A stretch of DNA of 64,000 nt from Streptacidiphilus sp. P02-A3a (GTDB lineage: Bacteria; Actinomycetota; Actinomycetes; Streptomycetales; Streptomycetaceae). Within the stretch, counting starts at the first letter, position 1. The number at the start of each line of letters is the position of its first letter. The stretch lies in assembly GCF_014084105.1 (NCBI RefSeq), contig NZ_CP048289.1, forward strand, positions 2,117,922 to 2,181,921, written 5' to 3'. Below are positions 1-64,000 of this stretch, one piece after another. Under the pieces are notes generated by a model. It was not told the DNA's origin. It did not search any database and was given only the letters and a program-made list of their open reading frames with translations. The translations under genes and the position numbers were made by a program.

Positions 1-1
1 C

Positions 2-457
2 CTGGTCGACGCCTCGTACGCGAAGCAGGCCAGCACGGAGGAGACCGACCGGGGCTTCCAGTACGCGGTCCGGGAGAACTGGAACGCGTCCGACGGCACC
101 GCGGCCGACGTCTACCTGGTCCAGTTCGCCTCCGCGACCGGGGCGCAGAGCTTCGTCCTCGAATACCAGGGCGGATCCGGGAACGACGTCGGCGCCGCGG
201 ACAGCTACACCGTCCCCGGCGGCGGTGACGCCATGGCGTTCCAGCACAGCGCGCTCGACAGCAACGGAGACATCTTCACCGAGGGCTACGCCGTGGTCGG
301 CGACATCGCCATCGACCTCAGCTTCTGGACACCGGCCAAGGCCGACCGGGCGGCCGTCGCCGCGCTGGTCCGGAAGCAGTACGCCAGGCTGCTGGCGGAC
401 GCCACGGTGGCGGCCGCGCAGCGGGGCGCGCCCCCGCTGCCGACCCCGGACCGCTGA
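2..457 (+). CDS. C-terminal part of a probable secreted or lipoprotein-type hypothetical protein
   Basis: The reading frame is open from the first base of the window and stops at TGA 455-457, so only the C-terminal 151 residues are visible. The piece contains no recognisable catalytic motif. It has alternating short beta-type segments (YLVQFAS, SFVLEYQ, GDIAIDLSFW) and ends in an Ala-rich helix followed by a Pro-rich tail. That composition resembles actinomycete exported or lipoprotein-type proteins of unknown function, but the signal peptide that would show this lies outside the window. An internal ATG at 233 is in the same frame and would give a 74-residue protein; the open frame and coding-like composition upstream make a truncated larger gene more likely. 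Function unknown. Confidence 0.6.
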   Translation: MVDASYAKQASTEETDRGFQYAVRENWNASDGTAADVYLVQFASATGAQSFVLEYQGGSGNDVGAADSYTVPGGGDAMAFQHSALDSNGDIFTEGYAVVGDIAIDLSFWTPAKADRAAVAALVRKQYARLLADATVAAAQRGAPPLPTPDR

Positions 458-465
458 CGCCCCCG

Positions 466-481
466 CTGGTGGATCAACCAG
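466..481. promoter_or_regulatory. candidate operator upstream of the molybdoenzyme genes
   Basis: CTGGTGGATCAACCAG is a near-perfect palindrome about 100 bp upstream of the FAD-subunit start. A related copy, matching at 12 of 16 positions in the same orientation, lies at 4206-4221 upstream of the adjacent PucR-family regulator gene. Two similar sites in front of an enzyme operon and its neighbouring regulator suggest a shared operator. Binding by PucR is inference. Confidence 0.4.
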
Positions 482-577
482 TCCGCGGGGGAGCCGCTGG
501 TGTGCGGCACCACTCGTTCGGACCGACCCGCGTTGCTTCAATCGCCCTGGACGACTTTTCGAGGGCGATGGAGCGAC

Positions 578-1402
578 GTGGATCTGAACACGGTGGTGGA
601 GATGTGCGACGCTCGCCGTCGCGATACCTGGCGGCCGGGTGACGCCTGGCTGGGCGGCGGCACCTACCTGTTCTCGGAGCCGCAGCCGCACCTGCGCAGG
701 CTGATCGACCTCAGCCGGACGGGCTGGCAGCCGCTGACGGTGACGGCCGACGGAAGCCTGGAGATCGCCGCGACCTGCACCATCGCCGAGCTCTCCGGCT
801 TCCCGAAACCGGCGCACTGGGTCGCCGGGCCGCTGTTCACGCAGTGCTGCCGGGCCTTCCTCGCGTCCTGGAAGATCTGGAACATGGCCACCGTCGGCGG
901 CAACCTGTGCAACGGGCTGCCCGCGGGGCCGATGATCTCGCTGACCGCGGCGCTGGACGGGGTCTGCCTGCTGCGCTCCCAGAGCGGCGCGCTGCGCCGG
1001 GTCCCGGTCGCGGACTTCGTCGTCGGCGCCGGGGTCAAGGTACTCGAACCCGGTGAGCTGCTCCGCTCGGTCACCCTGCCGGCCCGCGCGCTCGGCAGGC
1101 GTACCGCGTTCCGGCAGGCCTCGCTCTACGGACTCGGCCGATCCGGGGCCCTGGTGATCGGCACGCTCGACCCGGCCGACGGGGCCCTGGCGATCACCGT
1201 CACCGCCTCGACCGTGCGGCCGATCCGGCTGCGCTTCCCGCTGCCGCCGAACGCGGAGGCCCTGCGGGAGGCGGTGGAGTACGCGATCGCACCGGAGGAG
1301 TACTACGACGACATCCACGGACTCCCGGCCTGGCGAAGGCACATGACCTTCCGCTTCGCCGAGGAGATCCGCCGGGAACTGACCGAGGGGAGCGGACGAT
1401 GA
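578..1402 (+). CDS. FAD-binding subunit of a xanthine-dehydrogenase-family molybdoenzyme
   Basis: The protein (274 aa) matches the medium FAD-binding subunits (CoxM/XdhB type) of molybdenum hydroxylases, which pass electrons from the 2Fe-2S clusters to FAD and then to NAD or another acceptor. It begins with a PCMH-type region containing WLGGGTYLF. TVGGNLCNGLPAGP is the conserved FAD pyrophosphate-binding loop, and the C-terminal CO dehydrogenase flavoprotein domain follows. GTG at 578 was chosen because it is preceded by GGAG and starts the protein just before the conserved fold; the frame extends upstream to 500 without adding conserved sequence. The stop overlaps the next start by 4 bp (ATGA), so the two subunits are translationally coupled. 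The substrate is not determined by sequence; the adjacent PucR-type regulator suggests a purine or related N-heterocycle. Confidence 0.85.
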   Translation: MDLNTVVEMCDARRRDTWRPGDAWLGGGTYLFSEPQPHLRRLIDLSRTGWQPLTVTADGSLEIAATCTIAELSGFPKPAHWVAGPLFTQCCRAFLASWKIWNMATVGGNLCNGLPAGPMISLTAALDGVCLLRSQSGALRRVPVADFVVGAGVKVLEPGELLRSVTLPARALGRRTAFRQASLYGLGRSGALVIGTLDPADGALAITVTASTVRPIRLRFPLPPNAEALREAVEYAIAPEEYYDDIHGLPAWRRHMTFRFAEEIRRELTEGSGR

Positions 1403-4161
1403 CCTTCGAGATCCGCGTCAACGACCAGGACTTCGACACCGAGCCCCGACCCGGGCAGTGCCTGCGCACCTACCTGCGCGACCGGGGCTGGTTCGGGGTG
1501 AAGAAGGGCTGCGACGCGGGCGACTGCGGCGCCTGCACGGTCCAGGTCGACGGGAAGCCGGTGCACAGCTGCGTCTACCCGGCCCGGCGCGCCGAGGGCC
1601 GCTCGGTGACCACGGTCGAGGGGCTGGCCAAGGACGGCGAGCTGCACCCGATGCAGCAGCGGTTCCTGGACGCCCAGGGCTTCCAGTGCGGCTTCTGCAC
1701 CGCCGGGTTCCTGATGACCACCTCGGCCCTCGACCAGGAGCAACTCACGGACCTGCCGCGGTCGTTGAAGGGAAACCTGTGCCGCTGCACCGGCTACCGG
1801 GCGATCGAGGACGCCATCCGCGGGGTCAGGCACACCGAACAGCCCGGCGCCGGGCGGGCCGTCGGCCGCAACCTGGGCGCCCCGGCCGGGCCGCAGGTGG
1901 TCACCGGCACCGCCCGCTACACCTTCGACGTCGAGGTCGAGGGGCTGCTGCAGATGAAGCTGCTGCGCTCGCCGCACCCGCACGCCCGGATCGTCTCGAT
2001 CGACACCTCGGCCGCGCTGCGGGTGCCCGGGGTGCACGCGGTGTTCACCCACCACGACGCGCCGGACAAGCTGTACTCCTCCGCCCGGCACGAGCACCCC
2101 ACCGAGGACCCGGACGACACCCGGGTGCTGGACGACGTGGTCCGCTTCGTCGGGCAGCGGGTGGCGGCCGTGGTGGCCGACAGCGAGGGCGCCGCCGAGG
2201 AGGGCTGCCGCCGGATCGTCGTCGAGTACCAGGAGCTCCCGCACGTCGTGGACCCGGAACTGGCCATGCTGCCCGGCGCGCCGGTGATTCACCCGAAGGG
2301 GCCCCAGTCGCGCATCTTCCGGGCCGAGGACAACGTCTGCGGCGAGGTGCACGGCGAACTGGGCAGCGTCGAACGGGGCTTCGCCGAGGCCGACGTCGTC
2401 TACGAGGAGACCTTCCGGACCCAGCGGGTGCAGCACGCGAGCCTGGAGACGCACGGCTGCGTCGCCTGGTTCGAGGTGAACGAGGAGACCGGCGCGGAAC
2501 GGATCGCGGTCCGCTCGTCCACGCAGGTGCCGTTCCTGACCCGGCGGGCCCTGTGCGCGCTGTACGACCTGCCGGAGGACCAGGTCAGGGTGGTCGCGGG
2601 CCGGGTCGGCGGCGGGTTCGGCGGCAAGCAGGAGATGCTGACCGAGGACATCGTGGTGCTGGCCGCGTTGAAGCTGCGCCGCCCGGTGAAGCTGGAGTTC
2701 ACCCGCGCCGAGCAGTTCTACGGCGCGACCACCCGCCACCCGTTCAAGGTCACGGTGAAGGTCGGCGCGCGGAGCGACGGCACCCTGACCGCGCTGCGGT
2801 TCCGGGTGGTCGCCAACACCGGCGCCTACGGCAACCACGGCCCGGCGGTGATGTTCCACAGCGTGGGCGAGTCGATGGGCGTGTACCGGGCGCCGAACAA
2901 GAAGGTCGACGCCTACTCCGTCTACACCAACTGCGTTCCCGCCGGGGCGTTCCGCGGCTACGGGCTGGGCCAGGTGACCTTCGCCCTGGAGTCGGCGATG
3001 GACGAGCTGGCCCGGCGCCTCGGCATCGATCCGCTGGTCCTGCGCGAGAAGAACGTGATCGGCCCGGGCGAGCGGATGGAGGGCCCCTGCGGCGAGGAGG
3101 AGGACCTGCACATCGCCAGCTACGGCCTCGACCAGTGCCTCCAGGTGGTGCGCGACGCCCTCGCCGACGACCGCAGTGCCGAACAGGCGCCCGCGGGCTG
3201 GCTGGTCGGCCAGGGCTTCGCCATGTCCGCGATCGCCACCGGACCGCCCGGCGGCCACTTCGCCGACGCGACGGTGAAGCTGCTGGAGGACGGCACGTAC
3301 GACATCGCCGTCGGCACGGCGGAGTTCGGCAACGGCACCACCACCGTGCACAAGCAGATCACCGCCGGGGCGCTCGGCACCACCGTGGACCGGATCGCGA
3401 TCCGGCAGTCCGACACCGATGTGGTCCGGCACGACACCGGCGCCTTCGGCTCGGCCGGGACGGTGGTCGCCGGCAAGGCGGTGATGAAGGCCGCCAACGC
3501 GCTCGCCGAGCAGATCCTCTCGTTCACCGCCGAGTACGCCCGCACCCCGCGCGGCCTGCTGCGGCTCACCGCCGACGCGGTCGAGTGCGACGGGCGGCCG
3601 GTGTCCCTCAAGGAGGTCTTCGAGGCCGCGCGGGACCGGGCGGTCGACCTCACCGCCGACGGCCACTGGGGCGGCTCCCCGCGTTCGGTGGCCTTCAACT
3701 CGCAGTGGTTCCGGCTGGCGGTCGACCCCGACAGCGGCGAGATCAGGATCCTGCGCAGCGTCCACGGGGCCGACGCCGGAAAGGTGATGAACCCCATGCA
3801 GTGCCGCGGCCAGGTCGAGGGCGGCGTCGCCCAGGCCCTCGGCGCGACCCTCTTCGAACAGGTCCTGGTGGACGAACGCGGCGCGGTCACCACCGCCGCC
3901 TTCCGGCGCTACCGGCTGCCGGCCTACGCCGACGTGCCGCGCACCGAGGTCCACTTCACCGAGACCTCGGACTCCATCGGGCCGCTCGGCGCCAAGTCGA
4001 TGAGCGAGAGCCCGTTCAACCCGGTCCCGCCCGCCTTCGCCAACGCCCTGCGCGACGCCACCGGAGTCCGCTTCACCGAGGCCCCCTTCCTCCGCGACCA
4101 GGTCTGGCAGGCGATCAGCGAGCACCGCGCGCGGACCCGTCCCGGCCCGAACCCTGTGTGA
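1399..4161 (+). CDS. fused 2Fe-2S and molybdopterin-binding subunit, xanthine dehydrogenase family
   Basis: A 920-residue polypeptide. Residues 1-80 are a plant-type ferredoxin domain with its Cys cluster (KKGCDAGDCGACTVQ and a later Cys). Residues about 85-140 are the second, all-helical [2Fe-2S] domain (FQCGFCTAGF and NLCRCTGYRA). From about residue 155 the molybdopterin domains follow: ARYTFDVEVEG and SPHPHARI at the start, GRVGGGFGGKQ as the cofactor loop, AGAFRGYGLGQ, and GAKSMSESP near the end, which carries the Glu expected at the active site. In many bacteria the Fe-S and Mo parts are separate genes; here they are one chain while FAD is separate. The enzyme hydroxylates N-heterocycles or aldehydes in the cytoplasm with molybdenum cofactor. 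Substrate uncertain; a purine is favoured by the neighbouring PucR-like regulator. Confidence 0.88.
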   Translation: MTFEIRVNDQDFDTEPRPGQCLRTYLRDRGWFGVKKGCDAGDCGACTVQVDGKPVHSCVYPARRAEGRSVTTVEGLAKDGELHPMQQRFLDAQGFQCGFCTAGFLMTTSALDQEQLTDLPRSLKGNLCRCTGYRAIEDAIRGVRHTEQPGAGRAVGRNLGAPAGPQVVTGTARYTFDVEVEGLLQMKLLRSPHPHARIVSIDTSAALRVPGVHAVFTHHDAPDKLYSSARHEHPTEDPDDTRVLDDVVRFVGQRVAAVVADSEGAAEEGCRRIVVEYQELPHVVDPELAMLPGAPVIHPKGPQSRIFRAEDNVCGEVHGELGSVERGFAEADVVYEETFRTQRVQHASLETHGCVAWFEVNEETGAERIAVRSSTQVPFLTRRALCALYDLPEDQVRVVAGRVGGGFGGKQEMLTEDIVVLAALKLRRPVKLEFTRAEQFYGATTRHPFKVTVKVGARSDGTLTALRFRVVANTGAYGNHGPAVMFHSVGESMGVYRAPNKKVDAYSVYTNCVPAGAFRGYGLGQVTFALESAMDELARRLGIDPLVLREKNVIGPGERMEGPCGEEEDLHIASYGLDQCLQVVRDALADDRSAEQAPAGWLVGQGFAMSAIATGPPGGHFADATVKLLEDGTYDIAVGTAEFGNGTTTVHKQITAGALGTTVDRIAIRQSDTDVVRHDTGAFGSAGTVVAGKAVMKAANALAEQILSFTAEYARTPRGLLRLTADAVECDGRPVSLKEVFEAARDRAVDLTADGHWGGSPRSVAFNSQWFRLAVDPDSGEIRILRSVHGADAGKVMNPMQCRGQVEGGVAQALGATLFEQVLVDERGAVTTAAFRRYRLPAYADVPRTEVHFTETSDSIGPLGAKSMSESPFNPVPPAFANALRDATGVRFTEAPFLRDQVWQAISEHRARTRPGPNPV

Positions 4162-4205
4162 ACGTCCAAAGCGAACCGCCCCCCTCCTCTCTCCGGCCCG
4201 ATTGA

Positions 4206-4221
4206 CTGGCTGATCAAACAA
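4206..4221. promoter_or_regulatory. candidate operator upstream of the PucR-type regulator gene
   Basis: CTGGCTGATCAAACAA lies about 100 bp upstream of the regulator's ATG and shares the CTGGnnGATCAAnCA pattern with 466-481 upstream of the molybdoenzyme operon. It may be an autoregulatory site; no binding evidence exists. Confidence 0.35.
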
Positions 4222-4322
4222 GAGGCGTTTACGCCGTCTGAGCTCGCATCTACGATGCGGGGACGTACCTTGCCCTCGCTTATGCGGTCGGATGTCGTGG
4301 TACGGAGTGCAAGGAGCGAGAC

Positions 4323-5813
4323 ATGATCGTCGGAGACCTGCTGCGACTGGAGGACCTGCATCTCGGCCTGGCCTGGGGCACGGCCGACCTGCTGGAGCGT
4401 CCGGTGAGCGGGGTGACCTCGACCGACCTGCAGGACCCGGCCCGTTACCTCCAGCCCGGCGAGCTGGTGCTCAGCGGCCTGGTCTGGTGGAAGCCGGAGT
4501 CCGGGGCGGAACGCGAGCCGGACGCCGCGCTGCGCTTCGCCACCTCGCTGCGCAGCGCGCGGGTCGCCGCGCTGCTGGCGGGGGAGGGCACCCACGGGCG
4601 GGTGCCGCCGAGCCTGGTGGACGCCTGCCGGACGCACGGCATCCCGCTGATCTCGATCCCGGCCGGGACCAGTTTCCGCGCCGTCACCGACCGGATCTAC
4701 CTGCGGCTGTGGGGCGAGCTCAGCACCGGCTCGGCGCGCGCCGGGGCGCTGCCGGAGGCCGTCCGGCAGGAACTGGCGGCGCTGCTGGACACCGGCGCGC
4801 CGCTGGACCGGGTACTCGCGCTGGCCGTCGCCCGGCTCGGCCTGCCCCCCTGCGCGATCGTCTCCGCCACCGGCCGCCCGGTCGCCGGCTCGGCGGCGGC
4901 CGGGGACGGCGGGGCGCGGCCACCCGCCGCCGAGGGCGGGGTGCCGGTCGGGCCGCCGGAGGCCTCGCCGTTCGCCGGGTGGCGGCTGACCGGGGCGACG
5001 ACCGCCGCCGCCCGGGCGCTCGCGGACCTGCTCGCGCCCCGCGCCCTCGCCGCCCGCTCCGAGGACAGCGCCCGCCGCCGCGCCGCCGCCGACCTGTTCG
5101 ACCTGCTCGCCGCGCCCGGCACCGCCGACCACGGCGACGTCGTGCACGCTCTCGGCGGCTGCTCGCTGCCCGCCGAGGCGCCGCTGACCACGCTGTCCGC
5201 CAGGATCGAGCGGGCCCCGGCCGGGTGGGCGGTGGAGGCGCTGACCGAGCTGCTGCGGCTGGCCGGGGCCCGCTTCGCGGTCGGCAGCGACGAACGCGGC
5301 GAGGCCGCCGCCGTGGTCGCGGGCCAGGTCGGCGACCTGCGCCCGCTGCTGCCCGCACTCCAGGCCCTGCTCGGCCCCGGCCGGCAGCTGCGGATCGGCG
5401 TCGGCCCGGCCGCCGCCGCGACCGCCGCCGGGCTGCGCGGCTCGCTGGTCGGCGCCCGCTACGCGCTGGCCTCGGCCGCCCCGTACGCCGACGCGGCCCG
5501 GCTGGACTCGCTCGCCTCGCTGCTCGCGGGCATCCCGGCGGAGGTCACCGCCGCGTTCCACGAGCGGCTGCTCGGACGGCTGGTCTCCAACGACCGGGAG
5601 AACGGCGTGTCGCTGGTGGACACCCTGGCCGCCTTCCTGGCGCACGACGGCTCCTGGGCCCGCACCGCGAAGGCGCTGCACGTCCACGTGAACACGGTCC
5701 ACTACCGGGTCCGCCGGATCGAGGAGCTGACCGGCCGCAGCCTGGTCCGCCTGGCCGACCAGGCCGACCTGCGCACCGCCCTGCTGTGCGCGCCACGCGG
5801 CGGCGCGGCCTGA
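4323..5813 (+). CDS. PucR-family transcriptional regulator
   Basis: A 496-residue cytoplasmic regulator. Residues 1-125 match the PucR N-terminal domain (VGDLLRLEDLHLGLAWG, then GELVLSGLVWW and IPLISIPAGTSFRAVTDRIY). The middle is a GGDEF-like, Ala-rich sensory region. Residues about 430-490 form the PucR-type C-terminal helix-turn-helix (TLAAFLAHDGSWARTAKALHVHVNTVHYRVRRIEELTGRSL). PucR proteins control purine or allantoin catabolism in several bacteria. Here the gene follows the molybdenum hydroxylase operon after about 160 bp and is preceded by a GGAG-containing ribosome site (ggagcgagacATG). It is the obvious candidate regulator of that operon, though this pairing is inferred from position and from the shared upstream motif. 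Confidence 0.85.
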   Translation: MIVGDLLRLEDLHLGLAWGTADLLERPVSGVTSTDLQDPARYLQPGELVLSGLVWWKPESGAEREPDAALRFATSLRSARVAALLAGEGTHGRVPPSLVDACRTHGIPLISIPAGTSFRAVTDRIYLRLWGELSTGSARAGALPEAVRQELAALLDTGAPLDRVLALAVARLGLPPCAIVSATGRPVAGSAAAGDGGARPPAAEGGVPVGPPEASPFAGWRLTGATTAAARALADLLAPRALAARSEDSARRRAAADLFDLLAAPGTADHGDVVHALGGCSLPAEAPLTTLSARIERAPAGWAVEALTELLRLAGARFAVGSDERGEAAAVVAGQVGDLRPLLPALQALLGPGRQLRIGVGPAAAATAAGLRGSLVGARYALASAAPYADAARLDSLASLLAGIPAEVTAAFHERLLGRLVSNDRENGVSLVDTLAAFLAHDGSWARTAKALHVHVNTVHYRVRRIEELTGRSLVRLADQADLRTALLCAPRGGAA

Positions 5814-5849
5814 GCGCGGTCGGAGCGCTGCCGGAGCCGGTTGCCGGGG

Positions 5850-6269
5850 TCACCCGACGGCGAGCGAGACCTCGGTGGCCTTGATCAGCGCCACCACCGG
5901 CGTCCCGGCGGTCAGTCCCAGGTCGGTGACGGCGTCCCTGGTGATCGCGGCGGTCAGCTCGCCGCCCGCGATGGCGACCTTCACCGTCGCCATCGCGCCG
6001 CCGGTGGCCACCGTCTCGACCGTGCCCGCGATCCGGTTCCTGATGCTCAGCTTGTCGACCGCGCCGGTGGCCAGCGACACGTCGGTGGACTTGACCATGG
6101 CCCGCACCGCGCTGCCCTCGGCCAGCCGCAGCTCCTGGACGGCCTCCAGGGTCACCGCCGAGGTGATGTCCTGACCGCCCGCCAACCGGGTCCGCACCGT
6201 GGCCATCACCTCGCCGGTGGTGACCGAGGTGACGGTACCGGGGAACTGGTTGCGGATGCTCAGGCTCAT
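5850..6269 (-). CDS. molybdenum-pterin-binding protein with two TOBE/Mop domains
   Basis: 139 residues made of two tandem Mop/TOBE domains: residues 1-68 (SLSIRNQFPGTV ... VKSTDVSLATG) and 69-139 (KLSIRNRIAGTV ... IKATEVSLAVG). The two halves are clearly internal repeats. Such small molbindins bind molybdate or tungstate in the cytoplasm as higher oligomers, acting as storage or sensors. ATG at 6269 is preceded by GAGGTGG. It is transcribed toward the PucR gene and lies next to the molybdoenzyme genes, which fits a role in metal supply for that enzyme. No DNA-binding domain is present, so it is not a full ModE regulator. Confidence 0.88.
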   Translation of the reverse strand: MSLSIRNQFPGTVTSVTTGEVMATVRTRLAGGQDITSAVTLEAVQELRLAEGSAVRAMVKSTDVSLATGAVDKLSIRNRIAGTVETVATGGAMATVKVAIAGGELTAAITRDAVTDLGLTAGTPVVALIKATEVSLAVG

Positions 6270-6403
6270 GGGGTGTCCACCTCGGGTGATCGGAGTTCGG
6301 GCGTCCGGAACTCCGGCGTCCGGTCGAACTCTCCTCCTCCCGGCCACCGTTCCCCGGGCGCCCCGCCGGTCCGGTCCGCCGCACGGCGGACCGGACCGGC
6401 CGC

Positions 6404-7282
6404 TCAGCCCGCGACCTGCCGCAGCGACCCGCGCCGCGCCTCCGGCGTGGCCAGGCACTCCACCTTCGCCGCGGTGTCCGTGCCCGGTGCCGGGTTGTGC
6501 AGCACGATGGTCAGGTCCGGACGCTCCGGCATCTTCAACTGCGTGCTCTCGAAGTGCAGTTCACCGACCACCGGATGGATGACGGTCTTGGTCCGCTGCC
6601 CCGGCGAGCGCACGTCCCCCCGCGCCCACAGCTCCGCGAACAGCGGGCTGACCTCGGCCAGGTCGGCCACGATCGCCCGGAAGCCCTCGTCCTGCGGGTA
6701 CTCGGCGGCGCAGGCCCGGTACTCGGCCACGACGATCGCCGCGTCCTCCTCCCAGCCCCGGTGCCGACCCCGGTAGACCGGGTTGGTGAAGTAGCTGAAC
6801 AGGCAGTTGCGGCACTGGTCGTTGAAGTCGAAGATCGCCGCACTGGCGTCGTTGAAGACGATGTTGTTCCAGTAGCGGTCGATGATGTTGGCCGGGAACG
6901 GCATCCAGGAGTCGATGATCCGGGTGAGCCCGGCCGACACCGGGATCTGCTCGGCGGAGGCCCGCGCCAGCGGCGGGTTCAGCCCGGCCAGGACGTACAG
7001 GTGGCGCCGCTCGGCGTCGCCCAGCCGCAGCACCCGCGACACCGAGTCCAGCACCTGCCCGGAGACGGTGATGTCCCGCCCCTGCTCCAGCCACTGGTAC
7101 CAGGACACGCCCACCCCGGCCAGCACCGCGACCTCCTCCCGGCGCAGCCCGGGGGTGCGGCGGCGGGCGCCGCCGTCCGGCAGCCCGGCGTCGGCGGGGC
7201 TGACCCGCGCCCGGCGGATCATCAGGAACTCACGCAGATCCGCCCGACGGCGAGCGTCGGCGGTCTTCGGTGTCCACTCCAC
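6404..7282 (-). CDS. MmyB-like XRE-family transcriptional regulator
   Basis: 292 residues. The N-terminal helix-turn-helix is of the Streptomyces MmyB type (RRRTPGLRREEVAVLAGVGVSWYQWLEQGRD, residues about 35-70). It is followed by the ligand-binding MmyB domain with the characteristic NIIDRYWNNIVFND and HPVVGELHFES segments. GTG at 7282 is preceded by GGGGAG; the frame continues upstream through the divergent transporter's control region and gene without a domain, so a longer start is unlikely. It is divergent from an MFS exporter with an 82-bp gap, the usual layout of a repressor next to its target. Regulation of the exporter is inferred, not shown. Confidence 0.87.
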   Translation of the reverse strand: MEWTPKTADARRRADLREFLMIRRARVSPADAGLPDGGARRRTPGLRREEVAVLAGVGVSWYQWLEQGRDITVSGQVLDSVSRVLRLGDAERRHLYVLAGLNPPLARASAEQIPVSAGLTRIIDSWMPFPANIIDRYWNNIVFNDASAAIFDFNDQCRNCLFSYFTNPVYRGRHRGWEEDAAIVVAEYRACAAEYPQDEGFRAIVADLAEVSPLFAELWARGDVRSPGQRTKTVIHPVVGELHFESTQLKMPERPDLTIVLHNPAPGTDTAAKVECLATPEARRGSLRQVAG

Positions 7283-7364
7283 AGGGCTCCCCTTACCTGG
7301 TGGTTGTGCCAACAGGATAAGCACACTCTCTCCAGAGCCCGGCAGATCGCCGAAGCATGGACGC

Positions 7365-8858
7365 ATGACCACAGACACCGGCCTGACCACCGCCACCGAG
7401 CCGAGGGCCACCGCCGACCCGGCGACCGCGCCCGCGGCCGTCCCCGATCCATCGGCGCGCCTCTCCGTCCGGGCCCGCCTGGTCCTCTTCCTGCTCTGCG
7501 CCGCCCAGTTCGCGGTGGCGCTGGACTTCTCCATCCTCAACATCGCGCTGCCCACCCTCGGCCACGACCTGCACCTGGCGCAGGCGAACCTGCAGTGGGG
7601 GATGACCGCCTTCGCCCTCCCGTCCGGCGGCTTCCTGCTGCTCTTCGGCCGGATCGCCGACCAGATCGGACGGCGGCGGGTGTTCGTCGTCGGACTGGCG
7701 CTGTTCACCGCGGCCTCGGTACTGGCCACCCTCGCCTGGTCACCGGAGTCGTTCCTGGCCGCCCGGGCGCTGCAGGGGCTGGGCGCGGCGGCGATCGTCC
7801 CGTCCGGGATGGCGCTGCTGACCACCACCTTCCACGAGGGCCCGCAGCGGGACCGGGCGATGGGCGTCATGGGCAGCCTGATGGCGCTCGGCTTCACCTT
7901 CGGCATGGTCCTCGGCGGCGTGCTCACGCAGACCCTGACCTGGCGCTCCACCATGGGCCTGAACGTGGTCATGGGCGCGCTGGTGCTGGTCGGCGCCCCG
8001 CTGCTGCTCACCGAGAGCCGCAACGAACGCCGCGTCGGTTTCGACGTCCCGGGTGCGATCGCGGTCACCGGCGGCCTGCTGGCGCTGATCTACGGCCTGT
8101 CCACCGCCGCCCAGTCGGGCTTCGGCAAGGGCACCGTCATCGGCGCGCTGGTCGCGGCGGCGCTGCTGCTGGCGTCCTTCGTGGTGATCGAGTCGCGGAC
8201 GGCGGAGCCGCTGGTGTCGCTGCGCATCCTGCGCCGCCCGAGCGTGGCCTTCGGCAACCTGGGCGGGCTGACCACCTTCGCCATGATGACCGCCGTGATC
8301 TTCCTGGGGACCCTCTACCTCCAGCAGGTCAACGGCCTGTCCCCGATGGTCACCGGCCTGGTCTTCGGCGTCATGGGCGTGGTCTGCGCGGTGAGCGGCA
8401 ACATCGCCCCCCGGGTGGTGGCCCGGATCGGCTCCGCCCGCACCATGGTCGTCGGACTGCTGGTGCAGGGACTGCTGACCACCCTGCTGCTCCTGGTGGG
8501 CCGGGGCAGCACCGGTACCTGGGTGTTCATGCTGGCCGGCTCGGCGGCGGCGTTCTTCCACCTGTGGGCGATCGTCTCCTACGGCGTCACCGCGACCTCG
8601 GGCCTGCCCGACGAGGAGCAGGGCGTGGCGACCGGCCTGGTCACCACCACCCAGCAGATCGGAATGACCGTCGGCATCCCGCTGCTCAGCGCCGTCGCCT
8701 CGGCCCGCAGCGACGCGCTCCGCTCGGCCGGACACTCGCTGGCCACCGCCACCCTCGGCGGCGTCCGGCTCGGCCTCGGCGCCGACGCCGCCCTGGTGGT
8801 CCTGCTCGCCCTGACCGTGGCCGTGGGGCTGCGCCCCCGCAAGCACCCCACCGCCTGA
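7365..8858 (+). CDS. MFS drug-exporter-type transporter (EmrB/QacA group)
   Basis: 497 residues with about 14 hydrophobic segments, the DHA2-type arrangement. After a 40-residue hydrophilic N-terminus the first helix carries VLFLLCAAQFAVALDFSILNIALPTL. Motif A is at LLFGRIADQIGRRRVFVVG and motif C-like glycine-rich sequence follows (GFTFGMVLGGVLTQ). It is expected to export drugs or small metabolites across the plasma membrane with proton antiport. ATG at 7365 was chosen because the topology starts soon after it and because a related truncated copy at 13984 begins identically with MTTDT. The promoter gap shared with the MmyB-like regulator holds TTGTGCCAACAGG, a candidate operator region. Confidence 0.88.
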   Translation: MTTDTGLTTATEPRATADPATAPAAVPDPSARLSVRARLVLFLLCAAQFAVALDFSILNIALPTLGHDLHLAQANLQWGMTAFALPSGGFLLLFGRIADQIGRRRVFVVGLALFTAASVLATLAWSPESFLAARALQGLGAAAIVPSGMALLTTTFHEGPQRDRAMGVMGSLMALGFTFGMVLGGVLTQTLTWRSTMGLNVVMGALVLVGAPLLLTESRNERRVGFDVPGAIAVTGGLLALIYGLSTAAQSGFGKGTVIGALVAAALLLASFVVIESRTAEPLVSLRILRRPSVAFGNLGGLTTFAMMTAVIFLGTLYLQQVNGLSPMVTGLVFGVMGVVCAVSGNIAPRVVARIGSARTMVVGLLVQGLLTTLLLLVGRGSTGTWVFMLAGSAAAFFHLWAIVSYGVTATSGLPDEEQGVATGLVTTTQQIGMTVGIPLLSAVASARSDALRSAGHSLATATLGGVRLGLGADAALVVLLALTVAVGLRPRKHPTA

Positions 8859-9008
8859 CCCCGCCTCCGGTGGTGCGCGCCGCAGGCCTTCCCGCCTCGG
8901 CCAGACGAGCCCCGGCACCTTCCTCGCGCAGACGGCTCCCGCTCTGATCGCCCAACTCCGCACCGACGGAACTACGCTGTCCAATGACTCCGATCCCGCC
9001 AATATGTC

Positions 9009-9048
9009 AGAGCCCCCCAGGAGCCAGCGAACGGCTTTGGGGGGCTCT
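9009..9048. terminator. bidirectional rho-independent-type hairpin
   Basis: AGAGCCCCCC (9009-9018) pairs perfectly with GGGGGGCTCT (9039-9048) around a 20-nt loop. It sits between the MFS gene and the convergent DUF397 gene and could end transcription from both. No strong U-tract follows on the plus strand, which is common in actinomycetes. Confidence 0.7.
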
Positions 9049-9065
9049 GCGCGTATTGACCGGGT

Positions 9066-9284
9066 TCAGGCGGTCGGGAACTGGCTTGCCTTGACAGCAT
9101 CGATGAAGGCTGAGAATGCATCGATTCCGAAGACCAGCGCGGGGCCGTTCGGGTCCTTGCTGTCACGCACCGGGACGGCTCCGGGGATGAATCCGGGGGC
9201 TGCTTCGATGCAGTCGCCGCTGTTGGTGCCGCTGTAGCTGCTCTTGCGCCACGGGGCTAGGGTCAGGTCGTGAGTGGTCGTCAT
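9066..9284 (-). CDS. DUF397 domain-containing protein
   Basis: 72 residues with the DUF397 signature: WRKSSYSGTNSGDCIEAA near the N-terminus, then VRDSKDPNGPALVFG and a terminal FIDAVK helix. DUF397 proteins are very common in Streptomyces and nearly always sit directly downstream of a DUF5753 helix-turn-helix regulator, where they are thought to act as partner or antagonist (BldB/WhiJ-type systems). That arrangement is kept here, but the partner gene upstream carries an in-frame stop. ATG at 9284 lies inside the regulator's extended 3' end, a 122-bp overlap that is longer than usual. Confidence 0.85.
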   Translation of the reverse strand: MTTTHDLTLAPWRKSSYSGTNSGDCIEAAPGFIPGAVPVRDSKDPNGPALVFGIDAFSAFIDAVKASQFPTA

Positions 9285-10134
9285 GTTCCAAGCTCTCCCT
9301 TGCTTTGCTGATCCATGCGGCGGACTCGCGGGGGGACAACGCATCCGCCCGGAGCAGATCATAGGTGCGCCTGTGGCGCGTGAGGACCGTCGGATCGTTA
9401 CTCAGGTGGCCTCGGTCCAGCGACTCTGAATAGACCCACTCCGCCCGGTCCGGCATCGTGATGAGCGTCAGGGACGTGTTTGGGGGCTGAATGTGTTCCT
9501 CGCCGTCCGGCGCAAGTTGAATGCGGACGTTCGGTAACTTGCCGACTACGAGCAACTGGTCGAGCTGGTCGAGCTGGTCGAGCATGACGGCCCGGCTGCC
9601 AACTCTTCGCCGGATGCACACCTCGTCCAGGACGACGACCAGGAGCGGCGTGTCATCGTCATTATCACCGCGCAGGAACCGCTTTTGCCGATCAATGCGG
9701 GCTGCGACGCGTTCATTGACTGGCTTCCCGTTAGGGTCTGGCTCTCGGGACAACAGGACGTGTGCATAGTCCCAGGTCTGCAACAATCCTGGTACCTAAC
9801 CGGTTTGGTACACATCGAGGCGTACAGCCTTCTTGTCCATCTCGGCTCGGTCCTGGAACCAGTCCGGATACTCAGGTGGGTACCAATCGATGTCATCCCA
9901 CATGTCCGTTAGCTGGGTACCCGTCTGTAGCAGCGCGTCGCCCTTCTCGGCCACTTCCCGGGACGGGACGTTCTTGCCGGTCTCGTACCCCGCAAGTGTG
10001 GAGCGGTCGAATCCGAGGTGACTCGCGAGTGTGACCTGGGTGAACCCACAGGCCTCCCGTGCCCGCTTGAGTAGTCGGCCCCACAGGGCTCTCGGTGTCT
10101 CCGCCTGACCCCTGGAGCCGTTGCGCTGACTCAC
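9163..10134 (-). pseudogene. XRE-family DUF5753 regulator interrupted by an in-frame amber codon
   Basis: Read from GTG 10134, the frame gives an XRE helix-turn-helix (RAREACGFTQVTLASHLGFDRSTLAGYETGKNVPSREV), then YPDWFQDRAEMDKKAVRLDVYQTG, and then TAG at 9796-9798. The same frame resumes with VPGLLQTWDYAHVLLSREPDP and a full DUF5753 domain to 9163. Intact relatives carry a residue such as Leu in place of this stop (LVPGLLQT), so one TTG-to-TAG change explains it. The DUF5753 half also carries an expanded LDQ repeat, and the C-terminus runs on into the DUF397 gene in another frame. It could be a recent pseudogene, a sequencing error, or read-through. It lies divergent from the lasso operon and might once have regulated it together with the DUF397 gene. 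Confidence 0.8.
9556..9582. repeat. 9-bp tandem triplication inside the interrupted regulator
   Basis: CTGGTCGAG is repeated three times without change, giving an LDQ-LDQ-LDQ stretch on the minus strand. Related proteins have a single EQL-type segment here, so this looks like a recent slippage expansion. Confidence 0.8.
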
Positions 10135-10703
10135 AACCCACCACCCATACAAATGTTCTGATGCCTTGCCTGATCTTGCTACCGCGATGTTGGAGTGTGC
10201 GACTCCCACGCTGCAAAGGCTGTTCCCGGGCCCCCTGTTTGGCAATCCTGGGGATACAGATGCAAACGAATAATGACGGCACGTCACAAGTACTCCGAGT
10301 ACCGGCGGCGGGTGATCGCATGACGCCCCGAAAGACAACGCCATCCCCAGCGTACCGACCGGCACCCGGCACAGCCGTCGGGGACGCTGCAACTGGGGTG
10401 GCATCGAGAGTGAGACCACCCCGGACATGCTCCGGCAGGCGACGCAGGATGAGCGTGTCTGACGGCTGACGCCAGGATCTTGATTGGGCACCGACTCGCT
10501 GAGCGGGCACGCGGTGACCGAATAGCCCCCGCTGCAACCGATGACGGAAACGCGGTTCTTTCGTCGCCCCTGAACCCCCACACCGGACGCGTGTTCCCCA
10601 ACCGTGGACCGGAGCGGGTCCAGCGCCCTTGTGACAAGCCGGATTGTGTCCGGACGCAAGGGATGTCCCATCCCACCTAGTAACCGGAAAGGAGGAACGC
10701 AGC
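10135..10703. other. 570-bp control region between the DUF5753 regulator and the lasso operon
   Basis: No convincing gene was found; open frames on both strands lack coding-type third-position bias. The base composition is less GC-rich than the flanking chromosome, for example around 10180-10280. The end nearest the operon carries CCGGATTGTGTCCGG, a short inverted repeat, about 60 bp before the precursor start. Promoters for both divergent units are expected here but cannot be placed securely. Confidence 0.5.
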
Positions 10704-10847
10704 ATGGAGGATCAGAACATGGCACCGATGGACCAGGGTGCCGACGCCTTGATTCCGCCGGCGGTCATCGTCTTGGGCGACGCCGCCACGCTGACTCGGG
10801 GCAGTAACCAGAACAGCACCGAGTCGAAGCAGACCCCGTACGACTAA
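10704..10847 (+). CDS. lasso peptide precursor, albusnodin-like
   Basis: 47 residues with an ideal ribosome site (AAAGGAGG, 10688-10694). The leader (residues 1-32) contains LIPPAVIVLGDAATLTRG, which fits the lasso leader pattern: a Pro needed for recognition, a Gly-Asp segment, and Thr31 at the conserved -2 position. The predicted core is GSNQNSTESKQTPYD. Gly1 and Glu8 are exactly spaced for an eight-residue macrolactam ring, and the tail carries the only Lys at core position 10. A cyclase, leader peptidase and GNAT acetyltransferase follow in the same operon, so acetylation of that Lys is expected, as described for albusnodin. The core itself is Ser/Asn/Gln-rich and was not recognised as a known lasso peptide. 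Ring size and modification are predictions. Confidence 0.85.
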   Translation: MEDQNMAPMDQGADALIPPAVIVLGDAATLTRGSNQNSTESKQTPYD

Positions 10848-10862
10848 TCGACGGGCTGAACC

Positions 10863-10895
10863 GGCGGCGGCTCCTCACTACGGGGGGTCGCCGCC
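10863..10895 (+). other. stem-loop between precursor and cyclase genes
   Basis: GGCGGCG (10863-10869) pairs with CGCCGCC (10889-10895) around a 19-nt loop. RiPP operons often have such a hairpin after the precursor; it can stabilise the upstream mRNA or attenuate read-through so that precursor is made in excess over enzymes. Confidence 0.5.
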
Positions 10896-10923
10896 TTCGT
10901 GACTGCGACAAGGAGGTGCCGAG

Positions 10924-12618
10924 TTGAACGAGTCTCCGAAATGGTTCGGGGGATGCGCACCCGGGGGACAGGCTGTCGTCCCAGTGGGTGCGGTCCTTGT
11001 CTGGACGGATTTCCTGCTGTGGACGGTGGGGGGCGACGCCGGACATCTGCGGACGGTTGAGCAGCACGGAGCGCGCCTTGCGGTGCTTGGGCCGTGCAAC
11101 GCCTCCGACCACGACATGTTCCGGGCTTTGGCGAGCGATGATCTCGCTGCAGCCGTTCGGCTTTGGGCGGGTGCGTTCACGGTCGTCCGGATCCAGGGGC
11201 CGGGTTCGGTGGAGATCCTTACCGACGCCTCGGGAGCCGCCCCCATCTACAGGGTGAGTGCCCCCGGTGGTGTGGTCTGGGGGTCGAGCGCTCGCGCTTT
11301 GTCTTCGCTGTCCACCGGCAGCATTGACATGGATTGGCTGGCTGCGTACCTGAGGGAGAGGAACGCACCGGCTGCCGGGCGGAGCGCATGGGCGGGTGTC
11401 TGCCCGGTTCCCGCCGGGTCCGTGATGACCTTGGGTACAGGGGGCCGTAGCTCAGTGGCCGACTGGTGGTCCGCCGTGCGCCGACCGCCCGGTGAGGTCG
11501 TGCCCGCTATCAGGTGGGCACTCAGCGAGGGAGTCCGCGTCCGAGTGGAGGGAGTCACCACCACATCGGATCTGGCGGGCATGGACTCAACCACGGTCGC
11601 GTTGCTGGCTGCCCGGCACGGTCAGGTTGCTGGCATGACTCTGCACCCCGCAGGGACCGAGGACGGCGGGGACATGCAGTACGCGCGGGCACTGAACGTG
11701 CCGAACCTGTGGCGCACCACCTTCCCGCTCGGCGTCCGCCATCTCCCCTTTACCAGGGGCCGGACTGTACTTCCGGCGACCGACGAACCGGCCCCCTCAA
11801 CCCCGGTGTGGGCCATGTTCGCCGAACAGTTGAAGGCGATAGCTGATGCCGGTTCAGGCTGCCACCTGACCGGGGACGGGGGCGACAACCTGTTCATGGC
11901 TCCACCTGCTCACCTTGCCGACCTTGCCCGCCGTGGACGGCTACTGCGGGTGGTGACTGACGCGCTGGACTGGGCGAGACTCCGCAAGCAGAACCCCCGA
12001 CCGCTGATAGCGGCTGCCCTCCGGAGGGACGCGGGACGTATCAACAGGGCCGAGCGGCCTCGTCCGGCCTGGCTCACGGTCGATGTCCCGGACCCGGTGT
12101 ATGGCGGCGTGGCGGGGGGCGATGCGGACGCGGTCCTCGTCGCGTCGATTCGCGACATCGCACGGTCGGCCCATTCGGAAGTCCAGTTGGCCGATGCGCT
12201 GGGAGTGGCGCTGCACAACCCCTACTTTGACGGGGCTGTGCTCGACGCGGTTGTGTCCGCTCCACCTGAGCGCCGCTTCTCCGCGCACCGATACAAGCCG
12301 CTGCTCGCCGACAGCTTCGCCGATGTGCTCCCGCCGACACACCGGGAGCGTGCGTCCAAAGGGCTGTTCGTGGGCGACTACCACCAGGGCGCGCGAGTCA
12401 ACTTGCCACGTCTGCTCGCCCTCGCCGACGGACGCCTATCGGCCCTGGGCCTGATCGACCCGACCCCGCTACGCGCTGCCATGCATGCAGCGGCCCTGGG
12501 GGCTCCGACGATTTGGCCGCCACTGCTGTCTGCCGTCGCGGCGGAGTCCTGGCTGGAGGCAGTTGAGACCACAGCGCGAACCGAATGGGCTGCGCCGACT
12601 GGATCGGGGGCACTATGA
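10924..12618 (+). CDS. lasso peptide cyclase (asparagine-synthetase-like, C protein)
   Basis: 564 residues, the usual length for lasso cyclases. TTG at 10924 is chosen from the strong AAGGAGG site seven bases upstream. The N-terminal glutaminase-like domain lacks the catalytic Cys2 of true asparagine synthetases (it starts MNESPKW), as in other lasso cyclases. The synthetase domain has the ATP-pyrophosphate loop as SDLAGMDST (residues about 213-221) and GDGGDNLF around residue 317. The enzyme is expected to adenylate the side chain of core Glu8 and close the macrolactam with Gly1, in the cytoplasm. It overlaps the next gene by ATGA. The ATP loop departs from SGGLDS in a way common to this enzyme group. 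Confidence 0.9.
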   Translation: MNESPKWFGGCAPGGQAVVPVGAVLVWTDFLLWTVGGDAGHLRTVEQHGARLAVLGPCNASDHDMFRALASDDLAAAVRLWAGAFTVVRIQGPGSVEILTDASGAAPIYRVSAPGGVVWGSSARALSSLSTGSIDMDWLAAYLRERNAPAAGRSAWAGVCPVPAGSVMTLGTGGRSSVADWWSAVRRPPGEVVPAIRWALSEGVRVRVEGVTTTSDLAGMDSTTVALLAARHGQVAGMTLHPAGTEDGGDMQYARALNVPNLWRTTFPLGVRHLPFTRGRTVLPATDEPAPSTPVWAMFAEQLKAIADAGSGCHLTGDGGDNLFMAPPAHLADLARRGRLLRVVTDALDWARLRKQNPRPLIAAALRRDAGRINRAERPRPAWLTVDVPDPVYGGVAGGDADAVLVASIRDIARSAHSEVQLADALGVALHNPYFDGAVLDAVVSAPPERRFSAHRYKPLLADSFADVLPPTHRERASKGLFVGDYHQGARVNLPRLLALADGRLSALGLIDPTPLRAAMHAAALGAPTIWPPLLSAVAAESWLEAVETTARTEWAAPTGSGAL

Positions 12619-13238
12619 GCAGGGCAAACACCGTCGCCGCGATCACCTCCTACGTCTGCTTACTCGTTGACTACGACACCGGACGCACCGAGTTGCGCCC
12701 AGCCTCCGAGGAAGCCGCAGCGCTGGCGGGGCACGTCATCGTCCTCCCCGAACCGTCATTGACATGGGGCACGGTGGAGCAACGGGCCGCTCTGGCTGCC
12801 GTACCGAGCAGTCCCCTCCGCTGGCGGGTGGGGGCCGTTGCGGCGGTGCTCGTCACGGCTGGGGCATTGATGCTCGGGCGTCGCCGACATCGCTTCCGGC
12901 GGCTGGCCTGGCTCGCGTGCTCGGGGCGGAAGCTACGACCCGCGACAGCGTGTCAGGCTCGCTACGCTGTGTGCGCGGTCCGGTGGGCGGCCCGCCTGAT
13001 GCCGACTCGGTGGGCGTGCATGGAGGAATCGACTTCTGCGGCGGTCCTGCTCGTCCTCGCCCGACGCCGGGCGGAGTGGCAGCACGGGGTTGCCGTTGAC
13101 CCCGCACGGCTGCATGCCTGGATCAACGACTCGGACGGTAACCCTGTTGAGGAGCCCGCCGACACCAGCCTCTACACCGCCACCTACACACCAGACGGAC
13201 CCGCATCGGTCGGGACCGGCAGGGAGTTGCAAGCATGA
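12615..13238 (+). CDS. lasso leader peptidase (transglutaminase-like B protein)
   Basis: 207 residues from ATG 12615, which overlaps the cyclase stop. The C-terminal 130 residues match the B2 protease: RPATACQARYAVCAVRWAAR, a Cys in RWACMEESTSAAVLL, His in LHAWIND and Asp in DGNPVEEP, giving the Cys-His-Asp triad. Residues 1-70 precede a hydrophobic segment (VGAVAAVLVTAGALML) and contain CLLVDYDTGRTELRPASEEAAAL. This loosely resembles the strand-helix pattern of a PqqD-type leader-recognition element, so the protein may be a B1-B2 fusion with a divergent recognition domain. No separate B1 gene exists in the operon. It removes the leader so that Gly1 is freed for cyclisation. Confidence 0.85.
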   Translation: MSRANTVAAITSYVCLLVDYDTGRTELRPASEEAAALAGHVIVLPEPSLTWGTVEQRAALAAVPSSPLRWRVGAVAAVLVTAGALMLGRRRHRFRRLAWLACSGRKLRPATACQARYAVCAVRWAARLMPTRWACMEESTSAAVLLVLARRRAEWQHGVAVDPARLHAWINDSDGNPVEEPADTSLYTATYTPDGPASVGTGRELQA

Positions 13239-13801
13239 GTGATCCACACATCCTCCTGTCCGGAGACAGGCTCGCCCTCGGGATGCCTCGACAGGATCTG
13301 CTTCCCGAGTACCACAGGTGGGAGAACGATGCCCGAACGATCATGGGCTACGGGAACCAGTGGGCCCAGGCGTGGGAAGTGCGCGCCGCAGGGTACGAGC
13401 GGCAGCGTGGCAACGACCGGTACCAGCAGTTCGAGATTGTGCAGCTCGACGGCCAAGAGGCTGTCGGCATCACCGTGTTGCAGATCAACACCTTTGTCCG
13501 GACGGCTGAGTTCGTGATCGTGCTCGCTCCCGAGGCGCGAGGAAAGGGCTACGCAGCCGAGGCGACGCGTCTGACGCTGGACTGGGCGTTCAACCTGGGG
13601 GCGCTGCGCATGGTCTGGCTCAAGGTCCTGGAGCCGAACCGGGCAGGGATCGCCGCGTACGCGAAGGCCGGATTCCGGGAGTCCGGACGACTTCGGCAGT
13701 CGGGGTTCTGGCTCGGTAAGCCGGTGGACGAGATCATCATGGACGCGCTGCCGGACGACTTCCCGGGACCGTCTGCGGTGGCTGCTGTCATCGGCGACTG
13801 A
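13235..13801 (+). CDS. GNAT N-acetyltransferase of the lasso operon
   Basis: 188 residues with the GNAT fold: VGITVLQINTFVRTAEFVIVLAPEARGKGYAAEA holds strand beta-4 and the acetyl-CoA loop RGKGYA, and MVWLKVLEPNRAGIAAYAKAGFRESG is the motif B region. It overlaps the leader peptidase by ATGA and so belongs to the same operon. In albusnodin-type clusters a co-encoded GNAT enzyme acetylates a Lys of the lasso peptide; the predicted core here has one Lys, at position 10. It could act before threading, and might also serve self-protection. Function on this peptide is inferred from context. Confidence 0.82.
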   Translation: MSDPHILLSGDRLALGMPRQDLLPEYHRWENDARTIMGYGNQWAQAWEVRAAGYERQRGNDRYQQFEIVQLDGQEAVGITVLQINTFVRTAEFVIVLAPEARGKGYAAEATRLTLDWAFNLGALRMVWLKVLEPNRAGIAAYAKAGFRESGRLRQSGFWLGKPVDEIIMDALPDDFPGPSAVAAVIGD

Positions 13802-13856
13802 CTTGATGGCTAACTGCTCGGCCCCGTTCGCCCGTGACCAGGGCGGACAACACGCA

Positions 13857-13893
13857 AGCGCCCTGTCCGGCTACCGAAGCCGGGCGGGGCGCT
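13857..13893. terminator. hairpin after the lasso operon
   Basis: A 14-bp stem (AGCGCCCTGTCCGG with CCGGGCGGGGCGCT, two G-U pairs, 9-nt loop) lies 55 bp after the acetyltransferase stop. It is well placed to end the operon. Its right arm falls at the edge of the duplicated regulator/MFS fragment. Confidence 0.65.
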
Positions 13894-14063
13894 CTGCCCG
13901 GCGCAGCATCAGGAACCCGCGGTCCTGTCAACAGGATATGCACACTCTCTCCAGGCCCCGGAAGATCACCGAACCATGGACACATGACCACCGACACCGC
14001 CCTCACCACCGACACCGTGCCGACGGCGACCGCTGATCCGGCGGCCTCGCCCGCCGCCGTCCG
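13880..14063 (+). pseudogene. truncated copy of the MmyB-regulator/MFS divergent region
   Basis: The stretch repeats, with substitutions, the control region found at about 7196-7446. Bases 13880-13920 resemble the start of the regulator gene (GCATCAGGAAC against GATCATCAGGAAC, regulator residues around FLMIRR). Then CAACAGGATATGCACACTCTCTCCAG and the following 130 bases match the MFS promoter and first codons. ATG 13984 gives MTTDTALTTDTVPTATADPA, against MTTDTGLTTATEPRATADPA in the intact exporter. The similarity ends after the Ala/Val segment. The frame then continues with LLGYLHKPLEVTVDQLLRLP, which faintly recalls molybdopterin oxidoreductases, and stops at 14196. It is a relic of a second regulator/exporter pair and not a working transporter. 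Confidence 0.75.
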
Positions 14064-14181
14064 CCTGCTCGGATACCTGCACAAGCCGCTGGAGGTGACG
14101 GTGGACCAGTTGCTGCGGCTGCCCGCCCGGCGGGCCCGGATCAGCCGCCGCCGTCACCGGGGCGGCGGGGTCCGGTTCGGG

Positions 14182-14868
14182 TCAGAGGTCGAGTAGTTCC
14201 TCGTGGAAGCCGCCGAAGCCGCGCTCCCGGTCCACCAGGTGGATCTCCAGGATCCAGTGGCAGCGCCGACCGGCCCGGTCGGTGCGCCGCAGCGGCTGGT
14301 CGCTGCCGGGGGTGAGGTAGTACTCGATCCGGTCGCCGTCGACCTTCTCGTGCGGGAACTCGCCGACCAGGTGCCCGGAGTGCGGGCCGCCGAACTCCCA
14401 TCCGGCCTCGGCCGTCAGCCGCCGCACCTCCGCGAACAGCTCCGCGCCGGTGACCTGCGGATGCGACTCGAAGTACTGGCGTCCGGCGGCGAAGACCCGC
14501 GGCAGGTCGGCCCGCAGCCGGTGCTTGACCGGGTCCCCGCCCAGCACGTAGGTCCGCCCGAAGTCCGCCTCCCACTCCTCGAACAGCGGGCCGAAGTCGG
14601 CGAAGACGATGTCCTCGGCCTCGATGACCCGGTCCGGCGGGTTCTCCTGGTAGGGGTGGAGCGTGTGCGGTCCGGAGCGGACGATCCGCTTGTGCCAGAA
14701 GCGCCTCACCCCGAACAGCTCGCCCGCCAGGTCGCGGATCCGGTCGCTCACCGCCTGCTCGCCCTGGCCGGCGGCGATCAGGCCGCGCCGCTCCACCTCA
14801 GCGAACAACTCGGCGGCCTTCGCCTGGGCGTCCAACAGTCGCTCCGCGCGCGCGGCTTCATCATGCAT
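14182..14868 (-). CDS. M24-family (Xaa-Pro peptidase-like) metallopeptidase domain protein
   Basis: 228 residues from ATG 14868. It matches the short M24/creatinase-fold proteins of actinomycetes. HKRIVRSGPHTLHPYQENPPDR precedes the metal-site region VIEAEDIVFADFGPLFEEWEADFGRTY, which has the two Asp positions, followed by SGHLVGEFPHE with its His and WILEIHLVDRERGFGGFHEEL with the Glu ligands. It probably cleaves X-Pro bonds or a related substrate in the cytoplasm, with two divalent metals. It is shorter than classical aminopeptidase P because the N-terminal domain is absent. The gene stands alone, convergent with the pseudogene relic and divergent from the YCII/sigma pair. Confidence 0.8.
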   Translation of the reverse strand: MHDEAARAERLLDAQAKAAELFAEVERRGLIAAGQGEQAVSDRIRDLAGELFGVRRFWHKRIVRSGPHTLHPYQENPPDRVIEAEDIVFADFGPLFEEWEADFGRTYVLGGDPVKHRLRADLPRVFAAGRQYFESHPQVTGAELFAEVRRLTAEAGWEFGGPHSGHLVGEFPHEKVDGDRIEYYLTPGSDQPLRRTDRAGRRCHWILEIHLVDRERGFGGFHEELLDL

Positions 14869-14984
14869 ACCGTGAACGCTAGGCGAGGCACCGCGGTCGG
14901 GGCCACCGATTCGCCACTCACGTGACCAGCGACGCAATGTGACGATGGGTCAGCTCGGCGGCCGGTCCGCGTCGCCGGGCGCGT

Positions 14985-15011
14985 CGCGCGGCGCCCGGGG
15001 GGCGCCGCGCG
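14985..15011. other. GC-rich 11-bp perfect hairpin
   Basis: CGCGCGGCGCC pairs with GGCGCCGCGCG around a 5-nt loop in the 250-bp gap upstream of the YCII gene. It could be a transcript 5' structure or a stray terminator; no more can be said. Confidence 0.5.
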
Positions 15012-15117
15012 GGAACTCGTGAGAATCTGCCGGTGGGGGGTGTCAAGACCGCGGCGGCGGCTCCGACCAAAGGGTGCCAGGGCCCCGCCGGGGCCCGCGA
15101 ACCACCGGGAGTCCGAG

Positions 15118-15489
15118 ATGAAGTTCCTGATCAGCATGCATATCAACCCGGCCGTGATGGACGCGCTGACCGACGAGGAGAAGACGGCCCTCGGGGTCGG
15201 CCACGGCGCGTTCATCGAGGAGCTGACGAAGTCCGGCGAGCTGATCGTCACCCAGGCGCTGGTCGATCCGTCCCAGGCGGCGGTGGTGACGGTGCGCGAC
15301 GGCCGGACGGCGGTGACCGACGGGCCGTTCCTGGAGGCCAAGGAGTACCTGGGCGGCTTCTACCTGGTCGACTGCGAGGACCGGGACCGTGCGGTCGAGC
15401 TGGCCGGACGGATCCCGGACGCCGCGATCGAGGGCCTGGGTGTCGAGGTGCGCCAGGTGATGTTCTCCGCGGGACCATTGGACGCATGA
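15118..15489 (+). CDS. YCII-related (DGPF-domain) protein
   Basis: 123 residues of the YCII/DGPF family. The motif is VTDGPFLEAKEYLGGFYLVDCEDRDRAVELAGRIP, with conserved Asp-Gly-Pro-Phe, in a ferredoxin-like alpha/beta fold. ATG 15118 is the natural start of the fold (MKFLISMHINP). The gene overlaps the sigma-factor gene by ATGA. YCII genes next to this sigma class are a known conserved pair (ECF42 group), where the small protein is a putative enzyme or modulator whose exact role is not settled. Confidence 0.88.
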   Translation: MKFLISMHINPAVMDALTDEEKTALGVGHGAFIEELTKSGELIVTQALVDPSQAAVVTVRDGRTAVTDGPFLEAKEYLGGFYLVDCEDRDRAVELAGRIPDAAIEGLGVEVRQVMFSAGPLDA

Positions 15490-16700
15490 CCGGACCAGCC
15501 GTCGAGGACCTGCTGCGTGAGCTCACGCCGCAGGTCCTCGGGGTGCTGGTACGCCGGTACCGGCAGTTCGAGGGGTGCGAGGACGCGGTCCAGGAGGCCG
15601 CCCTCGCCGCCGCCGTGCAGTGGCCCGCCGAGGGGGTGCCGGACAACCCGCGCGGCTGGCTGACGACCGTCGCCTCCCGGCGGCTGATCGACCGGCTGCG
15701 CAGCGACCACGCGCGCCGCGCGCGGGAGGCGGCGCTGGCGGCCGAGGCCCCGCCGCAGGAGGTGCCGGACACCGACGACACGCTGCTGCTGCTGTTCCTG
15801 TGCTGCCATCCGACGCTGACCGCGGCCTCCCAGACGGCGCTGACCCTGCGCGCGGTCGGCGGCCTGACCACCGCCGAGATCGCCCGCGCGTTCCTGGTGC
15901 CGGAGGCCACCATGGCGGCCCGGATCAGCCGGGCCAAGCAGCGGATCAGGGCCTCGGGCAGCTCGTTCGACCTGCCCGGGGGCGCGGCGCGCGCGGAGCG
16001 GCTCGGGGTGGTGCTGCACGTGCTCTACCTGATCTTCAACGAGGGCTACACCGCCTCCTCGGGCAGCGAACTGCTCCGCTCCGACCTCGCCCGCGAGGCG
16101 GTCCGGCTGACCCGGGCGGTGCACGCGCAGCTGCCCGAGGACAGCGAGGTGACCGGCCTGCTGGCACTGATGCTGCTGACCCACGCCCGCCGGGAGGCCC
16201 GCACCACCGCGACCGGCGACCTGGTGCCGCTGGACCAGCAGGACCGCACCGGCTGGGACCGGGCCCTGATCGACGAGGGCACCGCGCTGGCCGCGGCCGC
16301 GCTGGCGGGCCCGGCGCTGGGTCCGTACCAGCTCCAGGCCGCCATCGCCGCCACCCACGCCGACGCGGCCACCGCCGAGCAGACCGACTGGGCCCAGGTG
16401 CACGCCCTCTACCTGGTGCTGGAACGCATCGCGCCGAACCCGATGGTCACCCTCAACCGCGCCGTCGCCCTCGCCGAGACCGAGGGCCCGGCGTCCGGGC
16501 TGGCCCTGCTGGCCACCCTGGACGGCGACCCCCGGCTGGCCGGGCACCACCGGCTGCTGTCCGTCCGGGCCCACCTGCTGGAGCGGCTCGGCGACCCGGT
16601 CGGGGCCCGCGACCACTACCGCCGCGCCGCGAGGGCCACCGCCGGCCTCGCCGAACAGCGCTACCTGGACGCCCGCGCCCGCCGCCTCGGCCCGCGCTGA
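15486..16700 (+). CDS. ECF42-type sigma factor with TPR-like C-terminal extension
   Basis: 404 residues. Region sigma-2 is at residues about 10-75 (VRRYRQFEGCEDAVQEAALAAAVQWP ... RGWLTTVASRRLIDRLRSDHARRAREA) and sigma-4 at about 105-165 (QTALTLRAVGGLTTAEIARAFLVPEATMAARISRAKQRI). A C-terminal helical extension of over 200 residues follows (FNEGYTASSG, LARRAEART-like segments and NPMVTLNRAVALAE), which is the mark of the ECF42 group (DUF6596). It should direct RNA polymerase to its own promoters, and the extension is thought to control activity in place of a separate anti-sigma factor. No anti-sigma gene is adjacent, in line with this. Confidence 0.9.
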   Translation: MTGPAVEDLLRELTPQVLGVLVRRYRQFEGCEDAVQEAALAAAVQWPAEGVPDNPRGWLTTVASRRLIDRLRSDHARRAREAALAAEAPPQEVPDTDDTLLLLFLCCHPTLTAASQTALTLRAVGGLTTAEIARAFLVPEATMAARISRAKQRIRASGSSFDLPGGAARAERLGVVLHVLYLIFNEGYTASSGSELLRSDLAREAVRLTRAVHAQLPEDSEVTGLLALMLLTHARREARTTATGDLVPLDQQDRTGWDRALIDEGTALAAAALAGPALGPYQLQAAIAATHADAATAEQTDWAQVHALYLVLERIAPNPMVTLNRAVALAETEGPASGLALLATLDGDPRLAGHHRLLSVRAHLLERLGDPVGARDHYRRAARATAGLAEQRYLDARARRLGPR

Positions 16701-16726
16701 CCCGCCGCGGTGACCGCACCCGCGGC

Positions 16727-16754
16727 CGCCCGGGGTCAGTCGCCCGGGGTCAGT
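16727..16754. repeat. 14-bp tandem duplication at the 3' end of the SARP gene
   Basis: CGCCCGGGGTCAGT occurs twice head to tail and begins a third time. It covers the stop codon of the minus-strand SARP gene (16750-16752) and duplicates it, so a second stop lies just beyond. Confidence 0.75.
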
Positions 16755-19599
16755 CGCCCGGGGCGGGCGACGCCTCCAGTTTGGCCCGGAGCTTCTCCGC
16801 CCGGGGGGACTTCAGCTCGTCCAGGATGGTCTGCGCCGCCCGCCAGGCGGCCCAGGCCCGGTCCGGCTGACCGGCGCTGTGGAGGGTGTCGCCGAGGGCG
16901 GTGAGGCTGGTGGCCTGGCCGTCCCGGTCGCTGATCCGGGCGCGCAGCGCGGCGGCCTCCTGGAACAGCTCGATCGCCCGGGGCAGGTCGCCGACGGTAC
17001 GGCCGGCCTCGCCCATGGCGTTGAGGACGAAGGCCTCCAGGTACGGCAGGTCGCTCTCCCGGGTGACCTTGAGGGCGGTGTCGAACCGCTCGAAGGCCTC
17101 CGCGTAGCGGTGCAGGTTCTGGTACTCGACCCCGATGTTGAGCAGCCCGCTGGCCACCGCGAACGGCGCGCCGTCGGCCGCCCGGATCGCGGCCAGCGCG
17201 CGCTCGTTCCACACCACCGACTCCTCCGGTCGCCCGGCGAAGTGGAGGGCCACGCCGTAGTTGCTCAGCGCCCCGGCCACCAGCCGCGGATCGCCGTACT
17301 GCCCGGCCAGGTCCATCGCCTCGCGGGCCAGATCGACCGCCTCGGGGAAGCGCTCCGCGTGGGAGCAGTAGTGCACCATCCCGGTGAGCATCCGCGACTG
17401 CGCCAGCGGGTCCTCCAGGTTGCGGGCGGTCGTCAGGCCGATCCGGTGGGTCGCCCTGTGCTCCTCCCAGTAGCCGAACTGGGTGCAGAACTCCCACAGT
17501 TGGGCGGGCAGGACCCAGGCCGCGGGATCCCGGCCGCGGGCCCCGGCCAGGCGCACCAGGGCCGCCAGGTTGCGCTGCTCGCGGCGGCACCACTCCACCG
17601 CCTGCGCCCTGCCCGGGAAGGTCAGCGCCGGGGCCACCGCCGGGATGGCGTCCAGACCCCAGCGCGGCCGACCGGGCACCAGCTGCTCGCCGACCGCCGC
17701 CGCCGCGTGCGTGTACCAGTTGACCAGGCGGCTGACGGCCCGCTCGCGGTCCTGCTCGCGGTCGCAGTCGGCCGCCAGCTCCCCGGCGAAGGCGCGCAGC
17801 AGGTCGTGGAAGCGGTAGCGGCCGAGGGCGGGGTCCTCCAGCAGGTTGGCGTCGACCAGGATCTCCAGCAGGTCCTCGGTGCGGTACAGGGACTGCCCGA
17901 AGAGCGCGGCGGCGGCGGGCGCGGTGAAGTCGGGACCGGGTACCAGGCCGAGCAGCCGGAACGCCTGCGCGGGGCTGAGCGCGCCCGGGTCCTCCAGGTG
18001 CTCCAGGCTCCGGTAGCTCATCCGGAAGCTGACCCGCACCGCGACGTCCTCCACCTGGAGCTCGTCGAGGCGGCGGCGTTCGTCGGCGAGCCGGGCGGCG
18101 AGCGCGGCGACGGTCCAGGCGGGGCGGGAGGCCAGGCGGGAGGCCGCGATCCGGACGGCCAGCGGCAGTCCGCCGCAGTACCCGAGCACCTCCCGCACGG
18201 CCGCGGCCTCGGCGTCGACCCGCTCGGCGCCGACCACCGAGGTGAACAGCTGTAGCGCCTCGGGCGGGGTGAGTACGTCCAGGTGCAGCGGCACCGCCCC
18301 GGCCAGGCCGGGCAGCCGCCGTCGGCTGGTCACCACCACCGCGCAGGTGCCGCTGCCCGGCAGCAGCGGCCGGACCTGCGCGGCGTCCCGGGCGTCGTCC
18401 AGGACCAGCAGCAGGCGGCGGCCCGAGGTCAGCGACCGGAACCGGGCGGCGCGGCCCTCCTCGTCCGGTGGGACGGCCGCGTCCGGCTCGCCGAGGTCGC
18501 GCAGCAGCCCGGCCAGTACCTCCGCCGGGGCCTGCGGCGAGTCACCGGTGCCGCGCAGGTTGACGTACAGCTGGCCGTCGGGGAAGTCGCCCACCACGTG
18601 GTGCCCGACGTGGACCGCGAGCGCGGTCTTGCCGATGCCGCCGATCCCGGTGACCGCCGAGATCACCACCGGCTGCACCGGTCCGTCCGCGGCGCCCGCG
18701 CCGAGCAGCTTGCCGAGGCTGTCCACGATCGTCTGCCGACCGGCGAAGTCACCGATGTCGGCCGGGAGTTGAGCGAGGGTCGACGGGGCCCTGGGGGCCG
18801 TCGCGGCGGCCGGGGCGGGGGCCGGGGCGGGGGCCGGTGCGGCGGCCGCCGGGGCCGGGGCGAGGTCCGGATCGCCGTTCAGGATGCGCCGGTGCAGCTC
18901 CTGGACCGGCGGGGAGGGCTCCACCCCGAGTTCGTCGACGAGCGTCCCGCGCAGGAACCGGAACGCGTCCAGGGCCTCGGCCTGCCGGTCGGCCCGGTAG
19001 AGGGCGAGCATCAGCTGCCCGTGGAGGACCTCCCGCAGCGGCTGCTCGCGGACCAGCGCCCGCAGTTCGCTGACGACCTCGCGATGTCGGCCCAGCGCGA
19101 GGTCCGCCTCTATTCGCCCCTCAAGGAACTGCAGTCTGCTCTCCAGCAGGTGGTCGCGGACGTCCTGGCCGATCCCGGGGAGGTCGGCGAACGGCTCGCC
19201 GCGCCACAGGGCCAGCGCGGCGGTCAGGTTCTCGGAGGCCCTGGCCCACTCCTGCGCGCGCGCCGCCGCCCGGCCGTCGGCGCCCAGCGCGGCGAACTGC
19301 TCGGTGTCCAACTCCCCTGGGAGCACGTCGATGAGATAGCCGCCGGACTGCTGCCGGATCCGGTCGACGGCCCCCTCGCCCAGGGCCCGCCGCAGTCGGC
19401 GGACGTGGTTGTGCAGCGCCGCGGTCGCCCGGGCCGGGGGCTTCCCCTCCCACAGCGCCTCCTCCAGCGCGGCGGCCGACACCACCTGGTTGGCGTGCAG
19501 CAGCAGCAGGGCCAGCATCGCGCGCGGCTTGGGCGCCGAGATCGGGAGCAGCACGCCGTCCTGGGTGACGGCCACAGGGCCGAGCAAGCCGAATCGCAC
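16750..19599 (-). CDS. SARP/AfsR-type regulator (BTAD, NB-ARC and TPR domains)
   Basis: 949 residues from GTG 19599, chosen for the GAGG five bases upstream and the family-typical start RFGLLGPVAV. An in-frame ATG at 19647 has no ribosome site and would add 16 residues. Order: OmpR-type winged helix (KPRAMLALLLLHANQVVSAAALEEALWEGKPP, about 20-95), bacterial transcriptional activator domain (about 100-245), an Ala/Pro linker, NB-ARC ATPase with Walker A GIGGIGKTALAVHVG and Walker B RLLLVLDDARD, then C-terminal TPRs. AfsR-like proteins activate antibiotic or development genes when bound to nucleotide. The target is not evident; no biosynthetic cluster adjoins it, and the neighbours are an ECF sigma and an MmyB/SDR pair. 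Confidence 0.9.
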   Translation of the reverse strand: MRFGLLGPVAVTQDGVLLPISAPKPRAMLALLLLHANQVVSAAALEEALWEGKPPARATAALHNHVRRLRRALGEGAVDRIRQQSGGYLIDVLPGELDTEQFAALGADGRAAARAQEWARASENLTAALALWRGEPFADLPGIGQDVRDHLLESRLQFLEGRIEADLALGRHREVVSELRALVREQPLREVLHGQLMLALYRADRQAEALDAFRFLRGTLVDELGVEPSPPVQELHRRILNGDPDLAPAPAAAAPAPAPAPAPAAATAPRAPSTLAQLPADIGDFAGRQTIVDSLGKLLGAGAADGPVQPVVISAVTGIGGIGKTALAVHVGHHVVGDFPDGQLYVNLRGTGDSPQAPAEVLAGLLRDLGEPDAAVPPDEEGRAARFRSLTSGRRLLLVLDDARDAAQVRPLLPGSGTCAVVVTSRRRLPGLAGAVPLHLDVLTPPEALQLFTSVVGAERVDAEAAAVREVLGYCGGLPLAVRIAASRLASRPAWTVAALAARLADERRRLDELQVEDVAVRVSFRMSYRSLEHLEDPGALSPAQAFRLLGLVPGPDFTAPAAAALFGQSLYRTEDLLEILVDANLLEDPALGRYRFHDLLRAFAGELAADCDREQDRERAVSRLVNWYTHAAAAVGEQLVPGRPRWGLDAIPAVAPALTFPGRAQAVEWCRREQRNLAALVRLAGARGRDPAAWVLPAQLWEFCTQFGYWEEHRATHRIGLTTARNLEDPLAQSRMLTGMVHYCSHAERFPEAVDLAREAMDLAGQYGDPRLVAGALSNYGVALHFAGRPEESVVWNERALAAIRAADGAPFAVASGLLNIGVEYQNLHRYAEAFERFDTALKVTRESDLPYLEAFVLNAMGEAGRTVGDLPRAIELFQEAAALRARISDRDGQATSLTALGDTLHSAGQPDRAWAAWRAAQTILDELKSPRAEKLRAKLEASPAPGD

Positions 19600-19976
19600 A
19601 AGCACCTCGCAGTCCCGGTCGACACCGCGGACGGATGGTTCGCCCATGCGGCATAGATAGGCAAATGTTAGTGCTCGGATAGCAACGTCGTGAATGATCG
19701 CGGCTGACAGCAGGGACCGGCCGGTGCGGCGCGATCCGCTCCGCCGACCCGAGCTGCCCGTTCCCCGGTACCCCAGGGAAGGCCGGGTCCCATGGACGTC
19801 TGCGTAGCGAACTCCTCGACTGCCGCCCCCGCCGTCCCGAGGACGGCCGCGGGCGCGAGCCCACCGGCCCCACCAGCGACGGGCCGGTGCGCGACGCCGC
19901 GACCTGCTGACGCCGACCCGTGGTTCCTGTCAGCGAGGGAGTGGCAGGAACCGCGGCGGCCGGGCGGCCGCTCCGC
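19600..19976. other. 377-bp gap upstream of the SARP gene
   Basis: No gene is supported. The 60 bases next to the SARP start are unusually AT-rich for this window (around 19655-19690, with CTATCTATG and AACATTTGCC on the minus strand), fitting a promoter. The rest is GC-rich, without clear repeats or structure. Confidence 0.5.
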
Positions 19977-20825
19977 TCAGCGCCCGGGGCGGGCGCTCGG
20001 CTCGGCCGTCCGTGCCAGCGAGGCGAGCACCTGGAGCTTCTCGTCGCTCTCGCTGCCCTGGTCGGGGTAGTAGAGCACCAGGAGCAGGCCGTCGACCGGC
20101 AGCTTGTCCCGGTGCAGGCGCAGCTCGCCGACGACCGGGTGGTTCACCGTGGTGCTGCCGCCGGCCAGGTCGCGGATGTCATGGCGTGCCCACAGGGCGC
20201 GGAACCGCTCGCTCGACAGGGCGAGTTCGCCCACCAGCTCCACGAAGCGCGGGTCGTCGACGTCCTCGCTGACGGACTTCCGGAAGGCGGCGATGAACCC
20301 CTCGGTGGAACGCGCCCAGTCCTGCTGGAACGCCTGCTCCTCCGGATCCAGGAGCAGCGACCGCAGCCGGTTGTACCCGGGCTGGAGACGCGGGGAGAGC
20401 GCGACCGCCAGCTGGTTGGACGCGAGCACGTCGAACACCCGACCCTCCACGAACGCGGGCACCTGCACGCTCGCGAGCAGGTGGTGCAGCCGGGCGGGCA
20501 CCCGCTCGGGCCTTTGCCGCCGCTGCCGCTGCCGCCGGGGGCGCGCGGCGGCCAGGCCGAGCAGGTACTCCTGCTCGACCTCGTCCAGCCGCAGCACCCG
20601 GGCGATCGATTCGAGGACCTGGAGCGAGGGGTTGGTGTCGCGGCCCCGCTCCAGCCGCAGGTAGTAGTCGGCGCTGATCCCGGCGAGCAGGGCCACCTCC
20701 TCGCGGCGCAGCCCGGGCACGCGTCGGTTCGCGCCCCCGGGAATCCCGGCCCGCTCCGGAGTGACCAGCGCCCGCCGGGCCCGGAGGTAGTCGCCGAGCC
20801 GGTTGCCGCGGTCATCGTCACTCAT
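19977..20825 (-). CDS. MmyB-like XRE-family transcriptional regulator
   Basis: 282 residues from ATG 20825. The helix-turn-helix is the MmyB type (RRVPGLRREEVALLAGISADYYLRLERGRDTNPSLQVLESIARVLRL). A PAS-like ligand domain follows with VFDVLASNQLAVALSP and NHPVVGELRLHRDKLPVDG; a strongly basic stretch (RPRRQRQRRQRPERV) separates the two. It diverges from a short-chain dehydrogenase with 128 bp between starts, the usual layout for this regulator family and its single target gene. Control of the dehydrogenase by this protein is inferred. Confidence 0.88.
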   Translation of the reverse strand: MSDDDRGNRLGDYLRARRALVTPERAGIPGGANRRVPGLRREEVALLAGISADYYLRLERGRDTNPSLQVLESIARVLRLDEVEQEYLLGLAAARPRRQRQRRQRPERVPARLHHLLASVQVPAFVEGRVFDVLASNQLAVALSPRLQPGYNRLRSLLLDPEEQAFQQDWARSTEGFIAAFRKSVSEDVDDPRFVELVGELALSSERFRALWARHDIRDLAGGSTTVNHPVVGELRLHRDKLPVDGLLLVLYYPDQGSESDEKLQVLASLARTAEPSARPGR

Positions 20826-20953
20826 AGTGAGAATGCTAGCTCCGGCGCGCCCGTCGAAGGGGGGCCCTGCGAGGACCTGGGAAGACCGGAGCACTGCCTC
20901 GGGCCGGGGAACCGGCCGAGACTGGAGCGGTCCCCCCAGAGCCAGGAGCAGCC

Positions 20954-21715
20954 ATGGACATCACCAGCCGTACCGTCCTCGTCGTCGGCGCCACCTCGGG
21001 CATCGGCCTGGAGCTCGCCCGCCGCTTCGCCGCCGCGGGCAGCACCGTCGTGGTCGGCGGCCGTCGGGCCGACCGGCTCGACCGGATCGCCGCCGAGGGG
21101 CTGGCCACCGTCCAGGTCGACGTGACCGACCTGGACAGCGTCGGGCGGGCCCGCGACACGGTCCTGGCCACCCACCCGGGCCTGGACACGGTCGTCACCA
21201 TGTCCGGCGTCATGATCCCCGAGGACCTGCGCGATCCGGCGCACTTCGGCACCGCCGAGCGGACGATCGACACCAACCTCCTCGGCACCATCCGGGTCAT
21301 CGACGCGTTCACCCCGCACCTGATCGCGCGCGGCGCCGGGACCATCGTCACGGTCACCTCGGGCATCGCGTTCCTGCCGTTCCCGCTCATGCCCAGCTAC
21401 GCCGCCTCCAAGGCGGGCGTGCACGCCTACTCCGAGGCGCTGCGCGCGCAGCTGCACGGAACCGGCGTCGAGGTCAGCGAACTCGTCCCGCCGGCCGTCG
21501 CCACCGAACCGGAGCACCTGCGGGCCAACCCGCGCGCCCTGCGGCTGGACGCGTTCGCCGCCGAGGTCATGGACCTGCTGCGGACCGACCCGACGCCGCC
21601 CGAGATCCTGGTGCGGGGCGTGCTGATGCACCGCTGGGCCGAACGCGACGGCAGCTACCCGGAGCTGGTCGCCCAGCGCTCCCGAGCGCTGGCCATGCTC
21701 CCCGACCGCCAGTAG
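20954..21715 (+). CDS. short-chain dehydrogenase/reductase (SDR)
   Basis: 253 residues with a classical SDR layout. The NAD(P)-binding glycine motif is VVGATSGIGLELARRFAAAG, followed by an acidic patch (VDVTDLDSV), then Ser at TVTSGIAFLP and the Tyr-Lys pair in SYAASKAGVHAYSEALR. It resembles DltE-like cytoplasmic oxidoreductases. Substrate unknown. The gene is divergent from an MmyB-like regulator, a pairing that appears a second time in this window at 53.7-55.7 kb with unrelated coordinates and lower sequence similarity. Confidence 0.88.
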   Translation: MDITSRTVLVVGATSGIGLELARRFAAAGSTVVVGGRRADRLDRIAAEGLATVQVDVTDLDSVGRARDTVLATHPGLDTVVTMSGVMIPEDLRDPAHFGTAERTIDTNLLGTIRVIDAFTPHLIARGAGTIVTVTSGIAFLPFPLMPSYAASKAGVHAYSEALRAQLHGTGVEVSELVPPAVATEPEHLRANPRALRLDAFAAEVMDLLRTDPTPPEILVRGVLMHRWAERDGSYPELVAQRSRALAMLPDRQ

Positions 21716-21761
21716 ACCCGACCGCCGGTGGACCCGACCCGCCGGTGGACCCGACCCGCCG
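21712..21761. repeat. 17-bp tandem repeat starting at the SDR stop codon
   Basis: Two identical units of GTGGACCCGACCCGCCG (21728-21744, 21745-21761) are preceded by a degenerate 16-bp unit that contains the SDR stop codon TAG (21713-21715). It lies in the gap between convergent genes. Confidence 0.8.
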
Positions 21762-21793
21762 GGGCCGGGCCCCCGGAGTGGCGGCGGTGGGGA

Positions 21794-22228
21794 TCAGCCG
21801 CGCAGCAGGCCGTCCACCACCCGGGTGAAGACCCGGCGGCCGCCGGTCGCCAGGGCGGCGTCCAGCGGGGAGGGGAGCCCGCGCAGGCGGATCTCCTCGC
21901 GCCACCTGACCAGGCTCCCGGCACCGTCGGCGCGCACCTCGACCTCGGCCCAGCCGAGCACCAGCGACCCGCGCTTCTCCAGCCGCACCCGTCCGGGGGC
22001 CCGCGCGGTGGGCGGCTGCCAGGCGACGACCTCCATCGGGTCGTCGAAGCCCAGCGGGCCGACCGCGGTCCGGGCCAGCACCACGCTGCCGATCCCGGTC
22101 GTGCCGCCGCCGACCGCCGCGACCCTGGTCAGCGGCACGAAGGCGGAGTGCCGTGGCCAGTCGGTCACCCGCAGCCAGCACTCCTGCGGGCCGACCGGCA
22201 CCGACCGGGTGATCTCGAAGAACGCCAT
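21794..22228 (-). CDS. SRPBCC-family protein
   Basis: 144 residues from ATG 22228. The sequence follows the START-like SRPBCC pattern: MAFFEITRSVPVGPQECWLRVTDWPRHSAFVPLT at the start, a central GTTGIGSVVLART strand, and SLVRWREEIRLRGLP before the C-terminal long helix (RVFTRVVDGLLRG). Such proteins bind hydrophobic ligands or act as cyclases or aromatases; here there is no pathway context, so a specific role cannot be given. It is convergent with the SDR gene and divergent from the phosphatase gene. Confidence 0.8.
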   Translation of the reverse strand: MAFFEITRSVPVGPQECWLRVTDWPRHSAFVPLTRVAAVGGGTTGIGSVVLARTAVGPLGFDDPMEVVAWQPPTARAPGRVRLEKRGSLVLGWAEVEVRADGAGSLVRWREEIRLRGLPSPLDAALATGGRRVFTRVVDGLLRG

Positions 22229-22349
22229 GTCCGAAGAGTAGGCGCCGGGTCGGCACGGCGCCGTCGGGCGCCCGTCCACCGAGCGGTGGCGAAGCCCCCG
22301 GCCAGTGCCGAGACTGGACCTAGGTCCGTTCGGCAACCGAGGAGCGACC

Positions 22350-23444
22350 GTGGCAGGCGCGTCCGATCCACTCACGGGGCTGCCGCCGATCCTGCTGTCC
22401 CGACGGGTGCGCGGGTTCCTCGCCGGTGCCTACCTGCTGCTCGGCGCCGCCGTCGCCGCCGACCTGTCCACCGGCCCGCGCTCGACCTTCTCCCCGGTAC
22501 TGGCCGCGGTGCCGGTGCTGGCCAGCATCGGCACCCGCCGGGCGCGGGTACCGCTGTTCGCCGGGGTGCTGGCGCTCGTCGGCGTGATCGTGCTGGCCCT
22601 GAGGAACGGGGGAGTGCCGCTGGCGGTGCACATCACCTCGGCGGTCACGGTGCTCGCCATCACCTGCACCAGCGCCGCCGCCGTGGTGCTGGTGGCCTCC
22701 CGCGAGCAGGAGCTGGCGCAGGTGCGCAGCGTCTCCGAGGCGGCGCAGCGGGCGCTGCTGCGGCCGGTCCCGGAGCGGATCGGGTCGCTGCGGATCGCGG
22801 TGCGCTACCTGGCCGCCGAGGCCGAGGCCCGGATCGGCGGGGACCTGTACGAGGTGCTCCCCACGCCGTACGGCACCCGGCTGATCCTCGGCGACGTGCG
22901 CGGCAAGGGACTGCCCGCGGTGGAGACCGCGGCCGACGTGCTGGGCGTGTTCCGGGACGCCGCCCGCTCCGAACCGGAGCTGGCCGCGGTCGCCGGACGC
23001 ATCGACGCCGCGCTCGCCCGTCGCCCGGAGAGCGAGGAGTTCGTCACGGCCGTCCTGTTCGGCCTGCCGGAGCGGGAGGGACCGGCGCGGATGGTCAACT
23101 GCGGCCACCCCGACCCGCTGCTGTGCCGCGACGCCGGGGTGTACCCGCTCGAACCGGCGCTGCGGCTGCCGCCGCTGGCCATGAACGCCATCGTCGGCAC
23201 GGCCTACCAGGAGCGCCGCTTCGACTTCGCCGCGGGCGACACCCTGCTGCTGTACACCGACGGCGTCTCCGAGGCCAGGGACGCGGCCGGGGTGTTCTAC
23301 CCGCTGGCGGACCGGCTGCGGCGGATCGGCGGCCTGGACCCGGCCCCGCTGCTGGACGAGCTGCTCGCGGACGTCAGGGCCTACGTCCCGGGCGGCATGA
23401 ACGACGACGCCGCGGTACTGGCGGTCCACCGGGAGCGGCCCTGA
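22350..23444 (+). CDS. membrane-anchored PP2C/SpoIIE-type serine phosphatase
   Basis: 364 residues from GTG 22350, preceded by GAGGAG. Residues about 25-120 contain three or four hydrophobic helices (GFLAGAYLLLGAAVAADL, VLALVGVIVLALR, AVTVLAITCTSAAAVVLVA), which form the membrane anchor. The catalytic SpoIIE domain follows, with metal-binding Asp residues in ARIGGDLYEVLPTPYG, then ILGDVRGKGLPAVETAA, MVNCGHPDPLLCRDAG, LLLYTDGVSEARD and GGMNDDAAVLAV. Streptomyces have dozens of such phosphatases, which dephosphorylate anti-anti-sigma factors to free sigma factors. No anti-sigma partner is encoded next to it. Confidence 0.88.
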   Translation: MAGASDPLTGLPPILLSRRVRGFLAGAYLLLGAAVAADLSTGPRSTFSPVLAAVPVLASIGTRRARVPLFAGVLALVGVIVLALRNGGVPLAVHITSAVTVLAITCTSAAAVVLVASREQELAQVRSVSEAAQRALLRPVPERIGSLRIAVRYLAAEAEARIGGDLYEVLPTPYGTRLILGDVRGKGLPAVETAADVLGVFRDAARSEPELAAVAGRIDAALARRPESEEFVTAVLFGLPEREGPARMVNCGHPDPLLCRDAGVYPLEPALRLPPLAMNAIVGTAYQERRFDFAAGDTLLLYTDGVSEARDAAGVFYPLADRLRRIGGLDPAPLLDELLADVRAYVPGGMNDDAAVLAVHRERP

Positions 23445-23485
23445 GCGAGGGCGAGCCGGTGGGAGCGGTCGGCCCGGGGCTGTGC

Positions 23486-23998
23486 TCAGGTCCTGCCCTC
23501 GCGCTCCTGCGCGTCCCGCAGGGCCGTCGACCCGGACCGGGAGGTGCTGGCCCAGCGCGCCCGGACCACGCGGAACCCCGCCCGCTCGGCCGCGTCGCAG
23601 ACCAGTTCGTCGTCGTCCACCAGCATCCGGACCTCCCGGCCCCGGCCGAGGCCGCGCAGGGCCTCCAGCTTGGTGGCGCGGGCCGGGCGCCGGTCGTGGT
23701 CGCCGCGCATCAGCAGGCGTCCCTCGGGCAGGCCGTGCCGGGCCAGCCAGGCCAGGGTGGCCCGGCGGCAGCGCTCGGGACGGCCGGTCAGGTACACCAC
23801 CTCGCAGGTCACGGCGGCCTCCAGGACCAGCCGCACCCCCTCCGCCAGCGGCTGGTCCTGGTCCGCCGCGGCGAAGAAGCCGTTCCAGTCCCGGGGCTGC
23901 CGCTCCAGGAAGCGCTGGCGGTGGCCGGTCTCGGCCAGGGTGCCATCCAGGTCGAACACGGCCAGGGGGCGGCTGTCGCTACTCGTCGTCCGGGTCAC
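23486..23998 (-). CDS. HAD-superfamily phosphatase, polynucleotide-kinase-phosphatase-like
   Basis: 170 residues from GTG 23998. Motif I is AVFDLDGTLAETGHR with the nucleophile Asp, motif II is VVYLTGRPERCR, and the acidic motif is RMLVDDDELVCDAAERAGF. The short form with LTGRPE resembles the 3'-phosphatase domain of T4-type polynucleotide kinase and AphA-like acid phosphatases. The start is not certain because the ribosome site is weak and the frame stays open upstream through an 18-bp repeat. Substrate unknown. It is divergent from the luciferase-like oxidoreductase. Confidence 0.78.
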   Translation of the reverse strand: MTRTTSSDSRPLAVFDLDGTLAETGHRQRFLERQPRDWNGFFAAADQDQPLAEGVRLVLEAAVTCEVVYLTGRPERCRRATLAWLARHGLPEGRLLMRGDHDRRPARATKLEALRGLGRGREVRMLVDDDELVCDAAERAGFRVVRARWASTSRSGSTALRDAQEREGRT

Positions 23999-24010
23999 AC
24001 CGGCCACCCT

Positions 24011-24063
24011 AGACACCCCCACCGGGGCAGACACACCCACCGGGGCAGACACACCCACCGGGC
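24011..24063. repeat. 18-bp tandem repeat, three units, between divergent genes
   Basis: AGACACACCCACCGGGGC occurs at 24029-24046, with a one-mismatch copy at 24011-24028 and a near-full copy at 24047-24063. It fills most of the space between the HAD gene and the oxidoreductase start and could move promoter elements or serve as a protein-binding array. Confidence 0.85.
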
Positions 24064-24105
24064 GGCGTCCGGGAATCTTGGCACCGCGCGGGCGTTGCAC
24101 CAGGG

Positions 24106-25155
24106 GTGAGCCCGATCACCGCGACCACCCGGTTCTCCGTACTCGACCGCTCCCGCACCCGCCAGGGGCAGCCCGCCGCGCAGGCGCTGCGCGACACCGT
24201 GCGCTTCGCCCAGCAGATCGAGGAGCTCGGCTACCACCGCTTCTGGGTGTCCGAGCACCACAGCGTGCCCGGTATCGCCGGGTCCGCGCCGACCGTGCTC
24301 GCGGCCGCCGTCGCCGCCGCGACCTCGACCATCCGGGTCGGCACCGGCGGGGTGATGCTGCCCAACCACCGGCCGCTGGTCGTCGCTGAGCAGTTCGGGG
24401 TGCTGGAGTCGCTCTTCCCCGGCCGGATCGACATGGGGCTCGGCCGGTCGGTGGGCTTCACCGACGGGATCCGCCGGGCGCTCGGCCGCGACAAGAGCGA
24501 TGCCGACGACTTCCCCGGTCAGCTCGCCGAACTGCTCGGCTACTTCACCGGCACCCAGACCGCGCACCCCCAGGTCCACGCCCATCCGGCCGAGGGCCTG
24601 CGGGTGCCGGTGTTCGTCCTGGCCACCGGGAGCGGCGCCCGGGTCGCCGCCGAGGCCGGGCTGCCGCTGGTGATCGCCCCCGTCCGGGGCGAGGACGCGA
24701 TGCTGCGGGCGGTCGAGGGGTACCGCGCCGACTTCCGCCCGTCCGCCTGGGGTGAGCGCCCCTACGTCGTCCTGTCCGGCGCGGTGGCGGTCGCGGCCGA
24801 CCCGGGGCGGGCCCGCGACCTGCTGCTACCCGAGGCCCGGGCCACGGCCCACGCCCGCACCCACGGCGTCTTCCCGCCGCTCGCCCCGCTGGACTCGGTC
24901 CTGGCCGACGCCGCGACCATGACCGCGCGTGAACGCTCCCTCTTCGAGGAGGCCCAGCGCGGCCAGCTGCACGGCACCGCGGACCAGGTGGCCCCCGCCC
25001 TGGCCGCCCTGCTGTCCCGCAGCGGCGCGGACGAGTACCTGCTCACCACCAGCGGCCACGACCGCACCGCCCTCCTCGACTCCTACCAACGCCTGGCCGC
25101 CCTGCTCGACCTCACCCCGAACAGAGCGGCCCCACCGCTGCGACCCCCGACCTGA
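24106..25155 (+). CDS. LLM-class (luciferase-like) flavin-dependent oxidoreductase
   Basis: 349 residues from GTG 24106. It is a bacterial-luciferase-like TIM barrel: FSVLDRSRTRQGQPAAQALRDTVRFAQQIEELGYHRFWVSEHH at the N-terminus, TSTIRVGTGGVMLPNHRPLVVAEQFGVLESLFPGRIDMGLGRSVG in the middle, and GVFPPLAPLDSVLADAATMTARE late. The family uses FMN or F420 for monooxygenation or hydride transfer; members of this subgroup are mostly uncharacterised. The ribosome site is weak. No neighbouring genes suggest a substrate. It is the last ordinary gene before the conflict island and is convergent with the giant ATPase gene. Confidence 0.85.
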   Translation: MSPITATTRFSVLDRSRTRQGQPAAQALRDTVRFAQQIEELGYHRFWVSEHHSVPGIAGSAPTVLAAAVAAATSTIRVGTGGVMLPNHRPLVVAEQFGVLESLFPGRIDMGLGRSVGFTDGIRRALGRDKSDADDFPGQLAELLGYFTGTQTAHPQVHAHPAEGLRVPVFVLATGSGARVAAEAGLPLVIAPVRGEDAMLRAVEGYRADFRPSAWGERPYVVLSGAVAVAADPGRARDLLLPEARATAHARTHGVFPPLAPLDSVLADAATMTARERSLFEEAQRGQLHGTADQVAPALAALLSRSGADEYLLTTSGHDRTALLDSYQRLAALLDLTPNRAAPPLRPPT

Positions 25156-25183
25156 AACCCGCTCGCGCCGGTGCGGGGCGCGG

Positions 25184-28100
25184 TCAGCGGCGTGACCAGC
25201 AGGTCTCCAGCACCGGCTCCAGCCGTAGCCGGTCGCCGTCCCGGTCGACGGCCTGGAGCGCTTCCAGGCAGGTCAGCACCCACTCGGCGTCGGGCGCGTC
25301 CAGGCCCGCGAGCTCGACCGCGGTGAGCGCGTAGCCCTCGTCGGTCCACTCGGTGCCGAATTCCTCGGACAGGGCGTGGTAGCCCCTGCTGACCAGCGGA
25401 TCGGCGGTGAGCCCGGAGTTGTCGACGAACTCCGCGGCGAAGGCCTTCTGCCGCAGCTCGTCGCGGAGCAGGTTCAGGGCTTCGTCCTCGTTCCCCGAGC
25501 TGCTCTGCAGGCTGATCGCCCGGTCCAGCAGCAGGGGCCAGCCGCCGGTGAGCTCCAGCAGCCGGGTCACCCGCTCCGCGGTGAAGAGGTCGGTGTGCTG
25601 CGCCCAGGCCCGCAGGCTGCGCTGGTCGTGCCGCTGGAGGAAGACCGCGATCGAGTCGCTGCCCTCCGGATCAGTCAACAGTTCACGCCAGAGCGGGAGT
25701 TGATAGAGACCGAGGACCAATACCACGGCGCGGGTGACGTCGGCCCGCTCCGGAAGCAGCTTCCGGGCGAGTGCCAGGGACTCCCGGCAGGTGTCGACTC
25801 TGGTCAGCTTCTTCGCCAGGTCGCTCACGATCACCCGCCGGGCCCCGGGCCGACCGTCGGTGAGGGCCTGCCTGAACGCGGACGGCCCCCCGATCAGCGG
25901 CAGCTCCCAGTAGCCGACCCGGTCGGTGACGGACCGGAGCGTCCCCTCGACATCGCCGATTCCGGTGGCGGGGGTGCCGAAGACCACCCTGGTCTGGTTG
26001 ACGCGCGCGGCCAGGAGGTCGTCGACCTGGGTGACGGTCAGCGGAGCGGTCCGCCGGTCGGGCAGCTCGGGGCGGCCCTCAAGGACGATGGTCTCCTCCA
26101 GCTCGCACTCCGACGCGGCGGTGAGCAGCCGGTGCTCCACCTCCTGGGCGGTGCCGATCATGCGCAGGGCGTTCGGCCCGCGCAGGTGCCACCCTCGTCC
26201 GTCGTGGTTGGGGGCGAGGATGCCGAGGCCGACCATTTCCTGCAGGTAGGCACGGAAACCCTCGCTGTCGAGGCCGGAGAAGCCCGCGCGCCACCAGCTC
26301 GCGCACTCGTCCCGGAGCTCGGCGTCGCTGAGCCGGGTCTCCAGCCCGTTGTCCCGGGCGTGGAAGGCGAGGACGTTGGCGATCACGTCGTACCGGTCGT
26401 CGAGGGTGAGGGTGTCCTTGAACGCCGCGGTGATGTCGGCCCGCAGCGAGGGGTCCGACTCGACCGCCTCGACCTCGGTGACGGTGATGGCATAGGGCGG
26501 GCCCGCGGCGTCGCCGCGGTTCCGCCGACGCTGCTGCATGACCTCCACCAGCCTGCTGCCGAACATCTGGAGCAGGAAGGGCTGGTACGAGCAGTAGCCC
26601 AGCACCCGGTTGACCACGTCCACGTCGACGAAGTCGAAGCCGAGCGCCCGCATCGGGTCGACCAGCAGGTCGGCCGCGAACTGCGGTGCCAGCGGGCCGA
26701 CGACGGTGGGCGTCTGCGCCAGGTGGCTGAACGGCCCGTTGCGGGCGAGCCGGGTGAACCGCTGCACGGAGTGCAGGCCCGCGAAGACCACCTTCATCCG
26801 GCCGGGCGTCTCCGTGCACAGGCCGCGCAGCCGCCGGGTCTCGGTGCAGTGCGGAACGTCGGCCTCGAAGAACCGGTCGCACTCGTCCATCAGGATCAGC
26901 AGCCGTCGGCGGGGTTCCGCGTCGAGCCACTTCTTGATGCCGGAGCGGACGCGCTCGTAGCGGTCGGTCTCGGCCTCGGCCAGCTCCTTGCGGCGGCCCT
27001 TCTCCAGAACCTGCTGGTCCGTCAACTCGCGTTCCAGCACGCTCCAGATCGTTTCGGCGCTCAGCGCGGTGCCCTTGCCGATGTTGTGCTGGTCCAGATT
27101 GAGGTAGAGCTTCTGGTGGTGCTCCGGCTGCTGCTCCGCGAACCGGTCACCGGCGTCGTTGAGCAGGGCGGACTTACCCAGACCGCGTCCACCGAAGATG
27201 ATCTGGGTGCCGTCCGGGTCGAGGATCCGCTTGCGTTCGGCGTCGCGGCCGTAGAACATCTCCCGGTCGATGCGTCCGCGCTTCTCCCTGAGGTAGGGGT
27301 TCACTCCCGAGAACGGCAGGAGTGTCGCGGTCGCCACGCTGACCTGCCGGTTGCCCTGGGCGGCGAGGTAGGCCAGCGCGGCGTCGTCGACGACGATCAG
27401 CGGTGCGATGTCCACTGAGGCGGCGGCGAGTTCGGCGCGCGCCTTGCTGTCGAGGGTGCCGAAGTAGGCGACCAGCAGGCTCTCCTTGCTGGGCTCCTGG
27501 GCCACCCGGCTGAGCAGCAGTTGCGCCGAGGGCCGACCCCAGATCATCAGGATCCGGAGCCGTCCCGCCTGTTCGAGGATCTTCGAGCCGAACGCGGGCG
27601 CCCAGGCCCGGCCGTTGATCTCGGTGTCGAGGACGTCCGCGAAGCGGTACTCGACGGTCCGCGGCAGCTTGTCGAGCGCGATGGCCTGCTTGGCCTCGTA
27701 GCCGAGCAGGTTGAGCGGCAGCAGCATCTCCCGCTCGGCGTTGCGGCGCCCGGCCGGGGGCGTGGTGCCGATCGCCCGCCAGGTCTCCAGTGCCTTGGCC
27801 GCGCGTTCGGCCTCGTCCGCGGACAACCGCGTGTAGTCGAGCGCGGGGAGCTCCGGATGCCTGCCGCGGGTGCGGACCGATCGCACCAGCTCGGCCGTGA
27901 TCCCCTGGCCGAGCCCGTCCGGGACGGCCGGGAAGAAGCTCGCGAGGTGCGACTCGCCGGACACGATCTCCGGTACGGGCTCACCGAGTTCGAGGAAGTA
28001 GACGAGGTCGGCGGCGGTGGCCAGTCCGTCGGCCTCCAGATGGCGCAGTACCTGCGCGCGGTCCTCGTCGCCGATCTCGGGGAGCGCGTCCAGCCGGGAG

Positions 28101-31100
28101 CGGAGTCGCTGGGCGGCCTCGTTGCGGTACCGGGGGAGGAGTTCCGCGACCCGTTCCAGGGTGCGCCGGACGAGGATCAGCTCGCGGCTGCCGCCCTCCT
28201 CGGTGTGCGGCTGCGCATCGGCCAGCAGCTCCTGGAGGCTGAGGTCCTGGTCGTCGGTGAGGGCGCCGTCGGCCTGGGCCCGCCGGAGTTCGGCGACCAG
28301 GTCGGTGTGTCGCGCCAGCAGCTCCCGGCGCCGCCGGTCCTCGGTCTCCAGGAGCCCGGCGCGGCGCGACGGGGGGAAGGAGACCGGCTCGCCGGGCAGC
28401 GAGCCCTGCTCGGCGAGGTCGAGGATGCGGTGCGCCGCACCGAAGACGTCCTGGTCCTGCTGGAGCGCCACGGCCTGTTCCCAGGTCCGGTCCTGGGCGG
28501 TGAGCAGGGCGTCCACCGTCGGCTGCTCGCCGGTGGCCAGGGGGATCTTGAGCAGCTCGGCGTCGATCCGCCGCTGGGCGTCCGGACCGGGGACGTCGCG
28601 TCGGCGGGTCGGTCCCTGTTCGATCTCGCCCAGCAGGCTGCTCAGCGACTCGTGGGCCGCCCACGCCGCGGCCGAGGTCAGCGGATCGGGTGAGCGGCCC
28701 TGGACCGCGTCGAGGTCGGCCAGGGCCTGCTCCCGCCCGGAGAGGAGCGCCTGCCGCATGTCTCCGGTCTCCTGACGGGCCCAGTCGGTCTCGGCGGTCC
28801 GACCGCGCTTGATGGCCTCGGTGACGTCGATCCAGGACTTGGTGCAGTCGGTGGTGCGCTCGACCAGGTGGACCAGGTCCTGGCGCCCCGAGCCCTGGAG
28901 CGTCCGGCTGCTCGAACCGCGGAGTTCGCGGTCCATCCGGTCGATCTCCGAATGGATGTCGGTGAGTCGGGACAGCCGGTCGACGGCCTCCTGGGCCCTC
29001 GTCTTGGCCTCCGGCACGTCCTCGACCAGCGCGTGCAGCACCGAGCCGAGCAGGCCGTCCGGGGCGAGCCAGCGCTTGGCGATGGTGGTGGCCCGGTTGA
29101 AGCGGAGCCGCGGCGGCTTCAGCAGGTCGCGAGCGTGCTGGACGAGCTCACGGAGCCGGTTCTCGGACTCGGACACGTCCGCGGTACCGCTCAGCGGCTT
29201 GGTGAACGCCAGGGCGCTGCTGAGCGTGGGGTCCGCGACCGCGATGGCGAGCGTCGCCAGGCCGTTGGGCAGCCGCCCGGCCAGGGCCTTCAGCTGGGCC
29301 CCGGCCGCGTACTCGCCGGTGGCCAGTGAGGCGCGGAGCAGCGCGGGGAGAGCGAGCAGCTCGTGGTTCTCCAGCGCCTCCGTGCCCACGGCCTCGCAGT
29401 ACTGGAGCGCCTTGACGAAGGCCTGCGGGCTGCCGGCGGCTCCTGAGGCGAGTACCGCGCCGGCGGCGGCGAGGCGGAGCGCGGCCTGCTCCGACTCGGG
29501 CCGCTCCGCGGCCCGGGCCAGGTGGAACGCGAGGCCGAACCGGCGTTCAGCGATCAGGCGGGCCATGGTCGACACCACCTGGGCGCTGTCGGCGGCCGGA
29601 ACGGCGGCCGGGGCCGCGGGCTCGACCGCGGGTACGGAGACCGGCCGGGGGTCGGCTTCGGCCGCACGCTCCGTCACCGGCCCCTCGTCGCCGTGGTCGG
29701 CGGTGGTCGGCGTGGCCTCGGACGGGGTACCGGCCCCGGGCGGGGGGACCGGCTCGGCTTCGGCCTTCGGCTGCACTGCCGGTGCCGGTGCCGGTGCGGG
29801 TGCGGGTGGCGGTGGCGGTGCGGGTGCCGGTGGCGGAGCGGTGGTGGCGTCCGGGCCGGGAAGCGACAGCTCCTTGTACAGCAGGGCGGCGGCGGAGCAG
29901 GTCGGCAGGGTGATGCCGACCTGCTGCTGACGGGACATGATCTCGGCGAGGGCCATCGGCGGGTCCGGCTGCTCGCGGAGCCGGACGAGCTCGACCAGGG
30001 CGCCCAGGGCGGTCGCCTCGGCCCAGCCGGTGTCATCCCAGTGCGGCGTGTCGGACCAGGCACGGGCCAGCTCCTGGGCGGCTGCGAGCCCAGCGGTCGC
30101 GGGGCTTCCCTCGGCGCAGGTGACGGTCAGCAGTTCCCGCAGGGCGGCCCGGACCGTGCGGTCGCGGCGGCGCCCGTCGAGATGCGACCGTACGCTCTCG
30201 GCCAGGGCGGCCAGCTGCTCGGGTGCGTCCGGCACGCCGGCCGCGGCCAGGCAGTCCCGGACCTGGTGGACGACGCCGGTCAGCGAGGTGAGCGCCCGGG
30301 TGTCCCGCTCGGCGGGCGGGTATCCGCCCTCCAGCGCCGTCCCGATCCGGCGGGCGGCCTCCCGGGCTGCCTGAAAGGCTGCTTCCAGCGCCTGGTGCGC
30401 GTGCTCCAGGTCCAGTGCGTCGTGCTGAGGGGGAGCGTCAGCGGCGGCGACCGCTTCCACGTCTGCCTCCTTGGCGGAGCCGGGCGCGGCGGACTCGGTG
30501 AACTCGTGCGGGTCCGGGAGCGGCTGGTCCGGCGGGTTGTACGGAGTGAAACCGGGGCTTGCCTCGATGACCTGGTCGGCGGCCTCCCGTACGGCGTCCA
30601 GCAGCTGTGGCTCCGCCGCGTACCCCAGCCAGTCACGCTCGGCGGCCCACACCAGGACGCGCGCGTCGGCGGCGGAGGCGTTGCACCAGGCCAGGATGGC
30701 GAGCCGGCCGAGCGTCTCGCCCCAACGGGCCACCGGGTCGACCCCCTCGGTGACCGCGGAGAAGTTCGCCGCGGCGCCGATGTCGAGGATCACCCGGTGC
30801 GTCAGTGCCCTGGCGGAGCAGTGGCAGCGCCGTTGGCGGGCGTCCCGCTGTAGCCGGGAGAGCAGGTCGCGGCAGAGTGCCGTGCCGGCTCGGCGGGGAG
30901 CGGCCAGTTTGATGCCGAGGGTGCCCAGCAGCCGCTGTCGCTCGGTCGGGGTGAGCGAGTTGAAGGCCAGTTCGACCATGCCGGTGGTCACGTCGTCGAG
31001 CACGTCGGCGACGGGGAACCCGAGGGCGTTCAGGGCGTCCGCCAGTGGGCGCAGCGTCGCTAACGCGATGCCTGGTGGGGACAGCGGGAGTTTCGGCAGC

Positions 31101-31120
31101 GCCACATATCTGTCGTCCAT
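25184..31120 (-). CDS. giant P-loop (STAND/AAA-like) NTPase of the conflict island
   Basis: 1978 residues from ATG 31120 (GGAG five bases upstream). The N-terminal third is helical and Ala-rich and ends in a Pro/Ala linker near residue 440. A second helical region runs to about 1200. The ATPase core then has DREMFYGRDAERKRIL, Walker A IIFGGRGLGKSALLNDAG near residue 1305 and Walker B LLILMDECDRFFEADVP near 1410, with a sensor segment KVVFAGLHSVQRFTRLARNG. A winged-helix region and another helical part follow. This order fits a STAND-type sensor/effector ATPase (Orc/MalT-like core). It is the last gene of the long minus-strand train. No nuclease or toxin motif was recognised, so the output mechanism is unknown. 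Confidence 0.75.
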   Translation of the reverse strand: MDDRYVALPKLPLSPPGIALATLRPLADALNALGFPVADVLDDVTTGMVELAFNSLTPTERQRLLGTLGIKLAAPRRAGTALCRDLLSRLQRDARQRRCHCSARALTHRVILDIGAAANFSAVTEGVDPVARWGETLGRLAILAWCNASAADARVLVWAAERDWLGYAAEPQLLDAVREAADQVIEASPGFTPYNPPDQPLPDPHEFTESAAPGSAKEADVEAVAAADAPPQHDALDLEHAHQALEAAFQAAREAARRIGTALEGGYPPAERDTRALTSLTGVVHQVRDCLAAAGVPDAPEQLAALAESVRSHLDGRRRDRTVRAALRELLTVTCAEGSPATAGLAAAQELARAWSDTPHWDDTGWAEATALGALVELVRLREQPDPPMALAEIMSRQQQVGITLPTCSAAALLYKELSLPGPDATTAPPPAPAPPPPPAPAPAPAPAVQPKAEAEPVPPPGAGTPSEATPTTADHGDEGPVTERAAEADPRPVSVPAVEPAAPAAVPAADSAQVVSTMARLIAERRFGLAFHLARAAERPESEQAALRLAAAGAVLASGAAGSPQAFVKALQYCEAVGTEALENHELLALPALLRASLATGEYAAGAQLKALAGRLPNGLATLAIAVADPTLSSALAFTKPLSGTADVSESENRLRELVQHARDLLKPPRLRFNRATTIAKRWLAPDGLLGSVLHALVEDVPEAKTRAQEAVDRLSRLTDIHSEIDRMDRELRGSSSRTLQGSGRQDLVHLVERTTDCTKSWIDVTEAIKRGRTAETDWARQETGDMRQALLSGREQALADLDAVQGRSPDPLTSAAAWAAHESLSSLLGEIEQGPTRRRDVPGPDAQRRIDAELLKIPLATGEQPTVDALLTAQDRTWEQAVALQQDQDVFGAAHRILDLAEQGSLPGEPVSFPPSRRAGLLETEDRRRRELLARHTDLVAELRRAQADGALTDDQDLSLQELLADAQPHTEEGGSRELILVRRTLERVAELLPRYRNEAAQRLRSRLDALPEIGDEDRAQVLRHLEADGLATAADLVYFLELGEPVPEIVSGESHLASFFPAVPDGLGQGITAELVRSVRTRGRHPELPALDYTRLSADEAERAAKALETWRAIGTTPPAGRRNAEREMLLPLNLLGYEAKQAIALDKLPRTVEYRFADVLDTEINGRAWAPAFGSKILEQAGRLRILMIWGRPSAQLLLSRVAQEPSKESLLVAYFGTLDSKARAELAAASVDIAPLIVVDDAALAYLAAQGNRQVSVATATLLPFSGVNPYLREKRGRIDREMFYGRDAERKRILDPDGTQIIFGGRGLGKSALLNDAGDRFAEQQPEHHQKLYLNLDQHNIGKGTALSAETIWSVLERELTDQQVLEKGRRKELAEAETDRYERVRSGIKKWLDAEPRRRLLILMDECDRFFEADVPHCTETRRLRGLCTETPGRMKVVFAGLHSVQRFTRLARNGPFSHLAQTPTVVGPLAPQFAADLLVDPMRALGFDFVDVDVVNRVLGYCSYQPFLLQMFGSRLVEVMQQRRRNRGDAAGPPYAITVTEVEAVESDPSLRADITAAFKDTLTLDDRYDVIANVLAFHARDNGLETRLSDAELRDECASWWRAGFSGLDSEGFRAYLQEMVGLGILAPNHDGRGWHLRGPNALRMIGTAQEVEHRLLTAASECELEETIVLEGRPELPDRRTAPLTVTQVDDLLAARVNQTRVVFGTPATGIGDVEGTLRSVTDRVGYWELPLIGGPSAFRQALTDGRPGARRVIVSDLAKKLTRVDTCRESLALARKLLPERADVTRAVVLVLGLYQLPLWRELLTDPEGSDSIAVFLQRHDQRSLRAWAQHTDLFTAERVTRLLELTGGWPLLLDRAISLQSSSGNEDEALNLLRDELRQKAFAAEFVDNSGLTADPLVSRGYHALSEEFGTEWTDEGYALTAVELAGLDAPDAEWVLTCLEALQAVDRDGDRLRLEPVLETCWSRR

Positions 31121-31173
31121 GCATGCTCCGGCTCGGGGGAGAGGGTGGTGAGGGAAGGCGAGGGGAACGCGGC

Positions 31174-31542
31174 TCATCGCGTCCGGGTGTGCTCGGTGAC
31201 GAAGGTGTAGCCCGCGGGCAGTTCCCAGCCGTCGGCCTTGCCTAGCCTTCGGCAGTGCCCGCGGTAGGCGGCCCGTTGGACCTCGCTCGGCACCGCTTCG
31301 GGGCCGAGCCGCCGGAGGAACCCGTGCACCTGGTAGGTCTGCGGCTCCGGGGACCGGTCGTGGTCGGTGAGCGGGCGGCTGCCCGCGCTGCGATGCGCCG
31401 GGTGGGCGGCGCGGACGGCTGGGACGTATCCGATCAGCGGGATCGGCGGTTCGCCGGGTCGGGCCGGGAAGCGCGGGCGGCCGTCGGGGGCCCGGCTGCC
31501 GACGGCCGGATGGAGGCGCCCGGTGGCGATGAGCTCGGTCAC
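31174..31542 (-). CDS. small uncharacterised protein of the conflict island
   Basis: 122 residues, basic and Pro/Arg-rich, starting at GTG 31542, which overlaps the upstream gene's TGA by four bases (GTGA). The middle contains several His residues (VRAAHPAHRSAG, TDHDRSPEPQTYQVHGFLRRLG), and the C-terminus has SEVQRAAYRGHCRRLGKADGWELPAGYTFVTEH. No family was recognised. The tight overlap says it is made together with the 641-residue protein and the giant NTPase, perhaps as a small partner or adaptor. Confidence 0.65.
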   Translation of the reverse strand: MTELIATGRLHPAVGSRAPDGRPRFPARPGEPPIPLIGYVPAVRAAHPAHRSAGSRPLTDHDRSPEPQTYQVHGFLRRLGPEAVPSEVQRAAYRGHCRRLGKADGWELPAGYTFVTEHTRTR

Positions 31543-33464
31543 GGCCTTTTCGAGCGCCGCCGTCCGGTGGGGGCGGGTGGCGGTCCGTACACCGTTCCGG
31601 GCAGGACGGACCGGTCGAGCAGCGCGTGCCCGTCCACGGTGAGCAGCCCGCAGCGGCGGACGACGCGCATGACCAGGTCCCGCTCGTCGAGGCCGACGGG
31701 CGAGTCGGTGCTCCGGGAGCTTCCCGGGGCGTTGTCCCGGGTGAGGATCTCCTTGGAGTAGCGGTGGCGGATCTCGACGCCGTCAACGACGACGGGTGCC
31801 TCCAGCAGTCTGCTGGTGGCCCGGACCACCCGCCCGCCGCGTGGCCACTGGAGCAGCAGCTCGATGCCGGGGAAGAAGGTCAGCGGCCAGTCGATGCCCG
31901 ACAGGCGGGCGGGGGAGCCGTCGAGTTCGGGCAGCACGTCCTGGACCCGCTGGTCCTCGTCGAGCTCCCCGCCCTGGTGGTTGAGTTCGAGGCGGGGGTG
32001 GCCGCCGCCGCGCCGCAGGGCGGTCCGGAGCTCGTCGGTGAGGAGCGGGGGCAGCGGCAGGGACCCGTTCATGAGGTGGACCAGCCGCAGCGGCAGTCGC
32101 CAGGCGATCTCGCTGTCCGACACCTGAAGCAGGTCCGCCGCCTGGCTGACGGCGCCGAGCGGTGCGTCGACGGGCCGCGGGTCAGGCAGCGGCCGGACCG
32201 GCGGAGCGGGTGCCCGGGACACGGCGCGCCAGCCCAGTCCGGACGGGGTGAGCGGGTCGCCCTCGGCCTCCTCCGCACCCGGCCGGTGCGACCGCCAGAT
32301 GCCACCGCCCTCGATCAGGTCGTCGAGGCTGACCCGGGTGCCGTTGTCGAACAGCCCCTCCTTGCTCTCCCCGCGGACGACGTCGGCGACGGCGAGGTTG
32401 GCCCGGCAGACGGCCGCCGCGTAGTCGACCCCGGTGAGCAGCGGCGCGGCCCCGGTGACGGTGCTCAGCCAGGGGCCGATCGCGGTGTAGACGGTGGTGG
32501 TGGTCGGCATGCCGTGGCGGCGCCGACCGGTGTCCTGGCCGACGAGTTGCAGCGAGGTGGCCAGTCTGCTCATGTCGCCGCGGCCGAGCGGACCGTCCTC
32601 CTGCCAGGTCGCCGCCAGGGATCGCCGGTCCACCGCGTAGGCCCCCCAGCACCGCAGCTCCTCGCAGGAGTTCAGTACAGACCCGATGGTCCGGAGGAGC
32701 TGCACCAGGGCGCCGTGGAGGAGCTCGTCGTCGTCGGTGCCCGCGAGATCGAGGACCGAGACCGGCACCGCCGGGCTCAGCAGCAGCGCACGGGCCTCGC
32801 GCAGCAGGTAGCGCGCGTAGGCGGACAGGGCATCCTGTTCGGCTGCCCCGGGCGACGCGTAGCGCGCGTCCATGACCACGTGGCCGTTCCGGTCGATCCA
32901 GCGCTGTTGGAATCGCAGGCGGCCGAGTTGGGCGTCGGTGAGCCTGAGCGCGTCGCCGAAGGCGTGGACGTCCGGCACCAGGAGTTCCCGCCGCACCGGG
33001 GAGGCGTCGGGGCCCGGTACGGTACCGGCGGGACCGGCGCCGGCCGGTGCTCCGGAAACCCACCCCGGGACCTCGCCCAGCTCGCCGGTGGCGCAGTGGC
33101 GGCCTTCCTTGTAGACGACCTCGGCGTAGAGCGGCTGCGAACCGGTGGCGATCCGGACCATCGCCCCGACCGGTACCGCGGGGACGCACTCGCCGAAGGC
33201 GACGACCGGGAAGGCGTCCGGGTCCAGCGGGCTGCCGCCGTACCCCTGGCCGTCGAGGTCGTAGCCGAAGTAGACGGCGTTGAACGCCACCGCCGTGTGC
33301 ACCGGTCCCCGCCGGGCGCCGACGAGCGCCGAGAGGTACCGGCGGAGTCGGTCGTACTCCGACGCCGTCAGTGCGTCGGGGCCGACCGCGACGGCTGGGG
33401 TGAGCAGCGGGTCGTCGAGGTACGGGCGCCAGACTCCGGACGGTTCGGTTGGTGCCAAGGTCAC
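31539..33464 (-). CDS. uncharacterised 641-residue protein of the conflict island
   Basis: Starts at GTG 33464, overlapping the stop of the exonuclease-helicase gene (GTGA) with GAGGAG upstream, and overlaps the next gene likewise. The N-terminus has HTAVAFNAVYFGYDLDGQGYGGSPL and VGAMVRIATGSQPLYAEVVYKEGRHC. The middle is helical (LSAYARYLLREARALLLSP, LLHGALVQLLRTIGSVLNSCEELR). The C-terminus has FFPGIELLLQWPRGGRVVRATSRLL and VEIRHRYSKEILTRDN. No catalytic motif or known domain was identified. Because it is translationally coupled to a helicase-nuclease, a DNA-binding or scaffold role is possible, but this is a guess. Confidence 0.75.
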   Translation of the reverse strand: MTLAPTEPSGVWRPYLDDPLLTPAVAVGPDALTASEYDRLRRYLSALVGARRGPVHTAVAFNAVYFGYDLDGQGYGGSPLDPDAFPVVAFGECVPAVPVGAMVRIATGSQPLYAEVVYKEGRHCATGELGEVPGWVSGAPAGAGPAGTVPGPDASPVRRELLVPDVHAFGDALRLTDAQLGRLRFQQRWIDRNGHVVMDARYASPGAAEQDALSAYARYLLREARALLLSPAVPVSVLDLAGTDDDELLHGALVQLLRTIGSVLNSCEELRCWGAYAVDRRSLAATWQEDGPLGRGDMSRLATSLQLVGQDTGRRRHGMPTTTTVYTAIGPWLSTVTGAAPLLTGVDYAAAVCRANLAVADVVRGESKEGLFDNGTRVSLDDLIEGGGIWRSHRPGAEEAEGDPLTPSGLGWRAVSRAPAPPVRPLPDPRPVDAPLGAVSQAADLLQVSDSEIAWRLPLRLVHLMNGSLPLPPLLTDELRTALRRGGGHPRLELNHQGGELDEDQRVQDVLPELDGSPARLSGIDWPLTFFPGIELLLQWPRGGRVVRATSRLLEAPVVVDGVEIRHRYSKEILTRDNAPGSSRSTDSPVGLDERDLVMRVVRRCGLLTVDGHALLDRSVLPGTVYGPPPAPTGRRRSKRP

Positions 33465-36400
33465 GCGCGCTCCTCGTGTCGGCTGTCTCGGTCCGTGTCC
33501 AGGACGGCCAGGGGCACCCGGGTCGCCCGCCACCGGCCGTTCACGGTGGCGACCAGCGCGCCCGCCGCGACCAGCCGCCGCACGCTCCGTTCCAGCTCGG
33601 AGTAGGGGAGGCCGGCGTGCCCGCCGAAGTGCGGGCTGTCGCGCAGTGCCCGGGGCAGCGGCACCTGGCGCCGGTTGACCGGGTCGTACGACGCCTCCTC
33701 GCCGCGCAGGGCCCGCCACAGTGAGCGGGCGTGCACCCCGTGGCTCATCCGGCGGGCCAGACGGTAGGCCCGGTGGTCGATCCGCTGCTCGCGCAGGGCG
33801 TCGTCGGTGCCGCCACCGGCGCGTGGATCCGGGCTCTCGAAGGCCTGCGCGACGGTCGGGCGGCGCTGCTCCTTCGGCCAGTCGGGGACGGCCCAGCAGG
33901 CCGAGCAGCGGCACCGCGCGGTGCCGCAACATCCCGGTGGCAGATCGGCGACGCCGAAGTAGTCGGCGAACTTCCGTTGGGCGCACACCGCGGGTTCGTC
34001 GAAGAACGCCTTGAGCAGCGCGAGTTCCTCGCGGGCCAGCTGGGCGCGGCGGGAGACCAGCGGGAGGAAGCCCTCGGGCAGCCGCTCGTCGACGACCCGG
34101 ATGCCGGTGACCAGCCGTCGGCTGGGCGCGGCGGACACGTCGAGCAGCCCCCGGTCGTGCAGGTCGGCGAGGATCTCCCAGCCGGCGGCGGGGCTGTCGG
34201 CGACCTCCTGGTAGCCCTGGACGCTCCGCAGCAGGTGGGTGTGCAGGGTGTCCACGCGCAGCCGCGAACGATCCGGCAGGGACAGGGTGTTCTTGATGAT
34301 CGCGTGCTCCACGGCGTCGTCGCGGTCCGCCGGTTCGGGGCCTTCGCCGGTGGGGGGTCCCTCGCCTGCCTTGACCGCGCAGACCGGCGGGAAGTCGCCG
34401 AGGTCGACGACGGCTCCCAGATCGGCCAGCGCGCTGAACGCCCGCATCACGCCGCCGGAGTACCGGTCGGTGACGTGGCCCTTGCGGACCTCCTCCTCGT
34501 CGAGCAGCCCGGCGGCGAGGTCCTCCGCCACCAGCTCCTCCGCCAGCGCGACCGGATCGAGGCTGCCCCGTTGGCGCAGGACGGTCCGGCCCATGCGCCG
34601 GAGCAGCGACGGCGAGAGGTCCTGGGCGGTCATGAACCGGACGGTGCGCAGGCCCCTGCCGGTGGCCAGCGCCAGGGCGGTGTTCGCCACCTCGTCCCCG
34701 GCCCCGGAGCCGGGGTTGGCGGCGTCGCGCCCGGCCCGGCCGATCTGCTGGTACAGGGCGGCCAGGTCGGTGGGCGGGGACACGCAGAAGACCGTACGGA
34801 TGTCGGGCCGGTTCACGCCGAGCCCGAAGGCGGAGGTGGCCACGATGACGACCGGGGCGAAGCCCTCCTCGCCGTGACGGGGGGCCTCGCGGAACTCGGT
34901 CATCACGGCGGCCTTCTCGGCTTCGGAGAGCCGCCCGTGGAACCGCAGGACGCGTCTGCCGGAATCGCCGACGTACTCACGCAGGTGGGCGTGGAGGGCG
35001 TTGACCTCCTTGACGGTGAGGCAGTAGAGGATCGCGTGGCCGTCAGCCGCGTCCACCACCCGTTCGGCCAGGCCGGCGACCTCGGCGGTACCACCCCGCC
35101 GGAACGTGCGTCGGAAGATCGCCAGCTCCGGGCGGATCGGGTTCTCCCTGACCGTCACCAGTCCGCCGCGGTCGACCGGTCGCCGCGGCTCGGCCTGCTC
35201 CTCGGCCGAGCCGACGGCCGGTGGCTCGGGCGCGGTGCCGAACAGCACCTCCCGCAGGGTGGTGTGCACCGCGCGGTTGGCGGTGGCGGTCACCGCGGTG
35301 ACCGGCAGGGCGTGGTCCCGGCGCAGCTCGGCCAGGAACCGGCCCAGCCGCCGCATGCTGGGGCGGAAGTCCTCCCACTGCGCCACGGTGTGGGCCTCGT
35401 CGACGGCGATACGGGTGACCCGGCCCGCCGCCACGGCCTGGCGGACGAGTTCCCGGAACCGCCGCTGGCACAGGCGTTCCGGGCTGACGTAGACCAGCTT
35501 GATGCCGTGGTCGGCGCGACCCAGCAGCTGGTCGGCCACCTCGGTCTTGCCGGCCCGGCTGCTCGACTCCCGCAGCGGCGAGATGAGCGCCCGCACGGCG
35601 CCGCCGATCGAGCGGTTGAGCTCCAGGGCCTGGTCGTGGATGAGCGCGACGAGCGGGCTGACCACGATGGTGATGCCGGGCAGTACCAGTGCGGGCAGTT
35701 GGAAGGTGAAGCTCTTGCCGAAGCCGGTGGGCAGCAGCCCGAGGACGTTCCGCCCCTCGGCGGCGGCGGTGATCACCCGCTGCTGCGCGGGTTTGAGCGG
35801 TGCGGGCCGGTCGTCGAACCGGAGCAGGCGACCGACCTCGGCCGCCCGGTCCAGGACGGTCGGCACGAGTCGGCCGTCCTCCCGCAACCGGGCGGCCTCC
35901 TCGGCGGTGAGGGCGAGTTCGCGGATCCGGCGGGTGAACGGCAGCAGGGTGTGGCGCTCCAGTTCCTTCGGCGCGCAGAGCTCTGCCGCCCGGTCCGGTG
36001 CGAGCAGCCCGGCCGCGGACAGCGACTGCCAGATCCGCCGCCAGCCTTCGGCCATGGTGGTCACATTGCCGCCTCCCGGTTCACCCGTGACCGGGTCGGG
36101 ACGCAGCAGGCCCTCGTCCAGACTGCCGAGGAAGGCCTTCCGGTAGGCGCGGCGCAGCGCGGTGCTCCCGCCGAGTTTGCGGTCGCTGATCACGACGACC
36201 CCGCGATGGCGGTCGGACCGGATGAGCCGACCGACGGCCTGGCGTAACTGGATCGCTGCCAGCGGCAGGTAGTAGGCCTCGGTGGCGACGCCCTCCGGGT
36301 CCGGATCCCCGGCCGCTGCCGCGCGTTGCCGGACTGCCGCGCGGCGGGCCTCGACCACCGGTGCGGCGAAGGGCGCGAACGGGAGCTTGTTGATCCAGAC

Positions 36401-39370
36401 CAGCCGCAGCCGCCGCTCGTCCTTCACGTCGACGCCCTGCCACAACCCCTTGGTGCCCACCAGGAAGCCGCCGCCCTCGTCGAGGCCGGTGAATTCGGTG
36501 AGGGCCCTGCCGTTGCCCAGGACCAGGGCGTTGACCGTCGGAGCCGTGAGGCCGCGGCCACGGAGCTCCTGCTCCAGGAACTCGCCGACTCCCGCGGCGG
36601 TCCGCCGCGCCGTGGTGAGCACCATGGCGCCGCCGTCGTGTCCGTTGCCGTCCGCGCGCGGGCGGACCGTCTCCGCGGCGTAGCCGGCCAGTTGGTGGGC
36701 GACCGTCCGCATCGCGCCCTCCTCCTGTTCCGCCCAGGAGGGGAAGTCGGAGAAGCAGACCAGTTCGGCCTGGGCGGCCAGGTCGAACGGCGAGTCAAGG
36801 GCGAGCACCGGCATGGTCGCGGGCAGTCCGAGCCGGGTGCGGATGAAGTCCCAGGTCCCGGAGACCCGCAGGGTCGCCGAGACGTAGTGCACCCGTGGCA
36901 GCAACTGCAGGAAGCGGAGCCACTCCGGGTCCTCGGGCAGGTCGATCGGGCTGGCCGCGATCCGGAACCGGTACGAGCGCAGACCGGGCCGGGGTTCGGC
37001 GAGCTCCTCCAGGAAGACCACCCGGGAGGGCGGCCCGCCGGTGGTCTCGTCCAGGGTCACGGCCCCGGACAGCAGCGCGCCGAGGTCCTCGGTGAGGCGG
37101 ACCAGGGTGGTCGCGGTGTCCTCGGCACGGCGCGCGAGCGCGAGCACCCGCTCCTTCAGTAAGCCGTCGAGCACCTCGCCCTGCTCGACGGTGTAGCGGA
37201 CGAGCAGGGCGGACACCGAGCCGACCGCCCGGGCGAACTCGGTGCACAGGCGCTGGCAGGCGCGGGCCTCCGCGCTGCCGGACGTGCCCGCGTAGGGGCT
37301 CGCCAGCACCGCGCTGCGGCTGCCGATCAGGACCCCGACCCCGCGCGCCCGGGCGTCGAAGGCCCGGGCTGCGAGCCTCGGCAGCTGTTCCCCGTCGAGC
37401 AGGGTCTCCAGGGCGGCGACGGCGTCGGCGGCCCGGTCCCTGGCCGCCCCGGCCCGGGCGTCGGAAAGCCAGGCGGTGCACTCGGAGAACAGTTCCTCCA
37501 GGGCCTGGTAGTCGACGGCCGCGGTCAGCGCCGAGGTGGCGGCGTTCTCCAACTCGTGGGCCTCGTCGACGATCAGCAGGGTGTCCCGGCCGAGCGCCTG
37601 GAGGTCGTCGAGATGGGACAGCGCCAGCGCGTGGTTCGCCAGGAGCAGCCGATGACCGGTCATCGCCTCGCGCACGGTGTCGGTGTGCGCGGCGATCAGG
37701 CTGCGCTCGCTGGGGCCGTAGTCGCCGTCGCGCTGGGACAGCGACTCCAGCCACGGCCCGAGGGCGCGGTTGGTGTACTCGGAGAAGAACGCCGGAAGGT
37801 CCACCGGGTCCACTGACCTGGCCGTCCAGGAGAGCGGCGGCTCGGTGGCGGCGCCCAGGCGCAGCAGCAGGTACACGGCGAGTTCCCGGAACCCGCGCCG
37901 GTCCACCGGGCGGGGCCGACCGCGCGACTCGGACCGGCCCTGCGCGGCCTGCGCCAGCGCGGCGGTCAGCGCCGCCAGCGAGAGCCGGTTGGAGCGGCCC
38001 TTCACCAGGTCGCTGAGCTGGAGGAGCCCGGGGAGGGCGGCTTCGAGGTCCTTGAGGTCCTGTGCCAGCTGACTCTGCAACTGCTTGGTGAACGTGGCGA
38101 TGACCGCGGTGCGCCCGGGATCGCCCGCGAGCCAGTCGAGTGCGGCGGCCAGGACCGCGTAGCTCTTACCCGTCCCGGTGGGAGCCTCAAGCAGACCGGA
38201 GACCCCGGAGCGGGTCCAGTCGTGCAGCGTGGCCGCCATGAGCCCCTGGGCGTCCCGCGGTTCCGCCCTGCTCCCGTGGACGGCGGCGGCGAGCTCGGCC
38301 GGATCGACTCGGCCGTCGGGGCCGAGCAGCGCCTCCTGGAGCCGGACCGCGCCGCGGCCCCGCTGCTGCTCCTGGGCGTCCCTGCGGGGGATGTGGTGGG
38401 CGAGTCCGGCGCTGATCAGCCGCGCCACCCGGTTCTGGTCCCAGGCGACGGTGTCGGTGTCGGGCCCGGCCGCCGCGAGCTCGAAGAGCACGCGCCACGC
38501 GGGGGAGTCGCCGCAGACGGCCCGGACCAGGCCGCGCAGCTCCTCGTTCCAGCCCCGGACCTCCACGGCCGCGCGGGCCAGCAGACCGACGAGGAGTTCG
38601 GCGTCGTCCGGCGCCGTGTGCGGGCGCAGCCCGGTGGTGGCCGCGCCCGTCGCGGCGGCCAGGGCGTGCAGCCGGTGGGAGGGGGCGGTGGGCCAGATCG
38701 CGTGCGCCAGGTAGAGCGCGTCCGCGGTCCGGAGGCCGGCCAGCGGATCGTCGCACTCCGCGCGCCGGGCGGACTCCTGGACGAGGGGGAAGTCCAGGCC
38801 GGTCCCGTTGTAGGCCACCACGATGTCCGCTCCGGCGAGGAACGCGCGCAGCTCCTGCCACGCCAGAGCGGCCGGGACACCGCCGGTCCGTATCCGCTCG
38901 CGGACCGACGGGTCTCTGACCTCCGATATGTCGCAGTCGAGTCGCAGGTAGCGCTGCCACCTCTCGGCGGCGTCGGTCCAGTCCTGGTCCGTTCCGAACC
39001 GCACCGCCGCCGCCTGGTAGACGTGGCGTCGCAGGTACGGCTCCGCGTGGATGGCGGTGACCACGCTCTCCAGGTCGATCGAGACGACGCGGAGCCCCGC
39101 CCGCCGTGCGGCGGACGGGGGATCCACATCGCCTGCCCCGTGGTGGCTCTGCTCCGGCGTACCGGCGGTGACCAGCCGCCCGTCGCGCGGGGCGAGGAGT
39201 CCGGCGGCGACGGCCTGCTCCACGAGCTTGAGCGCCCGGACCCGCGGAAGGCCCGGATGGCGGTCGGTCGCGAGGGCCGCCAACGCGTCGGGCACCACTC
39301 CGTCCGGGAACTCCCCGGCCAGCACCGCGATCTGTCGGACTGCGGCGGAAACCCGCGAATCGTCACCCAA
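33461..39370 (-). CDS. DEDD exonuclease, DinG-like helicase and RecQ-like helicase triple fusion
   Basis: 1969 residues from TTG 39370 (GGGGGAG seven bases upstream). Residues 95-260 are a DnaQ-type exonuclease: SIDLESVV (Asp99, Glu101), VVAYNGTGLDFPLV (Asp193) and HTAPDDAELL (His251, Asp255/256). Residues 390-1070 are a DinG/XPD-like helicase: Walker A APTGTGKS, LLIVDEAHELENAA (602-605), FLVGTKGLWQGVDV and QAVGRLIRSDRHRG. The iron-sulfur Cys ligands of DinG are missing (KGRSNRLSLAA). Residues 1190-1600 are a RecQ-type helicase: LLPTGFGKSFTFQLPAL, IAVDEAHTVAQWEDFRP and LYQQIGRAGRD, with a later Cys cluster (GCCGTARCRCSACW) that may bind zinc. Predicted to unwind and degrade DNA in a defence context. 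The GTGA overlap couples it to the 641-residue protein. Confidence 0.88.
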   Translation of the reverse strand: MGDDSRVSAAVRQIAVLAGEFPDGVVPDALAALATDRHPGLPRVRALKLVEQAVAAGLLAPRDGRLVTAGTPEQSHHGAGDVDPPSAARRAGLRVVSIDLESVVTAIHAEPYLRRHVYQAAAVRFGTDQDWTDAAERWQRYLRLDCDISEVRDPSVRERIRTGGVPAALAWQELRAFLAGADIVVAYNGTGLDFPLVQESARRAECDDPLAGLRTADALYLAHAIWPTAPSHRLHALAAATGAATTGLRPHTAPDDAELLVGLLARAAVEVRGWNEELRGLVRAVCGDSPAWRVLFELAAAGPDTDTVAWDQNRVARLISAGLAHHIPRRDAQEQQRGRGAVRLQEALLGPDGRVDPAELAAAVHGSRAEPRDAQGLMAATLHDWTRSGVSGLLEAPTGTGKSYAVLAAALDWLAGDPGRTAVIATFTKQLQSQLAQDLKDLEAALPGLLQLSDLVKGRSNRLSLAALTAALAQAAQGRSESRGRPRPVDRRGFRELAVYLLLRLGAATEPPLSWTARSVDPVDLPAFFSEYTNRALGPWLESLSQRDGDYGPSERSLIAAHTDTVREAMTGHRLLLANHALALSHLDDLQALGRDTLLIVDEAHELENAATSALTAAVDYQALEELFSECTAWLSDARAGAARDRAADAVAALETLLDGEQLPRLAARAFDARARGVGVLIGSRSAVLASPYAGTSGSAEARACQRLCTEFARAVGSVSALLVRYTVEQGEVLDGLLKERVLALARRAEDTATTLVRLTEDLGALLSGAVTLDETTGGPPSRVVFLEELAEPRPGLRSYRFRIAASPIDLPEDPEWLRFLQLLPRVHYVSATLRVSGTWDFIRTRLGLPATMPVLALDSPFDLAAQAELVCFSDFPSWAEQEEGAMRTVAHQLAGYAAETVRPRADGNGHDGGAMVLTTARRTAAGVGEFLEQELRGRGLTAPTVNALVLGNGRALTEFTGLDEGGGFLVGTKGLWQGVDVKDERRLRLVWINKLPFAPFAAPVVEARRAAVRQRAAAAGDPDPEGVATEAYYLPLAAIQLRQAVGRLIRSDRHRGVVVISDRKLGGSTALRRAYRKAFLGSLDEGLLRPDPVTGEPGGGNVTTMAEGWRRIWQSLSAAGLLAPDRAAELCAPKELERHTLLPFTRRIRELALTAEEAARLREDGRLVPTVLDRAAEVGRLLRFDDRPAPLKPAQQRVITAAAEGRNVLGLLPTGFGKSFTFQLPALVLPGITIVVSPLVALIHDQALELNRSIGGAVRALISPLRESSSRAGKTEVADQLLGRADHGIKLVYVSPERLCQRRFRELVRQAVAAGRVTRIAVDEAHTVAQWEDFRPSMRRLGRFLAELRRDHALPVTAVTATANRAVHTTLREVLFGTAPEPPAVGSAEEQAEPRRPVDRGGLVTVRENPIRPELAIFRRTFRRGGTAEVAGLAERVVDAADGHAILYCLTVKEVNALHAHLREYVGDSGRRVLRFHGRLSEAEKAAVMTEFREAPRHGEEGFAPVVIVATSAFGLGVNRPDIRTVFCVSPPTDLAALYQQIGRAGRDAANPGSGAGDEVANTALALATGRGLRTVRFMTAQDLSPSLLRRMGRTVLRQRGSLDPVALAEELVAEDLAAGLLDEEEVRKGHVTDRYSGGVMRAFSALADLGAVVDLGDFPPVCAVKAGEGPPTGEGPEPADRDDAVEHAIIKNTLSLPDRSRLRVDTLHTHLLRSVQGYQEVADSPAAGWEILADLHDRGLLDVSAAPSRRLVTGIRVVDERLPEGFLPLVSRRAQLAREELALLKAFFDEPAVCAQRKFADYFGVADLPPGCCGTARCRCSACWAVPDWPKEQRRPTVAQAFESPDPRAGGGTDDALREQRIDHRAYRLARRMSHGVHARSLWRALRGEEASYDPVNRRQVPLPRALRDSPHFGGHAGLPYSELERSVRRLVAAGALVATVNGRWRATRVPLAVLDTDRDSRHEERA

Positions 39371-39546
39371 TCGTGTGCTCCCCCAGGGAATGTGATCCCC
39401 TGCTGCCGTGCCCGCCCGGTACGGTGTCAGCCCGCCGAACTTGCTTGCCGTGTAGGACGTTTCGAGTAGCCAGCATCCTAGTCACAGAGACCGGTCCAGG
39501 TGGTGGAACGGTGGATAAGTCAGACTGGTCCGGATGGGTGCCGTGC

Positions 39547-42219
39547 TCAGAGCGGCAGGATGTACTCCTCCGCCAGCTTGGCCAGGTGGAGCGGGAGCGG
39601 CCGGGAGAGCGGGTGGTACTCGTCGTGGAACCGCAGCTGGTGGGCGGCGGCGGCGATCACCGCCGGCAGGTCCGGCTCGACACCGGTGCGCCCGCTCGCC
39701 TCCAGGACGGAGGGCGAGAGGCAGCCCAGCACCGTCAGCTCCAGCGCCTGCGGGTTCCAGGCGGTGGCTGCCGGCCCGTGCGGCCAGGCCTGGTCCGGAA
39801 CCAGCTTGCGCAGGTCGCGTCGGACCGATCCGGCGGTCGGCGGCTTGCCGACGGTGCTGAGGAACACCCGCTGGTCCGCGCCCGCGCCCTGGGGCGCCCA
39901 CAGCCCGGCGGAGAAGCCCGGGGGTTCCTCCTCGGTCGGGCTGGGCGCGTACCACTGGGGCGTCTCGCCCCGGTTGTTCGCGTCACGCAGCAGCACCACC
40001 CGGAGGTTCGGTCCGTGCAGGGCCACCTGGACCGGTGACCGGCCGTGGAAGGCCACCCTGTCCTTCTCCAGCTGGCCGTTGCCCAGTCCCGGCCAGGCGT
40101 CGCGCAGGTTGCCGCTGTTCACCAGCAGCAGGGTCGGCCGCTCCCGCACCTGGAACAGCAGGGACCTGATCCGGCGCTCGGTGTCCTCCCGCCGCTCCGC
40201 GCTGGTCGGGGCGGTGCGACGGGTGCCCGCGTCGGCACCGGCCGCCGCGAGCCCGAGCAGGAAGTCGCCGTACGGCACCCACTGCTTCAGCTCGTCGTCC
40301 CAGCCGCGTACCGGGTGCACCGGGTCCTGGGGGCGGATCCGCAGGGCGACCAGGTGCCGACCGGCCGGGTGGGTCGGCCCGGTGGCGTGCCGCCGGACCT
40401 GCCAGAGCGCGACGTACTGGAGGTCGTCCGCCAGCCGCTGGTCCAGCCGCTGCTCCGGCGGGACCACGGCACCGAGGTGGCGCATCCCGTCGGCCACCGC
40501 GGAACGGGCCCGGAGCGAGGCGGGGGCTTCCGAGTCCTCCGGGACGACGATGAACTGGCTGACCCGACGGGCTCCGGCGCAGCCGTGGCGGAGCGCCGGC
40601 TTGGGGTCGGTCTCGGGGGCCGCCTCGAAGCGGCACGATCCCAGGGTCTCCACGAGGGCCAGCCCCAGCCGGTCCCGGCCGGAGCCGAGGTGGCCGGCCA
40701 CCTGGTCGGCCCGGTCGCGGATCGCCGTGGACGACGCCTGGGACCGGGACCGGCCGGGTTCCGCGTCGATCACCAGCGCCGCGCCCAGACCGCCGAGCGG
40801 GCGCGACCGCACGACCACGCGCAGACCGCCGACCTTCCACTCGTACGCGTCCCGGGCCTCACCGACGCCCGGCAGTCCGAGCCACTCACGCAGTGCGGCG
40901 ACCAGCTCGTCCCTGGTCTCCTCGGTCTGCCAGAGCACGTCCACCAGCAGCGGCTCGCCGTCCAGGGCGGCGCGTACCGCGGCCCGGCGCGCCTCGACGC
41001 GCTGCTGCGCGCGGGCGTCCCTCAGCTGCGGGTCCTTCGCCCGGGCAGTGGGCAGCAGCACGGGGGTGGAGCGCCGGTGCGCCCGCTCCAGGTCGGGCAC
41101 CCGGCGGAACACCGGTGCCAGGCACGCCTCCACCCAGCCGTCGATCAGCGACCGTTCCAGCGGCATCAGCCCGGCGCCGACCCCGTGCCTGCCCATGGCG
41201 GTGCTGTGGACCACACCGGCCGCCACGCCGTTCCGGCCGTCGAGCCAGGCGGCCGGGTCGGTGATCAGCTCGGTCGGCTCCGGGTAGGCACGCAGCACGT
41301 CGAGCTCCGGCAGCAGCTCGACCAGGCTGTGCCGACGCCAGGCGGCCCTGCCGAGGCTCCGGCTGAAGGCAAGCGTGTTCACGCTGAGGCGCCGTCGCGG
41401 GCCGTGGTCGCCGGGCCACGGCAGGGGCGTGTCGAGCAGCACGGTGGCACCGCGCCCCGGTGGCAGCCAGACCGAGGAGCCCGCCGCCCACCGGCGGATC
41501 CCGTACTCGACGTGCACGCGGGGGCCGGAGGCGAACGGCACCGTCTGCAGGGTGACGGTCACCAGCGCCGAGTAGTGCCAGGTGAGCTTCCCGCGGGTGT
41601 ACTGGCGCGGCGGCCAGCTCACCAGCTCGACGCCCTGGTCACGGGTGACGAGCCGGAAGGACAGGTCGACGCCGCCCAGCCGCAGCGGACGCGCGGTGAG
41701 CCTGGCTCCGATCTGCTCGGGCAGCAGGTGGTAGAGCCTGCGGTCGGGCTGGGCGGTACCGCCGCGGGACAGCTGGGTGGTGGTGAGATCGACGGACTCG
41801 GACCGCCACCGCGGGCTGTGCTTGTCGATCAGGGCCAGCGCCCGGTCCAACGCGGCGCGGTGGTCGGCCAGGCGTTCGGCGTCGCCGTCGTCGACGGGCG
41901 GCAGGGTCATCACCCAGGAGGCCAGCAGCGGGCCGACCAACTCGGCGGGCATCTCCTGCGAGGCGTAGAACCAGGGCAGTCCGCCGCCGCCGACGCCCGG
42001 GCCGGTGGCCACCAGGCCCGGGGCCGTCGCCCGGAGCAGCTCGTTCAGCTTCCGGACCGGCAGGCCGACCGGCTGCTCGCGGCGGCGCCAGCGCCGCCGG
42101 TAGAGGTCGGTGAACTCCGCGAGCCACTCCTCGGGGAAGTCCATCACCCGGTAGGGCTCGATCCAGGGCCCGGCGTTCGGGTCCGGCTCGTAGGTGGTGG
42201 TGCTGATCACGTGGTACAT
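39547..42219 (-). CDS. pPIWI-RE protein (prokaryotic Argonaute-like, RNase H-fold module)
   Basis: 890 residues from ATG 42219, preceded by GAGAGGAAC. The overall layout and neighbours match the pPIWI-RE family described by Burroughs and colleagues. There is a long N-terminal region with FPEEWLAEFTDLYRRRW and GIRRWAAGSSVWLPPGRG. A MID-like part (VDVLWQTEETRDELVAALREWLG) follows, and the C-terminal PIWI/RNase H-fold domain runs from RVSQFIVVPEDSEAPA through TLLLVNSGNLRDAWPGL and LRVVLLRDANNRGETPQWYA to HQLRFHDEYHPLSRPLPLHLAKLAEEY. The family is named for a conserved Arg and Glu and is thought to recognise RNA-DNA hybrids of invading elements. It overlaps the helicase gene by 13 bp. Family membership is assigned from pattern and from the classic three-gene context. 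Confidence 0.8.
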   Translation of the reverse strand: MYHVISTTTYEPDPNAGPWIEPYRVMDFPEEWLAEFTDLYRRRWRRREQPVGLPVRKLNELLRATAPGLVATGPGVGGGGLPWFYASQEMPAELVGPLLASWVMTLPPVDDGDAERLADHRAALDRALALIDKHSPRWRSESVDLTTTQLSRGGTAQPDRRLYHLLPEQIGARLTARPLRLGGVDLSFRLVTRDQGVELVSWPPRQYTRGKLTWHYSALVTVTLQTVPFASGPRVHVEYGIRRWAAGSSVWLPPGRGATVLLDTPLPWPGDHGPRRRLSVNTLAFSRSLGRAAWRRHSLVELLPELDVLRAYPEPTELITDPAAWLDGRNGVAAGVVHSTAMGRHGVGAGLMPLERSLIDGWVEACLAPVFRRVPDLERAHRRSTPVLLPTARAKDPQLRDARAQQRVEARRAAVRAALDGEPLLVDVLWQTEETRDELVAALREWLGLPGVGEARDAYEWKVGGLRVVVRSRPLGGLGAALVIDAEPGRSRSQASSTAIRDRADQVAGHLGSGRDRLGLALVETLGSCRFEAAPETDPKPALRHGCAGARRVSQFIVVPEDSEAPASLRARSAVADGMRHLGAVVPPEQRLDQRLADDLQYVALWQVRRHATGPTHPAGRHLVALRIRPQDPVHPVRGWDDELKQWVPYGDFLLGLAAAGADAGTRRTAPTSAERREDTERRIRSLLFQVRERPTLLLVNSGNLRDAWPGLGNGQLEKDRVAFHGRSPVQVALHGPNLRVVLLRDANNRGETPQWYAPSPTEEEPPGFSAGLWAPQGAGADQRVFLSTVGKPPTAGSVRRDLRKLVPDQAWPHGPAATAWNPQALELTVLGCLSPSVLEASGRTGVEPDLPAVIAAAAHQLRFHDEYHPLSRPLPLHLAKLAEEYILPL

Positions 42220-45200
42220 GCGGTGTTCCTCTCGGTTTCGATGGCGCTCAGGCACCGGTCGAGTGCCGACCACATGGGTCGGTACAGCGCCTGGACGATG
42301 TGGCGGTCGACCGCCGGGAGGGCGGTGCCCGCGGTGAAGTAGGGCCTGAGCGTGGCGTGGATGCTGTGGAGCAGGCTGGTCTGCGCGGTGTCCGGTTCGT
42401 CGGACGGACCACCGGTGGCGAGCCGGGGCGCGAAGGCGGCGTCGACGAAGGCGACCCGGGTGGGGACGGCGCCCCGGACGGAACGGCCGATCACCTGCCA
42501 GATGAGCACCAGGAGGTCCCAGGTGACCTGCGACCGGTCCTTGTCACTCAGCCGGCTCCAGGCCAGGCTCCGGGCGAGGACCGCGAACCATTCGGAGCGG
42601 GCGAGGTCGCGTACCGTGCGGGCGCCCTGGCCGAGCGTGGTTCCCTGGCGGACCCAGCCCGCGAACTCCCCGCTGTCCATGGCCCGGACGATCCAGTCGT
42701 TGATCGCGTGCACGGCGAGACCGAGGTCGTCGGGGCGGGGGTTGGGCCGGGCGAGGAAGTAGACGGACCCGATGGCCGCGTACTGCCGGTCGATGTCGAG
42801 GATGTTGTGTCCCCGCTCGACGGCCAGCAGCGGGGCCACCAGGAGCTCGGCCCCGGTCGAGGAGAGCGTCTCGACATCGCCCCGGCGCAGCACCGGTGCG
42901 TGGTTCTCGTCCTGCTCCGCCCAGGCACCGGCGTCGGGATCGTCGTCCGGAACCAGGCGCCGGACCCGGCCCCGCCACCGGCTGTTGAGGGTGTGCAGGG
43001 CGTCCGCCACCAGCGCGGCCTCCTCGTAGCTCCCGACGAGCAGCAGGATGTGCCGACGGGTCTCCGGCAGGAGCATCAGCTCCTCCTGGAGCCGGCTCGT
43101 CCCGTGGTCGTTGCGTCCGAGGACGGTGACCATCCGGCGCAGCACGTCGGGCCGCTGGTCGAGGGGTTCGCCGGAGAGCCGTAGCGCCTCATTGACGGAC
43201 TCGCACCGGCAGAAGGTCCGGCAGTCGCAGGCCTCGCGGGTGAACTCCAGCCGGAACTCGCTCAGTTCGGCGATCCGGTCCAGTCCCTGGCGGTCCGGCT
43301 CGATGATGGCACCGACCGGAACCCGCAGGTGGTAGCGGCTGGAACGGCCGGCCCAGCTGCTGCCCGACATCAGCAGCACGTTGGTGCCGGGGCGGCCGTC
43401 CACCGTCGGCAGGTCCGGCATCGCCCGGAGCAGCTCCCGGCCGACCCCGCTGCACCGGAAGAAGCGCAGCTCTCCGCTGCGGACCCCGCCCGGGTCCGGG
43501 CCGTCCATCAGGAACTGGAAACCGATGACGTTGCCCATGGGGGCCTCGGGCACCATCGGTCCGTAGTCCAGCGGGCGGCGGTACATCTCGTTGAAACCCA
43601 GCTTGAGCGCCGCCGCGACGCGCGGCCACATGGCGTTGACCAGCGCGAGCCGAGGTTCCAGCGCGCTCAGCAGGAGGGTGAACTCGAAGCGGTTCAGCAG
43701 CAGTTCCAGCCAGTCCTCCGGCTCCTGCGGCAGCCGCTCCCGGCGCCTGCGCCTGGCCGCGCCGCCACCGCCGCGGGTGCTCCTCGCGGGCTTCTCCGGT
43801 CCGCCGTTCGCCTGTCCGCGCAGCCGTTGGTAGCGCTCGCGTCCGGCCTCCGTGGGCTCCAGCAGGGAATGGAGGTCGAACAGGTCGCACAGGGTCGCCT
43901 TCAGTCGGCCGCGGGTGTTCTCGCGGTAGGTGGTGTGCAGGAGTTCGCCGAGCAGGCTGGTGAGCCGCGCGCCCTCGGGGCCGGGCGGGCGCCGGTCGCC
44001 GAAGGCGTTGTCACGGAAGGCGTCCAGGATCTCGATGAGCCGCTGCCGCCGCTCCCGGTACGGGTCCTCGGCAGGCTCCGCGGCGTCAGCGTCGGGCTCC
44101 CCGGGGAGCGGGTAGCGCTCCTCCAGCAACCGGAGCTGGAGGGTCCAGGCACTGAAGTACCCGGTGCGGACCCAGGTACGCAGGTCGACGTCGCGCACCA
44201 GCATGGCGACCAGCCGGTCGGCGGCCGTCTGCGTCGTGTTCACGGCGGCGGACCAGTTCTCCACGTCCCGGTTGGACAGCTGGATCTGTCCGGCCCCGGC
44301 CAGCTCCCGGAGCCGGTGCTGGTTGACGTCGTAGAGGAAGGAACGGCTGTCGGACTGGTCCGCGATCAGTGGCACAGCTGGGGCGAACATCCGGTCGAGC
44401 TGCATCTGGACCCGGTCCGCCTCGTCGACGATGACCAGATCGCTTCTCCGGCAGGCGAGTTCGAGATAGCGGAGCCGCTCGTGGTTCTGCGGGTGCGGCA
44501 CCGTCGAGTCGATCAGGCTGGCGATGGTGGCGACCCATACGGTCGCCCCGACGAGGGCCCTGGCGCCGTGGTGGCGTGGCAGCCCGACCAGAGGGGACAG
44601 GCCAGTTTCTCCTGCCGCCACGCCTCGTCCAGTGGGTCGCGGCGGCGCTGCGGAGCGCGCAGCCGGGAGCACGGGGCCTCGCTGAAGTCGAGTGGGATGT
44701 CGTCGAGTTGGCCCTCGTCGTGGAGCAGCGCGTTCACCGCGCACGAGGTGCTGAGGTAGTCGAACCCGGAATCGTCGTGGGCGAGCAGGTTGCGTCGCCC
44801 CCGGCCGGTGAGCCGCCGATGGAGCCGTTCGGCGTGCTGCTGCCGATTGGAGGCGCCGATCACCGGAGCAGCCGAGCCGGGTACGTAGGTGTTGTACCGC
44901 TGGACCAGCTTGAGCTGCTCGGCCACGTCCCCGACGACCACGGTGACCCGCAGGCCCTGGCGGGCCGCATGGACCGCCAGGATGTCCCGCAGCGTGCTCT
45001 TGCCGACCCCGACGATGCCCAGGAGGTGCTGGATCCGGGCCACTTCGAGCCGGTCGGAGGGCTGGAACCGGCCGTCGCGGTCGGTGAACAGGTGGATGGC
45101 CGCCAACCGGCCGACCCAGTTCTCGAAGTTCCGCGAGTCCATGAAGGCCACCGTGTCGAGCAGTTCGGCCCGCTCGAAGGCGAGCGGCGCGCCGTTGTTC

Positions 45201-45763
45201 GTCGGGAGCACGTCCAGGTCGTGGCGTTCCGGGGGTGGCAGCGCGAACTTCGGGAGGGTGACACTGGTCAGCTGCCGACCGGTCGGGAAGGCGTGCCGCC
45301 CGGCGCCCGCGACCTCCAGGGGCTGCCCGGCGAAGACCGGGGCGAACTGGAGCAGCCGGTCGTAGGCCTCCCAGCGGTTCGGCGCGACGGACAGCGCGGG
45401 GCGGCGGACGGCGGGGCGCTCGGGATCCGTGACGTCGTAGGCCCGTAACTGGCGGTCCAGCCGCTGGTAGTCGTCCAACGCCTCGCGCCAGGCAAGCCGC
45501 CGCCCCCAGATCCACATGGTGTACCGGGCAGTGCGGAGCGTCCGCTCCTCCGCCCGGCTGACCGCGCCCCAGGCACGGGCGAACGGATATCCGCTGAAGA
45601 GGGGCCACGCCTCGGCGGCCGCCTCGCCGCGCGCGAAGCGCTCCTGGAGGTGCAGCCCGAGTTCGACCTCGCACAGGAACTGTAGCCGTGGCCTGCGCAA
45701 CTCCGGTGCGGCCATCGATAGTTGATCGATCAGTGGGGCCAGGGACTCGGTACTGCTACGCAT
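42207..45763 (-). pseudogene. DinG-type helicase of the pPIWI-RE module, apparent frameshift
   Basis: The gene reads from ATG 45763 in one frame to about 44575 and then must shift frame to continue to 42207. The first part has Walker A LLGIVGVGKSTLRDIL and four Cys spaced as in DinG/XPD iron-sulfur helicases (STSCAVN, EAPCSRL, KLACPLWSGC). Near TGCCACGCC on the coding strand one C appears to be missing: adding it joins CPLWSGC to PRHHGARALVGATVWVATI. The second part has SDLVIVDEADRVQMQLD and the C-terminal helicase lobe, with an extra Cys cluster (CDCRTFCRC). Unshifted, the first frame ends at 44513. This may be a real inactivating indel, a sequencing error in a GC run, or recoding. The gene overlaps the endonuclease gene by 8 bp. 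Confidence 0.78.
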
Positions 45764-46814
45764 GCTCGCTCCTGGTTTTGTCGGCCGACTCATGGGTGAC
45801 GAACTCGCTGACGGACCACAGCCGCACCTGGGCGCCGCCCGGCAGCGCCCGGTCGAAGGCGCGCCGGTACGTCCGGTCCGCCGCCCCGCGGTCCGGAACG
45901 ACCACGTCGAGGTGCCCGCCGAACCGCTCGGCCACCTCGGCCGCCCGCAGCGCGGCCGGCACCGGCTGCGCCCGGTCGTACACCAGGTAGGCGCGCGGTG
46001 ACCGGCCGGGGCCCGGGATCTGGTGCACACCGAGGTCCACCGAGAAGGGGCCGGACCGTGGCCCGAGACGGGACCGGACCTCAAGCTCGGTACGGCCGGG
46101 GAGGGCTACGAACAGCCGCAGCGCTCGCGTCAGCGCCAGCGCCTGGCCGGGCTGGTGCGAGACGTCGAGCTTGCGGTCCTCCGAGGCACAGCCGCCCTCG
46201 CACCAGGGGCCGTCCGCCGTGTCGGCCTTGGCGAGGAGCCCGCAGCCGGAGCAGCTGTGCACGAGTCCCTCGGCCGGGAAGTGATCCGGCACCGGCTTGT
46301 AGAGGTCCTTGACCAGTCGCCAGGCCTGGGCCCGGGACGGTTGCAGCATCTCCGTCGGGTCGAATCGGAGCACGACCGGACGGTGGATCAGGAAGTCGCG
46401 GCACTGGGCGAACCTGGGGATGCTGCCGCAGCTGTCGGCGAGCTTCGCCATGAGGGATTCCGCCTCCTGCTCCAGGACGCCGTCCGGACCGAGCGAGGCC
46501 AGCTCGGCGCAGGTCCGGGTCGGCTCGATCGCGGTCCGACTGATCAGCCGGGAGCCGTCCGTGAGGAAGCCCGGGGGGACCGGCAGCCACTCCCGCGGCT
46601 CCCGTTCGCGACACCAGACCAGCAGCTCCGGTACCCCGCGGGGCACCGCGACCCGGCGGCTGAGCCCGTCCAGGACCACTCGGTCCAGGGCGAGTTGGAG
46701 ACTCGGCGGGTACGGCAGGCGGAAGCCGGACGACTGGGCGGCGTCTGCCAGGCCGACCACTCCCCGGGCGACCGCGGTGAGCGGGCCGGTGTCCGGCGGC
46801 GGGCTCGCGGTCAC
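45756..46814 (-). CDS. restriction-endonuclease-fold protein of the pPIWI-RE module
   Basis: 352 residues from GTG 46814 (GGAGG seven bases upstream, GTGA overlap with the upstream gene). A zinc ribbon is visible (VHSCSGCGLLAK ... WCEGGCAS). It is followed by LALTRALRLFVALPGRTELEVRSRLG and FSVDLGVHQIPGPG, which holds acidic residues fitting a PD-(D/E)XK core, and RAYLVYDRAQPVPAALRAAEVAERFGGHLDVVVPD. This order and context match the REase partner of pPIWI-RE modules. It is expected to cleave DNA of invading elements after recognition by the PIWI protein. The exact catalytic residues cannot be fixed by eye. Confidence 0.72.
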   Translation of the reverse strand: MTASPPPDTGPLTAVARGVVGLADAAQSSGFRLPYPPSLQLALDRVVLDGLSRRVAVPRGVPELLVWCREREPREWLPVPPGFLTDGSRLISRTAIEPTRTCAELASLGPDGVLEQEAESLMAKLADSCGSIPRFAQCRDFLIHRPVVLRFDPTEMLQPSRAQAWRLVKDLYKPVPDHFPAEGLVHSCSGCGLLAKADTADGPWCEGGCASEDRKLDVSHQPGQALALTRALRLFVALPGRTELEVRSRLGPRSGPFSVDLGVHQIPGPGRSPRAYLVYDRAQPVPAALRAAEVAERFGGHLDVVVPDRGAADRTYRRAFDRALPGGAQVRLWSVSEFVTHESADKTRSEHA

Positions 46815-48382
46815 GGTGCGGCCTCCGCCTCGGGCTGCCGGGCCGAGCACCAGCGGGCGACCTCGCAACCCGCGCATTCCGGGCCCGGAACCGCCTCGAA
46901 GGCGTCCTCGGAGTGCCAGGTCGCCACCTGTTCCCGCAGGGCCGCCTCGGCGGCGGCACGGGTGTCGGGCTGGAACGGGTCGAGGATGTGCAGGTCGACG
47001 CCGCCGGGCTGTAGTACCTCCAGTTCGACCCGGCCGCCGGCCGACCCGCCGCGGAGGATGCCGGCGCCGATGATCCGCACCGCCAGGGCGAGTTGCGGGT
47101 ACCAGCCGAAGAGGTCACGACAGCTTCGGTCACTGCCGGACGTCTTCGTCTCCCGCCAGACCGTGATCCCGTCGCGGTCCTGGTAGAGCAGGTCGGGCTC
47201 GGCCAGCACGACCAGGTCGGCGGCGGTGTCGTCGAACGCGAGTTTCGGCTCGATCCGCAGCCCTGGATCCGCTCCGACGACGCGCAACGGGCAGACCTCG
47301 GCATGGTGGCGCAGCAGCAGCGCACCGAGCCGGCGCTCCTCGACCGGGAGCCGGAAGCCCTCGGGTACCCAGTCGTCCGGGATCTCGACCTGGCACGGGG
47401 CGCACGGCCGACGACCGTGCCGAGCCGCCAGGAACGCGTGGATCGCCCGTCCCCGCTCGGCGGCGGCTCCCCGCTCCAGGCTGTCGTCGACCGGGAGCCG
47501 CAGACCGCGCAGGTAGCCGCGGGCGGGGCAACTACGGTGCGCCCGGGCCGTGGTCGAGGACCAGGTACGGCGCGGGCGGCTCCGGTCGGCGACGCCGAGC
47601 AGGCCGTCGGTCCGCTCCAGGCCCGGGCACACCGGGGCGATGGCGCAGCCGGCGCAGGCCGCGCCGGGCCGGTACTCCCGGGAGCCCAGCAACGCCCGCA
47701 CAGCCGGGGCGCCGTCGGCGCGGTGGGCGGCGACGGCCTCCGACCGGGTGCCCTCGAAGAGGGTGTCGACCTGAGCGTCGGCGAGCGCGAACTGGACCAC
47801 CCTGACCCGCTCGACCCGTGGGTCCGACGATCCCTCGGCGGCAACCAGGGCGGCGATGGCGCGCTCCACCGGGGTCCGGGCCCGGAGCCGCTTGACCGGC
47901 AGCCGCAGCTCGCGGCGACGCCCGTCGGCGGATTCGAAGCAACGGCCCCAGGCACTGATCCGGTAGTCCAGCGTGCCCGAGCCGTCGGGTGCCGGTCCGC
48001 GGTACTGGTAGACCCAGGGCGCGGGGGCGGGGTGGAGCCCGGAGTGGTCCGGGAAGGCTTCGGCGTACATGCGCAGCGCGTGCGAGGTCCACTGCCGCAC
48101 GCCGTCGTGGACCGGACGCCGCCGCCCGCCGCGCAACGCGCCCCGGCGCCGCTCAAGCACATCGGCCTGATCCATGAACGGCCCGTTCAGGAACGTCTCC
48201 AGCGCCTCGGGCTTCCGGCCCGGCTGCCGACGCGGACGGAGCCCGCTGGCCTTGAGCAGGTCGGACACCGGGCAGTGGTACTGCTCCGGGCCGAACATGC
48301 CGAGGGTCATCCGGACGCCGGAGGAATCGCCGACCAGCCCGTCCGGCGGCCAACTCCCTGCCATACTGTTCTCACTTTCCAT
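46811..48382 (-). CDS. Cas4/RecB-like PD-(D/E)XK nuclease with iron-sulfur-type cysteines
   Basis: 523 residues from ATG 48382, the first gene of the minus-strand train. The catalytic core is DLVVLAEPDLLYQDRDGITVWRETKTS, an Asp followed by Glu-X-Lys as in RecB-family nucleases. Cys pairs are arranged as in iron-sulfur nucleases: CAGCAIAPVCPG in the middle, CAPC, and CAGCEVARWCSA near the C-terminus. Such enzymes degrade or trim single-stranded or duplex ends, as Cas4 and AddB do. ATG 48382 is only 33 bp from the divergent kinase start; an in-frame ATG at 48364 (MAGSW) is possible. It is not part of the minimal three-gene pPIWI-RE set and may be an accessory nuclease. Confidence 0.78.
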   Translation of the reverse strand: MESENSMAGSWPPDGLVGDSSGVRMTLGMFGPEQYHCPVSDLLKASGLRPRRQPGRKPEALETFLNGPFMDQADVLERRRGALRGGRRRPVHDGVRQWTSHALRMYAEAFPDHSGLHPAPAPWVYQYRGPAPDGSGTLDYRISAWGRCFESADGRRRELRLPVKRLRARTPVERAIAALVAAEGSSDPRVERVRVVQFALADAQVDTLFEGTRSEAVAAHRADGAPAVRALLGSREYRPGAACAGCAIAPVCPGLERTDGLLGVADRSRPRRTWSSTTARAHRSCPARGYLRGLRLPVDDSLERGAAAERGRAIHAFLAARHGRRPCAPCQVEIPDDWVPEGFRLPVEERRLGALLLRHHAEVCPLRVVGADPGLRIEPKLAFDDTAADLVVLAEPDLLYQDRDGITVWRETKTSGSDRSCRDLFGWYPQLALAVRIIGAGILRGGSAGGRVELEVLQPGGVDLHILDPFQPDTRAAAEAALREQVATWHSEDAFEAVPGPECAGCEVARWCSARQPEAEAAP

Positions 48383-48414
48383 GATCCACCATTTCTCTCC
48401 GTGGGGCGGTCATA

Positions 48415-49311
48415 TTGCTTCCTGGCACCTTGCTCGTCGGTCGTAAGGGCACGTACCGGATGGTCCGGGAGCTCGACAAAGGGGGAATGGGCGAGATCTA
48501 CTTCGGCCGCGACCTGAACCTCGGGAAAGAGGTGGCAATCAAGCTGCAGACCGCTCGGACATTTGAGTCCTCCACCGAGTACGGCGAGTATGGCGAAGGC
48601 ATTTCCCGGGAGTTCCATCTCATGCGGGAAATCCTGGATGTCCGCGGGATCCCCCAGGTGATCGACGAGGGGGAAAACGGGCGGAGCGGTCGCCGATTCC
48701 TGGTCATGGAGCTGGTCGACGGCGTCACCGCCGCGCGCTGGATCGAGGACCACATGCCGGTCCCGCGGGAGGCGGCGGTATCCGTTGTCGGTCAGCTCTG
48801 TGAGATTCTCGGTCAGCTGCACGAAAGGCATTACGTCCACTGCGATGTCACGCCGAAGAACGTGATGATCCAGTCCGACGGCCGTGTGCGGCTGCTGGAC
48901 GTGGGGATCTCCGTGCCGGTCGGCGAGCAGCACGAGTGGCCGTGCGGAAGCCCGGGCTACGCCCCGCCGGAACAGCACCGGGGCTCGCGGCTCACCCCCC
49001 AGGTCGACGTCTTCGCGCTCGGCGCGCTGCTGTTCCAGATGCTGGCGGGTCAACTGCCCTACGCCGGTGTGGAGTACCCGTTCGACGGAACCGAGCAGCC
49101 GTTCCCGGGCGGCCTGCGGGCGGTGATCCGCGAGGACCTGCTGAGCCTGGGACTGTCGATGGTCTCGCTCGCCCCGCGGCAACGCCCGAGGGCGGACGAG
49201 CTGCTTGGATACCTGCGGCCGATGCTGCCCCCATTCCGGTCGGCCACGCCCCCGAACGCGACGCGACCCGATCCGGCCGCCTACTACCGTCGCGGACTGT
49301 GGCGATCCTGA
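48415..49311 (+). CDS. serine/threonine protein kinase divergent from the conflict operon
   Basis: 298 residues from TTG 48415. The kinase fold is complete: glycine loop ELDKGGMGEIYFG (residues 19-31), VAIK with Lys43, catalytic loop HCDVTPKNVMI (His142, Asp144), and DVG (162-164) in place of DFG. YAPPEQHRGSRLTPQVDVFALGALLFQML is the activation-segment and alpha-F region. There is no transmembrane or PASTA part, so it is cytosolic. The Cys in place of Arg in HRD suggests activation not dependent on activation-loop phosphorylation. Its start lies 33 bp from the nuclease gene, so the two share a control region. A regulatory or effector role in the defence island is plausible but unproven. Confidence 0.85.
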   Translation: MLPGTLLVGRKGTYRMVRELDKGGMGEIYFGRDLNLGKEVAIKLQTARTFESSTEYGEYGEGISREFHLMREILDVRGIPQVIDEGENGRSGRRFLVMELVDGVTAARWIEDHMPVPREAAVSVVGQLCEILGQLHERHYVHCDVTPKNVMIQSDGRVRLLDVGISVPVGEQHEWPCGSPGYAPPEQHRGSRLTPQVDVFALGALLFQMLAGQLPYAGVEYPFDGTEQPFPGGLRAVIREDLLSLGLSMVSLAPRQRPRADELLGYLRPMLPPFRSATPPNATRPDPAAYYRRGLWRS

Positions 49312-49341
49312 GCCGTCCGCCGGGGGCCGGCCCGCTGCCCC

Positions 49342-52041
49342 TCACAGCTGGCTCCGCAGCCGCCGCACGGCGGCGTCGGGATCGGCCTCGCCGAGCCCGG
49401 CCAGCAACGACCGGGCCTGACCGAGCGCCTCGGCCGCCATCAGCGGCCGGTCGGCGAGCAGCAGCGCGTCGGCCAGCCAGAGCAGCGTCCTGGCCTGCCG
49501 GCTCGGATAGCCGAACGACCGGTACAGCCGCAGGGCGCGGGCGAGCGAGGCGATGGCGCGCCTGGTGTCGCCAAGGGCCAACTCGGTCCGGCCGAGGCCG
49601 AACCACGCGCACGCCTGACCGTTGAGGTCGTCGGTGTCCGTCAGCAGGCCCAGCGCCCGTCGGCAGTACTCCTGGGCGAGGTCGAACCGGCGCAGGTCGT
49701 AGTGGGCGACACCGATGCCGTTCAGCGCCCCTCCCTGACCGAGGACGTCGCCCAGTTCCTGGAACGCGGCCAGCGCGGCGGTGTGGTGCGTGAGCGCCTC
49801 GCCCGGCGCGCCGGTCTCGCGGAGCATGACCCCGAGCGCGCTGTTGCCGAGCGCGGCCCCGCGCACGTCCCCGCTCTCCTCGCTCAGCCGGACCGCGCTG
49901 CGCATCTCACGGGTCGCCGGGGCGAGCTCCCCGAGGCCGCGATGGGTGCCGCCGATCATCCGGTGCACCATGGCGACGTCCGCCGGCGCCGCCACCCGCC
50001 GGGCCGCTTCGAGCGCGGTGGGCAGATGGCGGAGCGCGTCGAGGTAACGGCCGGAGCGCCACTGGAAGGCGACCAGCACCATGGGCAGGAGCCAGGTGTG
50101 GCGGTCGAGCCCGTGTGCCTCGGCGGTACCGATCACGGCCGTCAGCGTCGAGTACTCCGCCTCGAACCAGGCCGTGGCATCGGCCACGGTCCGAGGTATG
50201 TCGATACGGATCCCCATCGACACTATCGGCAGGTTGCGGTCCGGATCGAGCAGACGGTCGCAGGCCGACGCGTTCTGCAGCAGGAACTCCAGGATCCGTT
50301 CGGCCACCCCGACCCGTTCGGCCTCGCCCTGCCGCGCCGCCAACTCCCCGGCGTACACCCGGAGCAGGTCGTGCAGTTCGAAACGGGCGTCGGCGGTCTC
50401 CTCCAGCAGGTGGGTGCGCTGGAGTTCGTCGTTGGCGAGCGAGACCTCGTTCGGGTCGTCCGGCCAGAGGGCGCGAAGAGCGGACCAGCTGATCGAGGGG
50501 CCCGGGTGGACCGCCAGCTGCCAGAACAACCGCTTCGCCGACGCGGGAAGGAGATTGTGCGACACCTCGAACGACAGCCGCACACTCTGGTCGTCGGAGC
50601 CCAGGTCGAGCTGACGCAGTCGGGTGCTCGCGGCGCGCAGGCCGCGGCTGATGTCCCCGACCGACCCGGGGCCGTGCGCGATGACCCGCGCGGCGATGAT
50701 GCGCAGTGCCAACGGGACTCCCGCGCAGTGCTCGACCAGCTCGTCGAGGAAGGGCGAGGCCAGGCCGGTCCGCTGCTCGCCGAGCTCCGCCCGCAGCAGC
50801 TCCAGCGAGGCGGTCCGGTGCAGCGGCGCCAGGTCGATCATGTCGGCGCCCTCCTTGATCGCCAGACCGTGCAGCCGGCGGCGGCTGGTGATGATCGCGG
50901 CGCTGCGCCCCAGGCCCGGGAGCAGGTTCCGGACGTGCTGCTCATTGCGGGCGTTGTCGAGAACCAGCAGCACGGCCCGGTCCGCGAGCGCGGTCCGGTA
51001 GGCGGCGAGCATGCCGTCCCGGGTCGGGGTGTCCGGTGCCACCCCGAGGTCGTTCAGGAACCTGACGAGCAGGTGCTCGTACCGCTCCGGCTCCTGCGCG
51101 TTGTAGCCGCGCAGGTCGGCGTACAGCGTGCCGTCGGGAAAGTACTGCTCCACCGTGTGGCCCGCGCTGACCGCGAACATCGTCTTGCCGACACCGGGCA
51201 TGCCGGAGATCGAGGCGATCTTGGCCCGGGCCGCGGTCCTGCCGAGCAGGGTGCTGCCGAGGCGCTCGATCTCGTCGCTCCGGCCGACCAGGACGGGTGG
51301 ATGGGGAGGCAGTTGGCGAGGCACCGAACGGGGCGGCGAGGGCGGCAGCCCGGGCGTCGCGGGCGTCGTCGCCCGCGCGAGCAGCAGGTGCACCGTGGAT
51401 CGGCGGAACCGCTGCTCCCAGTCCCGCAGGAGCGGCTCGATCTCGTCCGGGCGCCCCAGGGCCGTCAGTATCCGGACCCTGAGTTCGAGCAGCGGCTCAC
51501 TGTCCGGCCACTGCGCCTGCGCGTCCTCCACCCGACGGTACGCGGCGTCGAGCCGTCCGCACTCCAGCTCGGCGCGGACACAGTCCACGGTCGCCTCCCG
51601 GAGCTGGGCCAGGAGGCGTTCCCGCCGTCTGGCGAACTCAGCGCCGGGCAGCCCGTGCAGCGGTTCCCCCCGCTGCTCCGCGAGCGCCGCCCGGATCGCG
51701 GACAGCCCGGCAGCCGGGTCCTTCGCGTCGGCGGCGGTGCGCCAGTACGTGAGAAATCGTAGGTAGTCGACCCGAGCGGGGTCGATCTTGAGCCGGCAGA
51801 ATCCGGTACGGTTCACCAGCGTGATATCCGGGACTTCGAGCCGCAGCTTGCGTGAATACTGCCTGATTCGAATGGTGTTCGATTCACGGTCCGGCCAGAC
51901 GCACGCGTTGATCTCCGCGTGCGCCGCGGTTAAATCGGGTGCCAGTAGTAGGACGGCCAGGAACTGCAGGGTTCTCGGCTGAATCTCCACCATGTCCTCA
52001 CCCTGACGGACCTCCACCCGCCCCAGGATACGGATCTCCAT
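49342..52041 (-). CDS. SARP/AfsR-type regulator (BTAD, NB-ARC and TPR domains)
   Basis: 899 residues from ATG 52041, preceded by AAAGGGGG. The N-terminal winged helix is atypical (EIRILGRVEVRQGEDMVEIQPRTLQFLAVLLLAPDLTAAHAEINACVWPD). A BTAD region follows (residues about 100-245), then NB-ARC with VLVGRSDEIERLGSTLLG, Walker A ISGMPGVGKTMFAVSAGH and Walker B AVLLVLDNARNEQHVRNLLPGLG. The C-terminal half has tetratricopeptide repeats. It probably activates genes nearby in response to an internal signal. The closest divergent gene is a small basic protein at 52239; the kinase and defence genes lie on the other side. Confidence 0.88.
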   Translation of the reverse strand: MEIRILGRVEVRQGEDMVEIQPRTLQFLAVLLLAPDLTAAHAEINACVWPDRESNTIRIRQYSRKLRLEVPDITLVNRTGFCRLKIDPARVDYLRFLTYWRTAADAKDPAAGLSAIRAALAEQRGEPLHGLPGAEFARRRERLLAQLREATVDCVRAELECGRLDAAYRRVEDAQAQWPDSEPLLELRVRILTALGRPDEIEPLLRDWEQRFRRSTVHLLLARATTPATPGLPPSPPRSVPRQLPPHPPVLVGRSDEIERLGSTLLGRTAARAKIASISGMPGVGKTMFAVSAGHTVEQYFPDGTLYADLRGYNAQEPERYEHLLVRFLNDLGVAPDTPTRDGMLAAYRTALADRAVLLVLDNARNEQHVRNLLPGLGRSAAIITSRRRLHGLAIKEGADMIDLAPLHRTASLELLRAELGEQRTGLASPFLDELVEHCAGVPLALRIIAARVIAHGPGSVGDISRGLRAASTRLRQLDLGSDDQSVRLSFEVSHNLLPASAKRLFWQLAVHPGPSISWSALRALWPDDPNEVSLANDELQRTHLLEETADARFELHDLLRVYAGELAARQGEAERVGVAERILEFLLQNASACDRLLDPDRNLPIVSMGIRIDIPRTVADATAWFEAEYSTLTAVIGTAEAHGLDRHTWLLPMVLVAFQWRSGRYLDALRHLPTALEAARRVAAPADVAMVHRMIGGTHRGLGELAPATREMRSAVRLSEESGDVRGAALGNSALGVMLRETGAPGEALTHHTAALAAFQELGDVLGQGGALNGIGVAHYDLRRFDLAQEYCRRALGLLTDTDDLNGQACAWFGLGRTELALGDTRRAIASLARALRLYRSFGYPSRQARTLLWLADALLLADRPLMAAEALGQARSLLAGLGEADPDAAVRRLRSQL

Positions 52042-52123
52042 CACGTCGCCCCCTTTCGCGACCCCTCGCGACCGGCCGATTCGGCCGCCCTGGGAAAGCA
52101 TGGCACGGTCCGTGCGGGGGCGA

Positions 52124-52139
52124 TTAACGTTCGGTTAAC
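52124..52139. promoter_or_regulatory. possible SARP direct-repeat operator
   Basis: TTAAC occurs twice with an 11-bp period (52124-52128 and 52135-52139) between the SARP start and the divergent small gene. SARPs bind heptameric direct repeats with 11- or 22-bp spacing, so the geometry fits, although only two short units are present. Confidence 0.35.
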
Positions 52140-52238
52140 AGCAGTGCGTTGGCAGCTCCCTGACGTTCTGCCACGCTGCTCTCACCATCCTCGGACAGAC
52201 CGAGATATCCGGGGGTCAGGTGACCTGGAGGCAGAAAA

Positions 52239-52484
52239 ATGATCAAGAAGGATGTCCTGGTTCCGACGCGGCCGGAGTTCGTCCGGCCGGACGGCGACTA
52301 CCGGTCGGTGGACCGCCGGTCGTCCAAGTCGACCGTGCCGCCCCGCCGCCGGCGACGGCCCGGCCCGGTGCCGCCGCCGTGCCCGAAGCCGTCGGACGCG
52401 GCGCGACCGGCCCGGCTCCGACAGCCGGGCTTCCCCTCGGCCCACCGGGCCTTCGAGCCGCGACTGTTCGTCGACCTCGGCTAG
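52239..52484 (+). CDS. small basic Pro/Arg-rich protein
   Basis: 81 residues with a good ribosome site (GGAGG seven bases upstream of ATG 52239) and followed by a very strong hairpin. It starts MIKKDVLVPTRPEFVRPDGDY, then becomes very rich in Arg and Pro (SKSTVPPRRRRRPGP), and ends FPSAHRAFEPRLFVDLG. No family recognised. The discrete gene unit with its own terminator and the adjoining SARP gene suggest it is a real, regulated gene; it could be a peptide precursor or a nucleic-acid-binding protein, but nothing proves this. Confidence 0.55.
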   Translation: MIKKDVLVPTRPEFVRPDGDYRSVDRRSSKSTVPPRRRRRPGPVPPPCPKPSDAARPARLRQPGFPSAHRAFEPRLFVDLG

Positions 52485-52500
52485 CCCGGCGTCGCGTGAT

Positions 52501-52546
52501 CCGGGGTGCCTGGCGTCCGCTTCGCCGCGGACGCCAGGCACCCCGG
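52501..52546. terminator. perfect 20-bp hairpin terminator
   Basis: The 20 bases 52501-52520 are exactly complementary to 52527-52546, with a six-base TTCGCC loop. It lies 16 bp after the small basic gene. This is the longest perfect stem seen in the window. There is no U-run, as is common in actinomycete terminators. Confidence 0.8.
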
Positions 52547-52643
52547 GTGGCAGTTGTTGCCCGACTGATCCGTTTCTGTGCAGTGGAGCCCGGGGAGTCG
52601 CCGTGGCCTCGCGTGGGTCACGGCGGAGATTGGAGTGCTTGCC

Positions 52644-53639
52644 ATGTCGGACATCTTCGACGAGATCGAGCGGGGCGTGCGAAAGGCGTTCGGTGCCGAT
52701 CCGGTCTGCGTGCATGTGGGGAACGTCATGGAGTGTGAGATCAAACGCCATCCCGTCTATCCACGACTCCGGGCCGAGGCGATCCGCGCGGGGGTCCGCT
52801 CGGCTCCGAGTTCACGGCTCTGGGAGTCCCTGATCGCGATGGGCAGGCTGTCCGACCTGGACGGTGACGACACCTGGCGGATGGCCGTCCTCGACTGCAT
52901 CGTCCCCGCCTTCCGCGGGGTGTCGACCAGGATCGCCCGTGACTTCCGGGTCGAGCGGGAGGAAATCCGGTCGGACATGGTGGCGACCGCACTGGAGGTC
53001 TGGGCGGCCACCGCTCAGGGGGTTCCACCGCGGCACGTCAGGGACCGGATGGTGAAGGCGGCGTTCGAGGTCGCCTTCCAGCGGGGGAGGAGCCGGATCC
53101 CGGAGTACTCGACGGATGACATCGAGGTGTTCTCCGAGCCGGAGACCACCGCCCGCGGCTCCGGGCTGAGGGCGTCGTCGATCATCGACATCAACAGCAT
53201 CCGTGATGCGCACGTCGCCGAACAGATCCGGGGCGAGCGGCTCGGGGCGCTGTTCCAGAGGCTGGGCATCATCGAATTCGTCCGCGGCTTCCACGACGAC
53301 CTCCGCACCGGCCGCCGCGCGGGAACGGTCAGCCGGACGGTGGCGATGTCCGGGGCCCGGTCGCTGATCTCCAGCCCGGGGCTCTACTACTACGCCTCGG
53401 ACCTCTATCCCTCGTTCATCGGGCTGCGGGACGCCGCCGGCGTGATGGGAATCTCCGAGACCGCCGCGCACCGCCTGGTCAGGGCGGGGGAGTTCCCGTT
53501 CCCCGTGGCGAGGGCGGGACGGAGCTACAAGGTCTCCGTCAGGGCCCTCATGCTGTTCAAGGACATTCCGGACGCCGTCGTCCACGTCGACGACATCGAG
53601 AGCGGCGCCCTCCATGTGAGCCGTGCGGCACGGTACTGA
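52644..53639 (+). CDS. uncharacterised DNA-binding protein: possible sigma-2-like region plus excisionase-type HTH
   Basis: 331 residues from ATG 52644. The C-terminal 60 residues carry a MerR/excisionase-type helix-turn-helix (IGLRDAAGVMGISETAAHRLVRAGEFPFPVARAGRSYKVSVRALMLF). Residues about 65-140 (MAVLDCIVPAFRGVSTRIARDFRVEREEIRSDMVATALEVWAA) resemble sigma-factor region 2 in helix pattern, although the match is weak. A helical region lies between. No close family was recognised. It may be a transcription factor or a mobile-element regulator. It stands between the small basic gene and an SDR gene on the opposite strand. Confidence 0.65.
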   Translation: MSDIFDEIERGVRKAFGADPVCVHVGNVMECEIKRHPVYPRLRAEAIRAGVRSAPSSRLWESLIAMGRLSDLDGDDTWRMAVLDCIVPAFRGVSTRIARDFRVEREEIRSDMVATALEVWAATAQGVPPRHVRDRMVKAAFEVAFQRGRSRIPEYSTDDIEVFSEPETTARGSGLRASSIIDINSIRDAHVAEQIRGERLGALFQRLGIIEFVRGFHDDLRTGRRAGTVSRTVAMSGARSLISSPGLYYYASDLYPSFIGLRDAAGVMGISETAAHRLVRAGEFPFPVARAGRSYKVSVRALMLFKDIPDAVVHVDDIESGALHVSRAARY

Positions 53640-53694
53640 TCCGCCTCACGGTCTCCCGGTCGCCACCACCGGCGCCCGCTGACGGCCCTGCGCG

Positions 53695-54645
53695 TTATAC
53701 GGCCCCGGCCAGTGATTCCAGGGACGTCTGCCAGAGCCGGTCGGCGGCGGCCGGGTCCAACGCGTGGGCCGCCACTCCGCCGGGCGTGCCGTCCACGTGG
53801 GCGTGGGCCTGGTTGCAGTCCTCGAAGTACCGGCCGCCCATGCCGTCGAGCCGCGGCCAGGTCGCCGCGAGCACGGAGGTGGCGGCGCCCTGCTCGGGGG
53901 TCTTGAACACGTAGCCGCCGGTGGCGATCGTGGCGTTGAGGGCCTCCTGGTCCATGTGCCGCGTCAGATTCGACAGGATCGCCCCCGGGTGAACCGCGTT
54001 GACGGTGATGCCGTGGTCGGCCCAGCGACGCTGGGCCCCGACCGCGAAGAGCGCGGTGGCCGTCTTGGACTGGGCGTAGGCGGTACCGGGATCGTAGGCC
54101 CGCCGCCGGAAGTGGATGTCGTCGAAGTCCACCGGGGCCTGCAGGTGGGCGACGGAGCTGAGCGACACCACGCGAGCGCGACCTGCCGCCGCCAGCGCCG
54201 GGTGCAGCCCGGTGGCGAGCGCGAAGTGGCCCAGGTGGTTGGTCGCGAACTGTAGCTCCCAGCCCTCGGGCGTGCGCTGTTCGGGTGTCCGCATCACCCC
54301 GGCGTTGTTGACCAGGAGGTGCAGCGGCCCCTCCCACGCGGCGACGAAGGCGCGGACCGACCGCTGGTCGGCCAGGTCGAGCGGCGCGACCAGGACCCGC
54401 TCGCTGCCGGTGCTCGACCGGAGGTCCTCGGCGCTCCGCCGACCGGCCTCCGGATCCCGCACCGCCAAGGTCACCTCGGCGCCGGCCGCGGCCAGTGCCC
54501 GGGCGGTCTCGATGCCGATGCCCGACGAGCCACCGGTGACGACGGCCCGCCGACCGGTCAGATCGACGCCGGCCACCACCTCGGCGGCGGTCGACCGCTC
54601 GTCGAACGGTGTGGTGACGCGCATGGGTGCACTGGGTTCACTCAT
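53695..54645 (-). CDS. short-chain dehydrogenase/reductase, retinol-dehydrogenase-like
   Basis: 316 residues from ATG 54645. The glycine motif is VTGGSSGIGIETARALAAAG, followed by LAPLDLADQRS, NNAGVMRTPEQRT and the extended-type Tyr-Lys region AYAQSKTATALFAVGAQ. The length and HFALATGLHPAL segment fit the WW-domain oxidoreductase/protochlorophyllide-reductase-like subgroup. Substrate unknown. The start is 182 bp from the divergent MmyB-like regulator, the third such regulator/target pair in the window. Confidence 0.88.
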   Translation of the reverse strand: MSEPSAPMRVTTPFDERSTAAEVVAGVDLTGRRAVVTGGSSGIGIETARALAAAGAEVTLAVRDPEAGRRSAEDLRSSTGSERVLVAPLDLADQRSVRAFVAAWEGPLHLLVNNAGVMRTPEQRTPEGWELQFATNHLGHFALATGLHPALAAAGRARVVSLSSVAHLQAPVDFDDIHFRRRAYDPGTAYAQSKTATALFAVGAQRRWADHGITVNAVHPGAILSNLTRHMDQEALNATIATGGYVFKTPEQGAATSVLAATWPRLDGMGGRYFEDCNQAHAHVDGTPGGVAAHALDPAAADRLWQTSLESLAGAV

Positions 54646-54827
54646 CGGACTGCCCTTCGGTCAGGCCCCGGGTGGGGCACGCGGGGCCGCCCGGCGGACG
54701 GCCCACTACCAGCGAACCACTGTCAGCCGGCCCTGCGGCGGGGTAGAGGGTGCTGCTTCGACCGGGGGTCCGGCAGTACCTCCCACACGCCGTGCCCAGG
54801 GCCCGGAGCGGTCCTAACCTGGGGAGC

Positions 54828-55724
54828 ATGAGTGAGCCTTCCACCGATCCGGGCGGCAACGCCGAGCTGCGGGAGTTCCTGCGCTCGCGCCGGGCCCGGA
54901 TCACCCCCGAGGACGCCGGACTGCCCCCGCGGTCGGGCACCCGGCGGGTGCCCGGGCTGCGCCGTGAGGAGGTCGCCCAGCTGGCCGGGGTCAGCGTGGA
55001 CTACTACGTGCGTCTGGAGCGCGGCCGCGGCACGAACGTCTCCGAGGGCGTGCTGGACGCGGTCGCCCGGGCCCTGTGCCTCAACGACACCGAGCGCGGC
55101 CACCTGTTCGCCCTGGCCAGGCCCACCCGTACCCGCCGTCGGCCGATGCCCGCGCAGCGGGTCAGGCCCGGCCTGTACCGCATCTTGGACACCCTGACCG
55201 GCAATCCGGCCCTGGTCCTGGGGCACCGCTCGGACGTGCTGGCGAGCAACCGGCTGGCCCGGGCCCTGTACACCGACTTCGAGGCGCTGCCGCAGCGCGA
55301 GCGCAATATGGCCCGCTTCGTGTTCCTCGACCCGGCCGCCCGTGAGCTGTACGTCGACTGGGAGCGGTCCGCGCGCGGCACCGTCGCCTCGTTGCACCTC
55401 TACGCGGGGGCGCACCCGGACGACCCCCGGCTTGCCGAATTGGTGGGCGAACTGTCGCTGCGCGACGGCGACTTCCGGCGCTGGTGGGCCGACCACGACG
55501 TGCTGCGGCGCAGCCACGGCAGCAAGCGGTACCGCCATCCGCTGGTCGGCGAGCTCACCCTCGACTACGAGGCCCTCAACCCCACCGGTGACCCCGAGCA
55601 GACCCTCGGTCTGCACACCGCCGAACCAGGGTCACCATCGGAGGACGCGCTACGGCTGCTGGCCGCCTGGAGCAGCCCTCCGGCCACCGCGCCACTGCCG
55701 GACCACGCGCCCGGCGAGGGCTGA
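54828..55724 (+). CDS. MmyB-like XRE-family transcriptional regulator
   Basis: 298 residues from ATG 54828. The DNA-binding part is RRVPGLRREEVAQLAGVSVDYYVRLERGRGTNVSEGVLDAVARALCL, followed by an Arg-rich linker (RPTRTRRRPMPAQRV) and the ligand domain (ALVLGHRSDVLASNRLARALYTD, RHPLVGELTLDYEALNP). It is divergent from an SDR gene. It is close in layout to the regulators at 6.4 and 20 kb, and these three are probably paralogues. It presumably represses the adjacent SDR in the absence of a ligand, by analogy with the family. Confidence 0.88.
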   Translation: MSEPSTDPGGNAELREFLRSRRARITPEDAGLPPRSGTRRVPGLRREEVAQLAGVSVDYYVRLERGRGTNVSEGVLDAVARALCLNDTERGHLFALARPTRTRRRPMPAQRVRPGLYRILDTLTGNPALVLGHRSDVLASNRLARALYTDFEALPQRERNMARFVFLDPAARELYVDWERSARGTVASLHLYAGAHPDDPRLAELVGELSLRDGDFRRWWADHDVLRRSHGSKRYRHPLVGELTLDYEALNPTGDPEQTLGLHTAEPGSPSEDALRLLAAWSSPPATAPLPDHAPGEG

Positions 55725-55748
55725 CCAGCGGTCGACCGCAGCGGCGGC

Positions 55749-55780
55749 CACTGCCGCCGCCACTACCGCCGCCACTGCCG
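55749..55780. repeat. 12-bp tandem repeat in an intergenic gap
   Basis: CACTGCCGCCGC, CACTACCGCCGC and a partial third unit follow one another downstream of the regulator gene. The stretch is low-complexity and may form secondary structure with flanking GGCGGCC blocks. Confidence 0.65.
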
Positions 55781-55891
55781 GTAGGCGGCCTTCGGCGAGG
55801 CCCGGAACCCGATGACGTGGCGGAGGGTCCACGTGGGGCAGGTGCGTTCGGGGGGCAGATGGACCGCCCGAGGTGCGCGGGCACTGCCGCG

Positions 55892-56257
55892 TCAGTACGC
55901 CGCCTGGTTCCGGATGACGATGAGGCCGACGATCCGGCCGTCACGGACGGTGAAGTAGTTCGTCATGATCAGCTCGTCGGGCAGGTTCGTCTTGTCGTAC
56001 TGGCCGTCGTAGCGCGCACGCACGATCGTGTCGCCGTAGTGGTCGACGACCTCGGTCACCTCCAGGGTCACCTTGTCCCCGACCATCTCCTTGGTGACCC
56101 AGCGGCGGATCGCCGCAGCGCCCCAGAACTCCCGTCGCGCGTCGTTGACCAGGGCGTCCTCGGCGAAGGTGGCGACGATCGCGTCCACGTCGAAGGCGTT
56201 GACGGCACGGATGTGCTCCGCGAGCACCGGACTGAGCGCGGTACTGGTATCGGTCAT
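55892..56257 (-). CDS. SnoaL/NTF2-like protein
   Basis: 121 residues from ATG 56257, preceded by GAGGAG. The cone-shaped NTF2 fold is recognisable from HIRAVNAFDVDAIVATFAEDALVNDARREFWGAAAIRRWVTKEMVG and the later strands VTLEVTEVVDHYGDTIVRARYDGQYD and NYFTVRDGRIVGLIVIRNQ. Members bind or isomerise small polyketide- or steroid-like molecules or serve as ketosteroid-isomerase-like enzymes. It is divergent from a MerR regulator, with inverted repeats in the shared gap, so it is the likely regulated target. Substrate unknown. Confidence 0.85.
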   Translation of the reverse strand: MTDTSTALSPVLAEHIRAVNAFDVDAIVATFAEDALVNDARREFWGAAAIRRWVTKEMVGDKVTLEVTEVVDHYGDTIVRARYDGQYDKTNLPDELIMTNYFTVRDGRIVGLIVIRNQAAY

Positions 56258-56330
56258 GGCACTTCTCCTCATCGAGCTTCCCGGACCACCGATCCGGCGG
56301 CCTCATGTCAAAGCTCGGCGCTCCGGCCAG

Positions 56331-56385
56331 GGGAGGGTCAACACCACCGTGGCGCGTTGACCCTCCCGCACGGGGAGGGTTGACA
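56331..56385. promoter_or_regulatory. inverted-repeat operators in the SnoaL/MerR divergent promoter
   Basis: GGGAGGGTCAAC (56331-56342) and GTTGACCCTCCC (56356-56367) form a perfect 12-bp inverted repeat, and a further copy GGGAGGGTTGACA lies at 56373-56385, ending nine bases before the MerR start. Repeats of TTGACC with a GGGAGGG half-site are typical of MerR-type operators overlapping the -35 box. The third copy next to the start codon suggests autorepression and a short or absent leader. Confidence 0.7.
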
Positions 56386-56393
56386 CTGGGACC

Positions 56394-57230
56394 ATGAAAG
56401 AAGGTCTTACTGTCGGGGACTTCTCCCGGGTCACGCACCTGAGCGTCAAGACGCTGCGGCACTACCACCAGGTGGGCCTGCTGGAGCCCGCCACGGTGGA
56501 CCCGGGCAACGGCTACCGCTACTACGCGCCCGACCAGATCCCCTCCGCCCAGGTCATCCGTCGGCTACGGGACCTGGAGATGCCGGTCGCCGAGGTCAAG
56601 GCCGTCCTGAACGCCCCCGACACCGCCGCGCGCAACGCCCTGATCACCACCCACTTGAACCGGCTTGAGACCGAACTCGCCCAGACCCGCGCCGCCGTCG
56701 ACTCCCTGCGCAACCTGCTGCAACGCCCGGCGGCGGCCAGGTCCATCGAGCACCGCACCGTGCCCGCGACCCCAGCCGTCGGCATCCGGCAGATCGTGGA
56801 CCGCGACGACATCCTCGCCTGGTGGCACGGCGCCCTGGGCGAACTGCACGCCACCGTCCACGCCCAGCAGTTGCACCGGGCCGGGCCGAGCGGCGGCCTG
56901 TACGACAGCGAGCTGTTCCAGCACGACCGAGGGGAGGCCGTCGTGTTCATCCCCGTCGACGGCGGTGTGCGCGCGATCGGCCGGGTGGAGCCCTTCCTGG
57001 TGCCCGGCGCGGAACTCGCGGTCATCACCCACCACGGCCCCCTGGCCGATGTGGACCTCGCCTACGCCGAACTCGGCTCCTACGCCACCACCCACGAAAT
57101 CAGCGTCTCCGGCCCGCTGCGCGAGACCTACCTGCGCGACGCCCACGACACACCGGACGAGACCCGCTGGGAAACCGAGATCGGCTGGCCCGTCTTCCGC
57201 GCCGACAACCACCCCGCGCACCCGGCGTGA
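56394..57230 (+). CDS. MerR-family regulator with GyrI-like ligand domain
   Basis: 278 residues from ATG 56394. The MerR helix-turn-helix and wing are clear (LTVGDFSRVTHLSVKTLRHYHQVGLLEPATVDPGNGYRYYAPDQIPSAQVIRRLRDLEMPVAEVKAVL). A coiled-coil dimerisation helix follows (LNRLETELAQTRAAVDSLRNLLQ), and then a GyrI-like effector-binding domain (AVVFIPVDGGVRAIGRVEPFLVPGAELAVITHHGPLADVDLAYAELGSYA). BmrR- and TipA-like proteins of this type sense drugs or other lipophilic molecules. It probably controls the divergent SnoaL gene through the inverted repeats at 56331-56385. Confidence 0.9.
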   Translation: MKEGLTVGDFSRVTHLSVKTLRHYHQVGLLEPATVDPGNGYRYYAPDQIPSAQVIRRLRDLEMPVAEVKAVLNAPDTAARNALITTHLNRLETELAQTRAAVDSLRNLLQRPAAARSIEHRTVPATPAVGIRQIVDRDDILAWWHGALGELHATVHAQQLHRAGPSGGLYDSELFQHDRGEAVVFIPVDGGVRAIGRVEPFLVPGAELAVITHHGPLADVDLAYAELGSYATTHEISVSGPLRETYLRDAHDTPDETRWETEIGWPVFRADNHPAHPA

Positions 57231-57273
57231 TCCCGCCCGCCACACCGATCAGCCCCCGGTACTGCCTCGCACG

Positions 57274-57504
57274 GTGGACTCGGACGCCTCATCCGCGGGA
57301 CCGATCGACTCGGTGCGCGACCGGGTGGGCAAGCGTGGCGTGTCGCCATACGTCGAGGCGGCGGTGCGGCGCCAGATCGAGCGTGACAACCTTCAGGCGA
57401 TGATCCGGGCCAACGAGGAGATCCACGGTGCGCTCACGCCGGAGGAGATTCAGGCCGCCCGCGAGGAGATCTACGGCGCGGCGCCGCGCGGCGAGGTCGC
57501 GTGA
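57274..57504 (+). CDS. antitoxin-like protein, probably N-terminally altered
   Basis: 76 residues from GTG 57274. The C-terminal part (KRGVSPYVEAAVRRQIERDNLQAMIRANEEIHGALTPEEIQAAREEIYG) is typical of antitoxins paired with PIN-domain toxins in actinomycetes. The usual ribbon-helix-helix beta strand at the start is not recognisable, and the sequence before DSVRDRVG is Ser/Ala-rich, so the N-terminus may have been replaced by flanking DNA. It overlaps the PIN fragment by GTGA, preserving the original operon order. Probably part of a decaying toxin-antitoxin pair. Confidence 0.6.
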   Translation: MDSDASSAGPIDSVRDRVGKRGVSPYVEAAVRRQIERDNLQAMIRANEEIHGALTPEEIQAAREEIYGAAPRGEVA

Positions 57505-57593
57505 GCGGGACCTGGGTCCTCGACAGCGAGGCCCTTTCGCTCTACCTGCGAGCGGATCGGAAGATGACAGCACGCCTGCCCGCCCGACGGTAG
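57501..57593 (+). pseudogene. truncated PIN-domain toxin (VapC-like) fragment
   Basis: GTG 57501 overlaps the antitoxin stop. The first residues SGTWVLDSEALSLYLRADRKMTARL match the start of PIN toxins, with the first active-site Asp in LDSEALS. The frame ends at TAG 57591-57593 after 30 residues, and the rest of the PIN domain is absent downstream. It is a remnant left after deletion. Confidence 0.7.
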
Positions 57594-57656
57594 CCGAGGA
57601 GGCGTTCGGCCTGGGCGCGCACAACGCGTTGGCTCGGGCACTGGGTGATCTCGCCG

Positions 57657-58475
57657 TCAGCCATGGCACTTGAGCTTGATCAGCAGGGTGTCGTCCGGAA
57701 GCGACAGCAGGTAGTCGGCGATGTCACGCTGGTACCTCAGGCCGTCCACCAGGTGGGGGCAGGTGTCTTCGGACTCGCAGGTCGCGTGCAACGGCCGCCA
57801 GCCGTCCTCGATCCACCAGCCGTCCAGCGTCAGCACGTCGCCCTGCCGGGCGACCTGCTGCGACAACTGCGCCAGCCCCATGGCTCCCTGGGCGAACGCG
57901 TCGAACAGGAAGGGCTGACGGTCCAGGCACACCAGTGGCCCGTGGGCCGGAGACGAACTGATGGGATGAGCGAGGAACGCCCGCAGTAGTGGCTGCGATC
58001 GGAAATCGGCGTCCATCGATGCGACCGAGTAGTTCTGTGGATCGGCCTTGCGGCGAGCCCGGAGCGCCGACCATGGCACCATCGGTGGATGCTCGGCGGC
58101 AAGGGCGTGCCACACCTCCCACGCCTCATCGAGCCGGGCTCTGGCGGACGTCACCTGCGCGGACTGCGCACGCAGGCCGGAGACGTCCAACAGTTCCCGA
58201 GGCCCGCCGACACAGGTCCCCGGCAGGCTGGGGAGCGCTGTGCCGTCACGGTGGCTTTGGTCGTGGACCAGGCGCGGATCATCTTCGCATCCGGGTAGGA
58301 CCGAGAAGCCAACACCGTCACTGCCACCCCTGATCGCCCACCCGTCCCACATGCCCCGCCAACCGTAGCCACCGAGCAGCTGGAACGGTGCCAGAGCCTC
58401 CCCGAGAGCCGCGGGGAGATCGCCTCGTGCCCCCGCCGGAAGACAAACCGTCACCTGGATCCCAGCCAAGTCCAC
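57657..58475 (-). CDS. uncharacterised protein
   Basis: 272 residues from GTG 58475, chosen for the AAGG-type site upstream and coding-like sequence (DLAGIQVTVCLPAGARGDLPAALGEALAPFQLLGG). The C-terminal third has AHGPLVCLDRQPFLFDAFAQGAMGLAQLSQQVARQGDVLTLDGWWIEDGW and a Cys pair (ATCESEDTCPHLVDG). No family was recognised. It ends 64 bp after the PIN fragment and lies among broken genes, so it may also be a relic; nothing within it shows a frame break. Confidence 0.6.
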   Translation of the reverse strand: MDLAGIQVTVCLPAGARGDLPAALGEALAPFQLLGGYGWRGMWDGWAIRGGSDGVGFSVLPGCEDDPRLVHDQSHRDGTALPSLPGTCVGGPRELLDVSGLRAQSAQVTSARARLDEAWEVWHALAAEHPPMVPWSALRARRKADPQNYSVASMDADFRSQPLLRAFLAHPISSSPAHGPLVCLDRQPFLFDAFAQGAMGLAQLSQQVARQGDVLTLDGWWIEDGWRPLHATCESEDTCPHLVDGLRYQRDIADYLLSLPDDTLLIKLKCHG

Positions 58476-58636
58476 CCCTGCCTTGCCTTGCTCGCTCCTG
58501 GGCCGGACGGCCGAGCGCACAACGTACCGGACCAACCCAGCCGGAGCGGCGGAATTGGTCTTGCCCACTGCGCCGAAATAAGCGCGGCTGGTCGAAGAGA
58601 TGGGAGCATCTGTGCCGTGGGAGCCTTCAGGGGTTT

Positions 58637-58927
58637 CTACCGGTCGTCGACGGTCAGCGGCGCGCTGGTGGCGATGAAGTAGCGGGCTGGGCAGGGCTGT
58701 TGGACCTTCGCGAGCTCGACCTTGATCAGATGGTTGAGGACATCGGCGGAGATGGCGCGGGGCCAGTCCTTGCACTCGCCGACGGTTGTGGTCCCGTCTG
58801 CGGCCGCGTGTCGCAGGTCGATTCCTTGGTCCCTGCCACGGGGGAGGATTTCCAACCGGCACCCGAGGAGATCGCTGAACGGATCCTGGCAGACCGTCTC
58901 GAAGTCGAGGTCGGTCAGTCGTCCCAA
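58637..58927 (-). pseudogene. truncated Mrr-like restriction endonuclease fragment
   Basis: 96 residues. LDFETVCQDPFSDLLGCRLEILPRGRDQGIDLRHAAADGTTTVGECKDWPR shows the PD-(D/E)XK core of Mrr-type endonucleases (Asp in GIDLR, Glu-X-Lys in ECK). It continues to IKVELAKVQQPCPARYFIATSAPLTVDDR and then hits a stop. Related proteins go on for several hundred residues with further domains after SAPLTVD, so this is an N-terminal fragment and probably inactive. Confidence 0.7.
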
Positions 58928-58949
58928 GACGAAGGAGCCTATCTCCAGG

Positions 58950-59516
58950 TCAAACTTTGCCGAGGTCGATCTCTACGGTGAACGGAGCGATGGTCCTGAC
59001 CATGCCGGTGAACACCTCTGCATCGCGGTAGGACCGGCTCGCGGGGTCGAGGACGTAGGTGTAGATGATCGGAATGCCGGTAGCGGCCTGCTCGACTCTC
59101 CAGTAGAAGGCGATGCCGGCGCCGGCATACTGATCCACCTTCACGATGCGGTCGGTGGTCTCCGAACCTGGTGACACGACCTCGACGACAAGGAGAACGT
59201 GTTCCGGACGGGTGGGCGTGAGGTCGATGGTCTCGGCTCGGTAGACCACGACATCGGGCCTCCGGTTGGTGAGCGGTACGTCCTGCAACCGGACGTCGAA
59301 GTCCGTATCGGCGTTCCAGTCCGGGCCGGCAGCCGCGTCCAGGGCGTTCGCCAGGATCCGGGCCAGACGGTTGTGCCGCTTGTACGCGCTGGGACTCACG
59401 ACCACCATCCCGTCCACGATCTCGATACCCGCGCACTGCTCCGCGGACCAGGAGCCGTACTCGTCCGCGGTGATCTGGTTGTGCATCCACGCGGGAGCGA
59501 CCATCTCGGCGGTCAT
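58950..59516 (-). CDS. Uma2-family (DUF820) putative endonuclease
   Basis: 188 residues from ATG 59516, with a strong AAGGAGG site. The Uma2 fold is clear: WSAEQCAGIEIVDGMVVVSPSAYKRHNRLARILANALD, then RRPDVVVYRAE with Asp, and HVLLVVEVVSPGSETTDRIVKVDQYAGAGIAFYWRVE with the Glu and Lys of a PD-(D/E)XK-like site. DUF820 genes are abundant in actinomycetes and cyanobacteria and are often mobile; their biological role is not known. It overlaps no neighbour and its codons look normal, so it appears intact beside the decayed region. Confidence 0.85.
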   Translation of the reverse strand: MTAEMVAPAWMHNQITADEYGSWSAEQCAGIEIVDGMVVVSPSAYKRHNRLARILANALDAAAGPDWNADTDFDVRLQDVPLTNRRPDVVVYRAETIDLTPTRPEHVLLVVEVVSPGSETTDRIVKVDQYAGAGIAFYWRVEQAATGIPIIYTYVLDPASRSYRDAEVFTGMVRTIAPFTVEIDLGKV

Positions 59517-59844
59517 CGGCGTACCTCCTTGAGCCTGCTCGATGGGCCTGGCTCCGTCGGGCCCAGCGTACAGTTCCCCGACTCCGGTCGAACGGTGGCC
59601 ATGGGGGAGAAGCGTTCGCGGAGGCGGCGCGGCGGGGGAGCCTGCGCCGTGAGGCGTGGGCTGTGTGGGGTGCCGCTGGTGTGACCCTTTGGCGCACAAG
59701 TAGGCCCATGGGGGTGTCCTGGGCCAGTACGCACAGTGAGCGCCCGCTGCGCGATCGCCTGGGTGGGGCGTCCGCGCCCGAGTTCGATCTCGGGTCACGC
59801 CGGATGCACACGGCGGGCGTCTGACTGCTGTCGGGATGCCAAAG
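59517..59844. other. 330-bp gap between the Uma2 gene and glnA
   Basis: No gene is supported. Upstream sequence of the Uma2 gene occupies the left side; the right side ends in the glnA terminator. No repeats were noticed. Confidence 0.5.
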
Positions 59845-59891
59845 ACGGCGTCGCCGCAGCACGAAAACTCCGTGGCCTGCGGCGACGCCGT
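59845..59891. terminator. glnA terminator hairpin
   Basis: ACGGCGTCGCCGCA (59845-59858) pairs perfectly with TGCGGCGACGCCGT (59878-59891), a 14-bp stem with a 19-nt loop, 36 bp beyond the glnA stop in the direction of transcription. Confidence 0.8.
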
Positions 59892-59927
59892 TGTGCTAGC
59901 TATGAATGAGCCCAGCTCAGAGGCCCT

Positions 59928-61343
<1,416 letters not shown>

Positions 61344-61435
61344 CCATCCTCCTCGACCCGGCAAACGCCAGGATTGCGGGTGCGGAGCCGTCAGTCCCGC
61401 CAACGGCACCGTGCTGGCCACCATAGGAACCAGCC

Positions 61436-61473
61436 GTTTCCCTCCCGTGACTCTAATGTTTCGCGCTTGTTAA
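61436..61473 (-). promoter_or_regulatory. GlnR operator of glnA
   Basis: On the coding strand the site reads TTAAC-n6-GAAAC-n6-GTCAC-n6-GAAAC, matching the actinomycete GlnR consensus of alternating GTNAC and GAAAC half-sites with six-base spacers (two a-b pairs). It lies about 95-130 bp upstream of the glnA start, as in Streptomyces coelicolor. Confidence 0.88.
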
Positions 61474-61719
61474 GCGCAGCAGGTCAACGGGTAGGAAACC
61501 CTTGCGGTTCCTGGCCTCCGGGGGTGTGGCGATTCAGGGCGGGGTTCACTCCCCGGAGGGTGGTCTATACCTCTTTCCCGCTTCGGTCGGGCCTACACCC
61601 GTCGCTCGGGTCCCGGTGTCCCCGGCGGCCCCGCCGGGTCGCCGCCGACCACGCCGAGGGCGGTGGCGGGGGACACCCCGGGGGCGGATCGGGGCGGCCC
61701 GGAGAGCTAGTGTGAGTCC

Positions 61720-62190
61720 GTGGACGACAGCAGAAAAATCATCGGGTCGTGGATCGAGGGTCCCGGGACCGGTACTGAGCAGTACGGCGGCGAGTTCGGC
61801 TACCGGGGCCGCCGACTGGGCCTGCCCGAGGAGGGGCCGGGGGCGATCGCCTCGACCGGCCGTCGGCTGGCGGCGGTCCTCATCGACTGGTGGCTGTGCG
61901 CGCTGATCGCGTACGAGCTGATCGCGCGCCACGACTCGGCGCTGGCCAGCTACTGGGCCATGTTCATCTTCTTCGTGCTGAGCGTGTGCACCCTCGGCAC
62001 GGTCGGCCGGACCCCGGGCAAGCGCCTGGTGGGCCTGCGGGTGGTCCGGCTGGACGGCGGTCGCCCGAGCGTGGCCCAGGTCGCCCTGCGCAGCCTGCTG
62101 CTGCTGCTCGCGATCCCGGCGCTGGTCTGGGACCGGGACGGACGCGGACTGCACGACAAGGCCGTGGCCACGGTCGAGATCCGCACCTGA
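61720..62190 (+). CDS. RDD-family membrane protein
   Basis: 156 residues from GTG 61720. After a hydrophilic start (YRGRRLGLPEEGPGAIASTGRRLAAVLIDWWLCALIAYELIA) there are three hydrophobic helices. The RDD signature is RRLAAVLIDWWL with conserved Arg and Asp, then TLGTVGRTPGKRLVGLRVVRLDGGRPSVAQVALRSLLLLL and WDRDGRGLHDKAV. The function of RDD proteins is poorly known (some may be ion antiporters). It is the usual Streptomyces neighbour of glnA and the DUF4191 gene. Confidence 0.9.
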   Translation: MDDSRKIIGSWIEGPGTGTEQYGGEFGYRGRRLGLPEEGPGAIASTGRRLAAVLIDWWLCALIAYELIARHDSALASYWAMFIFFVLSVCTLGTVGRTPGKRLVGLRVVRLDGGRPSVAQVALRSLLLLLAIPALVWDRDGRGLHDKAVATVEIRT

Positions 62191-62229
62191 GCCGCAGGGA
62201 CCTGAGCCGCAGGGACCTGAGCCGCAGGC
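62185..62229. repeat. 15-bp tandem repeat, three units, over the RDD stop codon
   Basis: ACCTGAGCCGCAGGG is repeated three times (62185-62199, 62200-62214, 62215-62229, the last with one change). The stop codon TGA of the RDD gene is inside the first unit and recurs in the others. Confidence 0.85.
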
Positions 62230-62325
62230 GCGGGTGGGGCGGATGTTGGGCGGCCCCGGTCGCGGGCCTCGGGGGAGGCGGCGCGGCCGGGGCCGTTGAG
62301 TCGATGGGGGAGGACGACCCCGAGG

Positions 62326-63009
62326 TCAGCGCCCCTTGGGCATCCGCGCGCCCTTGGGCAGCGGCCCCTTCGGGATCGGCGCGTTGCTCATCATGTCGCC
62401 CATGGCCCGCAGCCGGTCGTTGATCTGGGTGACCTGGGCGGCCGGGATGGTCCGGGGCATCTTGGTGAGGTGCATGTGCAGCTTCTTCAGCGGCACCTGG
62501 CCCTCGCCGTCCCCGACGATGATGTCGATGACCGGGACGTTGCCGATCATCCGGTTCATCTTGCGCTTCTCCTCGGCCAGCATCGGGCGCAGCCGGTTCA
62601 CGTTGCCCTCGGCGACCAGCACGATGCCGGGACGGCCGACGGCGCGGTGGATCGCGTCCTGCTGGCGGGTCGCCGCGACCACGGGGGTGATCACCCAGCC
62701 GCGCTTGATGTTGTTGAGGACGGCGGCGGCGGCCCCGGGCTGCCCCTCCATCTGGCCGAAAGCGGCCCGCTCGGCCCTGCGGCCGAAAATGATGACCGCC
62801 CCCAGCACGCCGAGCACGAAGCCCAGGATGCCCAGGTAGATCGGATGCCCGAGCACGAAGCCGATCACGAGGAGCACCGCGAAGGTGCCGATCCCGATAC
62901 CGGCGGTGATGAGACCGATCTTCGGGTCGACCCGCTTGGTCATGGTGTACGCCAGACGGATCTGCTTGAGCCGTCCGGGGTTTTCGTCGGTGGTTGCCTG
63001 CCTCGCCAT
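62326..63009 (-). CDS. DUF4191 membrane protein
   Basis: 227 residues from ATG 63009. NPGRLKQIRLAYTMTKRVDPKIGLITAGIGIGTFAVLLVIGFVLGHPIYLGILGFVLGVLGAVIIFGRRAERAAFGQMEGQPGAAAAVL shows the family's start, with two transmembrane helices and the RRAERAAFGQMEGQPGAA motif. The soluble part has GIVLVAEGN and ends in PKGPLPKGARMPKGR, a basic tail typical of this family. It is conserved in actinobacteria next to lipA; function unknown. Confidence 0.92.
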   Translation of the reverse strand: MARQATTDENPGRLKQIRLAYTMTKRVDPKIGLITAGIGIGTFAVLLVIGFVLGHPIYLGILGFVLGVLGAVIIFGRRAERAAFGQMEGQPGAAAAVLNNIKRGWVITPVVAATRQQDAIHRAVGRPGIVLVAEGNVNRLRPMLAEEKRKMNRMIGNVPVIDIIVGDGEGQVPLKKLHMHLTKMPRTIPAAQVTQINDRLRAMGDMMSNAPIPKGPLPKGARMPKGR

Positions 63010-63090
63010 GAACCTCATGGTACGTGGCCGCCACCCCGCTTGCTCAAGCCCGGGTACCCGCATCTGTCTCGGGTCGGTCTCGTCTTGATC

Positions 63091-63282
63091 TCAGGGGGCG
63101 GTGCGGACCAGGATCCGTTCGCTCTCCTGCCGGTCCAGCGCGTGCCGGCGGTTCTCGCAGACAGCGTCCCAGGCGTTCCGGCGCGCCGTCCGCTGGCCGC
63201 CGCTGAGCAGCACCGACTCGGCCCGGCGCAGGGCGCCGGTGAGCAGCGAACGGTTGATGATGTCCGAGAACTGCGGCTGCAT
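63091..63282 (-). CDS. small conserved actinomycete protein
   Basis: 63 residues from ATG 63282, preceded by GGGGAG. MQPQFSDIINRSLLTGALRRAESVLLSGGQRTARRNAWDAVCENRRHALDRQE is helical and charged. Small proteins of this type sit between lipA and the DUF4191 gene in many Streptomyces; their role is unknown. Confidence 0.72.
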   Translation of the reverse strand: MQPQFSDIINRSLLTGALRRAESVLLSGGQRTARRNAWDAVCENRRHALDRQESERILVRTAP

Positions 63283-63464
63283 GGTGAACCACTCCCCTTG
63301 TGGTCGTGCTGCGGGCGGTGGCGCCGCGCTCCCCGGAGGGGACACCTCCCGCGCGGCCGCCACTCCATCGTCACCACATTGTGTTACCGCGTAGTGACCC
63401 ATGGGTCAAACGCAGATGAAACATCCGTCCGTGTCGTCGAGCACACTTTCGCCACCGGGTGGCG

Positions 63465-64000
63465 TCACACCGCCGCGCCGCGCCGTTCCAGCGCCTGCCG
63501 GTAGAGCCGTCCGGCCCGGTACGACGAACGGACGAGCGGACCGGACATGACGCCCGCGAAGCCGATCTCCTCGGCCTCCTGCTGTAGCTCGACGAACTCC
63601 TGCGGCTTCACCCAGCGCTCCACCGGGTGGTGCCGGGGGGAGGGACGCAGGTACTGGGTGATGGTGATCAGCTCGCACCCGGCCTGGTGCAGGTCCCGCA
63701 GCGCCTCGCTGACCTCCTCCCGGGTCTCGCCCATGCCCAGGATCAGGTTGGACTTGGTGACCAGGCCCACCGCCCGGGCCTCGGTGACCACCGACAGCGA
63801 GCGCTCGTACCGGAAGCCGGGACGGATCCGCTTGAAGATCCGGGGCACCGTCTCCACGTTGTGCGCCAGCACCTGCGGGCGGGACGAGAAGACCTCGGCC
63901 AGCTGCTCGGGCACCGCGTTGAAGTCCGGGATCAGCAGCTCCACGCCGGTCCGGCCGCTCTCCCGGTCGGCGGTCACCGCGTGGATCTGGCGGACCGTCT
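63465..64000 (-). CDS. lipA: lipoyl synthase, C-terminal part
   Basis: The frame is open past the window edge, so the N-terminal half with the radical-SAM CX3CX2C and the auxiliary cluster cysteines is not visible. The part present (about 178 residues) has [103 protein letters not shown] and [16 protein letters not shown], all LipA hallmarks including the RSSYRA motif, whose Ser ligates the auxiliary cluster. The enzyme inserts sulfur into octanoyl groups on lipoyl domains. Confidence 0.96.

Follow-up and report, generated by a model that had tools for sequence, protein, structure and literature searches.

A variant albusnodin-type lasso peptide operon in Streptacidiphilus sp. P02-A3a with an apparently eroded RRE

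How do the enzymes of a lasso peptide cluster recognise their precursor when the usual leader motif is missing and the RRE is reduced, and what does the acetyltransferase encoded beside them contribute? These questions are raised by an operon at positions 10704–13801 of a 64,000-nucleotide stretch of DNA (the window), which comes from a soil-type actinobacterium. It comprises genes for a precursor, a lasso cyclase, a B2 protease and a GNAT acetyltransferase (Table 1), arranged A-C-B-T as in albusnodin clusters; this reading by the initial annotation is borne out by NCBIfam matches above cut-off for precursor, cyclase and B, the first two being assigned to the albusnodin family, and by a Pfam GNAT domain in the acetyltransferase. 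The arrangement was found again at 53 other loci and is therefore not due to chance.

Table 1. Features of the operon and of the region upstream of it
Feature	Coordinates	Strand	Evidence or remarks
Small DUF397-like ORF paired with the regulator	9066..9362	-	open reading frame
XRE/DUF5753-like regulator, reads away from the operon	9163..10134	-	in-frame TAG at 9796-9798
Shine-Dalgarno-like AGGAGG 5' of the precursor	10690..10695	+	sequence
Lasso precursor gene, 47 aa	10704..10847	+	ATG 10704, stop 10845-10847; NF033525 albusnodin family, 36 bits (cut-off 30, NCBIfam)
Leader peptide, 32 aa	10704..10799	+	Leu -17 replacing Tyr, Pro -14, V-I-V-L-G-D-A-A-T-L-T, Thr -2
Core GSNQNSTESKQTPYD	10800..10844	+	predicted Gly1-Glu8 ring; predicted acetylated Lys10
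14-bp hairpin, precursor-cyclase gap	10863..10895	+	RNA fold z -2.25
Lasso cyclase (C), AsnB-like, TTG start	10924..12618	+	NF033561, 600 bits (cut-off 300, NCBIfam); tree
B protein, 207 aa, eroded RRE (predicted) and B2 leader peptidase	12615..13238	+	
Predicted RRE remnant in B, residues 6-43, strands without long helix	12630..12743	+	AlphaFold model, profile links, spacing
B2 cysteine peptidase domain, residues 69-191	12819..13187	+	NF033537 (B2 transglutaminase-like leader peptidase), 70 bits (cut-off 33, NCBIfam); PF13471
GNAT acetyltransferase (T), 188 aa	13235..13801	+	PF13302 GNAT domain, 57.9 bits (Pfam); albusnodin-type neighbours

Organization and family of the operon

ATGA overlaps at the cyclase-B and B-GNAT junctions indicate that the three enzyme genes are coupled. 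The initial annotation had extended this coupling to the precursor, but 76 bases, the hairpin among them, lie between that gene and the cyclase. None of 200 shuffled sequences was as stable as this hairpin, and a z below -2 was obtained for 33 of 51 precursor-cyclase gaps, a set in which a slightly longer segment of the window scored -1.49. The hairpin possibly sets the ratio of precursor to enzymes. The divergent pair of genes upstream, which we take to be a DUF5753 regulator and a DUF397 partner, is also present upstream of the operon in six relatives (L050, L051, L053, L057, L061 and L062), and a link between this regulator and the operon is possible.

Comparison of gene content and sequence places the operon as a variant of the albusnodin family. 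The precursor shows the features of a lasso peptide (Thr at -2, Gly1 and an acidic residue at 7–9) together with those of albusnodin, namely Glu8 (codon 10821-10823), the putative ring closer, followed by Lys10 (10827-10829), its only lysine; all of these had been correctly read from the sequence at the outset. The albusnodin-type assignment is upheld by the precursor and cyclase families and by the gene order with its GNAT. In the tree, the cyclase lies inside the lasso C proteins, among the albusnodin/ikarugamycin cyclases, as anticipated, and the GNAT-linked cyclases are set apart from the others by a branch with an SH-aLRT of 93. Cys135 and His167 of B are invariant in 37 rows and are presumably the catalytic residues of the peptidase. 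The GNAT was also considered as a general housekeeping enzyme, and this was rejected; the closest named family, spermidine acetyltransferase, gave 58 bits against a cut-off of 218. Spread by plasmids was likewise set aside: distant relatives (below 60% identity) occur on seven plasmids for the cyclase and on eight for the GNAT, and no plasmid-borne relative close to the window's clade was found.

Albusnodin itself, from Streptomyces albus DSM 41398, shares with the window the gene order, the precursor and cyclase families, Glu8, Lys10, Tyr14 and the GNAT, but its core GQGGGQSEDKRRAYNC (PMC12427821) has few residues in common with GSNQNSTESKQTPYD. The core of the window was found nowhere else among 48 distinct cores, so that it is new in this set, as had been proposed. 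On the other hand, its polar Ser/Asn/Gln ring had been thought unlike other lasso peptides, an idea that was abandoned: near-identical cores occur in L050, L051, L052 and L056, those of L050 (GSDQNSTESKQNPYD) and L056 (GSDQNSTESKQSPYD) differing at 2 of 15 positions, and the ring is therefore ordinary in the clade.

The precursors were collected with a pattern that scored Thr -2, Gly -8, Gly1 and an acidic residue at 7–9, with Lys10, Tyr14 and Tyr -17 not required. It gave 52 precursors from 54 GNAT-linked loci, two being cut by contig ends (in L055 and L065 the contig begins within the cyclase, so the precursor is missing). These counts include L069, whose GNAT is split between frames and is absent from the GNAT tree; L132, a duplicate of L060 with the same core, and the decayed L137 were removed beforehand, and four GNAT-less cyclase loci where B, RRE and precursor were not found (L092, L095, L097 and L102) stand outside all percentages. 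The core motif E-x-K-[R/Q]-x-x-Y is present in 52/52 GNAT-linked precursors and in 0/16 GNAT-less ones. Since the motif occurs only with a GNAT, it supports Lys10 as the acetylation site. In 51 precursors the pair is Glu8/Lys10 and in one (L135) it is Glu9/Lys11, so the spacing between Glu and Lys is kept as the ring grows. In albusnodin the acetyl group is on Lys10, according to a section of PMC9266682. The product foreseen by the initial annotation, 15 residues with a Glu8 ring and an acetylated Lys10, is thus supported by comparison as to ring residue and modified site; the acetylated lasso product of GSNQNSTESKQTPYD would have a calculated [M+H]+ of 1679.714, and its unacetylated form one of 1637.704.

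Loss of the leader motif and reduction of the RRE

An RRE is defined by three strands and three helices (PMC12710340). As stated in a section of the review PMC6784204, it is present in all lasso clusters, and actinobacterial leaders generally carry the YxxP motif, albusnodin excepted. The leader of the window does not conform to this motif either, having Leu at -17. Across the compared precursors, Tyr -17 is found in 0/52 GNAT-linked and in 16/16 GNAT-less ones, and the GNAT-less relatives combine YxxP with a complete RRE. Among them, the 9401-LP2-like clusters (GSSPNGxADANAQYY; the sequence is given in a part of PMC5974421) have a related cyclase (NF033561) and a B2 protein as in the window but, unlike it, a complete RRE, a YxxP leader and Asp9 as the likely ring acid, and neither Lys10 nor a GNAT.

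The B proteins follow the same division. PqqD (PF05402) was detected in 0/37 GNAT-linked B proteins as against 9/9 fused GNAT-less ones, and an RRE profile matched beside B at all 16 GNAT-less loci (i-E <= 0.0017; nine had trained the profile and seven had not), with no match beside B in the window's clade. The spacing between the hairpin Gly and the Trp-Gly drops stepwise, from 70–67 to 61–59, 34 and 29–25 residues, in the 37 rows of A1, the set on which it was measured. Models of albusnodin-type B proteins retain a shortened RRE with strands and two helices, with the TbiB1-leader and lasso B1-leader complexes (5v1v, 6jx3) as best matches; the N-terminus of the window's B shares the beta-sheet of these complexes, but in its AlphaFold model consists of strands only and lacks the RRE-fold helices. 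Profile comparison links the N-terminus of the window's clade with the albusnodin-type RRE (E 1e-8), and its direct comparison with the complete RRE gave no match (probability 3%). Foldseek returned no significant fold for this N-terminus, VIA-align matched the window's B chiefly to the peptidase half, with no RRE row, and is thus uninformative on the RRE, and a PDB sequence search brought up nothing useful. By comparison of sequences and models, the RRE in B is eroded stepwise, leaving a small beta-sheet in the window's clade. The peptidase domain for which B had been named a plain B2 protease is therefore present, and the remnant in front of it had been overlooked. In the literature searched, the original albusnodin paper being outside its scope, no description of RRE erosion in the albusnodin family was found.

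Relocation of the RRE to another gene of the cluster was rejected: no match lies beside B or in the genome, and the cyclase and GNAT have no reported extra domain. That a complete RRE is supplied in trans from elsewhere is very improbable. RRE-like matches far from the cluster do exist in the GNAT-linked genomes G051, G136, G168 and G176, and weakly in G083, but the RRE alignment found none at E 0.01 in G370, G139, G196 or the window's genome, in a search that missed one of four controls (G331), and nothing in the window's genome exceeded the PF05402 cut-off.

The remaining sheet may itself bind the leader by strand addition. Its Tyr20, Gly23 and Trp51 are invariant in 21 sequences, residues 1–40 of the window's B are modelled with a pLDDT of 88–94, and superposition of the sheet on TbiB1 gave 1.2 A over 26 columns, a fit that is not significant (E 5). 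Nevertheless, known lasso leaders dock their YxxP into a hydrophobic RRE cleft, as described in part of PMC6784204, and here neither the RRE helices nor the leader Tyr is present; a working minimal RRE in which only the helices are dispensable is a tentative proposal, with roughly one chance in three.

Possible roles of the acetyltransferase

With a probability of roughly 0.8, we favour a joint reading in which this albusnodin-type operon makes an acetylated threaded lasso peptide, the leader is read without a standard RRE, and the GNAT has a dual role. The precursor would be produced in excess and the GNAT would add an acetyl group to the Lys10 side chain; the B2 peptidase would cleave after Arg -1 (with Thr at -2) and the cyclase would link Gly1 with Glu8. 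The outcome would be a threaded peptide of 15 residues that carries a single acetyl group. Comparison shows the gene content, the positions of ring and Lys, the RRE erosion, the lost leader Tyr and the survival of orphan GNATs, whereas this chemistry and order of steps are inferred, as are a protective role and a changed way of recognising the leader. Given the reduced B domain and the lost leader Tyr, the stretch V-I-x-L-G-D-A-A-x-L-T beside the cut site is most likely what B and/or the cyclase would read. The GNAT most likely serves both as a mark during maturation and in rendering the peptide harmless to its maker. Against this stands that GNAT, Lys, RRE and Tyr all split at a single branch in the cyclase phylogeny, which represents one historical event and not many independent ones. 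The failure of the window clade's N-terminus to match the complete RRE directly, and the conserved sheet, which may still bind the leader, also count against it. Noted also as a point against is that albusnodin isolated from hosts carries the acetyl group.

Each half of the dual role can be taken alone. Acetylation could gate maturation, the B2 peptidase and/or cyclase accepting only the Lys10-acetylated precursor, so that the GNAT took over the selectivity of the RRE. Deletion of albT abolishes all product and leaves no unacetylated intermediate, as reported in part of PMC9266682; a single lineage combines the gain of the GNAT, Lys10, the loss of the leader Tyr and the RRE erosion, and L135 retains the Glu-x-Lys spacing with a 9-residue ring. 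However, the basal GNAT-linked L135 (20.0 bits) and L127 (16.8 bits) keep weak RRE scores, and any replacement of the RRE by the GNAT was therefore not immediate; the leader is strongly conserved from -12 to -2 and hence is still read by something; and orphan GNATs point to a role independent of B and C. Such a gate is unlikely, and that the RRE withered in this lineage and an acetyl mark placed on Lys10 by the GNAT now admits the precursor to peptidase and cyclase is quite improbable.

Alternatively, the GNAT could be purely self-protective, acetylating the finished peptide in the producer and taking no part in maturation. The GNATs of triculamin and lariocidin, which belong to other lasso families and likewise sit in lasso clusters, acetylate Lys for self-resistance, according to a section of PMC13352647; and conjugation of a cluster encoding albusnodin's core into three Streptomyces hosts yielded no exconjugants, according to part of PMC5974421. 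The GNAT also persists alone in many genomes, in some next to cluster debris, which favours protection: it is intact beside B debris in six decayed loci (L156, L157, L160, L166, L170 and L171), and orphans occur at several points in the GNAT tree, nested among cluster GNATs and apparently constrained (dN/dS 0.10–0.29 in 13 pairs, not all independent). The weight rests mainly on these nested orphans, since the orphan clade of 23 rows, which sits on a long branch, could differ in function. On the opposite side, the GNAT is lost or broken in four decayed loci (L161, by a stop codon, L196, L197 and L137), orphan L172 is split between frames, the GNAT is the terminal gene of the cluster, so that deletions from the front end spare it, and PMC8498205 gives the order of steps as unknown. 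Protection as the sole function is a serious candidate to which we give somewhat more than one chance in three.

The joint reading bears on the need of albusnodin for its acetyltransferase, left as resistance or folding in PMC8498205. The YxxP exception of albusnodin widens into a large lineage, spanning 54 loci, whose leaders have lost the motif and whose RRE, by comparison of sequences and models, is eroded stepwise. Its members offer a natural gradient for studying substrate recognition by lasso enzymes in the absence of an RRE.

The operon and its family

The precursor and the cyclase belong to the albusnodin family (NCBIfam), of which this locus is a new member. The positions that the initial annotation gave for the four genes are borne out; it also described all the genes after the precursor as translationally coupled, and this holds for the cyclase, B and GNAT, which overlap by ATGA, but the precursor does not overlap.

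Genes of the lasso peptide operon (window positions)
Gene	Position	Remarks
Precursor	10704-10847	leader MEDQNMAPMDQGADALIPPAVIVLGDAATLTR, then core GSNQNSTESKQTPYD
Cyclase	10924-12618	
B	12615-13238	overlaps cyclase by ATGA
GNAT	13235-13801	overlaps B by ATGA

The 76-base gap between precursor and cyclase contains a 14-bp hairpin, which may hold the precursor in excess. Folding of the same gap in GNAT-linked loci gave z < -2 in 33 of 51; the window gap, cut slightly longer in this survey, gave z = -1.49. Upstream of the operon (9163-10134, minus strand) there is a regulator that we take to be XRE/DUF5753-like, with an in-frame TAG at 9796-9798, and similar divergent pairs, presumably DUF5753/DUF397-like, lie upstream in six near relatives. 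Given this stop and the pairs in the relatives, the regulator of the operon may be broken in the window.

Cyclases over the cut-off were found in 1/14 genomes of the genus, 39/394 of the family and 15/394 of the class (own genome counted in each). These matches, 16 named loci and re-fetched stretches made up a final set of 54 loci with GNAT (window included) and 20 without, one duplicate and one decayed locus having been dropped. Gly1 and E-x-K-[RQ]-x-x-Y are present in the 52 GNAT-linked precursors found, and the latter motif in 0/16 GNAT-less precursors. Glu8, Lys10 and Tyr14 occur in 51 of the 52 cores; the remaining one, GTTNRSGPEDKRYKYT of locus L135, has Glu9, Lys11 and Tyr15. A single Lys is found in 43/52 cores, and in the window peptide Lys10 is the sole amine remaining after ring closure, which leaves the GNAT a single plausible side-chain target. 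L050 and L056 have the nearest cores, each with two residues changed. Of the 48 distinct cores, that of the window was found at this locus only, and a text search of the literature for ESKQTPYD found no paper.

One genome (G168) carries two albusnodin-type clusters, L066 and L067, approx. 16 kb apart, whose cores are distinguished by a Gly/Ala exchange at position 9 and by a different final residue. In L056, L061, L063 and L136 the cyclase gene is in more than one piece in different frames, by sequencing error or decay.

Acetyltransferases outside the cluster

The GNAT has a match at 1e-20 in 58/388 genomes of the family, more than hold the cluster. Forty stretches from GNAT loci lacking a full cluster were examined. 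In seven of them B debris precedes the GNAT, with cyclase debris too in one; the GNAT is intact in six (L156, L157, L160, L166, L170 and L171) and has a stop in L161. No cyclase, B or precursor was found nearby in the other 33. A fair control for GNAT survival, with B as query, gave two further decayed loci (L196 and L197), both with a broken GNAT, and L137 kept the precursor and part of the cyclase, the GNAT being gone; the tally of decayed loci is six with GNAT intact versus four with it broken or lost. Orphan and remnant GNATs are nested at several places among the cluster GNATs (tree of 95 rows). The dN/dS was 0.10-0.29 in 13 orphan pairs, some of which share rows and part of whose divergence may predate orphaning, and 0.07-0.11 in three cluster pairs; the orphan GNAT of L172 is split between frames.

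Twenty-three stand-alone GNATs (L173-L192 and L163-L165) form one clade on a long branch, in one genus of the family (g6), where they are possibly a fixed resistance gene or have a new function. A second GNAT copy lies in tandem behind the first in L060, whereas in L059 it is upstream, approx. 4 kb from the end of the cyclase; these second copies group together near the GNAT of L135.

The orphan and remnant genes, the failed conjugation of a cluster with albusnodin's core into three hosts, as reported in PMC5974421, and the self-resistance GNATs that PMC13352647 describes for two other lasso families make self-protection the better supported role. The GNAT may still have a role in maturation, since all product was lost when the albusnodin acetyltransferase gene albT was absent, according to PMC9266682.

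Erosion of the leader-reading domain

The B2 model matches only residues 69-191 of the window B protein. GNAT-less relatives with a fused B have a complete N-terminal RRE, the leader-reading domain (PqqD in 9/9), and in those without the fusion the RRE adjoins B; an RRE profile matches 16/16 GNAT-less loci, seven of which were absent from its building. Pfam detected PqqD in none of 37 GNAT-linked B proteins. The leaders follow the same division: Tyr at -17 and Pro at -14, the YxxP motif described as what RREs hold (PMC13381572; PMC6784204, section 5), are present in 16/16 GNAT-less leaders, and among 52 GNAT-linked leaders none has Tyr or Trp at -17, or [YW]xxP within the last 26 residues. Within the window's clade, 20 or 21 of 21 precursors are identical at positions -12, -11, -9, -8, -7, -6, -3 and -2, which suggests that leader recognition shifted closer to the site of cleavage.

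In the cyclase tree (69 rows) a single branch (SH-aLRT 93) sets the GNAT-linked members apart, and the joint change in GNAT, Lys, RRE and leader Tyr was thus one event; only the later erosion of the RRE forms a series. The N-terminus of the albusnodin-type B matches the complete RRE (profile E 3e-9), and its model has strands and helices at 38-50 and 58-66; the top two Foldseek rows were leader complexes, of TbiB1 (prob 0.99, E 0.11) and of a lasso B1 (prob 0.98, E 0.19), neither of them significant by E-value alone. Judged by profile and predicted fold, this region is still an RRE. For the window's clade, the profile of the N-terminus links to that of the albusnodin-type (E 1e-8, 34 columns) but not to that of the complete RRE. 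The window B model (mean pLDDT 88) has strands at 6-10, 14-19, 25-29 and 40-43, and a four-residue helix at 32-35. The distance from the hairpin Gly to the Trp-Gly pair decreases from 67-70 residues in L069, L076 and L077 through 59-61 in the albusnodin-type and 34 in the L066 type to 25-29 in the window type. Residual RRE scores in GNAT-linked loci reach 20.0 bits in L135, the strongest remnant, whose ring is one residue larger with the Glu-x-Lys spacing kept, and 16.8 bits in L127; none was obtained in the window's clade.

The stub is conserved, and thus is not mere debris. Elsewhere in the window genome no RRE was detected by a PF05402 search or by an RRE-alignment search that missed one of four controls (G331). 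Since a complete RRE, a feature held to be universal, is wanting here, this lineage represents a new variant of lasso peptide biosynthesis.

Follow-up and report, generated by a model that had tools for sequence, protein, structure and literature searches.

Few branches of the Argonaute superfamily have been tested as little as the pPIWI-RE proteins. They were described as part of a three-gene island in which an REase gene is followed by a DinG-type helicase gene and the pPIWI-RE gene, and the published model is that pPIWI-RE senses RNA-DNA hybrids, DinG unwinds and the REase cuts (Burroughs, Iyer, Aravind 2013; PMC3702460). A single biochemical study was found, on the PIWI-RE of Pseudomonas stutzeri (PsPIWI-RE), so that the earlier note on this DNA was fair in calling such modules scarcely tested. 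That protein acts on RNA-DNA pairings only and has guided nuclease activity, and its knockout is ciprofloxacin-sensitive; the results point to replication or division and not to plasmid or phage restriction (PMC10991935). Two systems with kinases are also relevant here: AfsK-AfsR of Streptomyces, in which AfsK phosphorylates AfsR (PMC6988585), and MADS, with its kinase MAD6 and methylase MAD2.

The window (the whole stretch of 64,000 nucleotides analyzed here) belongs to a 9.33-Mb single-contig genome of Streptomycetaceae type. Its locus shares with the three-gene island the gene order, the gene overlaps and the domains X, Y, Z, MID and RNase H, but it also has a PD-(D/E)XK nuclease gene upstream and, divergently oriented, a kinase/AfsR-like module, both absent from the text of that paper. 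The four core proteins match the PADLOC-DB families PprPIWI, PprDinG, PprRE and PprPDDEXK, whereas neither the kinase and regulator nor the methylase of related loci match any Ppr model, and the subtypes described below are not evident in those models. PsPIWI-RE belongs to the same protein family and has a DinG and a nuclease gene nearby; unlike the Streptomyces clade, which is without an acid at the predicted first catalytic position, it has the catalytic residues D525 and D610. As in AfsK-AfsR, a Ser/Thr kinase is accompanied by a BTAD/NB-ARC/TPR regulator, but the proteins are not orthologous by the NCBIfam equivalog cut-offs (48.8 versus 1300 bits for the kinase against AfsK; 240 versus 1430 bits for the regulator against AfsR, despite an E-value of 3.7e-71 and a like domain architecture). 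The pairing of kinase and methylase in MADS resembles our type II loci, but scores lie far under the NCBIfam MADS cut-offs (73.7 versus 460 bits for the kinase against MAD6) and the core proteins match Ppr models instead. We suggest that the system should be seen as a six-gene cassette, made of a four-gene core operon and a divergent control module (a Ser/Thr kinase and an AfsR/SARP-like STAND regulator).

The core operon and its interrupted helicase gene

Four overlapping genes were confirmed on the minus strand, encoding in order the nuclease, the Y-domain REase, the DinG helicase and the pPIWI-RE protein (Table 1). All five Pfam domains of the island and all four Ppr families of PADLOC-DB 2023 were matched, the latter by adjacent genes, which completes the PADLOC four-gene set. 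The hits to every pPIWI-RE family bear out the core triad proposed from the sequence by the earlier note, including its Argonaute-like protein with an RNase H-type domain and its zinc-ribbon endonuclease, in which C182, C185 and C199 are 100% conserved among homologs. The boundary drawn in that note, at the end of the core, left out the two associated genes of the control module.

Table 1. Features of the pPIWI-RE cassette, in window coordinates
Feature	Position	Strand	Evidence and remarks
pPIWI-RE protein (X, MID, RNase H-like)	39547..42273	-	pPIWI_RE_X PF13111 2e-114, MID PF18157 1e-23, RNaseH_pPIWI_RE PF13032 5e-69; PprPIWI 4e-227; probable start ATG at 42219, overlapping the helicase stop by 13 nt
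DinG-type helicase, interrupted	42207..45793	-	N part, with pPIWI_RE_Z and Walker A, 44513-45793; C part in another frame, ~44573 to 42207
Frameshift site in Cys-rich CPRHHG motif	44570..44585	-	DNA alignment
Y-domain/zinc-ribbon/REase protein, PprRE	45756..46877	-	pPIWI_RE_Y PF18156 8e-32; PprRE 8e-81
PD-(D/E)XK (RecB/Cas4-type) nuclease, PprPDDEXK	46811..48382	-	PDDEXK_1 PF12705 8e-17; PprPDDEXK 4e-127; by comparison with relatives, start probably the ATG near 48364
Divergent intergenic region between nuclease and kinase	48383..48414	.	Head-to-head in all 55 kinase-bearing loci
Soluble Ser/Thr protein kinase, conserved C-terminal PDPTxxYR-type tail	48415..49311	+	PF00069 6e-31
AfsR/SARP-like regulator (BTAD + NB-ARC + TPR), convergent with kinase	49342..52101	-	PF03704, PF00931, PF13424

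Alignment with 13 relatives revealed that the loss of one base at about 44578, within the Cys-rich motif CPRHHG, splits the helicase gene; the missing base is one C in the run coding for CPxWSxCPRHHG, which is read through unbroken in all 13 relatives (one with Q for the second H). The N part carries the pPIWI_RE_Z domain (PF18155, 5e-42), detected only with the correct helicase frame, the Walker A motif GIVGVGKST and three of the cysteines, and the C part matches PprDinG at 2.5e-168. Of the open reading frame at 42207-45674 (1155 aa), the first ~367 codons are not in the helicase frame, and only the C-terminal ~788 residues are helicase. What had been read as a DinG-type helicase with four Fe-S-type cysteines is therefore correctly identified but is not a single open reading frame, with three of the cysteines in the frame of the N part; likewise, the four genes do overlap as had been stated, but in this genome the DinG gene among them is frameshifted. 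The two parts form one open reading frame in 65 of 66 nuclease-bearing loci and are split in the window alone. Programmed frameshifting was considered and ruled out, as the relatives read through in a single frame. The nearest relative of the locus is that of Kitasatospora mediocidica, against which the core genes and the kinase gene have dN/dS values of 0.27-0.37; because the two helicase halves have similar values (0.28-0.31), the break is either recent or an assembly error. Unless the deletion is such an error, this copy of the system is probably inactive, and our comparison supplies intact loci as test material in its place.

In 51 non-redundant homologs of the nuclease (residues numbered from position 48355 of the window), H313, D388, E402, K404 and ten cysteines are invariant, the latter including C276 and a C-terminal CxxCx5C (C494, C497, C503). 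Together with the Pfam match, this agrees with the PD-(D/E)XK nuclease with Cys pairs recognized at the outset, and the conserved residues are as expected for a RecB/Cas4-type enzyme that holds one or two metal clusters. For the PIWI protein, none of 55 sequences had a D or E at residues 624-629, the first strand of the RNase H domain as placed by strand prediction. The protein appears to lack the first RNase H aspartate, and cleavage by it seems unlikely because of the absence of an acidic residue there; judged from conserved residues, the clearly intact cutting site here would be that of the Cas4-like nuclease. Several R and E residues of the PIWI protein, R784, R863, E752 and E827, are invariant and are candidates for the named conserved R/E pair. 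AlphaFold models had a mean pLDDT of 37 (PIWI) and 39 (nuclease), too poor to confirm active sites, and a sequence-profile search found no relatives of PIWI-RE or the nuclease with solved structures.

A divergent kinase and three subtypes

The kinase of the window (298 aa) lies head-to-head with the core operon. Across 53 locus kinases, residues K32, H131, D133, N138 and D151 of the catalytic K, HxD, N and DxG do not vary, and the C-terminal PDPTxxYR-type tail is nearly invariant too; these kinases are apparently active. The genome of the window encodes only ~18 kinases matching the profile. On the kinase tree, the locus kinases group together, with weak support for the whole group (56/79) and full support for the type I clade (100/100).

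We quantified the association of kinase and core across genomes, in a sampling almost wholly of Streptomycetales (outside the order, it included two Nostoc plasmid triads and a few actinobacterial loci). Because a protein query missed the second pPIWI-RE of the genome under study, family models were used for counting; among 392 genomes from the order, 94 contained RNaseH_pPIWI_RE, versus 6 of 396 sampled from the phylum. No relatives of the system were found in a phage collection. With tblastn, a kinase appeared beside nearly every nuclease-bearing locus among the first 29 loci, and profile searches placed it in 25 of 27 nuclease-bearing loci and in none of seven pPIWI-RE loci without the nuclease. 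The rule derived from these 27 was then tested on fresh loci, for which 77 more were scanned (two additional nuclease-bearing ones duplicated earlier loci). The kinase was present in 28 of 37 fresh nuclease-bearing loci, the nine exceptions forming one clade with the two earlier ones, and in 0 of 38 without the nuclease, a set that includes one degraded locus (L121) and four stretches shorter than the others.

Overall, 66 loci bear the nuclease (51 when loci with 95% identity or more are collapsed), and the order and strand of the core genes are conserved in all of them. The nuclease is a constant partner in a large pPIWI-RE clade; its co-occurrence with these loci agrees with the earlier note, although "added" was not the right term for a gene that marks the whole clade and is already catalogued (model PprPDDEXK of PADLOC-DB 2023). 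A kinase is found in 55 of the 66 versus 0 of 45 loci without the nuclease (Fisher p about 1e-20, a value that overstates independence as the loci are related by descent, so that the clade pattern is the better statement). In all 55, the kinase is on the opposite strand and head-to-head, with a gap, measured between homologous segments, of 38-290 bp, or of ~2.2 kb when a methylase gene lies between. Other than the regulator and the methylase, flanking families present in at least three loci are limited to a few close groups, and changing flanks rule out simple vertical synteny as the cause of the kinase linkage. No paper connecting a kinase with pPIWI-RE was found in the literature covered, which takes in few subscription journals or bioRxiv preprints, so that an earlier mention is possible.

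In the PIWI tree, the 66 loci split cleanly into three clades with exchangeable divergent modules. Type I, which includes the window, has a kinase and an AfsR/SARP-like regulator; its PIWI proteins, like its kinases, form a supported clade (24 loci, 19 non-redundant, support 100), and the regulator, 919 aa long in the window, is present in all 24. Type II (30 loci) combines a kinase with an HTH-N6-adenine methylase (PF02384), whose gene separates kinase from nuclease in some loci and lies downstream of the kinase in others; in one related locus (L057), the kinase stands alone. Type III (11 loci) lacks the kinase, and therefore the kinase is not obligatory for the core. Most type III loci carry instead a divergent three-gene module whose third gene encodes an SF1-type helicase, and one (L153) carries a divergent methylase in its place. 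Through this comparison, the four listed genes become part of a defined cassette that has a conserved kinase, exchangeable partners and three named subtypes.

A possible mechanism and its alternatives

The locus belongs to type I within a large clade of Streptomycetales pPIWI-RE systems, and we lean, with some reserve, toward reading it as a restriction-type defense cassette under kinase control. The comparison shows the gene content and order of the loci, their conservation and co-occurrence, and the conserved catalytic residues of kinase and nuclease; the defense role, the recognition of hybrids, and kinase control with its target are inferences. The PIWI protein, probably non-cutting, would bind a guide/target (RNA-DNA) hybrid on foreign replicating DNA; the DinG-type helicase would open the target or translocate along it, and the REase and the Cas4-like nuclease would destroy the target DNA. 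Across the short divergent promoter region, kinase and regulator would keep this machine off or tune it, with the kinase phosphorylating either the regulator, as AfsK does AfsR, or the core proteins. Phosphorylation control is suggested because a kinase and an AfsR-like protein lie beside a divergent promoter, by analogy to AfsK-AfsR; judging from scores, lower against AfsK than against PknB, the analogy is architectural only. More tentatively, and with slightly less than even confidence, we propose that Streptomycetales pPIWI-RE immunity in general is phosphorylation-gated: a dedicated kinase, paired with an AfsR-like STAND regulator or an HTH-N6-adenine methylase, would license a guide-binding machine of PIWI, helicase and two nucleases, and control modules would pass as whole units from one clade of this core to another. 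No experiments showing defense by a nuclease-bearing pPIWI-RE locus were found in the literature covered. Two questions now become directly testable: whether these loci act in defense, and whether phosphorylation is their switch.

Other readings concern mainly the kinase or the role of the core. The kinase could itself be an antiphage effector, a suicide kinase of the PD-T4-6 or Stk2 kind that adds a second, independent layer beside the nuclease operon. Its best PADLOC family is indeed PD-T4-6 (3e-45), and types II and III have other modules at the same place, but PD-T4-6 models match many Ser/Thr kinases; moreover, the unvarying head-to-head placement and the shared phylogeny across 55 loci, together with the absence from the 45 loci lacking the nuclease, speak for a functional link to the core, and we regard an effector kinase as unlikely. 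We give marginally less credit still to a role in DNA repair or replication, in which the core would process R-loops or stalled forks and the kinase would respond to damage. DinG-type helicases do act on R-loops (PMC3702460), and the P. stutzeri piwi-re knockout is affected in division as well as in its response to ciprofloxacin (PMC10991935); yet a housekeeping function fits poorly with the patchy distribution of the system (the 94 of 392 genomes of the order, 0 of 13 congeners), its changing neighbors, and the broken or fragmentary copies seen in several genomes.

Kinase and AfsR-like regulator could also be passengers on the island that have targets of their own and do not act on the core. 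Streptomycetes have many kinases and SARP regulators, and type III does without both. Against this, the divergent promoter arrangement is conserved, the modules are partitioned exactly by clade, and few other flanking genes are conserved, so that we consider it the least probable of these alternatives. Kinase control of a defense cassette remains the reading that we prefer.

Neighboring genes and related loci

Downstream of the core, three co-directional genes occupy 25184-39370 on the minus strand. They encode a 1969-aa DnaQ-like/DinG/RecQ fusion (33461-39370), a protein of ~650 aa without a known family (~31539-33470) and, at 25184-~31738, a protein of ~2180 aa that is weakly AAA-like. All three are kept in L009 (Kitasatospora mediocidica), L197 (G020) and L168 (G133), and the third gene also occurs at L160 (G605). 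The fusion is found in 11 of 392 genomes of the order, six with pPIWI-RE, four of these within 30 kb. It was considered as a fifth core gene and rejected, given this rarity, the five genomes without pPIWI-RE, and the fact that, of the remaining loci in the first set, L009 alone had it beside the core; the three-gene set looks like an unnamed candidate defense system that tends to adjoin pPIWI-RE loci. Directly downstream of the DnaQ-DinG-RecQ operon of L168, an 876-aa gene (L168:16630-19260) joins the HTH part of a triad first gene with the MID-RNase H portion of a pPIWI-RE protein, as though an in-frame deletion had removed the X domain and the helicase.

The second pPIWI-RE triad of the genome, at 356 kb (L042:2354-11135), consists of a first gene with an N-terminal HTH, DinG and PIWI, without nuclease or kinase. 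Relatives of the nuclease occur without PIWI on plasmids of S. albidoflavus (L080:8734-12436) and Rhodococcus antarcticus (L081:8569-12140), followed by a hypothetical gene and a convergent gene for an ImmA/IrrE-type metallopeptidase, i.e., another use of the nuclease family. Near the methylase of two type II loci (L082:4205-6940, L090:11679-14267) are two further Ser/Thr kinase genes, which in the kinase tree make up two paired lineages. One type II subgroup has, directly downstream of PIWI, a gene of ~460-500 aa and no known family (L055:6004-7392, L056:5872-7383, L048:12235-13779). The three-gene module of type III, as in L164:10053-15036 and also in L155, L160, L161, L163, L165-L167 and L049, encodes proteins of about 300, 385 and 640 aa, of which the first two gave no significant Pfam or PADLOC family.
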